The translations under genes and the position numbers were made by a program. The notes beneath the pieces were generated by a model. It was not told where the DNA came from. It made no database searches and saw only the letters and a program-made list of their open reading frames with translations. From Triglochin maritima (taxonomy: Eukaryota > Streptophyta > Magnoliopsida > Alismatales > Juncaginaceae), in NCBI GenBank assembly GCA_963682175.1, contig OY821771.1:39390201-39454200 (forward strand): a DNA stretch of 64,000 nt, read 5' to 3'. This document shows, piece by piece, positions 1-64,000 of the stretch; position 1 is the stretch's first letter, and the number at the start of each line of letters is the position of its first letter.

Positions 1-1658
1 ATTTAGCACATGTTACTTCTTAAATTCTAATGAGATTTGTTGATTCACCTTACATTAAGTTAACCTAAACACATATATAGCTAGCGCAGATCAATACTGA
101 TACTCCACGTACTTAAAATATGATCGTATATGCATGATCATTAAATCTTTTCATCGTTTTGTGAGTTAAAATAACTCTTCTCTTCTAATTACTATCACTT
201 AACAATGACATGTTCACGGAAAATACACACACAAATGTTTGACAAAAAAATAAAATTGTAAATCCAATCATCAGTTTTTATTGTAGAACCACACATGAAA
301 CATCCAATCTATTCTAAATGCACCAGTAATTATTTTGATGTGTAAATAAAACAAACATAAGGCAGTCACCGGCTGGCCGTCCTGTTGTAAGCATTGCAAA
401 TCGCAACGTTAGAATCTTTCTTACACTTTGTAAACGTTACTTCTCAAAAGTTGTAAAGAATCAATCATAGATCCCAAACTAGATAAGAACGTCTTACATA
501 ACTCAAACATATACAAATACAATCCCTCCGTCCAACTCCTTAGATAATCTCAAACTAACAAAAGGTCAAAGAACAAAACCAAACAAATTATATAATTAGG
601 TGAGTAACAACTTAAGAAACCATCACTTTCCGTTGTAGAACATTGGAAGAAAAGAAGAAGAAATCTTTGTCTTGTGGCAATATAATGGAGTCGGTGTGGG
701 GAAGGGACGTACTGGTGGTTGGAGTCTAATTAGATGATGAAGTCGGTTGGTGGATTATACATAAATAGTATATAATACGAGTGACGATGGATCATGTGAT
801 GTAAATTATTGGGAGGGAAGACATTTAGATTCGGTGAGGTGTTGAAATGTTGTGTGCGAGGATAATAATGGAGGGGTGTGTGGTGGTTAAGTTTCTTGAA
901 TAATTTGGGAGGTTTTGTTGGTGGGTGAACTACCAAATTATTCTTTCTACTTGAATTAGATTCGGTGTTCATTTGTTGTAATACTTTCAAGAGGTGGATC
1001 GGCTTTTATGTATTTGAGAGGGAAACATGTGATTGTGTTCCTTAGATTTTTGGGGGTATAATTTATGTACACCTTAAAGACAAAATGGGTTAGGTATTTG
1101 CAATAGATACTAATTTATTGTAAGCAAAATATTTACCTGTGTATTGTTAAATTAGTAGGTATAAATAATTATCCTTTTTAAATACATACTTATACATGTA
1201 TATCCAATACTAGTAAAATATATTAGATGCAACGACCACCAAAAACCATCGTTCCCGGAGAAATGGGAATTGAATAGAAATAAAACTTCTCAAGAATCTT
1301 GTTTAATGAGCCTCGTAGGTGAATCAGCTTCTTCTATTTCCGCTTATTCATCCGCTTCGTCTTCATTAGGATCCAAAATCATGCTTCCTCACAAATCATA
1401 CATACTAAACATTCATAAAATTAAAGTGTCTTAACATTAAACTAGGGAGATAGGATTGCTTAGTTTTGTTGAGTTTATAGACAAAAGTGAAATTTTAACA
1501 TGCACTTAGATGAGGAGTAGCAATTTGGAAGTTTGTTAGAATTTACATTTTCATGGTAAAATACTGAATGGACTGAAATGAAATATTGAATAAGAATGAG
1601 GTTGTTTGGTTTCTTAAAAAAATAAAAAAAAATTAGTTTCTTAAATAAAAGGAGAAAC
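1..1658. other. AT-rich intergenic DNA, no gene recognised
   Basis: No recognisable coding gene, RNA gene or mobile element was found. A short open frame on the minus strand (about 730-990) is rich in His, Pro and Asn, matches no family I know and has no clear promoter or splice context. The sequence is AT-rich with short A and T runs. Confidence 0.5.
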
Positions 1659-1663
1659 AAAAA
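1659..1663 (-). terminator. Pol III terminator of tRNA-Glu
   Basis: On the minus strand a run of five T follows directly after the tRNA 3' end, the usual RNA polymerase III stop signal. Confidence 0.7.
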
Positions 1664-1664
1664 T

Positions 1665-1737
1665 TTCCGTTGCCGGGACTCGAACCCGGGTCTCTCGGGT
1701 GAGAGCCGAGTATCCTAACCAACTAGACTACAACGGA
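1665..1737 (-). tRNA. tRNA-Glu (anticodon CTC)
   Basis: The minus strand folds as a 73-nt tRNA. The acceptor arms TCCGTTG and CAACGGA pair, with A as discriminator. The D arm contains AGTCTAGTTGGTTAGGAT (A box). The anticodon stem is CTCGG/CCGAG, closing the loop CTCTCAC with anticodon CTC. The T arm carries GGTTCGAGTCC (B box). There is no intron and no encoded CCA, as expected for a plant nuclear tRNA. Confidence 0.97.
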
Positions 1738-2040
1738 GAACCATTCGTAAATAGTATCCTAGCGAAATACTGTGGTAGCTACTAACTTTGAAAAAACTAC
1801 CACGAATACTGTGACATGAAACAAAACAGAAGTTCAAGATTTTGACAAAACTGTCTTAGAAAATCCTAATAGCAAATGATAAATTCAAAAACACGAACCG
1901 TTAATTCTACCCTTTGGTGTATGACTATAGTTTGCATGGCAAAAGGAGTAAGTTAATACTATAAGTTCTCAACAAGAACCCCACAATCAATTACACGTAA
2001 AAGAAGCAGTATTATCTTCTTAAGTGGGATAGCGTGTCTA

Positions 2041-5000
2041 CTAATCCAGCGGATTCCATTCCAATTCCAGCTCCAACTCTCCGGATTCGACGTTCTGCAA
2101 CTGCAGAGACACCTCTTGTTTCACCTTCCCATCCACAATATTGACGATGCTGTCGTCTATCAGGGCATTGTCGCTTGTTTTAAGCCACTTGCCTATCTGC
2201 ATGTTCCCAAGCAGTTCGGTATTTCCGAAAACCATTGCCGCATTGATCATTGGTTGGAGGTCGATGTCAGCTTCACCCATGATGTCATTAGCAGAAAAGG
2301 TATCATAATCATACACTTACTGCTTAGAACAAGAGACTCAGATTAAGGAGTGAACTGGTTGGTACATAAATGCTAACTTTAAACAAGAGATTATAAACAA
2401 TAAGACAAATAAAAATATAATAAATTAGATAGCATAACAATGTAATGAGCTAATGATAATTTGATAAACAGATATGTTAATGGGATCCCACCACTTTTAG
2501 GGGACCAAATTGTTGAGGAACTGAAAGTTTGAGGTCCTGGTTCCAAACTGGATTCAGATCGCTTGATATAACACTGGTTTGAGCCCTCTGAAAGACAATA
2601 CAAAAAACAGATTTCTCCTGAGCATTCACAATCACGCTTGCAAGAAAATGATAATAGAAAAATAATCAAACCTGATTCCCAAGAAGCAAAACAACATAAG
2701 GGTCACTTGTTTGCATGTCTCGGACAGCTAAGTTTGTGCCCTTTACCACTTTCACATTTAACGTACCAATAAACTCCCCAGCATCCTCCTGTTACAAGTC
2801 AGAAAATAGAATGGATGTTCACAAGGCTTCGATAGCCAAAAAAGCTCAAGTAACCACCCTTCGAAAGCAAATGGTCGATTGTAGTATAAAATTACTAACC
2901 GTATCCTCTATGGGATCATTTTGTTGGAGGGAGCTCACCGATGGGTCAGCAATAGCAATACGCAGACTTGGTTTTAGAAATTCTTGTGCTTCATATTTAG
3001 CCCTATACGTAAAAAGAATCGACAAATGAATAAGAAGTCAGTTGTTGAACATTCATTGTCAGCTGACTATTCCCACCTGATAAACATGGTGCGCTCTGCA
3101 GTACTTGAATCTGGTCCAGGCTTTGAATATTCTGGAGGAAAAAATTCTTCGTAGACTGCATTTGCACAACAATTTCCTCCAACCTCCACCATAGATTCAA
3201 TTTCCTCATCAGACCATTCATCTAATGTTACAGACAACACCTGAAACAAACGGGTGAGAATTTTTTACTGCAAAGTAATACAAACCGAGCAATACAATAT
3301 GAATATATTTTGGCTTTGATATTTGATGAATATTTACTACCTTTGTGATAGCAAAAAAGATACTTTTGCCTCAACCTAGTACTTGGCCAATCCTATCAGC
3401 CATTTTCAGATAAATCCGCAGAAAATAAACAGCAGGATGTTGTCACAATACCTTTGAGATATGAGAACCAGGGGTTCTGTGCACTTCACTGCACCTCAAG
3501 CACAATAATACACCAATATCTGCGGATCTGGAAAATGAAATGCGACAAATTCAACATAAATTGATGTTCACACAACTGCAGTTTGTACCTTGTGCATCAT
3601 GTAACAAAAACATCGATTCGAAGCATCAAAAAATCAAAGTCAATGAAATAACTCTCACTGTGCTGTGAGCAATGACCACTACATATACATTGTTCCAGAA
3701 TAGATAAAGTAAAATATATCAATTAAGAAGTTGCATTTGAGAATAATAACATGATTGTTGACAACTTTATGACAGTAAAGCGCAGATATGATCAAATATG
3801 ACTGTATTTACAATAACTTGGACAGTGAAAGATGACCAAAATTCATGATACCTCAAGCTATTAACATCAAATAATGCTGCAATTTTTGACATCCTTCCAT
3901 CTAAGGCAGCATGTCCTTTCTTTTAAGTAAATTAGTTCAAAACTCATACATCTAACGTCTGCCGATAATCTTGTGTATGGAAACCAATTGATTTGTAGTG
4001 CCAAGCCAAATCCAAATATGAATCAAACAAGATTTGGCAGAACACCTTTCCATGGGAATTGAGAAGTCTGATTTAAACCAAAAACACGTGATATAGAAAT
4101 TCCATATCATTTGCATAGAAAGCTAGATTGTCACAATTGTATATAAGTTGACATCTCACGTCAATAAGCAAAATGAGATGAAAATCTTCAACCACGAAAT
4201 TTAACTACTAAAAAATAGCATAAATCACGAGTTATCATCATTCTTATCTAGCCCTCCATTTGTTAGGTGCTAAAATTACCTCCAGTTCATCTTATTCCCA
4301 CTTTGCAACGTCAATTGTTCCTGTAACTCTAGAAAAAGCATACTGATGGCAGTTCACTACCAATAACCGTGGTGGGTTCAGATAAGATCCCCTTTTATTT
4401 ACCCAAAATGCAAAATAAAATTCTGCTGAGACTTGACATGCTTCAATTTTCTGTTCTGATTTTGCTCCATGGTGATAGTGAGCCAGCTACTTCTGTACAA
4501 GTTAAAAGGTTAAATCCAATTTATATGTGTCTCAACTATCAGGCTGTTCTCAGAACTTCAATTGGACAACTCAATCGAAACTGGTCATTCTATACAATGT
4601 GTTAGGGGATCAAGTCACTTTTTCCCCTTTATTCAAATATTACAAATGTGCTTTCAGCCCTAGAGGCAATATGAAAAGCCAAACATATTTTACAAGGAAA
4701 TCAGAAACCACATTAGTATTCTGTAAACAAATTTACTCAAGTTAGCCCAAAATAGTGATCTGTAAATACAAAATTAAACATGCAAGTGAAGCACTTAACG
4801 CCCATTTAGGATCTGGAGCACCACAATCATCACATATCTGGTTGTCACTGTTGAGCAATAGATCTTGTAGCTTACTTTTACAGCCTATAAATTAAAAAAG
4901 TTAATTATGTTCAGCATGAAAGTTAAGTGAGTCGATCTACATCTATGAAATAGCACATCATATGATAAGAACAGTTTTAAGGAGACCTTTGTGAGAGAAA

Positions 5001-5607
5001 ATTAGAGGAAGAATTGCTTTAGGGGGATTGAAATTTACGTAATCATTAAACAAAGATATACAAATATATATATATATATATATATTTACTTCTAGTGGTT
5101 TTCTTCTTCTTTTGATTATTTGCTCTAAATCAAATTCACTACTAGATTATTAAAAATGCAGAAAAAGACATTGTTCACAATTCTGGTGCACTGAAGATCA
5201 AAATCAGAAAACAATATTATAACAGAAGCCTGAAATCAACATTTTATTGTGCAAATAATACGCTGACAGTGTACTTTACTTTCTTCTAGCTTGTGCTTCA
5301 TAAAAGTGACTAAGCTCATGAATTGTGACAGACCAACATTCAGAACTCTGAATCACAGACAATTTGTACAAACACCAAAACCAAGAATTGTACCATTTAA
5401 TCTTCAGTGTTCTCATGATTCACAAGTCATGATTTATCACCATATAAAAAACATCGTGGGATTAGGGAGAAACTGCCAAAAAGGAAGCCCATAGATCGAT
5501 GAATTGGCTATAGGCGCAAAAAAACACGTTAGATGGTTTAGAAAACACATTGTGTTGGTAAAGACAGAAATACCTGATGGGGTCTTCGTAGAGTAACGGT
5601 TGCTCAT
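2041..5607 (-). CDS. AGD12: ArfGAP-C2 protein, AGD11/12/13 (ZAC) type
   Basis: GTPase activator for ARF small GTPases with a C-terminal C2 domain that binds phospholipids; it acts in vesicle traffic. CDS exons on the minus strand: 5574-5607, 4800-4884, 3452-3527, 3077-3240, 2900-3002, 2672-2788, about 2492-2587 and about 2041-2316. Exons 1 to 6 join in frame. The ArfGAP zinc finger is CDDC, 16 residues, then CLRC, followed by the arginine-finger context SEVHRTPGSHIS. The C2 domain runs from IGTLNVKVVKGTNLAVRD to the conserved end QNVESGELELELEW. Length is about 316 residues, against 330-340 usual for the family. Oddity: the C2 exon ending in FGPLKV and the last exon beginning VYDYDTF cannot be joined in frame by any GT-AG pair I can find, because stop TAA directly precedes the last exon in frame. 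Either the copy is damaged or it uses a non-standard site. Start: first ATG of the exon, giving MSNRYSTKTPSG. Confidence 0.88.
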
Positions 5608-6145
5608 CCCTTTCAACACCTACACCTTCACAATCACAGTACTCTCAGAAACACAAAAATAGAAGCAAACAACATAAACATCCTTTTTAGTACTACACAC
5701 AACAAACAAACCAACAAACAGACAGACATAATTCTCTCAAAACATCAATTTTCCTACACCTTGACAGGCATTGACTTTCCGGAGAAAATCAAACAAACAT
5801 TTGCAATACAACAACCGAACAAAAATATCTTCAATTCACCATGACATCATTTTATTTTTTTGTGACATTTAACAGAACCTTCAGATTTGTACGTTCGTTC
5901 GTCCTCACAGTTTCTAAAGCTACTCCGTAAAAACATTGCGAAACAAACTAATTCCGATCCAACCAAATCCAGATCATCATCAGCACAAACTAAAACAGAA
6001 TGTCAGAATCAAAAGTATAGGAAATGGAGATGAGATGGTGGAGTCAAACCCTAGAGTGGAGAATGCTTGATTGAAGACCTCACCTGATTCTTCTTCCCGA
6101 CTTCTTTGGAGGAAGATCGAAGTCGTCGAAGAAACATAAAGTTGG
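5608..6145 (-). other. 5' leader and probable leader intron of the ArfGAP gene
   Basis: Upstream of the ATG, the minus strand has a plausible untranslated first exon near 6085-6145 ending in ATCAG|GTGAGG. An intron follows, then a short leader directly before the start codon. This is inferred from splice consensus only; no transcript evidence is available. Confidence 0.4.
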
Positions 6146-8715
6146 GAATTTTATGGTAGGTTTGGATAACAATTTAGGAGTGAATTGGAGGAGTAAAAAA
6201 AATGTATTTCTTTCTCTTAGCTACTTATTAGGAAAAATAAGTTTATTTTGTTTAGTTAACATCTTCAGAAAAGAAAAAAAGAAACATTTTTAAATATCAA
6301 AATATTTTTTTATTTGTATTATACAACAACATAGCACATTATTTTAATATTGTTCAGAATTTTAAATTATATGTCCATCAAACTTGAAAATTTGAAGTTA
6401 AAGAAATTCAGTAATGTTACAAACAATGTAGCAAACAAAATATTAAAAAAATAAAGATACAAATTCTTCGAAAATACTTCAAATAAACGTTTTTTGTTCT
6501 TCTAAAACAATGACATTTGTTGTAACAAAAAAATTATTTAGAAATAGATCTTAACCCAAAAGTAGTAATATAACAAATTCAAATTCTTAAAATTCGTAAT
6601 AAATTTAAAAAAATCAAACTAAAAAACAACAAATTCTATTCCAACTCAAAAATTTCAATGGAAAGATTTTAAAAAAATACTATAAATGATTTTAACACAG
6701 TAAAATATTATTTTTTCACTTTCTCTCTGTTTCTCTCCATTTCTCTCCAAAATTGGAGAGAGTTGAATTGTAATTTTGTATTATAATATTTCTCTCGATT
6801 TCTTTTCTTTTATTTTGTCTCATCAAGTTGTTAACCAAACATACCCTTAAGGTGATTAATTTGAGATTTGATGTCGTTTTTTTTAAGATTTCGAGGTTAC
6901 ATACACGTTTCCGCGCTTTCATGACTTCGGTCCGTATTTCTATGAAAATGCGATGGGACTCTAGGTGAGAGACATGTTTCGTGTTTGAGTTTGTTTAATA
7001 AATCACTTTTGATTTGATAATTAGTTAACAAACTACTAGTGGCTTCTAAACGTTTTTCCCAAATCCCAACTTCGGTTGGCATGCTGATGCTACCCTTGGG
7101 CGTAGCTCAACCTGATACAATGAGCGTTTCGCATCTATGAAAATGAAATCATCAGTTCGAGCCCCAACTACATCAAATGCACTCAATAGAAAGAGTATTG
7201 AGTTACATTCGATTTGAAACCTTAACTAGCCTATTCCAAAGTAGAAATGTTTTTACGTCTTGAAAATCTCCGTGGAACGGTCGATCGATTATTTGGCATC
7301 AGTAAGTATTGGATTTTCTAGACTGCTAAAAAATGGTCGACTAATATCAATTTATGTCGACCGATTTCCCGGTTCCAGACGACCGAAAGCTATCTGGTTG
7401 TTCAATTGACATATTCCAGAGTCATTTCATCATTTCTTGAAACTTCAACTTAGGTCGACGACATTACTTATTAATGGCTATTTTGGGCATTCATTCTTCG
7501 CCATTTATGTGCCCTAAGCTCGTTTGTGTGCCCCTTTTATCCTCTATGTGAAAAGATTGGAGATCTTTATGTTACTTGAAGATTGGAGACTCGTGAAGTA
7601 TGAGATTGAGTCCAACCAGTGCTCATTGAAGGTTTATTCTTCTCCATACTCTCATTTATCAGATTGCTAGCCTATATTGTCCATGTAACCTATTGTATGT
7701 AGATTAGATTTAGCCATCTTGTTAGGTTTTAGTTTGTTGATTGAAGGTTTGTTGTACTCGGACGTGTAACCATCCAGAGTCTTGATTTAGTTCCAAATTA
7801 TTATCTTCATGTTATGTTTTGTCACTTGTATTGTCATTTACACAATAGTGAAATTCAACCATCTTTGCCCGTGGTTAATTCCAAATTGGGTTCTCATGTA
7901 TATCTTGGTGTTTAGGTTGATTGCTTGTGATTTCTTTCAAATTTGTGCTTGATTTGGTACATGCATGCAAAGTATTTGTGAATTTGCCTAGTCTTTCATG
8001 AATTATAGGTAGTCAAAATATCATTTGGTTAGCATGCTTTGTTTTTATGGATGAACTGCGTGTTTTTTCTCATAATATCTGCAGTATCTTATATAATCAT
8101 AAAAATGTTGCAAGATGTTGTGCAAATAGTTGCTAATATTTTTTGCAACAAACGTAAACTCACATAACTTTTGAGAATTAGAATCCTAGTTACGAAACTA
8201 CCGTATTTAGTCAAACCTATAACCTTCAATTAAAGGTTACTCTAAAATAACAAATTGAACTGACCTCAAGGTCAATAAATAATTCCGTGTACATATTAAT
8301 TTAAAAGAATGCATGTGCTAATCCCTTGCATTCTTCCAACATTCAGTAAGTATTCAAAACGGAAGATCGTTTCCTCAAATGTGAAAAATTGAAAACTGAT
8401 AGAGTACCCGCACAAAATGTTCAACACGTAACTTCAACATTGAGCGATAAATATTATATCTTAAAGGTTCATCAGCTTTACATAAGCTAAAACATAGTTA
8501 TCTTTAGATTGATGACTATGATACAGGCATACTGGTACAGAAACCAAATTGCAAACAGAACTGCGAAGAAACACATTCAATTTCGAGGGCAGCTGAAATC
8601 CCACCGGAAAAGATCATGATGTGAAGAAAAAAATTACAGCTTCATCTGGAACTACCACAATCACCCCCACCGAATCGGGGAGCATTATTACACGAATGCA
8701 TCAATGATGCAAACT
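6146..8715. other. Intergenic DNA with mobile-element relics
   Basis: The first 700 bases are AT-rich and featureless. From about 7090 a tRNA-like SINE candidate is visible. About 7260-7480 contains several copies of GGTCGA-type sequence (GGTCGATCGA, GTCGACCGAT), like the U3 arrays of the LTRs elsewhere in this window, so a decayed LTR may lie here. I found no coding gene. The FNR 3' UTR should lie within about 8450-8715. Confidence 0.35.
7092..7260 (+). mobile_element. tRNA-derived SINE candidate
   Basis: TAGCTCAACCTG (7103-7114) fits a Pol III A box and AGTTCGAGCCC (7154-7164) fits a B box. The spacing is slightly wider than in a tRNA and no cloverleaf can be drawn. No target duplication or clean 3' tail was identified, so the ends are approximate. 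Confidence 0.35.
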
Positions 8716-11700
8716 CTAGTAGACCTCAACATGCCATTGCTTGTTCTTTTTTAGCAAAGCAAGCTTCTGTTCCCAGTTCTCCCCTCGTTCTTCTGCAACT
8801 CTCTTCAGGGTCTCCTGGATACCAGGCATCATTCCCTTCAAACCGCAAAAGTAGATGTGAGCACCCTTGTCCAGAAGTTTGAACACCTCGTTGCTGTATT
8901 CTTCGATCTTGTCCTGAACATACATTTTGCCTCCAGCCTTGTTCTTCTGCTCCCTACTAAGTGCTATGTCATACCTGATTTTTTGCTCGATCAAAGGTAA
9001 TCAACATTACTATATATCCACATCAAAAATAAGAAGGAATGTAAAAGAAGGCAACTATATACCTGAAGTTGTCTGGGTAATCGTTAAGGTAACTGGTCAA
9101 CTCATCATCGTAGAGAAGGCTGTCTGAGTTTGCGACACCAAGGAAGAGCCAAGCAAGGCCACCAAATCGGTAGTTGGAAATAGATTCCATGAACATACGA
9201 CGGAGGTAACCACGGAAGGGCGCAATACCAGTCCCAGTAGCAATCATGATATGAGTTGCATTGGGATCCTTCTCTGGCAATAGCATTATTTTTCCCGAGG
9301 GCCCTGCAAGATAATTCATCAAACGAGCATGTCAGGATAGTCTTCGGTCATAAACTGTTATAAGTTCCTTTCTCAACTATCCCCATAACATTTTTCTGTA
9401 AACTTATAATTAATATTAATAAGCTCCTTATAATCATTCTCTTGGGAACAGAAGAAATAATTAAAATATTAAAGCCTTTCAGGCTTGGATCAGCAGGTAA
9501 ACAAATCACAACAGTAGGACTTCAAACTATTTTCCAGATTTTATTTGGGGCACATCTACATTATGCCTTTATCTTCTTTGAATGTATTATCATGATAAAT
9601 GTGACTACCAGTAAGCTGAATTTTGTCCCCAGGCTTTGCATCAGAAAGAAAATTGCTGCAAATGCCCTTCTTTGAAGGGTCCTCTTTTCCAGTCTCAGGG
9701 TCATAATAAACAGCACGGCGGACGCATAAACTTGCAGTCTTGCCATCAAATGAATCTCCATATCTACTTGATGCAATTGAATAGAGACGAACACTGTTGG
9801 GTGTCCCTGGTTTTTTGGGGTTATCACCCTACAAATAAAAACAAGAATAGCACCACTTACAATCAATTAAAATTTCAAGAAAAACAATACACAATAAGTT
9901 GACAACTTACAAGAGGAATCACACCAAAGCTTTGTCCTTCCCAGTAAGGAACGTTACCACCATGGTCAATAACTATGTGAGATGTCTCTCCGGGAGCTTT
10001 TGGTCCAACAAGCCTCTCAACAGACACAATTGTGGCAGTATAAGGCTCCTTAGGCTTGTATAAATTAAGAGGAGGTTCTTTTGCATCCTCAAGTCCAAGA
10101 GGTGCAACTGCAACTTTTTGTCTGCCAGCTTGCTGCACTGACATGCAAAGAACATTCTTTCGTTGTCTTAACCGTGATCCCTTGATTTTCATACCTAATG
10201 ATGAGTAGGGCATCCATGATTTGACTTCGAAGCTGAGATTTTGTGCCTGGATATTTGGAAACAAAAAACACGAGAAAACAATAAAGATAATGAAATCTCA
10301 TCTTCTTCCATAAGTTTTGTTAGGAATCTTAGGTTAATTAGAAACAAATATCCTCGTCTTGGTGGTTGAACCATGGCATAAAAATGATGCAACGATTGTT
10401 GCTTCACATACTGCTAAGATGGTATGGGTTGGAGAAAGAGTAAAAATAGCTACATGAACATACAAGCACATTTTTGACAAAAATAAATCCAGATAAAAAG
10501 CACAATGACGAATTTGACCAAACTAGGAAGTTCAAATTGTTCATATATGTTGGGATGTTTGACGATAAAATGGATTTACTAACGTATCCCAGACAGGTAA
10601 CTTTTAGTTATGTTCGAATTGGGGATTTCAAACTCTCTTAGAAAAATGTAATATGACAAGCAAGTTGCAGACATGTAGTAACAGACCCGGTAAATAATGC
10701 AGGGCAACCTCCCTTTTACTGCAGAAAGATTACAAGATCACCATAGTGTAATCAAAATCAATCAGTCTTTGCAGAATAGTCTACATTAACATCTTCACAG
10801 AAAACATATTTTTGTCTTAAGGATGTCAAGTTAGGTTTCATGAACCACGAAATTCTTGACCCGTGCTTGGCTCAGTAAAACCATGACTCACACTCAGTTT
10901 GAAGCTAAATGAACCAAAACTGGAACCCAACTTTAGCTTGCTATACTAATCAAGTTAATCCAAAACTTTAAGCTCGTTACACTAATCAAGTCGACCAATA
11001 CTCATATTGTAGAAGACATGTCAGTTTATTGTTGAATATTGACTTATATTTGCTAAGGAAGCAAATCCAGGAAGAGTCGGTCGACCGGATGGGATCCGGT
11101 CTACCGACCCACAACCCAGGAATTTTGGCGAAGAAGGGTTCGGTCCACCGAATTGGATTCGGTCCACCGAACCGAGAATTTCAGGCACTTCGGGTGCAAC
11201 TGGGATTGGATGACTGAATTGGATTCAGTCTACCGTTAGAAGGTAACAAACACTTCGGAACAACGGGTTCGGTAAACCGTTGGGGAGATTTTTGGTGTTC
11301 CGAGAATCTAAAAGTGTCTGGCCAATTTGGCACGGTCGACCGAAGGGTTGTTGGAGAATTAGTTAGTTCGTGGAAGAAGCGTTCTCACGGTCTACCGAGT
11401 CACGCGAGAAACGTTCCCGCGGTCAACCTGGAAGGATTCGGTTAACCGAATCGCAACAGGAATCGCTCCTGTTAAGTCAAGGACGGTCGACCGAATGAGC
11501 ACCTGTCGACCGTTTCCCACGAATTGTTCAGTTCGGTTTTGCTTAATTGTAGCTCGGTTTTTGAGTCTATAAAAGGCGTGTTTGCTCTTGGTTTTAACAT
11601 AACGTACAAGTGTAATATTTCATTTATTGTGGGCTGAGAAATTAAGGCTAGAGATAGATCTAAAGTGCTTTGAAGGACATATTGTCTCCATATACTTGTA

Positions 11701-12583
11701 ATCTCGGTTGCTACTCTTGTTGGAGAAGCAGAAGAAGGAAAGGAAACCCGCAGGAGACCCCCAAAGACGTAGGCACGTTGCTGAACCTTGTAAATCGCGT
11801 GTGTCGTGGTTGTTTCATGTGTGCGTTTGTGTTTGCTTGTTTATTTCATCTTATTAGTCTTCTTGTTGCATTAAGATTGGGAGAGGGTCTGAAGTTATTT
11901 CCGTAAGTCAATATTCGGTATTACGTGGTGTGTTTAATCCGTGTTGTGTTAGTACATTGTTAGATCCCTCCCAACAAGTTCGTCATAAATACTTGCGTCA
12001 AGAAGTATGACAACGTCTAACTTTAAAAGTCTTAATCATATTCGCCAAATATTTGTATCAGGAAGCATGGCAACATCTAACTTTGAAGTCCGTATGTCTC
12101 TAGAAACTAGACTCTAGAGAATTCCAAATCTAACTCTCATTTTCACAAACAACACTTTCAAATTTTGAATGGAGAACACCCAAAGCGGGTAAGTTGGGTC
12201 ATAAAGGATCCATACAAGGTCACTCCAAACTCAGGCCGAACTCAAACCCAACATTAAGGTTATTAACCTCAACCATCCAAGCTCCATATCATGCATGTAA
12301 TCTTTCAGCAACATTTATCTTAAAATTTTCAAATTTCAGAGAAGAAAAAACGACAAAACTCCTAATTTCTTAAACCAAAACAAAGAGAATCAGTTATCTA
12401 CCTTGACACCGCTTCTTCCACCCTGAAAATCACCACCACCGACGGCGAAAACCGCTCCCTGCAAGAGAGAGAAAAAAAAAACACAAATTTTCAGCGGAAA
12501 CGGAGCTCAAAAAACAGGAGAAGAAGGGAAAAAAAGATGGGATCTTTCCCCCCGACCTGAGATGCTCCGACGGCGTGGGCCAT
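8716..12583 (-). CDS. RFNR: Root-type ferredoxin-NADP(+) reductase, plastid precursor
   Basis: FAD enzyme that passes electrons between NADPH and ferredoxin in non-photosynthetic plastids, supplying nitrite reductase and other ferredoxin enzymes. Six exons on the minus strand: 12557-12583, 12402-12458, 9911-10246, 9609-9828, 9063-9303, 8716-8974. All borders are GT-AG and the lengths sum to 1140 nt (379 residues), the usual size. The N-terminal 60 or so residues, rich in Ser, Gly and basic residues, look like a transit peptide before [11 protein letters not shown]-binding motif [12 protein letters not shown]-binding [15 protein letters not shown] and [11 protein letters not shown], and the terminal HVEVY whose Tyr stacks on the flavin are all present. 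Conserved [19 protein letters not shown] identifies the root/heterotrophic rather than the leaf type. Start: ATG at 12581-12583, giving MAHAVGASQ. Intron 2 is 2155 nt and holds a solo LTR in antisense orientation to the gene. Confidence 0.97.
11030..11976 (+). mobile_element. Solo LTR (copy 1) inside FNR intron 2
   Basis: Begins TGTTGAATATTG and ends TCCCAACA. It is closely similar along its length to the solo LTR at 36167-37141, which has a perfect target duplication. The U3 holds an array of CGGT-NN-ACCG motifs (about 11080-11500), a TATA-like GTCTATAAAAGG near 11565 and a transcribed U5-like tail. No internal domain lies beside it. Flanking pentamers do not match at the exact ends (TTTAT before, AGTTC after); AGTTT lies two bases further left. 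It is antisense to FNR and removed by splicing if the intron is processed normally. Confidence 0.85.
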
Positions 12584-14422
12584 GTTCGAGAGGAATGGGG
12601 TCGGAAAGGTGAGGTCTGGGTGAGTCTAGGGTTTGGGAGTCGGGCAGAGAAATAGAGCAAGCAATAGGCCTCCTCCAGCTTGGAAGAGACAACATTTGTA
12701 GGTGTTTGTGTTTTTCACCCCTTTCCCTCTACCATTTGTGATGTTACCAAATGACCATTTTGCCCTCGCATTCCTTTCCTTTTAAAAAAATTTCCAAATC
12801 TAAAAGAACAACACTTGGCATGTTACTTACCGATCTGTAGTTACTAACTTGTTATTGAAGAAATGCTAATGAAAAAGGAGAAGATGACAGTGAACTTAAA
12901 ATAAATGTACGTATCAATATTGAGACTAGAGAGTGATGTGACCCATAAGAACCTCACTGGAGTTACAAAATGGGGAAATTTTGGAGAAAAATTAGAGTGT
13001 AAAATTGTTTTAATATTTCTTCTCCAAATGTGAGAGAAAATTAATATCATGTTGCTTAATTTCTTTTAGTTGTTGTTCCGTAGTTTATTATATTGTATAC
13101 GTGTTCTTTCTTTACATGTAAATTTGTAATTTACCTTAACTAGGAATTAGAACTTAGAAAAGACAAGTGGCATTATTATATTATGGAGGCTAAGGGCATT
13201 TTGGTCCAAGATTCAAACCATTCCAGGAGCACACAACGGGGCAAAATGGCCGTTGACCACCACTAGAGGTCGCCTTTGATGGGTCGTTTGCTTTTTATAA
13301 CAACAAAAAAAGAACACACTAATCTTTGACCTACTTGTAAATTGTAATGGTTTGGATGACTATATATTAATTTGAGATAAGACCCTCCATTTTCAATATA
13401 TCTTCTAAAATCCCATGTGTGTGTGATACCATGAAATTTGATCTTGTTATTTTGAGTAATCCAAACGCCTGTTTCAATTTAAAAAAAATATCTTATTACG
13501 AAACTATGTTTTGATTAAAAACCATACTTAGCAATGCTACCCAAACAGGACCTGAATGTATACATAGTAGAAGATTTGCTTCAAATTAGAGGGTGCCTTA
13601 GATATTGCGACAGCGTATTGAAGAATCTTGAATTAAGTTAGTGTAATTATTGAATATTGTTACAGAGTTTAAATGACTAGTCTGTTCAATTTCCCCCCAG
13701 TGGGTGTATACCAGCATTAAAATGGGAGATGCACCAAGTTGACCAAACTCATAATCAACTTATTAGTCTGCGCAAGATTTTGATATTAATTCTATATTCA
13801 GCTTATTAAGTAATTGTGTTAAAATTTGACTTCATGTCTGGTCACAAAGCTTGGAAATAGAAATGTTAATTGTGGTTGAGTTTACCAACTTCAGAGGTAA
13901 AACTTCAAAGTCATGAATCAGTGTTGAACATACAATCAACATGCAAAAGGGTGCCCACCAGAAGGCAAAATAAAGCAAAACTTTGAAGGAAGGAAAAAAT
14001 ATATATAACTGCAGAATAGAAGTACACCATTTGCTGAAAACCCCATAATCTCATGTTCTTTCCTAGCACAACATTGGGCTGGAAGCATGGTTGATCTTAC
14101 CTTAATTCAAGCTACAATAATTCGAGGGAAGCTTAAAGCAAAGACTTCTGCAGCCACTGAACTGAAGTCACGAAACCTCTCTGCTCTTTGTACAACTGCA
14201 TCTATTTGACCACAGATAGAAACCAAAAACACAAATGAAATGTCGTACCGCATTCGAGAGTAAAGGTGCGAAAAGTTACAGGGGTATTGGAGGTAATTTG
14301 ATTTATTTGAAGGCTATGATAAAACCCCCAACAATTATAATGTCTAGCAGTAACATTGCAACATGTGACGGAAAATCATTCTACCTGAGCAACACAAAAG
14401 TAACAGAAATTGAACTCACGTT
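12584..14422. other. FNR upstream region and intergenic DNA
   Basis: The first few hundred bases should hold the FNR promoter and 5' leader (minus strand). No distinct box could be assigned with confidence. The rest is AT-rich. Short open frames such as 14235-14489 continue into the copia LTR and show no family features. Confidence 0.35.
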
Positions 14423-14623
14423 TGTAAATTTGAACAGCAGAGAAAGAATGATTATATTTATTTTAGGATTTTACATGAGTGTTATATAGTAGAGAATGCT
14501 TATGGAGCCGTTAGAAGACTTTTTATTCTTGCTGGATTGGATATCCATGATTTGCTTGATTGGATCTAAATGATGTAAGTTTCTCCAACGTCCATATCTT
14601 GCTTATCTTGACTTGTTTCAACA
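14423..14623 (-). repeat. 3' LTR of the copia element
   Basis: In plus orientation it runs from TGTAAATTTGAACAG to CTTGTTTCAACA and matches 20277-20479 apart from about eight substitutions, mostly transitions, and a 2-bp indel. Confidence 0.95.
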
Positions 14624-17600
14624 TTCCCCTCAAGTTGACTCCGGAAGATGTTGAATGAACCCAACTTGTGAAGAATGTTTTGGAAGTATCGTTGGTCGAG
14701 TGTTTTGGTGAAGATGTCTGCTAATTGATCATTGTTTTGGACGTAGGGAACTTCGATTTCTTTAGCTTGTATCTTCTCACGGATAAAGTGACAATCCACT
14801 ACAATGTGATTTGTTCGTTCGTGGAAAACATGATTGGAGGCGATGTGTCTTGCGGCATTATTGTCACAAAACATTTGTATGGGATTTTGGTTGCTTATGT
14901 TCATGTCTTTGAGGATTTGTTTGAGCCAAATTAGCTCACTTGTTGTGGAGGTCATTGCACGGTACTCGGCTTCAACACTTGATCTAGCCACTACATATTG
15001 TTTTTGTTTCTCCATGTGACCAAGTTTCCTCCAACGAATGTATAAAATCCGATGATGAATTTTCGATCGTGACTACCTGCCTAATCTGCATCATAGTAAC
15101 CAACAATTGTATTAGAGTTGTTTCTTTTCATCCAAAGACATTGACCCAAAGTTTTTTTAAGATAGTGTAGAATCCGATCAACGATCTATAGATGACCCTT
15201 GTGAGGTGCATGCATAAATTGGCTTACTACGCTAACAACATAGGTGATGTCGGGTCTAATGATTGTGAGGTATATGAGTTTGTCAACCAATCTTTGGAAT
15301 TGACCTAAGTCTTGAACCGGTTCACCATCAATCATACTAACTTTTTGATTCGTTTTGATGGGGGTGTTGATTGGTTTAAACCATATTTTTCCAGTTTCAT
15401 GTAACACATCGAGAACGCATTTCCTTTGGGATAGAAACAGTTCCTTTTTTGAGTGAGCAATTTCAATTCCAATGAAGTATTTCATGATACCTAGATCTTT
15501 AATATCAAATTTAGATTTGAGGTAAAGTTTTAGTAAGGAATTTTTTTCATTATTGTTTCCGGTTATTATAATATCATCCACATATACTAAGACAATTATA
15601 GTGATTTTATGATTGTGTTTAGTGAACATGGAGCCATCAGCAGAACTTTTAGAGAACTCATAAAATAGAAGAGAGTGACTGAGTTTGGCATACCATGCGC
15701 GTGGAGATTGTTTAAGTCCGTATATGGACTTATGGAGTTTGCATACCTTGCTTGTATCAGATTTGTAACCTGGGGGAGAAGTCATATAGACTTCTTCTTC
15801 TAAGTTGTCGTGCAAAAAAACATTCCTAACATCCATTTGGAAGAGAATCTATCCTGAGTTAACAACTACAGAGAGGAGAACACGAACAATGTTCATCTTT
15901 GCAACCGGAGCAAAAATTTCTTGGTAATCTAACCCATAAGTTTGTGTATCCTTTTGCAACTAATCGGGCTTTAAATCTTTCTATACTGCCATCACTGTTG
16001 TATTTGATTTTGTAAATCCATTTACAGACTACTGGTTTTATTCCCTTTGGGGGAATAACAAGACTCTATGCTTTGTTGGTTTCTAGAGCTTTTAATTCAT
16101 CTTTCATGGCCTTAGTCCACTTAGGGTGTTGACTAGCCTCATGAAAGTTGGTGGGTTCCTTAATTTTGTCTATTTGGCTTAAGAAAGCATGGTAGGTAGG
16201 TTTTATTTGAGAGTAGGACAAGTAGTCCTCGATAGGATAGGTTACATGAGATACCACATAATCTTGGAGTCGATGAGGTGGATGATGCATTACATACATT
16301 GCATCATATCTTTCATTTAGATTACTTTTACATCAATAAATGCTACTAAGGTATGTGTTTAGTCTTATTTACAGAATACAGGGACCTGAATGCTATTTAC
16401 CCACATCCCGAGCATAAACGCGTGCAAAAGACTCATTTCTATCATAAAAACCAAGTTCAAGATTATCGGGTTACGAATGGAAATGTAACAAGAATAAAAG
16501 CATTCAAGTCCTAATTGCAAAAAAAGAACAAGGACTTAAGCACAAAAGTAGCCGGGGACTTAATTGCAAAAAGACAATGACCTAATTGCAAATCGCGAGT
16601 AAATTTTATTATCTTGGAGAAAATCTAAAGAAAAATCAATGTGGGTCTTCAAATATATAAAAGAATTAATCCGGAGCTCAAAAGAATGGAAAGAATCAAT
16701 CCAGACGCGTAAAGGAGGATCAAATCATACCATAAACATTCAACCAAAATCTGGACCAAATCAGAGCATGATGTGCGGCGATTCCGCCGCATATCACACA
16801 TACCATGCGGCGATTCCGCCGCCCCCTAGTTGATCCGTGTGCTCCAATTTTGTCCAGTCGTGTCTGGACACGTGTACTCTCCAATTCTATACTTAGGTCT
16901 CTTGTAACAACTATAAATAGACCCGAGAACGATGTTAGAAGGGTCTTTGGTCCTTAACCTTAGTTTTTATTTTTAGTCTTAGTTTTGTATTGTTCTTCTT
17001 AGTAATAAAATTCTGTCTTTTGTTTCTTGTTTTTCATTTTCTTTTGTAATGCCTCTAGGACCCCTTCTTCCTCCCTCTATGAGTTTCTAACTTCTTCCAA
17101 AGGGTGGAGGTGACGGATTAGGGTGAAGAGAAGATGAATGAATGTTATTATTTTAAGTTCGTGATTAGTATATTTTGATTACTTGAGTTTATGTTAAATC
17201 ATTTATCATGTAATGCTTCATAACTAACATGATTTATTATAAGTTTCTGAATTCTCTAATCTAAACCCTAAATCTAAACCTCCACCCGACGGAATTCACC
17301 TCTTTGTTCTTGTTTTAGTTTATTTGTTCTTGTTTCTTGCTTTAGATAATTAAAAACCAAAAAGCTCAAAACCCAATTTATTTCTTCTCTCCTTCTTTCC
17401 CCAATCGAAATCACATTAATAACAAATCTCTCCCTTCTTGTGTTCGACCCGTATTTGCCACGTCTTCATTGACGTCGTGCACTTGCGGTATAAATTTAAT
17501 TCTTCACCAGTGGACGAGTAGGACGGGTGGTCCTTCTTGGAGGAATACCTTCATCATCTCCCTCTTCGTCGTCCACTTGTACAGGCGGTTCAAGTTCCTC

Positions 17601-20123
17601 TTGTGGAGGGTGTCGACTACCGGAGTTGGTGGTGTGGAGGTGTCAAAGACATTTGCAATCGGTAGAGGAGCTTTGGGTGCAGCGGAAGGATTGTGATGAT
17701 CGTTGAAGTAGGACATGTTCTCAAAGAATGATACATCACGAGAGACATAAAATTAACAATTAATTGGGGTCATAATATTTGTACCTTTTTTTTGACAGAG
17801 TAACCTTAAAAAAATACATTTGATGGAGTTATAATAAAACTTGTCCAGACGCTTCATGTAAACAAAACAAGTACAACCAAAAATTCGAAGATAATTAAGG
17901 CTCATTCGTTTACCGTGTAAGATTTCAAATGGTTGTTTGTTTTGAATTGTTGAACTAGATAAATGATTTATAAGGTAAGCGGCAATTAAAATAGTATCCG
18001 ACCAAAAGCATTTTGGAACATTATTTTGAAAAGGCAAGGAGCGAGTAACATTCAAAAGATGACGATTTTTCCCTTCGGAAATACCATTTGTTCAGCGGTG
18101 TTTATGCATGTGGTTTTGTCAAAAATCCTTTTTGTTTCAAAAAAACTTGAATTTTTTTACTAGTATACTCGAATCCGTTATCGGATCTAAGTATCTGAAT
18201 CTTAGAATCAAACGTATTTTCTACAAAGCCTACAAATTCACAAAAAACCAAAAAAACATCAGATTTAGCTTTTAACAAATATAACCAAGTTGTACGTGAG
18301 AAATCATCAATAAATGAAATAAAGTACTCGAACCCATTATGGATTCCACGAGAGTGTGTCCCCCATATGTGTGAGTGAATCAATTCGAGAGCACGACCTG
18401 TCTTATTTTCAGAAGCATAAAACAAAAGTCTAGTTTGTTTTGACAATCGACACACATCACAAGATAATTCATGTTTAAAAGAAGGAAATATTTTTGTAAA
18501 ACTGTATGAGACGGGTGTCCCATTTTTTGGTGCAAAGTATCATGAGTAGGATTTTTAGCAAGTAACCCTTTTTTTTAAGTTTCAAGCACGAAAAGTCCAT
18601 TGACGAGTTTCCCGCTACCAATCGTCCTCCATGTGGTACGATCCTGAAAGGTTACATCAAAAGGTTACATGAAAAGGTGTGAAAATAATATTGCAATTCA
18701 ATTTTTTTGTAAGTCTGCCAACGGACAAAAGATTAGAGTCAAAATTAGGCACATACAAAACGCTTTCGGGTATTTTATCATCTAAGAATTGTATTTCTCT
18801 GATGCCCTTAATTTGCACTTTGTCTCCAATAGCAAAAGTGACAAATTTATTCAAAAAATTTAAACTAGTTTTCCCGTTGTTAACCAGGGTAGAATTTCCC
18901 TGTCATATGATCAGTTGCACCATTGTCAATAATCCAGCTAGAGTCATTAGAATTATTTACTGAAAAACAAGCATTGTAATTATACAAGAAAATATTCATA
19001 CCTGAGAAATTACATTTACTTGGGGTGTTGGTTTGCAAAAAGGTGTTCAAGAGGGCCATGAGAAAGCTGAGTTGGGTTGCATCTAGTCCATTTGTTGCAT
19101 TTGTGGAACCTGTTACTTGAAGGTCTGGATAGGAAGGTGGGTCAGATCCTCCACAATTCGCGTTATAAAACCCACGTTGATCCGACGTAGACCCGATTGG
19201 ACCCTATTTCGTTTGTTGTTCTTGGTTGCTAGGGTTTCCTCCTTGAGTGTCGTCGCCGCCTCTCCCCCTCGGGTGTGTGTGGACCCCACTCCTCCAGTTC
19301 CCCTCCTCTCCGAGTCGTCCTTAGATGGTTGGAGATGTGGATAGAGGAAGTAGCACGTAGATCGGTTGTGCCCCAGTTTCTTACAGTTATCACAATATTC
19401 GTGGCTTTTATTTCCATACTTGTTTTTACCTTTGTCGCGAGTGTTTGTGTTGTTTTTTGCAATGATGAATGCTTGATTTTCGTGGTTGTTCTTCGACTGA
19501 GCAGTGTTGATTTTCCGGAGGGTCTCTTCCCGGTTAACCATCGCAATGATGGTCAAGAAAGGGGGTAGTTCCGGCGACACGAGGATACTTGATCTGAGTG
19601 CCTCATATCTTGAATCTAACCCAACAAGGAACGTATAAATACGATTCTGCTCGGTTCTTGCCTGTATGATTTGAGGGTCCGTTGTTAAAGGCTCGTAAAT
19701 GGCAAGTTCATACCATGTTTTCTTTAGCATGTTGAGGTATGCAATCACATTTTTTTAGTCTTGTCTGATCTGCAAAAGATCTTTCTTTAGCTTAAAGATA
19801 TGCACAATGTTTTGTTGCTTACCATAATATTCATGGACGAAGTCCCATAGCTCTTTTGCGTTGTTCTTGTACAAGAAGATCTCCGTTATTTGACTTTGCA
19901 TGGATTGTAGAAGCCACGACATCACGAGGTAATCAGCGTTTTGCCACTCCTCTTGTTTGGCTTCGCTTCTTTGTGCGGTGGGTTTTATTGTTTTCCTGGT
20001 GAGGTGGTCGACTTTCCATTTGCCACTGAGGGACAGAGAAACGGCGCGTGCCCAGGTGAGGAAATTTGTCTCATTGAGGGGTTGTGTGGTGAGGCATTGA
20101 GATTCTCCACCGCCATCTGCCAT
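14566..20123 (-). pseudogene. Copia gag-pol polyprotein, degraded
   Basis: Gag starts at about 20123 and is broken by an in-frame TAA at 19755-19757; its zinc knuckle reads CDNCKKLGHNRSTC (about 19355-19397). The protease active-site region near 18890-18960 reads IIDNGATDHM, with Asn where DSG is usual. Integrase remains span about 18455-17750. The first catalytic Asp context reads IHSHIWG, with His for Asp, while LRSDNG is kept. Reverse transcriptase (about 16277-15186) has the intact YVDDIIITG box. RNase H (15015-14566) keeps SSVEAEYRAM and FCDNNAA. Frameshifts and stops separate the blocks and the nested LTR interrupts the stretch between integrase and RT. It cannot encode a working polyprotein. 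Confidence 0.92.
16283..17519 (+). mobile_element. Nested solo LTR, Ty3/gypsy-like, inside the copia element
   Basis: Begins TGATGCATTACA and ends ATTCTTCACCA, flanked on both sides by GTGGA (16278-16282 and 17520-17524). Removing the insert and one GTGGA brings the two halves of the copia reading frame back into register, which fixes the borders. Inside is a TATA-like ACTATAAATAGAC near 16910. The tail ends in GTGTTCGACCCGTATT... and TGCACTTGCGG, a style common at Tat/Athila-type LTR ends. The 1237-bp length fits. Two short hairpins GCGGCGATTCCGCCGC lie at 16775-16790 and 16807-16822. No internal domain remains, so it is a solo LTR. Confidence 0.92.
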
Positions 20124-20276
20124 AGCTAGGAGTGGAGGGCGACAAAGGTCGCAACCGCCTAGCATGCCGGCCGAGGATGAGCTCTGGGAAGCCTCTGAGG
20201 CCGGATTTGGGTGTAGGGTTTTGGGTTGGGTTGGTTTTGTATTTTTTTTCTTTAGAATGCACGCTTCTTGGTACCA

Positions 20277-20479
20277 TGTAAATTTGAACAGTAGAGAAAG
20301 AATGGTTATATTTATTTTAGGATTTTACATGAGTGTTATATAGTAGAGAATGTTTATGGAGCCGTTAGAAGACTTTCTATTCTTGTTGGATTGGATATCC
20401 ATGATTTGTTTGATTGGATCTATATATGATGTAAGTTTCTCCAACGTCCATATCTTGCTTATCTTAACTTGTTTCAACA
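20277..20479 (-). repeat. 5' LTR of the copia element
   Basis: Direct repeat of 14423-14623. On the minus strand it carries a TATA-like CTATATAAC and is followed by the primer-binding-site-like TGGTACCAAGAAGC. Confidence 0.95.
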
Positions 20480-20539
20480 ACATTGAACAGTCTTCGAACT
20501 TCAGAGTGAGAAAACCGTTTTTTTTTAAATAATAGTAAT

Positions 20540-21005
20540 TAATCCCAAAATTAAAATTTTAGGATTTTTTTAAAAATTACTCCACACGGGACTCGCTGTC
20601 CGGTGGTGTGCTCAGGTTTCGTTTCAAGTTTATTTCAGGTTTCGTTTCAATTTTGGTATTAATGGGTGGATTACAGTGAGATTTTTTGTAAGTCGGGAAG
20701 TTTTACCAAATATCACTTTGACAAGGCGATCGGGGTATCGCTCTCCGGTGAGCGAGCGACATTCCACCTCGCCGGTTTAGCTAGACGTTTCCCCCATAGT
20801 GGGCGTTTTACCTAGACGTCCAGACAATTCGCCAGGCATTTTCGTTGTGTTGGTACTGATAAAGTGAGGAAAACGTAAGCATAATCTTTAGTTTAAGATA
20901 CAAGACGAAATGAGTATTAAAAGAATTATGAATGACAAAATGGTAATTAGACAGATGATTTAAGTACTTTTGGGACAATGAATAGTTCCTTTTTTTAGCT
21001 TTGGA
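20540..21005. mobile_element. Truncated Mutator-like MITE fragment
   Basis: This stretch shares blocks with the element at 28272-29460: GTAAGTC followed by a GTTTTACC block, CACCTCGCCGG, GGTGAGCGAGCG, AGACGTTTCCCCC, a CATTTTCGT(T/G)GTGTTGGTA block, and a decayed terminus ending GAATAGTTCC near 20990. The matching left terminus was not found, so it appears to be a broken relative. Confidence 0.45.
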
Positions 21006-21956
21006 CCCTTTAAGTTCAACAAACTTACAGCTACTCTCTCCAAATGGCACAATTACGGTGGGAAATTTCGATTTACAAAACTAATTCAAATGCTCTCGTT
21101 AACTTTCGGATTCCATCAAGAAAGTGGTTCTTTTATTTGTTAGGTACAACGCATTTTGGCTAGAGGTGGTTTTTGTGAAAACAATAATTTTCAAGAAACA
21201 CAATTTGGAAATCGTAAAGCAAAAATCCATCTAAATACATTACTACATCATTATCTCACAAAGGAAGCATAGATATTTACCATTTTGGAAAAAGTTTAAA
21301 CGCAATCCATTTCACAATTCATAGAACTAATGGTGACATAAGTGGGAGTAAAATCAAATCACGGTGAGCCGGAGTATAGATAGAAAATTGCAGGTTTTAA
21401 CATTTTTGTGAAAGTGAAACGGTAGGAGGCATTAATGTAAATATCATGTTGAAAATTAGAAAACAAGCCGAACAGAAACCCATGACCAAATTCGATTTCG
21501 ATGAACTTTAGGAAACTATTTTAGTTCAATGGCCAACTACGTGACGGTGAAAATGACACTTGGATTGTGCAATAATAGCAAGTGTAAAAACAAATAAAAA
21601 TATACACCACCACATCATGCATAATTGTTTGCAGAACCGTTTGATGATGTGAGGAACCACAGTGCTGTCGGTTTCAGACATCTTGATAAGAAGTCACATA
21701 CTGAGCAGCACATATCTTTGAGAACGTTTCCAACCGTCACTTGATTCAGATCCCGCCTTCCAGAACTTCGAAACATACTTCCTACTTCCTAGAGCTAAAC
21801 ATAATTAAGGCAAGCACAATACAAACTGCATATATATGTGAACAAAGTCATACATTACAGAATAGTATAGCTTCAAGTTCTATTACAGTCAAAAGAGAGC
21901 ATAACATTATAGATACGAAAGTAGTTCGGCTAGGCTAACAAACTAGATAACCAAGC
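21006..21956. other. 3' flank of the HD-Zip III gene
   Basis: AT-rich sequence with no recognisable gene. The part nearest 21957 should be the 3' UTR of the minus-strand HD-Zip III gene; no polyadenylation site could be fixed. Confidence 0.4.
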
Positions 21957-24900
21957 TCAGACAAAAGACCAGTTCTGGAACAGGAAGGCCAGGCAATGGT
22001 AGGAATTGTCTTCGCCGAGAACTTTCCAAGCCACAGACTGCTCGTAGGAAGCAGGCCTTCCCATACTGGAGATGCACATACCAGCAGGCAAGTAAGCAAA
22101 GCCCTGAAAATAAGAAACAAAACAATGACATGGAGATCAATTTTACTAACATCACACAAGGCCGATAATATACCTGACTTGTATATGCACTCACCTGCTG
22201 CATTATCTTCGGAAATTCAGCGAACAGAATTTTCTGGCCACCCTCATCCAGTACTTTGTCGAGGGTTATGTCCTGAAGAGCAACCAATGTTGTTTCCAGC
22301 ATGTCTAGACCAGCTTGATTTGCAAAGGTACAAATAGGTGATGAAGCCTGCAAAATTGGAATAGATACAAGACAGGTCAAACAATACCCAACATATTCCA
22401 GGGTTAGGGGTACTTACTTTAAAACAACTGGTACAGTTATAAAGAGCTCATAAGTAGGTAATTACATTGGATTTTAAGGAACAGCAAACTATTGGATCTG
22501 AATGATGCCACAGCAATTTCAGCAATGAGTCACCAGCATCTGAAACCCCATTAAGAAGCTCAGCTCCAGTATGTAACCTAGAGTGAGACATTAGGTCAAT
22601 TTTCTACAACCGATACTAAAACCTGACCACAAGAGAGAAGTAAACAAATGCAAATACGCATTCAATACAAAATGCAAATCCGGATGAAACATACCTATAG
22701 CTTCGACTAATCCAGCGTGCAAGGGTAAGTGCCTCTGGGGTGCCAGGGGGTTGCTTAGGACAAAGTTGTGACCCAAGTCTTGAAGGTGTAATTGCCATTG
22801 CAACTCTCTGCACAGAAGCAACAACACTGCGCACATACTGTCTAGCCATTGCAGCCACGCTGTCCCTAAGATGGCTTTCATAGGTGAATTGAAACGCAAT
22901 GGTTAACACAGATCTCAGGTTATAACAATTCGAAGCACCGTCCCCTGCCGTGCGAACTCCAGAACCAACCTCAAGGGTGGATGCCAAATCCAACGTTTGA
23001 GTTCCAGATGGCCCATCCTGCATCAACATTTACAGCAGTAATGTTAATTGTCAATCTAACGACTGTTTAAGAAAAAAATAAGACCTGTTATGAAATACAT
23101 TTCATAATAGGCTAGAGACGCTCACAGTTTTGGAATCCAGCAGAATAACACGGAAACCTGATGGCAGAAGAGGAGCATTATCAGCAAAGGACTCATCTAT
23201 TGGAGCAAAGACAAATTGTGCGCAGGAACCAGCAGCACTTTCATCAACTCCACTGCACAACTGTAAAGAAAAGCAGGAGCATCAAAGCACAGTTCCCTAA
23301 ATTGTTTAGAATAGAAAATTACAGATGATGTCTCAAGGACACTGACCTGCAGCAAATACATATCTCGTGATGCAAATGCATCCTCAGGATTGAAACCATG
23401 CCCTTCAAGACGAATAACTTCCAAAAACTAAACAACCGAAGATTGTGTCAATGATAGGTTGGGGGGAAATATTAAACATTTACGAAGAAGTTCATGTACC
23501 TCTTCATTCTCAACTGTATGTGCCAAAGGTAATATAACTTGATTACCCACAAAACCAGTATTAACTCTAGCACACGGAACTGTGAAAGGACTAGCCCTCA
23601 AAGAGGCAGCAGGGTAGGCATCGATACCACAATCAGCCCATTCAGATCGGTGTTCCCTCAAAAAGCGTACAAGCATTGCAGGTGGTACATTCTGTGTGTC
23701 GGCCATAACATTACAGGGTCAAAAATAATTAAAAAATGGAAAATAATAGACATGAACATATGCAAAATATAAAGTTCAGATGAAGCACCTGTAGAAGCAT
23801 TGAAGCTTTAGCACATAAGATGTTACCACCAAGGTTAGACAACATAGCAGAAGTTCCATACGACCCCAGCAATTTATTAGGAGAGGAATTCACTGAAATT
23901 GTTACATCATCCACCCCATCACTGCTCATCAAGGTCCAGCCATCATCCACAAAACCATTCACCGCATCGTTGAAGCCCCTACGTTCGGTACAAGTTTTAG
24001 TACTAAATTACCAAACCAAATGATAATAAAGATGATTAACTTGATATTAAACAGTAATCAACGAACCGGCTTAGTCTCTGGCTAAACGCTCGAAGCACAG
24101 CAGGCTGGCGACCACCACCATATACAATCTCACCACTTGTTTCCTGTGAAATTTGCCTGATATGGCACAAGGCCTTTAAAGAGTAAAACATATATATAAG
24201 CACTTGAGGTGACAAACAAGAAAAAATACAACAGAAAAACATTTTTGAGCAACAGTGCATACAGCAATTGTCATCTTCTGTGCAAGTATTTGTGGGGACT
24301 CATACAATGGCCTAAGCACCTCTGGCACACTCCATGCCTAGAATATAAAGGAAAGATATGAAAACAGATCAGGAACTGCATATCAAAGAATTACACAAAA
24401 GCTAAATGAACATTCATGCTTACATCCAAATCAACATGATCAACGATATAAATCATAGATCCACCCTCACAGTGACGAATGAGGAAACCACTTGGAAGCA
24501 TCTCGGCTCTGACGAAGTTAGGTGCGGGAGGACCAGCAGGGCCACCAGTAACTGGTGTGAGTGACCTCTCACATATCTGAAGACGGAAATCAAATAAGTG
24601 AAATTTGTTTCATATATTTAACTGTCACTACCATATCACAAGCATGTCAAAATCACAATCACATGTTCCATTACTTTAGCAATCACAAGCGACGCAAGGC
24701 AGATCAAGATGATAAGTCAAGAATACTTACCACAAGACTTCCATCCTCTAAGGCAGTAGTGTAACGCAGAGTCCAAAAGTCACGGGCTGGGGCCAATGTG
24801 GTAGGAGCATAGGTCTATACAATTTGAAAACCAGGATAAACATCCATATTAGAACAGAATAGCAAAACTAAAATTATAGAATTATGATAAAAACTAGTAA

Positions 24901-27099
24901 TGTCATTGAATACCTGCATATAAATAAGTTCTATAGTCCCCCCATTTGAAGTAGGAATAACAGTGACTACATTGACAGAACGACAGTCACGATACCAAGA
25001 AGTACGATCTTTCAGGAGTTCGGCAACCTGATTAATTTTAAACAATGAGTCGTCTGCCTTAAGTTTCCGGGAAGACGGCAACATCGACCAATTTAATAAG
25101 AAAGGAAGATCAAATACCTTAGTGGGTTCTAAACTCACTAGACCGCAAGCTCGTGCTGCTACACCACTACAATTGTGGGAGACAGCAATGATTCCAATAG
25201 AATCCGGACCAGGCTGCAGAAGGAACACATGTTGTAGCTCAAATCTTACAACTAACAGAAGAAAAGGATTTGTCTCAAGAACATATGAAGGTAATTACCT
25301 TCATTCCCAGCATTTGCACCCACTTCACAGCAGTTCCCGTAGCTTTCGCAAGGAACTCTGCAAGTGACTCCTCAGCAACAGCGAGGAGGCTACAAAAAGC
25401 AAGCATCTCCGAAGTTAGCATTAAATGCTACAGAGTACAGACATCTTTAGCTTTACAAGATGTAAGGTACCTACCCAGCTGGGCTGTTTGCATCCCTCTG
25501 AGGATGCTGAGGTGTTGGGTTTTGCTGGTGTTGACCACTTGTCACCACCGACTCACAACTGTTGTCTGTAGTTGTAACAGGTACCTACATAAATATGACA
25601 CCATTGTACATGCAAAATGGAAGAATTTAGAACCCAAATAACACTTCGGAAGTACACGAACACCAAATTCTACACCATTTTAAACAACCACTCAGTAGAT
25701 TGTAATACATGGGGTGAAATAATAATATTTAACTATCAAAATAATAATAATGTTTGTCCACGACAGGGAACAGATAACTACAAAAGGCAGCCATTTAGGG
25801 TATATAATGAATGTCTAAAATGTATAGATGTGACCTCACATTTTGAAGCTGTTGGCGCATGAAACCATTATCATACACCAAATGTGACACCTGTTTCTGC
25901 AGCCTATCATTTTCCTCCATTAAAAGCTTGTTCATAGCAGACAACTTTCGATTTACAGTCTGGAGGCGTGAGGCTTCTTTCCTTTGCTTCTCTCGGCACC
26001 TGAGAGAACCAACATGATCTAAAAATTACAATGATGTTCTTAAAATATGCACTAAACCTTTAAATAATAAAACCCACTTAATGCCAACATGCAGAGATAC
26101 TATCCATGCAAATGCAAGATCTCATCTGGCAGAACCATTAACTTAACAAACATCCAAATGTAACATTTCTCGTGCAAATAAACTAAACAAAGCAAACTTA
26201 ATGAGAACACCAAATCTATTATTGTACAAAAGCAAGATACTCGGGACATCTTAAAGCACAAAGCCAGAGATTCACTACGATAACTGTCGTCAGCTTAACA
26301 CAATATCGTAAAATAATCCAGAAAGTTAATAAAGCAAATAAAGTGCAAAAACCTTAATATCTCAAAAGAAGGATTAACAACATAGTTCCCGCAAATCAAA
26401 TAAAGAAAGCCATTTTATCCTTCTAACAAACCTAAACTCCCATAGAAAAACTTGTCTGCTTCAAACCCTATCATAAAAATCCCATCTTTGGTCGCCATTT
26501 GTCTTCGCAATGAACAAAAACGACTAAAAATACCCCCAAAAAAAGACAAACTCCACTCTACTAATATAAACTCAGTGAAACCCAAGATGCAAGCAAACCA
26601 ACACTCTTCCCACTAAAAAGCTTTAAAAAAAGATTTTTATTTATTTATTTATTTGCTTAAACACTACAAACACAACAACTAAGCTCGCTTGAAAACTCCA
26701 AAAAATGGGTTTTTTCCTCTTCTCTACCACCCTCTTCTCACTAGAAAGCTTAAAGTCTTTTCTCTTAAACACTACAAACCCAACAACCAAAGCCACTAAA
26801 AAAGTTGTCAAAACGAAACCTTTTCCACTCAAGCACTAAAAGCCCACCAACCAAACTCATCCGAAACTCCAAAAAAAAAAACATAAAATCTACCTCCGAT
26901 TCTGGAACCAGACTTTGATCTGCTTGGGCTCGATGTTGCCGAGAATGGGGCACTCCCTGATAATCTGCTGCCGCCGCTGCGAACTCGGCTTGGGGCACTC
27001 GGAGTAGATCCTCTCCAACGCCTCCACCTGCTCGGGGGTATACCGAACGTACTTTCCGCTATCCAACTGCTGCTGATGCCCCTTCACCACCATCGCCAT
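21957..27099 (-). CDS. PHB: Class III HD-Zip transcription factor, PHABULOSA/PHAVOLUTA-like
   Basis: Nuclear regulator of adaxial organ identity, meristem and vascular patterning. Eighteen exons: 26894-27099, 25840-25999, 25475-25584, 25299-25389, 25118-25213, 24914-25027, 24731-24814, 24424-24576, 24263-24337, 24067-24173, 23789-23978, 23500-23691, 23347-23427, 23126-23260, 22695-23017, 22466-22577, 22195-22347, 21957-22103. All GT-AG; total 2529 nt, 842 residues, the usual size. Order: homeodomain (KYVRYTPEQVEALERIY to IKVWFQNRRCREKQRKEASR), leucine zipper (LMEENDRLQKQV), START domain (PAGLLAVAEE to about RQPAVLRAFSQRLS), and C-terminal MEKHLA ending FQNWSFV. TTDNSCESVV, NCSGVAARACGLVSLEP and ASPFTVPCAR point to PHB/PHV rather than REV or ATHB8/15. 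Oddities: the START stretch reads FLIRHCEGGSMIYIVDH, one residue short of the usual PCDGGGS form, and LCHIRQIS has Cys for the usual Arg. It may be a diverged paralogue. Start: first ATG, MAMVVKGHQQQ. Confidence 0.97.
25204..25309 (-). promoter_or_regulatory. miR165/166 target site split by an intron
   Basis: Exon 4 ends TGGGAATGAAG (25299-25309) and exon 5 begins CCTGGTCCGG (25204-25213). Spliced together they make a 21-nt site complementary to miR166 (UCGGACCAGGCUUCAUUCCCC, 21 nt) at 19 positions, with a G:U at the miRNA 5' base and a mismatch at its last base. It encodes LGMKPGPD in the START domain. The intron 25214-25298 interrupts it, so only spliced mRNA carries the full site, as in known HD-Zip III genes. 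Confidence 0.93.
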
Positions 27100-28271
27100 C
27101 TCGAAACCCTAGAAAAGGTTCTTCCTTTCTAAGTCGTCGTCTTGCGTCTCCAAGGCAGCCGGGAAACCCTAACCCTAACGCCCATGAAAGGTGGGATCTT
27201 TGGGGAAGGAATGGAAGAGGAAGCGGAGAGGGGGTTGTGGGGTGTTTTATAATGGGAAGAAAGAGCTAGCGAGTGTGTGTGGTCGGAGAGTGCTTTTGGT
27301 TTGGGAAAGTGGAGGGACTTTTTGGTAATTTGGTTTTGCTGTTGGGTCCCTGGAGAATTCTGGATTATGATTATACTATAATAATAAATTCTTAAAATTA
27401 AGAAAGGCAAATTATAATTAATCTTTTTTTATGTTGTCTACTCTCTATTGATCAAAAAATAATGCCAACATGCCATGTAAGGTTGGAGAATTCTAGTTTG
27501 ACTGTTTGAGTTATGTCATGAATCCATCTTATAAGATAAAACCCAAGAGAATATTCAAGATCAAGTTGTATAGTTTGACTGTTAAGTTGCAATGTGATCT
27601 TATCGATGTGTTTCATTTGTTATGGTGTTTGGTTGCAAGTGTTTCTACTATTGTTGGGATTTAAAGATATTCTTAATCATGCCAAGAAACTATGCATACT
27701 TTAAGCTTCGATCGTTTTTTTTTTTTGCAGTCCCTTGACTTCGATACAATATTTGTGTTGATCTTTGCACTTGCCACATCTCAAAAGAGGAAGACAACAA
27801 GAAGATGCAGCACGTAATCAATGTTCGACTTTACCGATTACTACATTCTAGTTGTTTCAGTCATCAACACAACATTGCTGAGTATATATGTCTTCTTATT
27901 GTTTGTAATTGGGATTTGTCATTTGTCTTCAACGAAATTCTGAGTCTTAAATCACTCGAAAAACTTAGATGTGACAACTAGTATTTATAAAGCTTAAATA
28001 TTCTAGGTTGACGATGATTTCGTGGATATTTCTTCCTAAAACCCACCTATAGTAACCTAGAAATCAACTATCTCTTTCTGTTTCTCCAATGGGAGAGAAG
28101 TTGCGAGAGTAGGATTTAAAGGAAATAACTTGATTTTTTGCTAACATTTGAGTACGGTAGACAAAGGCAAAATATTACACTATGAGCGTATTGAGAGTAT
28201 GCTTTTGCAAGTTTTATAAGTTAGCAAATTAATTCGGCATCTGAAAAGTATTAAAGTGTGGATATTAAATT
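27100..28271. other. HD-Zip III leader, promoter and intergenic DNA
   Basis: The first 150-300 bases upstream of the ATG are GC- and purine-rich and probably hold the 5' leader. No upstream frame or promoter box can be assigned with confidence. The rest is AT-rich without features up to the Mutator-like element at 28272. Confidence 0.4.
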
Positions 28272-29460
28272 CTGAATTGCTAAACATCGTCCCAAAATTA
28301 CTTAAATTGCCCCTTGAAATTACCATTTTGCCCTTCTCTCATTTATACTGCTATAACGCGACATTTTACCCTCCTATCACACATCTCTCTTCATATTCTT
28401 CTTATAATCATAAAAAATAATATTTTGGAGGTCAGTAATGAGCCAACGGACGCCCCAGCGTACTCGAATCTGGTAAAATATCTAACATCTTTTTAATAAA
28501 AAAATAATAAAAACTAATAAAAATTTACGGGCGTCCGACGGAGCCGCCCCCACGTCGGAGGGGCGTCTGGCTAAGACGCCTCCCCCATGGGGGAGGCGTC
28601 TTACCCAGACGCCCCGCCCATCGGGGAGGCGTTTTACCCAGACGCCCCCTGCTACGTGTGGGTGGTTCCGTCGGACGCCTGTAATTTTTTATTATTGTTT
28701 ATTATTTTTTTATTAAAAGATAATTGATTATAAATTTAGATAATTGTTAAATTAATTAATTAATAAGTTAATAATTAGTATATTCGGATGACCGATACCC
28801 ATTCGGTACACCGAAAATTCAAAAATTTCCAGATCCAACAATTTCAAAATCCAAAAAAATTCCAGGGGGCGCTGCCCCCTTGCCACCCCCGCCACCTCAC
28901 CGGCGAGGTGGAATGCCGCTCGCTCACCGGGGAGCGAGAATCCCGAACGACCTGTCGAGGTGGTATTTGTAAGTCAGGATGTTTTACCGCCGGGGTATTT
29001 TGGATCTTAAAAAATGTTGATTTCGAATTTTTTTGAATCTTCATCACTTGCAAAAAAAACCATTGTAATCCGACTGGTTACCACCGAAAACTTGCAAAGA
29101 AACGTCAAATGATTTGAGATAACACACCGTATAATTTTAAAAAGAAATTAAAAAAAACGGGACGTCTGGCTAAGACGTCTGTACCATGGTGGAGGCGTCT
29201 TAGCCAGACGCCTCCACGATGGTACAGGCGTCTTAGCCAGACGCCCGAGTCGGAAAAAAAATCCGCCTCCGTTACTTTACCTGATCTAGGTGTTTCGCGA
29301 GACATTTTCGTGGTGTTGGTATTAGGAATGTTAGTAAAACTGAGTCAAAAACCTTGTTTAAAGACACGGGACGATATGGGTATTAAATATATTGTTAAGG
29401 GCAATTTGATAATTTCAAGGGGTGATTTAAGTAGTTTTGGGGCGACGTTTAGTAGTTCCC
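28272..29460. mobile_element. Non-autonomous Mutator-like element with GC-rich hairpins
   Basis: Terminal inverted repeats: left CTGAATTGCTAAACATCG and right (reverse complement) GGGAACTACTAAACGTCG, continuing with similar TTAAATTGCCCC and TTAAATCACCCC blocks for about 70 bp. The flanking 9-mers are TATTAAATT (28263-28271) and TTTTAAATT (29461-29469), one mismatch, which fits a Mutator target duplication. It encodes no protein. The interior holds an inverted repeat of about 235 bp (28487-28721) and a second palindromic cluster near 29158-29250. Confidence 0.8.
28487..28721. repeat. 235-bp imperfect inverted repeat, GC-rich core
   Basis: The outer arms are A/T-rich (TTTTAATAAAAAAATAATAA type), then GGCGTCCGACGG on each side. 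The core has repeated GGCGTCT(G)G(C/G)(C/T)TAAGACGCC units around GCCTCCCCCATGGGGGAGGC. It would form a long hairpin in DNA or RNA. Confidence 0.85.
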
Positions 29461-29940
29461 TTTTAAATTTGGAACTAATTGGTGATGACTCATCATCTTA
29501 TAAGATAAACCCCAAGAGAATATTCATAAATCCTCTAATAAGAGAATTTCTACTTTTTTAAGTAGGAAATTCTTCTTTTTTTGCAGTAGGAAATTCTACA
29601 AAACGTTGACTTGTTAAATTGATGGCGTCCATGGTTATGTTATATGCTAGTAGATTTGCATATCAACCCTCACACTACACACAAATTACACCACAATATA
29701 GCTACCCACTACTATCCTTAACATCTAACACATATTCTCTAATTACGTACATCCATATCCACACACAACCTAAATGCCTATTCATAACAAATATTCATCC
29801 TATTTTTAGCAACAACACATACTCTCCACGACATTTCGATGGACTTTTTCAAAATTCGACTCAAACTCGATCTCAAGTCAAACTCAAGTTCAAATTTAAG
29901 CTCGACAAACTCAACAAACCGAACTTAGACCAAATTAAGA
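29461..29940. other. Short gene-free spacer between two elements
   Basis: AT-rich. An open frame from 29619 has no family features. The last 100 bases contain CTCAAACTCGATCTCAAG-like pyrimidine/purine repeats of unknown origin. Confidence 0.35.
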
Positions 29941-31851
29941 TGGAAAAAAATTCAAAATAATTTTTTTAATTTTTGTTTTGCCAAAATAAACCTTAATTAA
30001 AAGTATTTTCAAACTATACTCGTTGCCACCACGTGGTGGCGGCAAGTTTGATTTTTAATGCATAGAGAACTCGACATCACCAGTGTCGAGTTCTCTTTGA
30101 TTTTTTATTGTCCAACACTTTGCATACTTCACCCGATCTGAGTTGTCAGGAGAACATGAGTTAAAAAAGAACTCGGCATCTGTGATGCCGACTTCTATTT
30201 GAATTGTTCTTCTGTCAACTCAGATCGTGCATGAAACAATTAGAGGGTCAGGAGAACAGTGTCTTAAATAGAACTCGGCATCTGAGATGTCGAGTTTAAT
30301 AGGCAGTTCTCGGTGTCCGTAACGTCGAGTTCCGACAGGCTATAAAAGCAGTCTGACGCCCACCTCTCCCTTATGCCGAGTTCTCGCGATTTTAAGGATA
30401 GAGATCTGGACGAGCCGTACTTGACTTATAAATTTTGATGAGGTGGTTATGAATTGTCCAGATCGAGTGATGAGACAGTTTGGTCTACAACTGCACATTC
30501 CAGAGCCGATGGAGAGACATGTAGTGAATCAGGGGGAGGGTAGACGTCAATTTGTTGACAGAAAATCAAAGATTCATTCAGCATTGATCGCATAGAAGAG
30601 ATCATCTACAATTTGAGCGACCACTCATATGTATCACTCATGAAGAGAGCACACGGTTGTATATGGAATGGTACTGGAGCATCGCCGTACGTTGGATTGT
30701 TCATCACACTTTGGCTCCAACTCATAACTTATACAGACCTCGAGCGGGTAGAGAGCGAGAGATGGTAAAATTTAAACATTTATTTAAACAATTACCACAT
30801 TTTAAAATTGTGTTTAGTGTTTGATGAACTGTTTAATTATCTGTAGGTGCACGGAGTTTATGAGTTCCACGAATAACTCCATCAAATTTACGATGCGATC
30901 AGAGATCATAAGACAGACTCTTCGATGGTTGGAAAATTGAAGGAAAAAATGAAGGTTAAGCTCATGTGTTTTGGTGCTGAATAACCCAAATTACGTTTGA
31001 GTCAAGATCACGTCGCTGAAGAAGAAAATCCACACACTCAAGAAGACGCTGCGCAGTCTGACTCAGGATACAGAGAATGTAGCACGAGGAGGGGGACGCG
31101 GCAGGGAGAGAGGACGTGCTCAAGCACGTCTTAAAAGTAAGAAAGGATTGAGAGGTCACTTAGGATAACTATTTAGTTGTGTTAAACTTATTTGGTTGTT
31201 ATTACACTACTTTTGGTTTTATGTTAAAATGTTAAACTCGTTTTTGTGGCTGTTTGTTGTTAAAACGTTTGTTGTTTTGGTTTTATCGTAGTTGTTTGTT
31301 TGTTGTGGTTGAATTGTGTTTTGGTAATTACAATGATTATCTTTGTTGTCAAATAGAACTCGGCACGAGAAATGAAATTGTCTTTGTTGTCAAACAGGAA
31401 AAGAAATTGTTGAGTTCTTAAATTAAATGACCTTGCACTCACTCTTCAAGATAACTCGGCACTGAAGATGCCGACTTCTCTTAATATGAACTCAGCATCA
31501 TAAATGTCGAGTTCACACCAACAGAAATTGGCATTCTCAGTGCCGAGTTCTTTTTGAAACATTGTTCTCTTGTCCCTCCAATCGTCTCATACACGATCTG
31601 AGTTGTCAGGAGAACAATATTTCAAATAGAAGTTGATATTGGAGATGCCGAGTTCTATTTGAAACTGTTATCCTGGCAACTCACGTCGAGCGAAATATAA
31701 CAAGTGTTGGGCAATAATAAATCAAAAAGAACTCGGCACTGGTAATGCCGAGTTTTCTATGCACTAAAAAACAAACCTACCGCCGTCACATGTCACCACG
31801 ACAATGAATTTAGGTTGAAAAATATTTTGATTTTTTTTTTCAAATTCATAT
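29941..31851 (+). mobile_element. TIR element with hairpin arrays and a mobile-domain relic (copy 1)
   Basis: Left terminal region (CCACCACGTGGTGG, then TTTTTAATGCATAGAGAACTCG) is inverted at the right end (ACTCGGCACTGGTAATGCCG, TTTCTATGCACTAAAAAAC, GTCACCACG). Inside each terminus lie several units of about 27 bp shaped GAACTCGRCATC...GATGYCGAGTTC, each able to fold as a hairpin (30060-30330 and 31360-31760). The middle holds a plant-mobile-domain relic. Exact ends and target duplication could not be fixed. A second, inverted copy starts at about 60178. Confidence 0.75.
30440..31170 (+). pseudogene. Plant mobile domain (PMD) relic
   Basis: A conceptual frame reads DRVMRQFGLQLHIPEPMERH, close to the R-Q-F-G...Q-x-I-P signature of plant mobile domain proteins carried by Mutator- and gypsy-type elements. 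A second frame further on gives LYMEWYWSIAVRWIVHHTL and NLYRPRAGRERE, the usual downstream part. The frames are offset and contain stops (for example after about 30585), so it is broken. A GT donor near 30768 and an acceptor before 30848 may mark an old intron. Confidence 0.6.
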
Positions 31852-33210
31852 GGATTGAGTTTGGCTTGTCTGCGTACTTAACATGACACTAAATCGCGAC
31901 ATTACATTCTATCATGGTTAGTTTTGGAGTTTGAAAGCCCTTGGAATATATCTTCATGTCACGAAACCATATGAAATGTTTTCACAAAAGCTGATCTGTG
32001 GTCTTTAGTGCGGTACAGTACAGCGCAGAAGGCGCTGCTGCCGTCTGTCTCGGGGCAGGTGAGTAAACCCCAATTGCCAAAAAGTACGGAACATACCACT
32101 AAATAACATTTGTACCCTTCTCTTAAATAATCCCAATCACATGACATGTCCCTCTGTTTCTTCTGCATTTGCATGTCCGATTGGGGACCGGACCAACCCC
32201 TTTTTCTTCTCGATGCATGCTCATCATGCATTGCACGCCATCATACTAATTAATCTCAATCTTATCTTGTTATAAACAAAACAACTCAATACTCTTGTGG
32301 GTATTGAATTTTGTTACTTGAGATAATCGAATTTTGTTTAGTATTTAGCCTTTAACCGGAGGTTGTAGGTATAATATAACGATGTAACGTAAGCAAGAAC
32401 ACAAAGAGTAAGACCTCCCTAAAATCCTATGGAAGGATGGTTTGCAAGAAGAACGCCAGTCTAATATTTACTTCTAAGACTAAGACTAACAAATACATGT
32501 AGGAACTGAACCTGAGATGGAAGATTACATGCATGCAATTATGCAAAAGAGATTGGGACACAATCTTGCAATTGCATATTTTTTGTTTAACCTTTGTTGA
32601 GATCTTCCTTCCATGTGCACTTTTACGTCGATCGATATCATAAAGTAAGGTTAAAGAAGTTTGCAATATGATGCAATCCAAATGCATGGACGAAACTTAA
32701 CCCAACTGTGCTAATACGACAGACAAACTCAAAATTAATCACTAACCAAAAAAAAAAACATGGAAGGTAGTGCAAATTAAGCATGCGTTGTCTACTACGA
32801 AGAACACGTGGAGGACTCACATCAATCTTTGCACAAAAGACCCCAACAAAACCACAAAACTCGACATACGAAGCAAATTAATTGTCCCAAACCATTTTTT
32901 TGTCTTTTTGACCGTTTGCGTTTGTTTGTTTGTTTGTAAGCAAATCTCCGCACCAAATGCCACAAAATCTTTTCCCCGATTTCACCTCTCACGTTCGAAT
33001 TAGAGCCTACCTTTTTCCGACCTCCCCGACTGTTTCCCAGTCAAAACTTGAATAGCTACAATGACAACAGGTTTTAATGATTTTAACAGCTGTTTATTGT
33101 GACCATTAACTTCCCACTGTTGGCTGTTTGGGGTTCCATATCTTTCGCAGACTGCTGTCCTTTTCAGAATTTTTCCTTGCCAAACTTTGTTATTATATTA
33201 TAAGTGGAAG
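31852..33210. other. Gene-free AT-rich DNA
   Basis: I see no gene, RNA or clear repeat. Open frames here are short and match nothing recognisable. The last eight bases are the target duplication of the adjacent hAT-type MITE. Confidence 0.4.
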
Positions 33211-33706
33211 TAGGGGTGCACATGGGTTGGGTTCAACCCGAAACCCAACTTGAACCTGACTGGTCGGGCCGGGTCGGGTCGGGTTGGGGAGGGGTTCGGG
33301 TCGGGTCGGGAAAATCAAAAACCCAAATTTTCGGGTCGGGTTCGGGTTGACCCAACCCAACCCGAACCCGATTTTTATTTTTATTTTTATTTTATTTTTT
33401 TTCCCCAAATAAACCGGTCGACCGAACATCACTCGGTCGACCGTTTCCAACCCGAAAATTTTGGGTGTTCAAGCCACCGGTCGACAGTTTAAGCAGCGGT
33501 CGACCGAACCCGACCAAATTTGGGAGAAAATTTCCGAATTCGGGTTCAACCCGATCCAACCCGACCAAACCCGAAAATTTTGGGTCGGGTCGGGTTGGGT
33601 TGAACCTAAACCGGTTCGGGTTCGGATTCGGGTTGGATTTTTTCCCAACCCGAAAATTTCGGGTTGGGTCGGGTTGAGGCCCAAACCCGACCCATGTGCA
33701 CCCCTA
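33211..33706. mobile_element. hAT-type MITE, CGGGTCGGGT family
   Basis: TIRs TAGGGGTGCACATGGGT and, inverted, ACCCATGTGCACCCCTA. Perfect 8-bp target duplication AGTGGAAG at 33203-33210 and 33707-33714, as expected for hAT. The subterminal parts are runs of GGGTCGGGT/AACCCGACC. The centre has three GGTCGACCG motifs (33416-33507). It encodes no protein; the open frames across it are by-products of the GGGTC repeats. Confidence 0.96.
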
Positions 33707-34634
33707 AGTGGAAGGGTTAATTTTAGTCATTACGTTGATTTACTGAATATATTCTACGAATAATGGTTTTTATAATGGTGAGGATTGAACATACGTCTCA
33801 ACCCATCCACATGATTGTTAATCTAAAAACAATTCAAAAATTTGAAACTTAAGTTTCACAAGAATTGCGTCGCTGAAAGATATGTGCTTAGCTTAGAGAG
33901 TCCCCAACTTCCACTTATAAAATAAAACAAGTTAAATCATGGAAGTAAAGGAACTCAACCCACTCTTTTAACGTATAAGAAATTAAGAATCTTTTAATCA
34001 CACCTTTTTTTTTTCTATTTTTCGGGAAAAAAAGACGAGAAAGTGTGAAGGCTTATTGATGGGGTGAGTGGGTGTGTATAGTTAATAGAAAGGTGGTGCC
34101 TTTATTGCACCTATGATTATTAAAATGTAATGCATGTATATGCGCAAGTTGAGCTGGATTTGTGGATTGGATACTGTTCCATGAAGATAATAATTCGCTG
34201 CACCTGCTTTTAATGATCTTTTTATTTTTATTTTTATTCTATTTGGGAGTTATTTGGGGTTGGAATGATTATGACAGGGATATGGTTTGTGTTTATGCTG
34301 TGGATTTGTTCCCCAACAGGGTTTTGGGTCAATTCAAAAAAGTTTGACTGGTTTGGATTTGTTGAGATTTTGCAGAGTAAAAACTAAAAAGGAACTTTGA
34401 AAAGTCTTTAGGTTTCTATCTTGGTGTTAAGGTGCCTACATAAGTTTGTTGCGTAGGTAGGGATGACAGTAGTGACTAGTGAGGAGTCATATACGTTGTA
34501 AATGTCAGGGTTTCCTGGGTACATATAGCCTTTGGAAGCATAACTTTATGCACGTTTAACAGAAATAGAAAATCAATATTTGTATAATTTAACATAGTTA
34601 TACATAACTATAACACGACTACTCTATACTCACT

Positions 34635-34810
34635 TCCCCTGACCTAGTAGAGTGGTTAGGGCTGAGTACGTCCGAGGTTCAAAGTGGAGCAACGTGGTTT
34701 GGTATAGAAAAGAAATCGTTGATCGATTCTTGTTCAATAACTGATCGGAAATTAACATGGCCCGGTTACACTCCAGTGTAGATTTTCCGTTTAGATTTTC
34801 AGATTACATT
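34635..34810 (+). mobile_element. tRNA-derived SINE candidate
   Basis: CTAGTAGAGTGGTTAGGG (about 34647-34664) resembles a Pol III A box and GAGGTTCAAAGTGG (about 34674-34687) a B box, the arrangement seen at the head of tRNA-derived plant SINEs. No matching target duplication was identified. Confidence 0.4.
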
Positions 34811-35208
34811 AAATTTTGTTCGATCTATCTACTGTTGAATATAACTCAACTTGTACTTATGCGATGAAATCACAACTTACCAACTAAATCCCTCATGTCA
34901 TGTTCCTTACCAATACCAGGCATTAGGCTTCAGATGGTCAAATTAAAGTGTAGGGTTTGGAAAAGGATTGGACCCCAAGTAGACAATACTTTCTCTTCAA
35001 GCTTGTCAATTGTCATGCAAAGCACAAATAAAATAGTTGGGTGGGGTGGCCCTTATGATATGACTAATTTTGTTGATTGAGCTAGTGCATGGGTCAAGAG
35101 TTAAGCCACTTGCCACTAGGGTTAGTGCATCATTGTGTCTCCATGACAATTAATTTGTTTATCAACAAGATATCATTTTTTATCAAACCTCTTAACTTCC
35201 CTTTTGCA

Positions 35209-35228
35209 CCCCCCCCCCCCCCCCCCCC
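35209..35228 (+). repeat. Poly-C tract
   Basis: An uninterrupted run of about 20 C, unusual for plant DNA and prone to length error in sequencing. Confidence 0.8.
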
Positions 35229-36166
35229 AACTTTATTTACACCTAAGAAACCTCACTTTAATAATTTCCCTTTTGTGAAAAATATAGATCGGAAAAAAAC
35301 CCAACATCATGGGAAAAATACCAAAATATTCAAGTTTACGTTCAGAATTGTGCCAATCAGAACTACGCTAATGAAGAAACGCATTAAATTATGCCAATCA
35401 TGAAGGATATGATCATTGGGTTACATATCATATTAAAGCTAGCACATGATAGTAATTGATAATTTTCGTTGCTCTGTGTGATCGCATCATGTAGATCTTA
35501 CAATTCCACATGTGGTTTGGAAGATCTTTGTCTAGTGCGTGTCCAACAGTTGGTGGTTTGATCCTCATACTTTCAAGTTAAACATATTAATATATGGGTA
35601 TTAAGTGTAAACAATACTTCATTAGATGATGGAAAATACCATCTTTTGTGTTAGAAGTCTTCTAATTATATTCCAGAATGTGCTTAATCAAGAATACTTC
35701 AATCATTCGATGTGTTGATTTGAAGGATGGTCTAGGAATGTGACTGAAAATATGTGCACCAGTCAAAAAAACTTACATATATCACTGTCACGTGAAATCA
35801 CGAGGGACATAAATAAATTACAGCCGTGAATAAGTAAATAATTGACAAGGATCAAGAATTACAACACAATATATATTTATCATAATTTAGTAATAATACG
35901 TACATTCCTCTTTAGTGACGCATGGATTACTCTATTAGGTTTTCTTCATCATCATCATTTTGTTTTTCAATTAAATTTATATATGCCTTTTTGCTCCCCA
36001 AAATAAATTATTTATTTTTCTGTTGAATCCAGAGTTTTTTTATATATCACGAAACCGCCTAAAGATAGGTGTTCCAATAGATGTAATATATATATGAATC
36101 ATGCATTTTTATATATTTTTGTTGCTAGCTGAATAATTTGACTTTAGTCACATCTAACCCAAAAAC

Positions 36167-37141
36167 TGTTGAATATTGGCTTATATTTGTTAAGGAAGCA
36201 AAACCAGGAAGAATCGGTCGACCGAATTGGATTCGGTTCACCGACGCACAACCCAGGAGATTTTCGGCGAAGACGGGTTGGTCTACCGAATTGGATTCGG
36301 TCCACCGACCTGAGGATTCCAGGCACTCCGTGTGCAGCTGGGATCGGACGACGGAATTGGATTCAGTCTACCGTCAGAAGGTTTCAAGCACTTCGGAACA
36401 ACGGTTCGGTAAACCGTTGAGGGGATTTTTGGTGTTCCGAGAATCTGGAAAGTGCTTGTCCAAGTTGGAACGGATTACCAAGGGTTACTCGGTCTACCGA
36501 AGGGTTGTTGGAATAGTTCGTTAGTTCGTGCAAGAAGCGTTCTCGCGGTCTACCGAGACGCGCGAGAATAGTTCCCTCGGCCAACCGAGAAGGATTCGGT
36601 TAACCGAATCGGAACAGGAATAGTTCCTGTTGAAGCATTCACGGTTAACCGAGCGAGCGTCGGTTAACCGTGCGCATGAATAGTTCTGCTCGGTTATTGC
36701 TTAATTTTAGCTCGGTTTTTTGAGTCTATAAAAGAGTTTGTTTGTACTTGCTCTTTCATACATTGCATACAAGTTAGTTTCCTTCATTGTGAGTTGAGAG
36801 ATTAAGGCTAGAGATAGATCTAGAGTGATTTGGAGGACCTATTGCCTCCAAGCGTTTGTAATCTCGGTTGCTTCTCTTGTTGGAGAAGCGGAAGAAGGAA
36901 AGGAAACCCGCAGGAGACCCCCCAAGGACGTAGGCACGTTGCCGAACCTTGTAAAACGCGTGTGTCGTGGTTGTTTCAGGTGTGCATGTGTTATTTGCTT
37001 GTTTTATTTCCATCTTGCTTGTGTTCGTGTTGCAATTGTGTTTGGGAGAGGGTCCACAGTTAATTCCGCAATCAATATTCTATTTTACGTGGTGCGTTTA
37101 ATCCGTGTCGAATTAGTGCATTATTAGATCCCCTCCCAACA
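36167..37141 (+). mobile_element. Solo LTR (copy 2) with perfect target duplication
   Basis: Begins TGTTGAATATTGGC and ends CCTCCCAACA, with AAAAC on both sides (36162-36166 and 37142-37146). A 975-bp LTR with no internal sequence. The U3 carries about a dozen CGGT-NN-ACCG motifs (CGGTCGACCG, CGGTCTACCG, GGTTAACCG) from 36213 to 36680. A TATA-like GTCTATAAAAGAG lies near 36725, followed by a U5-like tail. Same family as 11030-11976. It marks LTR-LTR recombination that removed the internal domain. Confidence 0.96.
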
Positions 37142-39455
37142 AAAACTACATGCTTTTATTCTACTTTCGACTGAAGCATGGAGCGAAGGGTATATGTTAG
37201 ATTACAACAGGAATGGATGATTTCATCTATGATCGTAAAAAACAGTGGAAGCTACCAACTTTGTTAACATATAATAGTGTATAAATTGTTAATGCATTTT
37301 CCAGTTTTTTTTTTGTTGAAAAGCGGGTAGTATATTAGATTAAAAATATATTAAGACTTAATCCACAGCCTCAACAACAATGAAAATATAAAGATAATTC
37401 TGACATAAGAGACTTAACTGAAAGACAGTTTCGTAAGTAAACTAAACCAACACAAAATGATAGACGTAAACTTTTCAGTACTGTTGGAAGTTCAAGTATG
37501 TGAACTATATTTTACGTCACTCTCTTTGGTGGAAGGCTGCATGGCGTTTTAGCATAATAGTGCAAGTCACGAGAGAGGGAAGATACTTAACTTAAAGGTG
37601 GAGAAAACTAATTGTAAGTCAAATACTAACCTACGGCTTGCCTGTTGTTCTTTATTCTTTGGTTATTATAATTATCCATGGTAATGTGATTTTCCGGATA
37701 TTACATCTCAATTTGGCAAGGATACAAGCAACTTACTTAGGGATGTAGGAGATAATTACCATATACACGTATATACGTACATCATAGATCGATTTACAGA
37801 AATAGTCTATGCCAATATATAACGCATGTTTTGGTTCCTATTTGGATTTGACTTTGGTGGTGCATCTTGATTACTTCATGCGTCAAGCATATAGTTGCAA
37901 GAAAACTTTCAAAATATTACATGTAGGAGGGAGCGTAAACTAATGAATTCGGATTAAGGGTGGACCCACCGACCCATGAAAGCGAATCCGTTTGGTAGGT
38001 TGGGTTAGAGTGAGCTCAACCAAAACCCGCTAATTAACCCCGTTATTACGTGAATGATCTTTATTAGAGTGGCATGGCATGTCCACTACACTTACAAGTT
38101 ACAACCCCCCTGAGCTGAGCTGAGCTGAGCCCATCGATGTCCTTAAAGCAACTTACTTTTCCCATGGCATGAGCAAGAGCAACAACACCAACCAACCATT
38201 GGCATCACTTTTTTCCTCCTTTTTAGCTCTCAATTCCCTTCACTCCCAAGGTTGTCATCACCTTTATTTATTTGAAAGGAGACATGCAAACAAATGTCCT
38301 CCTTTCTCCCTCCCACCCATCCTTTCAGAAAGAAGCCCAAACACAAGAAAATTTCATCACCCACAACCACAGGAACAGCAATTAATGGGTCATGATGGGG
38401 TGCTGTGAGAGTCAATGGATGAAGATGGCTCACTACCCTTGTCTTCTTGTCCCCATTGCTAACATGATGAAGGACCAACTTCCACTTTTTACATGCACAC
38501 TTGGGTGTCCTTTTTTTGCCTTTTTGCTTCTGTATTTTTTTATTTATGTCATTGGGTAATTTCATTGCATTCATTTAATTAATTATTGTTATGTAGTTGT
38601 GTACACTCTTCCATAGTAATACATTCATGTTATTTTTTTCTTCTTATTTTTGTACCATATTCCTATTCTGAGTGGTATATGTAAAAAGTGAACCCTTATG
38701 AAATAATATTTGAATTTGATACCAATGTAATTGCGGACTTACAGTAGTTAGTTGTTTTTTCATTAATATTCTTCAAACCTCATGGAGCATGTTTAATTAC
38801 AATGTTTTGTAAAACCTATCTACATTAAGTTACAATTTCGAAATGTAATAGCTCATTCTAAGATAATCAATACTAGATGAGTTGTGATAACTCAATTGGT
38901 CATCTAGCTTAAGGTTATCGACTAAATAAAAATCCTAATATTTTCTTCTCCTTTTGGCCGAGCTTATGTTTGATACATTAGTACCATTAAATAAATAAAT
39001 ATATATATATATAAGATAATTGATAACGAACTTTTATTGATCACTCATTCATTGTTTATGTTAACGGGAAATGTCTTTTTGAAAGGCACTCAATGCTCAT
39101 ATGTGAATCTTTTTGCCGAGTTAAGACAACATAAGTAGAAATGGTACAACATGATCAAAGAATTCATTCCATGTTCCACATCCACATGTTTAAGCAACAT
39201 GTTTATGTACTCTAGAAACCAAAATATTATAATATGTGTAAATAAATACAATATTTAAACGGCATGGATGGTATAAAATAAAGACAACTCTATTCACTCT
39301 GCATCATACCAATTTTCGTGCCCACTTCTAGTATACTTTATTTTGTTTACTCGAAGAAAAAAGTATGCTCGATTTTGTGTTTATCAAAATCAGTATCATA
39401 TATATTTTTTCCATATTATATATATATATAGAGAGAGAGAGAGATAGAGAGTGGT
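37142..39455. other. Gene-free AT-rich DNA
   Basis: No recognisable gene. A short GAGCT microsatellite (about 38111-38130) and TA/GA microsatellites (39000-39016, 39417-39452) are visible. Open frames around 38170-38570 have no family features. Confidence 0.4.
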
Positions 39456-40215
39456 GAATTTTCTAATGAGGTTAACCTTACTTGGGCTTGAATGAGGTTG
39501 CCAGTTTTGGACTGTTGGATATTAATCCAACATAGGTAATGCATCGAAAAGATATAGAAGGTTTTAATGATTGCAGTCACTTTTAATCGTGACAATCGTT
39601 GGACTAATATGCAAAACTCTAAACAATAGTCTCTATTGCTTTTTAACGAAATTAATTAATTAATTCATTCATTCATCGCTCAATACCAAACAAGGAATGT
39701 CTTATCGAAGCAATCAACGAATAGGGGAATTTAGGATATAATTCTTCTAATCTATCTAATTAGTTCTCAAAATTTCCATTGAATCATTCAAGCTGAATGT
39801 ATGTCTATTTTTCACGAATATCACATTCTCAAAATCTAAATTTAGTCGTCCATCAATCCATATCTTCTTCTCCTACGTCCTGCATGATTTGTGACTGATG
39901 TTTTTGTCCTCCAAAACAAATTAGGAAAGCAACAGACATTAACGTGAAATTTGTGTCAAAGCCAAACAAATAAAAAAATAAAAAATTAACATTAAAAAAC
40001 AATATAAAATCACGATCAAAATGTGAATTCGACACGAGTGGGATAAGTAACAAAAAACCAAAAAAAAATGCACGACCATATGAATGTACCTCTATTACTT
40101 AGTTGTTTGAAGAAAAATGCAGAATTTACAAAAAAAAATATTACAATCTAAACGGTCAGGATCCAACGCTCCATACAAGGCAACCTCATTTAATCCCTCG
40201 TGAGAATACTATGGT
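39456..40215. mobile_element. MITE candidate with decayed TIRs
   Basis: The left end reads GAATTTTCTAATGAGG...AATGAGGTTGCC...GTTGGAT. The right end, reverse-complemented, reads GTATTCTCACGAGGG...AATGAGGTTGCC...GTTGGAT. The shared AATGAGGTTGCC and GTTGGAT blocks are in inverted order, which suggests terminal inverted repeats. The interior is non-coding and AT-rich. Ends are approximate and no target duplication was found. Confidence 0.42.
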
Positions 40216-40425
40216 TGGAAAATAACTTATATACGAGTAAAGAATAGATATACTACTCTTAAATTTTGTTGACACACGGTCACATTTAACAATAAAATAA
40301 AAGCTAAAGTTCAAAATTAAAAATTCAAATTATAGATCTTGATCTACAACATATGTAGATTAGAGACAACGAAAATCATAAAATTTGGAACATGTTTTAC
40401 CCAATATTCAAATATGTAAAAATTA

Positions 40426-42933
40426 CTGAACCGCTAAACATCGCCCGCGATTTACATAAATCACCCGCGTCTTTTACCATTTTGTCATTCACTTTCAATA
40501 TATTTCTCATTTCGTCCTCTCCTATAAAAATATATATGCATCCCACTACCACTCTCTCTTCACTTCCCTCCCACCACTAAATCTCAACCACCAAGTAAGG
40601 ATGTCTCGGAGGACAAGAAAGACAATGGTTGCCGCACCATGGGATCCGAGAAAGATAAACTTTAATTTTTTTAAAAAGAATTAAAAAAAAGGGAAGTGTC
40701 TGCGGGAGATGCCTCCACCATGGTCTTGATAAACATTGTCATAAAATGGAATGCACCGCTATCTTATTAGCAATCACACAACGTGCGTATAACCAATTAT
40801 CTTCACCGCAATGAAAATCATCTGCAACACATTGAAATCCATAGTTTTCATCTGCACGTACATCATTTCATCCTTCCATCCATGATAAAATGATCCCTGG
40901 AACTATGTCTAGATATGGAAAATCATCTACGTCCATCCGTCCAGACACTACATGATGATACTGATGTTAATTATGATAATAATATAATAACTGGAAGAAA
41001 ATAATAACAATAACAATATCGATGTTAATTATGAAGGTACATACCATATCCACATATCATGTTTAACGATGACTGAGACGAACTAGAAGATCGAACACGA
41101 ACCTGACTCCGATTATGACAACGACCTCGCTCAGCATACTCAAATCCGCTCATATCCCGTTGTGTCGACGACCCCCTTGGTTGACCTCTAACCGTAGCGT
41201 TCTCTGCGGACTCAACATAGCTTGACTCATCGGGGTGTAGTTGCGCATGTATAAGACGAGAAACACTACGAATTACTGTAGGGTCGCTGCTAGAAACCTC
41301 GTCAACGAGGTTCTGAAAATGTTGGATGTCTTGTGACGACTGATCGATAAACTATGGCATGTCCACTCCTCTCCAACGACAAGTGTTCTCCAAAATAGAT
41401 GATTTTTTTGTAGATAAATTTACTTGCCTGATTGAATACAACGGTGGATGGTACATGCACAAGGAACCTCATGCATAGGAAGTCAGAAAAGTGCATCCAC
41501 ACCGAGTTCCAAGTTGATCACTTAACTCTCTCATTCTCTTCTGCTCCTGACACAATAATTTCAAGCAATAATTGGAAGTTCGACCAATTAGATGTTGAAA
41601 TAGAATCTCATCAAACATTGTGTTATGTCGACGCCTCGAATCCTCAAGAAGGTTTTGAATATTTGTGAGTTGCATTTCAATAGCCGCGTTGACATGGTCG
41701 AAACGAGTGTCAAGAACCGAAGTCGATGAAGCGATCCTATCTTTCAAGGCCGAATGAACGTCTCAACCCTACAATTCGTATTGATTCCGAAGTGAAGGAC
41801 TTTGTTCGTCCAATTCAACACAAACTTTTCTTTATGCAATGATCATGTCCTGTCCACATAGTTCGTGATAGTCGTGTGCGCATCTTTCAAAGCAGACACA
41901 ACTCTATTATACTTCTCCAGTGAAGTAGAAAGCACGAATATCCTCCACTTTCCACACTTAAATATCTCGGCTAACACCTTATCCTTGCCGCGTGTGTTAT
42001 ATACATAACTATATACGTCATTGTTAATATGTCACGTGCAAAGTCAATGATAGGAGTTACGAAATACCTCTCTCATTGACGCATAAGGCCTAATTCACGA
42101 TCCTTTATGATTGCAGTATGGCTGATAGCACTGCATAATAAATTCATGAACTTCTCCAACACTCACTTGTAACTACGCTCGGTCTCATCCTTTATAATTG
42201 CATAACCGATCAGAAATTTTATGTTTGTTGGTGTCACCCCAACTATCTCCGACAAAGGCATATTGTAGTTGTTTGTTTTGTACGGAGAATCCATGCAAAT
42301 GACTGAAGGATATGTACGTAACAGGTTAATGGATGTTGGATGTGCTGAATGTGTGAGTGACAACATAGTTTTTTTCTTCGGCCAAAATCCAATGCAAGTA
42401 CCAATGTTGGACTGTATGACGTAGAAACTGTTGGGCGATGTTCCTGCATTCAAAGTTGACCCTCCTTATGTAATTTCTACAGTTATAAATATGTCTTTGA
42501 TTTGGCTTGTCCTCCGGAAATTTCTCCTGTACGGCCACCAAGATGTTATGTTGTTACGATTGTGCCATCAACGAAATTACACCAAAATATTTTGAAATTA
42601 CACACCACAAGAATTATAATTTATTTGAAATTTTAAAATATTTGTTAAGCCAGGGCGTTTGGCTTAGACGCCCTTACCGTGGTGGGGGTGTTTGGCTTAG
42701 ACGCCCCGCCTTAATATATTTTTTTATAAAAAAACGTACATCGTCGGTGGGGTTTTCGGTTGATGGTTCGCCGGACATTTCCCTTGCAGTTGGTAGGTTG
42801 TGGGGTGAGAGTAAGTGAAGAGAGAGTTATTTTGCAAGGGGAGGACAAAATGAGAAATAGATTGCAAGGGAAAGGCAAAATGGTCAATGATGCGGGCAAT
42901 TTAAGTAAATCGCGGACGACGTTTAGTAACCCC
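40426..42933 (-). mobile_element. Mutator-like element with a transposase relic
   Basis: Inverted ends about 100 bp long: left CTGAACCGCTAAACATCG, right (reverse complement) GGGGTTACTAAACGTCG. Both continue with GCGATTTAC, TTAAATTGCCCGC-like, ACCATTTTG and TTTCTCATTT blocks. The TIRs are of the same family as 28272-29460, so this is the larger, formerly coding form. The flanking 9-mers TAAAAATTA and AAAAAATAA match at seven positions, weak support in A-rich DNA. GGCGTTTGGCTTAGACGCC units lie at about 42655-42710 near the right end. Confidence 0.78.
41045..42580 (-). pseudogene. Mutator-like (MULE) transposase, degraded
   Basis: On the minus strand the DDE domain is recognisable: MDSPYKTNNYNMPLSEIVGV (first catalytic Asp region, about 42290) and then AIIKDRELGLM (second Asp region, about 42100). 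After these come a decayed LC-x-HI helix and VLHFGINTNCRVETFIR near 41790. The C-terminal block near 41470-41750 continues this type. Several stops and frameshifts lie between the blocks, so it is inactive. It would have served the TIR family shared with 28272-29460. Confidence 0.8.
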
Positions 42934-43327
42934 AAAAAATAAACGCACTACATTAGTTAAAAACCCCAATTTATAGATCTTATATAAAACGATTATCACA
43001 ATTTATGATTTTCAACATCATTAATCTACTTATGTTGTAGATCAAAATCTACCGTTTAAATTTTCAATTTGAAGTTTAATCGTAACATGTGTCAACAATT
43101 TTTTAATGCAGTGGATCCTTTATATATATATGCAATTTATATATATATCAGCTAAGATATGTAAAAAATCAACTCAACTTTATCATAAACTTCGTGTGCG
43201 GTAGACATGCCTTCTCACAATGAATTACTTTCGGCTCTTGGGATTAAATAACTGATGGTTAGGTTCCTTAATTTCTTTCACAGAAGAATGATAAAGTAAT
43301 TAAATTCAATTTACCTTTAACAGAAAC
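42934..43327. other. Short gene-free spacer
   Basis: AT-rich with a TATA microsatellite near 43120-43150. No feature recognised. Confidence 0.4.
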
Positions 43328-43330
43328 ATC

Positions 43331-44490
43331 CACTAGTGCAGAAAAGTCCATATACGTCGGATATACAGGGGTATAGACGTCGGATTTCGACGGTCCAAGT
43401 ACCCGACGTCTATTTTCCCGTCGTCTATTTCTTATTGTATAGACGTCGGCTATATACGACCGACGTCTATACAGTGTATAAACGTCGGCTATATACGACC
43501 GACGTCTATTATATGTTAATTAACAAAAAAATACATTGGAACGTATATCGGGCATTCTGCACTCACATTAATCAAGCCCAAGCTGCCCAAGTGCCCCAAG
43601 TGCCAATCTTTTGACAAATAACCACGAATATCAAGCTCATCATAACCAGGTGCTCCAAGTCGTTCGCGTTCAGCAGTAAAGGAGTGGTGGAGTACATCAA
43701 CCACACTAACAAAAATAAATTCTCCGATGTGGGACTAAAGTATTACACCCAATAGACGTCGGATATTTATATTGACCGACGTCTATTCATACAGCACGAC
43801 CTATAGACGTCGGTCATGCTATACATCCGACGTCTATACATTGAAATAACAATAATTAATAAAAAATACGCCCTATAGACGTCGGCTACCATATACAACC
43901 GACGTCTATACATGAGTTAATAGTAAAAAAAGACGTTGCAACCATTTGAAGCCCAAGTTGCCAATCTTTTGACCATTAAATATATATATGTATCTCACTT
44001 GCATTTTGTAATGTGGTACCAAACTACCATTTAGAAGTAAAGGAGTAGTTGAGTACTTCAACTCCACCAATAAAAAACTTTCTCCAATGTGGGACTAAAC
44101 ATGTCACCATACACACACATGTGTACAACACACATGTGATAGTTATAATGATGTAACTATTATTACACAAAATAATCCCCATAAATTATTACACAAAATA
44201 AATCCCAAAAAATTACGTTATTTCTTATACAAAATAAATCCCAAAAAAATGTGTTATTTCTGATACAAAATAATCCACATAAATTCTTATACGAAATAAA
44301 TCCAAAAAAATAAACAAAAAATATTTTCTTCTTTTAGGAGGTATAGACGTCGGTTATACTAAACAACCGACGTTTATACAAACCTATAGACGTCGGATGT
44401 CCAAACATCCGACGTCTATACCAATAGACGTCAGATGTTTTTATATCTGACGTCTATTTGGTGACGTCTATTGAGCATTCTGCACTAGTG
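43331..44490. mobile_element. Non-autonomous CACTA element
   Basis: Starts CACTAGTGCAGAA and ends TTCTGCACTAGTG, flanked by the 3-bp duplication ATC (43328-43330 and 44491-44493), as expected for CACTA. The subterminal regions and the interior hold many copies of TAGACGTCGG and its complement CCGACGTCTA, often as facing pairs. These resemble the subterminal binding repeats of CACTA transposases. No coding gene. An internal GCATTCTGCACT near 43552-43563 repeats the right terminus, pointing to an internal rearrangement. Confidence 0.93.
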
Positions 44491-44493
44491 ATC

Positions 44494-46125
44494 ATGCATC
44501 TCTGAGGTTTGTAATTATTCCGTTTTGGCAAAGGAAAAGAAACATGATTATGTGATCCATTTCTAAAAAAACTTTCCTCGTAGAACTTGATTGCTGGAGT
44601 TGGAAAACTTTCTGTTTGATTGCCCAAGAGTGGCAACATTAAAGGGTTTTCATGTCCTGAAGGAACTTAACTCCAGTAGTCTCCCACTCGAAGTTCTTTT
44701 TATTTGATGGTTTTAGAAATTTGCATTAATGATCAGTGTTCATTTGATCATGAGTGTTAATATTGCTCCATATATTCTTACTCATCATGGTATAATCTGG
44801 TCTCTATTGGTACGTGCATGTATATGGATAATGGACTCAGTATTATAAATGTAGGTATGAGAACTTCCTTTTCTTCAAGGAAATACAATCTTGGAATACA
44901 TGAACATATATATAATATACAATGACTCACTGTAAAAATGAATTCCACACTGCCAACTATAGTTATATATATGCAGCTTGGAAAACTCATTTCAATTTAT
45001 TGGGGACTATCTTAAACACTTTCCAAATAATTTAAAATATCAATAATAACTTTAATTTTTTTTGATATCATATATATCTTCTAAGTCCTAACTGTTGGAA
45101 CAGGAACAAGTGAAGGTCTCAACCTAAAAAGTAGTCATCCAAAGACACCGTATTTTGAGTTTCATAGTCAGTAACATAATGAGTTGACCCTCTAAAAAAT
45201 GTTAACTTTTTGATAATGTGCTTGTCTAAATACAACTTAATTAACGAGATTGTAAAATGTAGCCTGCCCATTTCAGCATAATAACGACTAGCGCCAAGTC
45301 TTAAGATTTATCAAATAAGCTAATTTTATGTATTAAAGTGTGATTATCCAATTCAAAATATAGATGAACTTAAATTTATAACTCAAGAGAACGTCCTAAA
45401 TATTTTTGGGTCGGGCTATTCTCTAAAGACGCTGAGAAAAGGAACATACTTTCCAAAGACGAGGAGAAGTATGGACACCAGTGGGCCCCAAACATAGACA
45501 ATAGAGAGGCAGGCATGTTCTTGTTCTGGCAGTGCAGTGCAACACAAGCAGGACAGGAATGGGAGAGCATGCAATGCAATGCAAATATTGCATGCATGCC
45601 AATGCCACCCCATTGCGTGATGTTGCAAAAAAAACTCCCAAACAAAGCAACCAAACCGAAACTAAAGCTCCCAAAGTTGGTGGGGGACTTGTCACTTTTT
45701 CGTCCCACTGCTGGTGGTGGTCTCTTTCACAAATTCATTTAACTAATCGATCAAGGACCACCTCCATTACAATACAACCCATGTTTTTATGTTGTGTTTT
45801 GTGGTGTGCGCGCGTGTTCTTCGGCTGCCGTGCCATGCACCACCACTTTTGTGTCTGTGTCTTTCTAAAACATACCACCACCAGAGTATCCAAGACAAAC
45901 CATGTTTGTGATTTCAGATTTGGTACTACTTTGTGTTTGTGTTTGGATTCTATGTTGACTTTGTAAAGATACTTGCAGCAGTCTTTGTAGTTTAGGCCTT
46001 TCGCGTGAGCAATGAGGGCTTGATTACTATTACTATTTAAGTGTTAGTTGTTTTATGATGAGAGCTTGATGGTTGAGAGAACAAATTATTTATTACTCAC
46101 TTCATAATTTGCGGGGGACAATTGA
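44494..46125. other. Gene-free DNA
   Basis: No recognisable gene. Overlapping open frames on both strands at 45376-45966 have no family features and no splice or codon support. Confidence 0.4.
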
Positions 46126-46130
46126 CTACT

Positions 46131-46355
46131 TGTTATAAAATAAATATACATGAAACAAAGAAGATAAAAGATTTGGAGGAGAATAATTGTAGTATTTCAT
46201 CATCACCAAAAGTATATCAATGGTCTTACAATGATCTCCTATTTATAGGCTATAGGAGACAAATGAAATGATGTATGTTACAAGAGTAATGAGAATGTAA
46301 GATGTTGATGGAGTTATGTGAGGAGAATGTGAAGCATCCATGATGTTTCACAACA
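46131..46355 (-). repeat. 3' LTR of the 46.1-50.8 kb element
   Basis: 225-bp direct repeat with TG...CA ends, preceded on the minus strand by a purine tract. Confidence 0.93.
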
Positions 46356-47037
46356 CTCCCCCTTGGATCTTCACCTTTATACGCTAGGGATGATGCCTCA
46401 TTAAAAACTTTATCAAGATAACCCGATGGGATAAAAACTTGATAAAGGAAAAAAAAGTGCAGCGCGTATGATGCTCCCCCTCACTTCAACATATATTCTT
46501 TAAACGACGAACACCAAATTTAAAGACAAGCTTCTTAAAGACTTTGTGAAGGGGATGTGTTCTAAAAGTTTTACTTTTAAATGCCAATTATTATGAATTG
46601 AATGAGAAATCATTTTGTTCCTTGTTTATGTTATTCGTCTTTTAGAAGTGTTAAGGAAGAGACTCTTGGTCATTAACCGTAGAGCTCTAAAAGATATTGG
46701 TTTACATAAAACAAAAGATTTTCACAATCATGGTAATTAACATGAGACATTAATTACCGAGTTAAGATTGTCGTGTTGGTCATAGATCATTGTAGCTCTA
46801 CAAGTGAGTGACAACACGGGTACACAAAAAGAGGAAAACATTACTTTTGTATACTGAATAGACTTAATAAGTAAAACATTATAGAATTGTGTTTTCTGTG
46901 TCATTAATGTTTTACTGTGTCTTTGATCCTTTGATATGAGACTTATATCCGATCACTTAAGAATTGCTTAATTAGACTAGTGTCTTCAGCTATCGATGAG
47001 TGTAGTGTAAAGGCATTGATTGATTAAGTATGACTTT

Positions 47038-48679
47038 TGTTGGAGAAAATAGTTAGTCAAAAGATTATCATTGCCCCTCTTAATTGAGTAATGATATTAG
47101 TGGGCCCCTTGATAAAGCCAAGTTATAATGTGCACAATGTGACTTGAGTTAAGTCACATATTTATAACTAGCTTAAAGAGATCAAGAAATGAATACTAAT
47201 ACAAAGATGACACAATACTACTTTGTGTGTATTCTTAATATCATGAGGCAAAGGACGGACACAAGTGGTGCACTCCATCACTAAATGGATCGGGTTTTGG
47301 TTCGAGTGGAATTAAGACATCTGACTAATTGGGAGTTATAATGTGTAGCTAGATACCGCTTATAGCTTGTGATATTAAGCTCTTAATATCACTGTCAACT
47401 TAGTCTAGATCCTCTCATAGGTCATACCGCAAAAACCGGGAAACAAGAAGCTTGATTTTTGGTTCATATGATGCGTCGGGTTGCTATAGAAAATATGACA
47501 CATGTGGTGAACGAGTAAAATCAATTATGTTGTATATAACATAATTAGAATCATGATAAATTCATATGAGATGCATATATTATAGTGTGCAATAATTTAT
47601 TATTGCATAGGATAATATATTGCATAAGTTGTGAATTTGCTAAATCCCCCTAAAGTTCAAATTTTGTTGGAAATAAATCCAAAATTTGAAAAGGCAAAAT
47701 CGGGTTGACGTTCGGTAATCCGTTATGGTTCGGTCGACCGAAGGATCTGTGGATCGGTCAACCGAACGTGGAACGAATGGTCAAGTTGATTGACCGAACT
47801 TGACCAAAGTGTCTGGAACTCTGGATCGGTGTACCGAACCAGAAACGGTCGACCGAACAATGTCCAGTTCTGATATTTTCGGTTAACCGAATGAAACTCG
47901 GTCAAAGACACGAATTCGTTTGAACGGTTAAGAAGAATTTTTCTCCTTAAGAATCGCTCATCTGTCAAGTGCACGGAAATCCGAACGTGACATATTCGGT
48001 TAACCGAGTATGTCTCGGTAGACCGAGTCCCGATCGATTTTTTGTCTTTGATAATTAAGAGATTAATTTGATCAATGGTTGGATTAGCTCGAAACTTGGT
48101 CAAACGTTTTGTGGGTGCATATAATGCATTTTGGAATTAGTTTATGAGAGAAAATGTCAAGAGAGCATGACTTAAGAATAGTCATGATTAATAGTAAGAT
48201 TGGAGCCTATAAATAGGTCATTATTCTCATTAATTGACACATGTGTTTTTGTTAATTCTTTTCTCTCCTAATTCACCACAAAAGCCACGAAAATTATCTT
48301 AAATTTCTAAGTCTTTGGAAGGAGATATCTCAGAGATTAAGGAAGGGGTTTGTAGCTAGATTCTAAGCTATTTTGAAGATTGATTGGCTAGCTTCTTTCT
48401 CTCCAACCTTGTTTAGGGTTTCGGTGAACACTCGGAGGCATCCGGCGCAACGAGAAGCAACGATCATCTTCCTCAACGTCTCTGGAACATCAAGAAGTCT
48501 TAGAGAACTTCTAGGTATGAATTTCGAAGTCCCTTGTGTTTGTTTTAATAAGTTTTTGAAACTAGTTATTAAAACAAATCGATGCATGCATGAAATAAAT
48601 CGTAGAAAATTGTAATTGATCCTTATTATGCATAAAAATTCGAAAAATATATATGCACAATTAAACATGAAATCCTACA
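47038..48679 (+). mobile_element. Copia-type 5' LTR nested in opposite orientation
   Basis: The right border is clear: AAATCCTACA is followed by TGGTATCAGAGCTTAAGG (48681 on), the initiator-methionine tRNA primer-binding site, so a 5' LTR ends at 48679. A TATA-like CCTATAAATAGG is near 48205. The U3 has CGGT-NN-ACCG motifs at about 47715-48030. The left border at TGTTGGAG (47038) is a guess from the TG rule. No 3' LTR or coding region was found before 50584, so the element is truncated. Confidence 0.6.
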
Positions 48680-50584
48680 GTGGTATCAGAGCTTAAGGTT
48701 CAATTTTCTTATGATTTAAGGCTGTAAACGAATTTAGTTTACCATATAGGATTTAAACAATTCGGTTTACCGGTTTTTCGGTCTATGAATGTTTTGTTGA
48801 TATAATTCTCTGTAATAATTCGTTTTAAATGTTTTAAGTGTTTTAAAACATGCCATGTAATTATTATAATTAAGATTTAGACATTAGTCTAACTTACAAT
48901 AATTTTGTTTTATAAAGAAATGATTATTTTGTTTGAATCAACATGATACTAAGAATTCATATAACTTATACGGAGCAAGTGAATCAATATATAGTTTCTT
49001 GAGATATATATCATTTAATTTTAGAAGCACTACTAAATATGTAACTATTTCTTTTCATGTTTCATTGGATCGAGAATTCATGAAATTTGGATCAATAACT
49101 CGATGTTTTGTCCAACCACAAAAATAGACATGAGATTAAATCATAATACTTTTAAAATCATTTGTGCCACATTTATGCATGCAAGCTAACTCACACAAAA
49201 TAAAACACGAATATACTCAATCATATATCAATGTTGAGAATATATTGTGCAAATTTCAAAACAAAAATAATAATAATCATGACCATGCAGTACATGTATC
49301 AAAAGAGCATCACTTATTATATGCACATGATCTTGGAAATCAACTCAAGGTTGTGACATGTAAAATGGAGGTCCGTAGAAATAGATAATCAAGTAATATT
49401 TGAGTTTTGAAACAACAAACAAAAAAATCAAACTCTTTTGCCATTTAAATCACTCTCTGTTATCTTTGAACATATATGCCCAAGAGAAGGTCACTCACAC
49501 GTGGATGAATGTCTTATGAATTTGAATGACTAATAGCAATAACTAACATCACAAACAGTCACATAAGCACCATGCAACGTCACAATCAAACTATGTAGTA
49601 ACCGGTAAATATCTCAATAGAATCAAACACTATGACAAGCAATATATTTTATATATGTGTGTGTGAGGATAAAACAGTGATAACTAACTCCATATTAACA
49701 TAATAATTTAACACATAATGAAAGTATTTTCATACTAATCAACATAAACATGTGCAAGGTAGGATATATTACAAATAATGCTAAAAATCAATATTTCAAT
49801 GTGTATAATGAATATCAAGCAAGTGAATCTATAAAATACCACTTGAGATAGAAATCATTTCCTCCTTCTTCACCTTTTTTAACATATTATAAAATGTCAC
49901 AAGATATTAAATTCCAAACCAAGGTTTGCACTTCTATTTCAACAAATCAATATAGAATGGAATAATCGTGGAAGGAAATTCAACATTCACGTGTCTAACA
50001 CTATGATCATGAATCTATAGTGCAAGGATTTTAAGACAAATGGATGACATGAAATCAATACATGTATGAAGAGTTATAAGACTAAACTATGGATTGGTGG
50101 TATAAATACGTAGTTGGTAGCAAATGCAAAATTCTTTCATCATGGATAATGACATCGTAAAATTAGCGCATACAAGATCTAAAAGAAATTTGTACATTCA
50201 TGATTGATATCAAGGTCTAACGCTACTACAGGAAGAAAACAAATCAAATAATGTCGGTATAAAAACTTGATTTCGATTGGCATAACAAATCATCAAAACA
50301 ACCACTCATAACCTATGTGTATTATAAACATTTTTCTCGATCATATTGTTGATATTTTATTTTATGATATTAAATCATTTTTCTTCTTCTTCTTCAAATC
50401 AACAATAATGGTTTGAAGGATGCATGATACATACATCATATTAAATTGCATACCTCCGTTTCACGTTCCACTAAGTCGATCCGCAAATCAACCGTTCCAT
50501 CAAGTCGATCCACGAGTTGAGAAATTTTTTGCATGACCATCATCTTCAATTGGTTAGGCTAGAGACATGATTGTGTTGATAATG

Positions 50585-50815
50585 TGTTATAAAATAAATA
50601 TACATGGAACAAAGAAGATAAAAGATTTGGGGAAGAATATTTGTAGTATTTCATCATCACTAAAAGTATATCAATGGTCTTACAATGATCTCCTATTTAT
50701 AAGCTATAGGAGACAAATGAAAGAGTGTATGTTACAAAAGTAATGAGAATGTGAGAGTTTAATGGAGTTATAGGAGGAGAAAGTGAAGGTGAATCATCCA
50801 TGATGTTTCACAACA
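50585..50815 (-). repeat. 5' LTR of the 46.1-50.8 kb element
   Basis: 231-bp direct repeat of 46131-46355 with the same TG...CA ends. Confidence 0.93.
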
Positions 50816-50820
50816 CTACT

Positions 50821-51555
50821 CTTATTTTGGTTTAGAAGATTTTGAATGGACCAGAGAATAGGGATGAAAATGGACTTGGTTCTTTAAACTCGAACCCGAG
50901 TTTATTTGACTTAAACCTGCATCTTTAATTTGAAAAGTCTAGATCTAATCCCAAGGCGATCCCGATATTACTACATATTAATTCAGGATTTTGAAGGAAA
51001 CAAATTAAAGGTTTCCATAACTGAAACGAACACCTGAAAAGTTATCATTCAGTCGAAATTTAAATTCTGTCCTAGCATGTTCTGATAATGTTTGTTTATT
51101 GTAAATAAAAAATGTGTTGTCGTGAAAACGGACTTTGGAGTTTGGATCCAATCGCTGTTACAACCAACATATATAGGTGAGCAGGGCCTGATTAAAGCTG
51201 CTCCTACTTTAGTTGTATTCTGGACTAATGGTGGTGCTTCGAGCCCTACCCATGAACAATCTTTTTGTGTCTGTAGATCTTTGGTTTGAATTTAAATGGA
51301 GCTTTTGAAAACTCTTTTTTGTTAATTTGGTGTTGGAACTTGCAGGGTTCAATGATCCCAATGTCTTTATGGGCTATACCTGTGCAAAGAAGTGAAAGTT
51401 GTATGTATCAACTCAAAAAATCATGTGAGGTACACCGTGGACCCATGTCTAGGGGAATATCTACCAATCCGGTACCTTCCCATACAAAAGTTCATTCAAA
51501 GGTAGACATTAATATTTTACTTCAGTGATTCTGATATTTGAAACACAAGGATTTT
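50821..51555. other. Gene-free spacer
   Basis: No recognisable gene or repeat. Open frames at 51092-51528 have no family features. Confidence 0.35.
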
Positions 51556-51875
51556 TTTTAGGGTCGGGATACACGGACGCGCGCGTCCGTGACGCACCTT
51601 ACGTGGACGAGTTTCAATTTGATGAGTCAGCATCCAATCAGCTATTTCTTCTGCGTGGGCTTTATCTTTTTTTAAAAAAAGACGGCTGGTTGGGTGGGAC
51701 GGTTCATTTCCCTAAATCACGATTAGACGGTTAGACTTCACGTACACCATTAGGTCTGTAGAGCATTCGAGTATCTGTCTGTGCAGTTTAGGAAAAAAGT
51801 TCTTCCTCATTTCCTCTTCCCATCCAAAAACCGTCGTCCCATTTTGAGTCGAAGAAAAACCCAGACAAGACGAAA

Positions 51876-54800
51876 ATGGATTCTTCCGTCCATGAAACCT
51901 CCATCGCTCCTGAAATTCTAGCCGCGCAGGTCTCTCCTCAACCCGGATGTGTTTTGTGTTGATTTAAGGGTTCAGCATCGACTTTTAAATTTTTTTTTGT
52001 GATTTCAGGGAAGCACGTACTACTTCCGCGAAACTAAGTGCGGTTTGACGGTCATTCACCGGCAGTTCAGTCGGATGAAGGGGGAGGAGAAGAAGGTTTT
52101 CAAAGTGACGCCTTTCGGTCACTTCCTCACTTTTCCTCACATGACAGCTGATAATGAGATCCTGGGTTGGTTCGTCGAACACTTCGACGCCAATGAGGTC
52201 GGGTTGAGAATATCAACTGGGGTCGTCCCATTTACGGTAGAAGACCTCGCCCTGCTACTGGGGCTAAGAGTGCATGGGCTGAGAGTTGATATAGAACCCA
52301 TGTACGTAGAGAAGCGAGACAGGGTTAACCTCGACAACACTCAGCTACTGGGTCATCTTACTGCCACGAGTGCGATGGGCGACGAGGAGGAGCACGTCTG
52401 TCTCCTTATTTGTATGATCTTCAATCATTTTTTGTTCTTCGATGGAACCCTGCGAACTAAAGCATGGTACACGAGGCACCTGAAGAACCTCAAGCGCCTC
52501 AAGAGATATATGTGGGCAAATGCAGTTCACGCTTGTTTGGTTAGGGGTCTGGAGGAAGCCAAAAGGGACCTGTCGAGGAGGAGATTGACTGGGAACTTCA
52601 CTCTGAAGCAGGGCTGCGTGTCTGGATGCGTTGCCATATTACAAGTAAGCAACTTATTTGATTGGTGTTGTGTCTGTCCGGAATAAGTGTTGTGTCTGTC
52701 CGGGATACGTGTTGTGACTGTCCGGAATATGTCATGTGTCTGTCCCGAATAAGTGTTGTTTCTGTCCGGAATAAGTGTTGTGACTGTCCGGAATAAGTGT
52801 TGTGTCGGTCCGGGATACGTGTTGTGTCGGTCCGGGATACGTGTTGTGTCTGTCAGGAATACATGTCGTGTCTGTCTGGAATAAGTGTTGTGTCTGTCCG
52901 GGATACGTGTTGTGACTGTCCGGAATAAGTCATGTGTCTGTCCGGAATAAGTGTTGTGTTTGTCCGGGATACGTGTTGTGACTGTTCGGAATAAGTCATG
53001 TGTCTGTCCGGAATACGTGTTGTGTCTGTCCGGAATAAGTCATGTGTCTGTCCGTAATTTATTATTTCTGTCTGGTTTACGTTACGAGGCTGTCAAGTTA
53101 TGTATTTATCTCCTCACTCATTCTTATTCTCAGGTGTGGCTTTGCGAGAAGTTCAAATTGGGGGATCCCAGTCCAGCATTTCCAAGGTTCAAATGTTGGA
53201 CGGAACTGTTTGGGAGACGTCTAATCCTGAGGAAATGGGAGGAACGCGGCATCAACTTGCATGAGATTTACTGGGCCAAATTTGAGTTAAAGGGCACTCC
53301 GACACTCAGTGAAAGGGAGCATGAACTGATGATAGAGGATCAAATTCCTCCTCCAAAAGCAACTCCCGCACAAAAGGTCGCCTCGAAGGATACACCTTCA
53401 ACATCCACTCTACCAAGGGTACAACTTAGTGAATGCAGCATTCCATGTGACCCACTGCTACAAGAGTTGGAATTGAGTGAGGTTAAGACGAATTGGCTGC
53501 AAGCCGAAACAGCCCTTAAGCATGCGACCGAAAAAATTAACAGACTGGAGGAAGAACTGAGGATCTCTCAAGAGGAGTGTCGGAGGCTGAGACAGAAAAT
53601 CGGTCTTGAAGGACTCCGTGGGAAGGAGGAAGAGAGGAATAGGAGGGAGGAGGAAGAGAGGAAGAAGATGGAGGAGGAAGAGAGGAATAGGAGAGAGGAG
53701 GAAGAAGAGGGAGGAGGAAGAGAGGAATAGGAGGGAGGAGGAAGAGAGGAAAAAATGAGGAGGAAGAGAGGAAGAGGAGGGAGGAGGAAGAGAGGAAGAT
53801 GAAGAGAGGAAGAGAGGAAGAGGAAGGAGGAGGAGGAACGGAAGAGGAAGAGGAAAAGCGGATGAGGAAGAGGAAGAGGAAGGAGGAAGAGAGGATGAGG
53901 AAGATGAGGGAGGAGGAAGAGGAATGAGGATGAGAGGCTGAGGAAGGAGGAGGAACGGAAGATGGAGGAAGAGGAAGAGAGGATTAAGAAGAAGAGAGAG
54001 GAGGAAGAGAGGAAGGAGGAGGAGGAACGGAAGAGGAAGGAGGAAGATGAAAAGAGGATTAACTTGAAGAGAGAGGAGGAAGAGAGGAAGAGGAAGAGAA
54101 GACGAGGAAGGAGGAGGAACGACAGAGGAAGGATGGGGAGGAACGACAGAGGAAGGAGGAAGAGCAAGATGGAAATGCACCCAACAAAATTGCGGACCAA
54201 AAGACCACGCTTGCGCACAGAAGATAGAGACGAAGCGTACAGGAAATCTGGCGAAGAGGGGGTAGACAAGAAGGCCGCAGAAGCCAACAAAGAGATAGAG
54301 GAGGCCGAAGAAGCCGCCAAAGATGTTCTGGCCGCCCATGTTTCCTCGACGAGACCTGATCTGGATGCGACCGCTTTGAGATCGTTGACACCTGATGAGG
54401 TACAACGTTTATTAAATCTCACGGCTCCCGAATACGACCCAAAAGAGGTGATCTGGACGGGGCAACTCTGCAATATAAGCCGTGAATATCTTAAGGAAAT
54501 AATAACGCCAAAATCGGAATTCAGCAACGAAACCATTGACGCCCTAATCGAGGTACTGGTCAGAAGAGGAGGGCCGCAAAAGGTTGTTTGCATATCAACC
54601 TTCGAATCGGGAAGGATTGTGGAGGGACAGGGAGGAGATATAATGGAAGACTGTCTACTCCCCAAAATTCTAGGACTAAATGCGGCGGAGACCATCATCG
54701 CACAACCATGCTGGAAGTCTGGCCACTGGACTCTGTTCGTTGCCAACGGACCGAGATCAGAGTTCATTCAATACAACAGTATATCTCATTCGCTGGGAAA

Positions 54801-55032
54801 AGGTGAAGATCCTTCCAAGTGTGTCAGAATTCATGAATGCACAGCATTTCAGTTGATGGAATTTTGGCGACGATTGTTGAAGGTCGATTGGCCGCTGATA
54901 GTTGAGAGGAAGGCTAGCCAACGACAGCTAGCCGGGAGTAACGACTGCGGGACATACGTTTTGTACTGGAACAAGTGTTTGATGGTGAATGTTGATCGAA
55001 GCCGAAGCAGTCCAAGATTATCCACCGTGTGA
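51876..55032 (+). pseudogene. Mobile-domain / Ulp1-type C48 cysteine protease gene, frame-disrupted
   Basis: Exon 1 is 51876-51929 (MDSSVHETSIAPEILAAQ), exon 2 is 52009-52644, and exon 3 starts at 53134. The GT-AG joins keep frame. Exon 2 encodes a mobile-domain/DUF1985-like region (GVVPFTVEDLALLLGLRVHG, ending GCVAILQ joined to VWLCEKF). Exon 3 has a coiled coil, then a very Glu/Arg-rich tract (53620-54170) with several stops and frame changes. The Ulp1 domain follows (about 54400-55000) with SGHWTLFV (catalytic His) and GSNDCGTYVLYW (catalytic Cys). The position that usually holds Asp reads YNSI, so Asn replaces it. The frame goes wrong near the C-terminus: the neighbouring frame carries VRGELANW, typical of the family end. 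Probably a deSUMOylase-like accessory of the transposon, now broken. Confidence 0.82.
52665..53060 (+). repeat. 22-bp minisatellite filling an intron, 18 units
   Basis: Eighteen units of exactly 22 bp with core GTTGTGTCTGTCCGGAATA occupy most of the 489-nt intron 52645-53133 of the Ulp1-type gene. Units vary at a few positions (GGGATAC/GGAATAA, GTGACTG/GTGTCTG). In sense orientation this is the same repeat as in the transposase intron. Confidence 0.95.
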
Positions 55033-55059
55033 GGGGCGAATTGGCTAACTGGTTACTTT

Positions 55060-55318
55060 AAGACTCTGGGGTGTGCGGTCAACAATAATCGGCATTTTAA
55101 TTGTTTTACTTAAACCATTGCTAAATTGTCACATAAACCATTGTTTTACAAAACTTATACTTGTTCAAATTACATAGACTATTTGTTATTTTACTTGAAG
55201 ACTCTGGGGTGTGCGGTCAACATTAATCGGCATTTTAATTGTTTTACTTTACACCATTGCTAAATTGTTACATAAACCATTGTTTTGCAAAATTTATACT
55301 TGTTCAAATTACATAGAC
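55060..55318 (+). repeat. 138-bp tandem duplication after the Ulp1 gene
   Basis: AAGACTCTGGGGTGTGCGG begins at 55060 and again at 55198; the 120 or so bases after each are nearly identical. The duplication covers what looks like the old 3' end of the Ulp1-type gene and adjoins the minisatellite at 55315. Confidence 0.9.
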
Positions 55319-55902
55319 ACACAACATATTCCGAACAGACACACAACTTATTCCGAACGGACACACATATTCCGAACGGACACTCAACGTATTCCGAACA
55401 GACATACAACATATTCCGAACAGACACACAACTTATTCCGAATAGACACACAACTTAAACCGAACAGACACACAACATATTCCGAACAGACACACATATT
55501 CCGAACGGACACTCAACGTATTCCGAACAGACACACATCATATTCCGAACAGACACACAACTTAAACGGAACAGACACCCAACATAAACCGAACAGACAC
55601 ACAACTTAAACCGAACGGACACACATCGTATTCCGAACAGACACACAACTTAAACCGAACAAACACACAACTTAATCCGAACAGACACACAACATATTCC
55701 GAACAGACACACAACTTATTCCGAACAGACACTCAACGTATTCCAAACATACACATAACTTATTCCGAACAGACACTCAACGTATTCCGAACAGACACAC
55801 AACTTAAACCGAACAGACACACATCATATTCCGAACAGATACACAACTTATTCCGAACTAACCCACAACATATTACGAACAGACAAACAACATATTCTGA
55901 AC
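55315..55902 (-). repeat. 22-bp minisatellite between the two genes, about 27 units
   Basis: Units of 22 bp (two of 19 bp) with core CACACAACTTATTCCGAAC. The reverse complement matches the intron repeat at 52665-53060. It sits between the 3' ends of the convergent genes and reads in the same sense as the transposase gene. Confidence 0.95.
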
Positions 55903-56018
55903 AAGGACACGGTTTTATACGAACTGAACGTGTATAACAACCATTTACAGATCCAAACAGATCAACAATTAGAAGTTTCTTGGTTTTACAAGAACTGAAA
56001 ATAACAAGAAATATTAAA

Positions 56019-58720
56019 TTAAGGAGGAAGTTCCTCGTAATACAAATTCATGTTCCAATCAGAGAAATCAGGATCCCCGGGTTTTGGTGCGACTTCGTGA
56101 AGCGACGATGTAACCTTCATCTTGAACTTTCTCTTCTCTTGTTGGGCGTGCTTTTTATGGCTTTTTTTAATTATCTTCTCAGCTAAAGACACTCGACGTC
56201 TAGTCGGCGGTCTTTCTACACGTCTGACATTATCTGGATTAAGAACTGATGTACCCGCAGACTCAGGTTCATCAAGTCGAACCAAGAACTGGGTAGTGTG
56301 CATACGTGCCTTAAACATTTCAATACACTTCACGGCCTCAATATACCTTTCGTGGGAAATGAAGGCTTCCTGTGCGATCCAAATGGCACGACCCATGTTG
56401 TTGTCGTGACGACGAAGCGCATCCTTCTCCATTACGCCATCGTCTGGGTACATCTTATCTCGATAGCTCCTTCGAATATCCTTCTGCCATCGATTAACGA
56501 TGTAAGAGTCTGGGAGCAATGCATTAGGATTTAAGCGTCCAAGTACAACAAAAACGTGGCAGCATAGAAGGTCAACGTGTTGAAACATTCTACAATCACA
56601 TGTGAAGTTCATGGATATGTTTTGTACTAGGAAACGTTTCGACAGAAGCTGCTCACCAGCCAAAACACGTTGCGATACCTTGTACTGAAATGTGTCATTC
56701 ATATTGAACTCCTCTGTTATATCGCAGTATATCATCTTCCCAATTTCTAACTGCACTTTCTTGAAGACCCCTACCGTATACAACTCGCTCATTTGTCTCT
56801 CGAATGGATAAATTGAAACAAACTGGGGTCTCTTATGAAGACAATCAAAATCTGATTGAGCTTCCTTCTCGTACTTATGGCGGAGCGCAAGTTCGTATTG
56901 TTGAACAAACTGCTTAAGGGTGGTCTTCGAAGTAAGATACTTGTCGAAAAAGGCGTTCATACTCTCGCTTCTCTGAGTAGATGTCATTCCTGCGAAAAAA
57001 ACTATCACCAACAAATGCAGGTATCCACGACTCTCGGATTGCATAAATCGATTTGAGCCAACTATGGTTCTGCAGGTCAAAATCAAGAAGGAAACCCTGC
57101 CAATTACGATCAAATTCTGTTGGGGGTTTGGAATCATATACAATCAATTTCAAATCAAATAACATGTGCTTCTGATACTGCGTTGACAACTTCACGGGAG
57201 TTTTGTTCATTATGTGCCATATACAGAATCTGTGTCTTGAATCTGGGAAGATATTCGTTACAGCAGCTGTAATGGCACCACATTGATCTGTTATTATGGC
57301 TGGGGGGTATATCTGCATAAATGGGGCAATTTAAAAGGAGTGAGTCATATATTGAAAGGTACAAAATCCTACTTTGAAAACTTTAACCGAACAGGCCCAC
57401 AACTTAATCCAAACAGACCAATCACTTAAACCGAACAGACACACAACTTAATCCGAACAGACAGACAACTTAATCCGAACAGACATTCAACTTATTCCGA
57501 ACAAACAGACAACTTATTCCGAACAGACCCACAACTTAAATCGAACACATACACAACTTAAACCGAACAGTCACACTACTTAACCCGAACACATACACAA
57601 CTTAAACCGAACAGTCACGCCACTTAAACCGAACCGTTCCACCACTTAATCCGAACCGTTCCACAACATAAACCGAACAATCACACCACTTAAACCGAAC
57701 AGATTCACACCTTAAACAGAACAGTCCCACCACTTAAACCGAACATTTCCACCACTTAAACCCAACAGTTCCACCACTTAAACCGAACACATACATAGCT
57801 TAAACTGAACAGTCACACCTTACCGTTCATGCACGACAACCATGTTTGGAACAACCATATGTAATTTTCAGTGGTCTCAGAAGACAGCAAAGCGCAACCG
57901 AGCAAAACTGACTCGAAATGGTGATTAACTCCTACAAATGGGGCAAAAGGCATGTCGTATTTGTTTGTAATGTAGGTGGTGTCGAAACATATTGCGTCTC
58001 CAAAGTATGAATATGCAGCTCTAGAACGACAGTCAGCCCAAAACACGTTCCGTAGTCTTCCTTCGTCATCCATATCGATTACATAGAAAAATATGGAATC
58101 AATCTTCTGCATCCTAGTGAAATAGTTCTGAAGAGCTTGTGCATCACCAGGTCCCATCTTTAAATTTCTGACATCGTTTACAACATTCCTGCACACAGAA
58201 ACCACTAAAACCAGGCGCAAAATGTTGAACTTCAATTATGTTAGGCAGAAAGAACACAAACCTTAAATCCCTTTCGTTGAAAGTCAATTTTTCATGACCT
58301 CCAGCCTCGACCACAAAAGATTGCATGGTCTTAGCAGCCGATATCCCAGCACTATCATTGCAGGATATGCGTGCTTTGGTGGCCCCATGGACGGTTCGTT
58401 TTTGTCTGAGAAAATGCATTTGCTCCTATTCAAGCATGGCGTGGTTATGTTTAAGATCCACAAAGTTAATGTAGTAACCACGTGCTGGGTTTCCAGAGAC
58501 CCTTATCCGAGCAGTGCATTGGACTCTACTGGATAACCTAGGCTTCAATTTTCCTTGCCCTTGGTTTGGTGGTGATGTGCCCTCCTTGGAGCAAGTCAGC
58601 GTGACCCGTATAACAACACCACAATCGTAATGAGATTGTCTTGTCTTAACACCAAAACCACAAGAATCGGCATAAGACACGTAAAATGTTTTGGCTTCTT
58701 CGAAAAAAGGAAAAAACCAC
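56019..58720 (-). pseudogene. FAR1/FHY3-type Mutator-like transposase, degraded
   Basis: Transposase with a FAR1 DNA-binding domain (EEAKTFYVSYADSCGFGV to DLKHNHAM, about 58715-58430), a MULE DDE domain (FWADCRSRAAYSYFGD, CFDTTYITNKYDMPFAPFVG; second part IITDQCGAITAAV) and a SWIM zinc finger (CDCRMFQHVDLLCCH). Introns: 58189-58261 and 57313-57833, the latter full of the 22-bp minisatellite. Lesions: in-frame TAG at 58426-58428; a one-base frameshift at an A7 run (56995-57001, plus strand); and a frame conflict at a G6 run (57302-57307, plus strand) just inside an exon. Stop at 56019-56021. Otherwise about full length, so inactivation looks recent or partly due to homopolymer sequencing error. 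It would mobilise the host element. Confidence 0.88.
57384..57815 (-). repeat. 22-bp minisatellite in the transposase intron
   Basis: About twenty degenerate 22-bp units with core ACACAACTTAAACCGAAC fill the intron 57313-57833. On the transposase sense strand this reads GTTGTGTGTCTGTTCGG, the same repeat and orientation as the Ulp1 gene intron array. It is the most diverged of the three arrays. Confidence 0.92.
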
Positions 58721-59005
58721 AGAAGAGAAGGGAAGAAAAAGGAAGACGCATCTTGAGATGAATAACAAGTCTTCTGTTGTGTAGGAGCGCCAAAATGATG
58801 AAGGAAGGGAGTGATTTGAGACGCATTAATGAGGGATGGAGGGATGGGGAGATGTAGACATTTGTACGTATAACCAAAGAATTGAGGAATAAAATAAAAA
58901 AAGAAACTTTTTTCTGTGCTGACATGGATAGTGCCAACTCAGCCGCGTCACCGAATGAGCGTCCTAAAGAGCGGTCATCTATCATTTTTCATTTTCCATT
59001 TTTTT

Positions 59006-60177
59006 AAGCAAAAGATTTTTTTATTAATTTAGGGCCCATGACATTTTATGTCACATAAGGTACAAAAGAGCACACGAAGATTATGGTAAGTCCAACTAGA
59101 TACCATACACGCTCCAAAAGAAGTGTTCTAGAATATCAATGATTTTTTTTATGATCCAGAATTTTTGGTACCCGCCCCCATTTGGGTTAGGTGAGTTGCG
59201 ACTCTAAATTGAAGGTGGTCCACACCATTTGCACTGAGAACATTTGACATGCGAAGCGAGAGTTTGAACATGCATCTTCACGCACTAACCCCCTAACCAC
59301 TCCACTACGCCCCAAAGGACTTTAGAATATCAATGGTGTTCCTAATTTTGGTAAAATGCTTTTCGAAAGGTAGGTTGGCAGGATGGTTGGTCCAGAGTGT
59401 GGAGGTCCAGAGAGTAAGATCACGCATCATGGGTTCACAAGGCGGGCGATATTTCGAAAGACGCAATCGTTCCTAGCTCTCCAAACACTCCAAGGTAGAC
59501 ATAAAGAAGGGTCCGCACATGTCTGATGCCCCAAGCAGTGAGAGACCGAGCCGTAAGGGTATAAGAGGTCATATGGTTCATGAGATGCTAAAATAGCACA
59601 AGAGGAACCGAGAATCTTATTGATCATGAGAGATGTAATTACACAAGGATCTTATTTGAAACACGAGAATCAACACTTATTTTATGATTACTCCTAATTC
59701 CTCGACACTCATCACCACATTGAGACACACAAGTTGTAGTGTCAAATATGGGATGGTCTACGTTTGTCACCACTAATTCTCGAACCGACAATCTCATGCC
59801 TGCGAAACCGGTCCCGACACACCGAGGGGGTTGGATCAACACTAATGTGACGTCAAGATCATGGCAATTATTTGGTTACACACAATTTTCATTATTAAGA
59901 ACGACGACCGGACTGGGCCTAATCTCGGTTTATCATTCCAAATAGCATAATAACAAATATTATGGATCCTAAGGGTTAGTTAGAAAAGAATACAAATCTC
60001 ATATTCCCAACAAGTCTAAATCCAACAATTAAAACCCAAGATAAGCTCGGCCCAGCCCACTGATATCGAAATTTTCGGAATAATTCCCGAACAAAACATA
60101 AACCAAACAAATTATCTTTCGGAGGGTCAAACTGCAAATTACCCAGATAGCGCAAAGGACAGTTAATTAAAGGAAAA
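59006..60177. other. Gene-free DNA with SINE and LINE-like relics
   Basis: Mostly non-coding. It holds a reverse-oriented tRNA-like SINE candidate and a possible LINE relic: the minus strand around 59430-59625 gives LCLPWSVWRARNDCVFRN, like the W-x-x-W/R-x-R-N segment near the end of plant LINE ORF2, too short to be sure. No host gene recognised. Confidence 0.35.
59165..59320 (-). mobile_element. tRNA-derived SINE candidate
   Basis: On the minus strand TAGTGGAGTGGTTAGGGGG (A-box-like, about 59292-59310) is followed by ATGTTCAAACTCTCG (B-box-like, about 59256-59270). The spacing resembles the candidate at 34635. Ends are not defined. Confidence 0.4.
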
Positions 60178-60579
60178 AATTTCAAAATAATATTCTTTTA
60201 AAAAAATTACCAAAATAAACCTACTAAAAAAATTTACACTAGACCCGCTGCCACCACGTGGTGACAAGTGGCGGTAGCGGGTTTGTTTTTTAGTGTATAC
60301 AGAACTCGACACTGGTGATCCCGAGTTTTCTTTGAGAGAACTCGACATCACAGGTGCCAAGTTCCATTTCAAATAACTCGGCACTGGTGATGTCGAGTTC
60401 TGATTAAGAGAACTTGACATCAAAGAACTCGACACTGGTGATTTCGAGTTTTGATTGAGAGAAGTTGACATCCTCAGTGCCGAGTTCAGTTTGATTTTTA
60501 TTGCGGGAACACCATATTTCTCTCGAAGTGATCTGCCAGGAGAACATGATTTCAAATTGATCTCGGCACTGGTGATGCA

Positions 60580-62093
60580 TGTTGGCTTTTTGGTCTTAAT
60601 CTATGTTTTGATGATTTAATCAACCTAATCTTAATTGTGATCATGTAAAGTAGCATACATGTTGCATTGCATATATACTGCTTTGTGCTAACCTCTACAG
60701 GTGATCAAGACTCAAGGAAGAAAGGAAATCAAGTCAAAACATGTAATCAAACTCATTTGAAGGCATGTAATTTGTATTTTTTTTGAGTCTTAGGAACTTT
60801 GTGTAATTGCGCATACTTGAGCAAAAAACAACTCAAACACACACTAGGTTCCCTATAGAAGTCACACACGAAATTTCACATAATTTGGACTTCAATAGAT
60901 CGCCCAAACTTATACCGGAAAACACCAAACCTTAACCTGAACAGTCTGCCCACATTCGGTCGACCGAAACAGACCGTTCGGTCGACTGAGTGATCATATA
61001 TTCTTTAAGTGTTTTACTGCCCAATTCGGTCGACTGTCCAGACCTTTTCGGTCGACCGAGTTAACATATTTTTTTGACTGTTTGTTTTGTCATATTATAC
61101 CCAACGGTCGTATTCGTATTATCTCCACATACCCCCAAATACATTTTGTGTATCGGTCGACCGAGGACCTTGTTCGGTCGACCGAACTTATGTTCCTTGA
61201 CAAACCTAAAGTGCCTATCGGTTTTCGATCGACCGTGAACCTTGTTTCGGTCGACCGAATATGATCTTGTTTGTCAACCCCATAGTTTCTGGTGTGAATC
61301 AGTCGACCGAATCTATCTCGGTGTTCGACCGATCACTTAAGTGTACCAAGATTATAGCCTTTGGCGGCCGACCGTTCTTTTACCGGTCGACCAAACCGAG
61401 TTCTAAATTGCCAAACGGTCGACCGAACTCACTCAGAATTGGGTCCTGTCAGTTTCTGTTTTGTGTATCTTACACAATTTTTACCCAATTCATCCCCAAC
61501 GGCTATAGCTCTTTTGGAGTTTATAAATAGAGTTGTAAAACACATTTTAACACATCTCTCCCACTACTATTTGTCCCTTATATTAGAGAGAAAGCTTCAA
61601 ACACTCCAAGCCTCAAACCTTCCACACTTTAGTCTTAAATCATATTCTCACTCAAGTGTGCTCAAGTTTAGAGAGTGTTGTTCCACTCAACCATTGTTCA
61701 AGAAGCAAAAGTCTTGGTGAAAGCCCAAGACAAGAGTATAGACTTCGGTGAGTGCCCGAAGTATCCCTCACGGATTGTGAGAGGAGGAGCCAAACTCGGC
61801 GAGGTTTGTTCGCGAGTTTGAAGATTGTAAAGACGTTCTCTCCCGGCCCGGAATGGGGAGTGGTTAGTGAAGTCGTGAGCGGAGCTCGGTGAGCCGAGCG
61901 AAGCTTGCAAGAGAGGACTAGGACCAGGATGGTGTGCCGAACTCTGTAAAATCCCCCGTCTCCCTTGTAGCTTGCATTTGTCTTTCCTTTACTTGGTTGT
62001 TTAGTTTTAAATTTCGCCGCATATCTTTGATCGATCAAACAAGTAGGTAATTAGTTAAAAGTGATTAGAATTGTAGACCATCACGATCCTACA
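60580..62093 (+). repeat. 5' LTR of the inverted-end element
   Basis: Runs from TGTTGG to GATCCTACA, directly before the primer-binding site. The U3 has a dense set of GGTCGACCGA motifs (60955-61430), then a TATA-like TTTATAAATAGAG near 61518 and a U5-like tail. Confidence 0.75.
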
Positions 62094-62144
62094 TTTGGTA
62101 TCAGTACCTCATGAGTTAAATCACATACTTAATTGTATTTTTAG

Positions 62145-63629
62145 CATGACTTCAACATCTATTCATGTAGAGGGATTGTGCACCACTAGATCATCTTTGC
62201 TTAATGAGTCTAATTATGATTATTGGAAGAATATGATGAAAATTTTCTTAATTTCTAATGACATTAAGTATTAGATGTTTCTTCAAAATCCATACACACC
62301 CCCAAATAAAGATGAATTAGATTCACTTACTAAGCCCAAAATGAAAGAAATTTAGATGAACTCAAAAATAATGAACATTCTATATTGTGGGCTTAATGAG
62401 GGTAAATATAATAGGATTATGGGTTGTGAAAGTGCATATGAAATATGACATAGACTACAAATGCATCGTGGTGGTGATAGCAAAACTAAGGAAACCCGCA
62501 TTAGTCTCCTCATGCATAAATATGAAATATTTTCTATGCAAATTGGTGAGAACATAAGCGACATGAACACTCGCTTCACCGATATTACTAACTCTTTTTT
62601 GGTCATTGGAAGAAAAATCAATGAAGGAGAGATGACACGGAAGTTCCTCCGGTCATTTAGCATCGATTGGGAAGATAAAATCGTCGCAATTGAAGATACG
62701 CATGATCTTTCCAAATTAAAGATGTAGGAACTCGTTGGAAACTTGATGGCGTATGAACTTCAAATCAACCATCGAAAGGAGAAGGAAGCTTTAAAGAACA
62801 AACCATTCTTGTCATTACATGCAAATATTGAACAACCAAGGAGGAATGTAGAAGATGAGGACATTGAAGTCCTAGCCAAAGACTTCTTCAAATACCTCAA
62901 GAATGATAATGGAGAAAAAAAATGAAAGAAGAGGTAGAAGATGTGAGAAAAGTGAAAAAGAAAAGGAGGAGAGCGAAAATGAGAGAAGAGAAAGGGAGAA
63001 GAAAAAGGAGAGAAGGGAAAGGAGAAGAGAAAAGGAGAAGAGAAGAGAAAGGAATGAGGAAGCTCACAATGCTACATGTGATGATTCTTCATCACCATCA
63101 TCATCATCTTCCTTGCAAAGTTGAAAAGATGTGGCTCATTCATGCTTCATGGCTATTGAAGATTATCAAAGTGAGGTAGACTCTAATTCTTGTTCCATTA
63201 GATCATGCTCAACTAAGTCTTATTATAGTGATATCTCAAATTTTACTGCAAATGATGAAACATATACATGATGAGCTTCAAAATGCATTCCATGACTTAG
63301 TTAAACAATACAAGATCATTTGTGATAAAAATAAGAATGCTAGAAAGCAAATCAAGGATCTCCAAAGCCAAATTGAATCAATCATGCATGAGAAGAATGA
63401 TGTGCTTGCTAAACTTGAAAATAATGCATCAACTCTTGATAATTTAAAAGCAACACATATAGATGTTGAACAATTAGATCTTCATGCCTGCAATGTGCAA
63501 TTAAGAAAAGATCTAGAAAAGTTCACAAATGGAACTAAGATGCTTAGTATGCTATTAGGAAGTCAAACGCAATCGTTGCAAAAACAGGATTTAGGATATA
63601 ATGATTCATATGTTAAAAACCGAGTGTAA
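62145..63629 (+). pseudogene. Copia (SIRE/Maximus-like) gag relic
   Basis: In pieces: LLNESNYDYWKNMMKIFL near the start (DUF4219/UBN2 type), then HRGGDSKTKETRISLLMHKY...EGEMTRKFLRSF (62461-62725), separated by stops. A Lys/Glu/Arg-rich stretch follows (62900-63100). Last comes a coiled coil ending KFTNGTKMLSMLLGSQTQS and GLGYND (63228-63629), the usual gag end in SIRE/Maximus elements. Protease, integrase and RT never follow; the sequence passes into the inverted U3 at 63637. Confidence 0.75.
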
Positions 63630-63636
63630 TGAATCT

Positions 63637-63763
63637 GATCGCCTGTAGAGGTTAGCACAAAGCAATATATATGCAATGCAATATGTGTGTTACTCTACAT
63701 GATCACAATTAAGATTAAGTTGATTAAATCATCAAAACATAGATTAAGGCCAAAAAGCCAACA
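63637..63763 (-). repeat. Inverted 127-bp U3 fragment at the right end
   Basis: Reverse complement of 60580-60706 with eight transitions and no gaps (about 94 percent). It ends exactly at the LTR TG terminus, where the target duplication begins. Confidence 0.95.
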
Positions 63764-64000
63764 ATACCGAGTTCACATCAAGAGAACTCGACAGTGGTGA
63801 CGTCGAGTTCTATTGAAGAGTGCAAGTTCATTTAATTTTAGAACTCGACAATTTCATTTCATGTTTAAAAACCTTTTGACAACAAAGACAAACATTTAAA
63901 TTACAAAACATTCAACAACAAACACAAACCATTTCCAAGTAGAAAAATACAATAAATATCACCATTTTTCATTTCCTAATTTCCAACACACCAAAAAATC

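Follow-up and report, generated by a model that had tools for sequence, protein, structure and literature searches.

Inverted terminal repeats are known from retrotransposons of the DIRS type, which carry a tyrosine recombinase, and the use of unusual cDNA ends by integrase is known from aberrant retroviral integrations, from Ty1 autointegration products and from donors with two U3 ends offered to purified integrases in vitro. TR-GAG elements consist of two direct LTRs around gag. These non-autonomous elements are attributed to Chaparro (2015) in the portion of PMC10552921 used here. Complex LTR elements formed by template switching were described in Triticeae, rice and maize by Sabot and Schulman (2007; PMC1950507, used in excerpt); according to the same excerpt, the target duplication of copia elements is 5 bp long, and in grasses 5-bp flanking repeats together with the similarity of the outer LTRs separate complexes that arose during reverse transcription from those produced by later recombination. 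An excerpt of PMC12786077 also refers to that paper, and plus-strand DNA of LTR elements is primed at the polypurine tract according to the excerpted part of PMC5371799.

In the window (the whole stretch of 64,000 nucleotides of Triglochin maritima DNA that was analysed), positions 60580 to 63763 are occupied by a decayed copia-type retrotransposon fragment of about 3.2 kb, both termini of which are formed by the same 128-nt LTR start, in opposite orientations (Table 1). The best reading of this locus, held with modest confidence, is a single integration of an aberrant reverse-transcription product with two U3 ends. The only full LTR opens with TGTTGG and closes with CCTACA, contains CGGTCGACCGA-type repeats as well as TTTATAAATA near 61520, and is followed by TGGTATCAG, which we take to be the usual copia primer-binding motif, of initiator-Met type. 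Its length was set without a second LTR copy, from the TG start, the CA end and the primer-binding site next to it. Two traits of Ty1/copia elements are thus present, a TG...CA LTR with an adjoining primer-binding site and a copia-type gag (PF14223, with homologous proteins found), and the sequence-only reading had correctly described a normal LTR and primer-binding site at the start of the element and gag as its sole retained coding part. By BLAST and repeat comparison across the window, the element has no directly oriented second LTR at its 3' end; only the inverted 128-nt tip matched, and no portion of the LTR was repeated elsewhere in the window apart from repeats within the LTR itself. 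Pol (with integrase before reverse transcriptase) was not found in the element, and there is no room for it, because the inverted U3 starts within 9 nt of gag and is itself followed by the host flank. Relatives were searched with gag only.

Table 1. Positions (in the window) of the element, its two ends and the surrounding host repeats.
Feature	Position	Strand	Extent or basis
LTR, the only full one	60580..62093	+	1514 bp, TG...CA ends
Primer-binding site TGGTATCAG	62096..62104	+	two bases past the LTR end
Decayed copia-type gag remnant	62146..63626	+	PF14223, E = 5.7e-17; protein alignments
Gag-to-U3 junction	63627..63635	+	up to 9 nt separating the end of gag homology from the inverted U3
Left arm, U3 positions 1 to 128	60580..60707	+	inverted-repeat comparison
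Right arm, inverted U3 positions 128 to 1	63636..63763	-	inverted-repeat comparison
Candidate target duplication, left copy ATGCA	60575..60579	+	flank comparison
Candidate target duplication, right copy ATACC	63764..63768	+	flank comparison
Left flank, host repeat element made of arrayed GAACTCG...CGAGTTC hairpin units	60172..60579	+	copies spaced 36, 36 and 51 bp
Right flank, same kind of host element	63764..64000	+	runs off the window
Uninterrupted counterpart of the joined flanks, second host-element copy	31294..31515	-	alignment
Uninterrupted unit, same host copy as the insertion	60375..60419	+	38/45 to the joined flanks

The gag remnant contains four in-frame stops within its first 258 codons, and frame shifts beyond. 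Protein searches giving 5 and 82 proteins identified 84 different relatives overall; a search with the C-terminal open reading frame of gag gave two candidates, neither of them significant, and a gag pattern compared with viral contigs gave seven pattern matches, none of which was confirmed. The closest relatives come from metagenome contigs; all relatives with a named source organism are from plants (Cephalotus, Citrus, Ulmus, Tanacetum, Rhodiola and Acer), which by itself makes a plant origin of the window most likely. The closest relative spanning the point at which gag is cut (P0003) is 85% identical over 112 amino acids up to LG[YF]N and has 57 further residues past the cut, with a WVPK-containing tail, and another (P0006; 44% over 128 columns) is aligned up to residue 443 of 493 and thus extends 50 residues further. 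As both proteins extend past the cut, the junction falls inside gag, and it is placed within 9 nt by the last residue aligning to P0006 and the first base of the inverted U3. If one gap is allowed, the match of the right arm reaches 63630 instead of 63636.

The two arms are identical at 120 of 128 positions without gaps, and on either side their similarity extends no further than the terminal TG. With a BLAST E-value of 1.95e-51 within the window, the pairing is not due to chance. The proposal that the right end is the inverted LTR start, exact to the TG, thus holds, except that the arm is 128 nt long and not 127. All eight differences are transitions, which is not a striking outcome (probability about 0.06 when the share of transitions among changes is assumed to be 70%); by context they affect 1 of 2 CG, 1 of 4 CHG and 6 of 38 CHH sites, a distribution that is compatible with the ageing of methylated DNA suggested for them but not specific to it. 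If the arms started identical, as arms from a template switch would, their divergence (8/128, K = 0.067) corresponds to approximately 2.6 million years at the rice substitution rate of 1.3e-8. Comparison of an 18-mer from the arm with viral contigs gave 13 stretches, of which one matched the element at E <= 1e-3, over 29-30 columns only, and a 39-letter arm pattern had no match in bacterial and archaeal genomes.

Misassembly is a risk at inverted repeats, but the flanks of the element are in register with the host array and the arms differ at eight positions, against what a simple duplication of one read would give, and an assembly artefact at 63636 is therefore considered very unlikely. The exact ends of the arms also bear on chromosomal fold-back or template-switch repair, by which a normal element would have copied its own U3 back to its flank. 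Short inverted templated insertions at breaks have been reported in yeast (PMC11724301, in the part used here), but the exact stop at the terminus is left unexplained by such repair, and copying past U3 position 1 should have produced the left flank in reverse complement (TGCATCACC...), whereas the right flank reads ATACCGAG; this origin appears just as improbable as an artefact. Repair that copied the left flank was rejected on the same comparison. Also rejected were the inversion of an ordinary 3' LTR, for which the breakpoint would have to sit exactly at the LTR edge, and a nested insertion into a 3' LTR, as there is no LTR end outside the right arm.

Both flanks belong to one array of hairpin units with a period of about 36 bp. 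When the flanks are joined and one 5-mer is removed, a unit-spacer-unit arrangement results, the four best ungapped matches of which cover 38, 37, 34 and 34 of 45 positions (at 60375, 60303, 31513 on the minus strand and 60426, respectively), while the remaining matches among the 12 listed reach at most 32/45, one of them being the right flank itself. The joined flanks had been said to rebuild a 'perfect' hairpin unit, a description that does not survive a best match of only 38/45 to intact units. Against the second host copy, the joined flanks gave an alignment of 131 columns (77%), 22 of which lie left of the join; in the host stretch 31250-31900, the partners of the two flanks are set apart, that of the wider left flank being found about 140 bp upstream of that of the right flank. 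This offset can be read as array lost between two insertions or as variation in unit number between host copies.

The second copy of the hairpin array, at approximately 29942-31800, has an arrangement of units unlike that of the copy at 60172. It has inverted ends of about 260 bp that are 80% identical (30030-30287 and 31535-31792), and the host element there is probably a non-autonomous DNA transposon.

The 5-bp overlap of the flanks, in register with the host units, fits a 5-bp target duplication but does not prove it, as the putative copies agree at only 3 of 5 positions. The flanks had been read as a duplication of ATGCC with one change per side; the copies are ATGCA and ATACC. Random 5-mers reach at least three agreements about 10% of the time, and at the divergence of the arms (8/128) two or more differences in 5 bp have a probability of 0.034. 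A gapped phase scan did not single out 5: with the three references it was best at 0 or -1 (score 48, versus 47 for 5), at 7, and at 4 or 17, respectively, and is uninformative because gaps absorb phase. In ungapped overlap scans, the 5-bp join shared first place with an overlap of 23 (0.78) within the same host copy. Against 31250-31900 it ranked sixth, with 41 letters compared to 23-29 in each of the five joins ahead of it, and against 29900-30500 it fell outside the best six. As the host is a periodic array, the 5-bp register could be a coincidence, at about 1 in 36.

The main rival explanation is that two elements of the same family were inserted in opposite orientations into neighbouring hairpin units, and that a later deletion, with one breakpoint in the gag of the left-hand element and the other at U3 position 128 of the right-hand element, removed the remainder of each together with the intervening array. 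The trace of such a history would hardly differ from that of integration through two U3 ends, and the history would account for the approximately 140 bp of array missing at the insertion point relative to 31250-31900, for flanking 5-mers that differ like those of different units (mean 3.5/5 matches in 15 pairs of 6 units) and for arms that differ by 6%, which is possible between two copies of a family. Against this, two same-family insertions close together are required, both of which must have struck the same phase of the ~36-bp period with an offset of exactly 5 (approximately 1 in 36 if uniform), and the joined arrangement occurs without loss in other units of the same host copy (38/45 at 60375). 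For two independent insertions, the 5-bp register has a probability of about 1/36, to be combined with about 0.4 for a match of the degree observed; the ratio obtained from the flanks by themselves, approximately 3 to 1 in favour of a single event (0.032 versus 0.011), is not decisive. Overall, we regard an origin by two insertions and a deletion as fairly unlikely. Integration through two U3 ends is favoured by arms that terminate precisely at U3 position 1, by the register of the host array at a 5-bp overlap and by a gag truncated at a point past which its relatives extend. The use of two U3 ends by integrase, as first suggested from the letters of the locus, thus agrees with the exact termini, the 5-bp register and the cut gag, but less well with a duplication matching at 3/5 and with the missing array of about 140 bp.

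The 5' end of a plus strand primed at the polypurine tract is U3 position 1. A growing plus strand, having reached gag, may have jumped to plus-sense U3 DNA, provided either by another plus-strand strong-stop molecule or by the plus strand's own 5' end. Entry near U3 position 128 would have been followed by copying to the end of the template, and the exact right terminus would then result from run-off at U3 position 1, after which displaced tails would be trimmed and sealed. The mirror route, a short strong-stop DNA jumping into gag, would give the same product and is indistinguishable from the first. In either case, integrase would have treated both U3 tips as ordinary ends and joined them to a target with a 5-bp stagger. 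The same anatomy would be obtained if two broken cDNAs, an LTR-gag molecule and a U3 fragment, had been end-joined head to head in the particle or nucleus and then integrated via the two U3 ends; a junction no longer than 9 nt, at which homology is short or absent, suits end joining and template switching equally. Nothing specific speaks against end joining, but it takes two breaks and a ligation versus one jump, and we consider it improbable.

If the locus does represent one integration, it is a natural experiment in which integrase would have managed in vivo without the usual pairing of a U3 with a U5 tip, and in which a DNA copy made by inverted strand switching would still have been able to integrate; counts of U3 tips that face each other head to head at a distance of a few kb, with 5-bp duplications, would then show for any plant genome how frequent such events are. 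We tentatively propose, as a conjecture that is itself rather doubtful, that the integrase of LTR retrotransposons is capable, in vivo, of complete concerted integration of molecules whose two U3 ends stem from an inverted (plus-strand) template switch, and that such insertions are recurrent in plant genomes but go unnoticed, as programs for LTR detection ask for direct repeats and those for TIRs look for transposase motifs. If two insertions and a deletion were responsible, the locus would be ordinary genome decay. The element should be a replicative dead end, as it has no 3' LTR and hence only one R region, a second being needed for strand transfer. A class of LTR elements with terminal inverted repeats, which the sequence-only reading had envisaged, found no support, the window containing one copy, which is without a 3' LTR; the same architecture was not found around a second copia primer-binding site at 48681, the longest inverted pair in 46400-51500 being 30 nt.

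This second primer-binding site follows an LTR-like end in the same order (CCTACA-G-TGGTATCAGAGC). Direct copies at 11030-11977 and 36167-37142 (82.5% over 983 columns) are rich in GGTCGACCGAA/GGTCCACCGAA motifs and are possibly solo LTRs of another family, with a motif style like that of the LTR at 60580. A direct repeat of 233 columns is also present (46131-46357 and 50585-50817; 90% identical, starts 4454 bp apart), as is an inverted pair of 86 nt at 40314-43070 (77% complementary, with 2585 bp between the arms). The region 52045-58235 resembles a Mutator-like element that has captured genes: it contains a Plant mobile domain (34.0 bits, just under the cut-off of 34.9) and an Ulp1-type peptidase C48, with a MULE transposase and a SWIM piece on the strand opposite to C48, and arrays of a 22-bp repeat lie nearby in both orientations.

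Among known systems, DIRS elements resemble the locus in their inverted terminal repeats but differ from it in that its gag and primer-binding site are of copia type; a tyrosine recombinase was not found in the two gag stretches scanned, in an element that is truncated. The same two stretches gave only gag and no transposase, the trait of TIR DNA transposons, and the termini are of the LTR type (TGTTGG). The likeness to aberrant retroviral integrations and Ty1 autointegration is that of integrase acting on unusual cDNA ends, and we know of no fossil genomic copy with two U3 tips. A structure of this kind was likewise not found in the literature searches made, from which no absence from print is claimed. 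Gag as the only coding part is shared with TR-GAG elements, going by the excerpted account of them, but where TR-GAG elements have two direct LTRs, the present element has one LTR and an inverted tip. The nearest published case found is that of the complexes of Sabot and Schulman (PMC1950507, as excerpted), with which the locus would share a plant copia origin, an aberrant reverse-transcription product and a single integration. By the definition in that excerpt, such complexes have an internal third LTR, two cores, a 5-bp duplication and similar outer LTRs, whereas the locus has one LTR and one partial core; the complexes arose by direct fusion and carry three LTRs, the outer ones being normal, while the element described here carries an inverted U3 tip at one end and is flanked by an imperfect candidate duplication.
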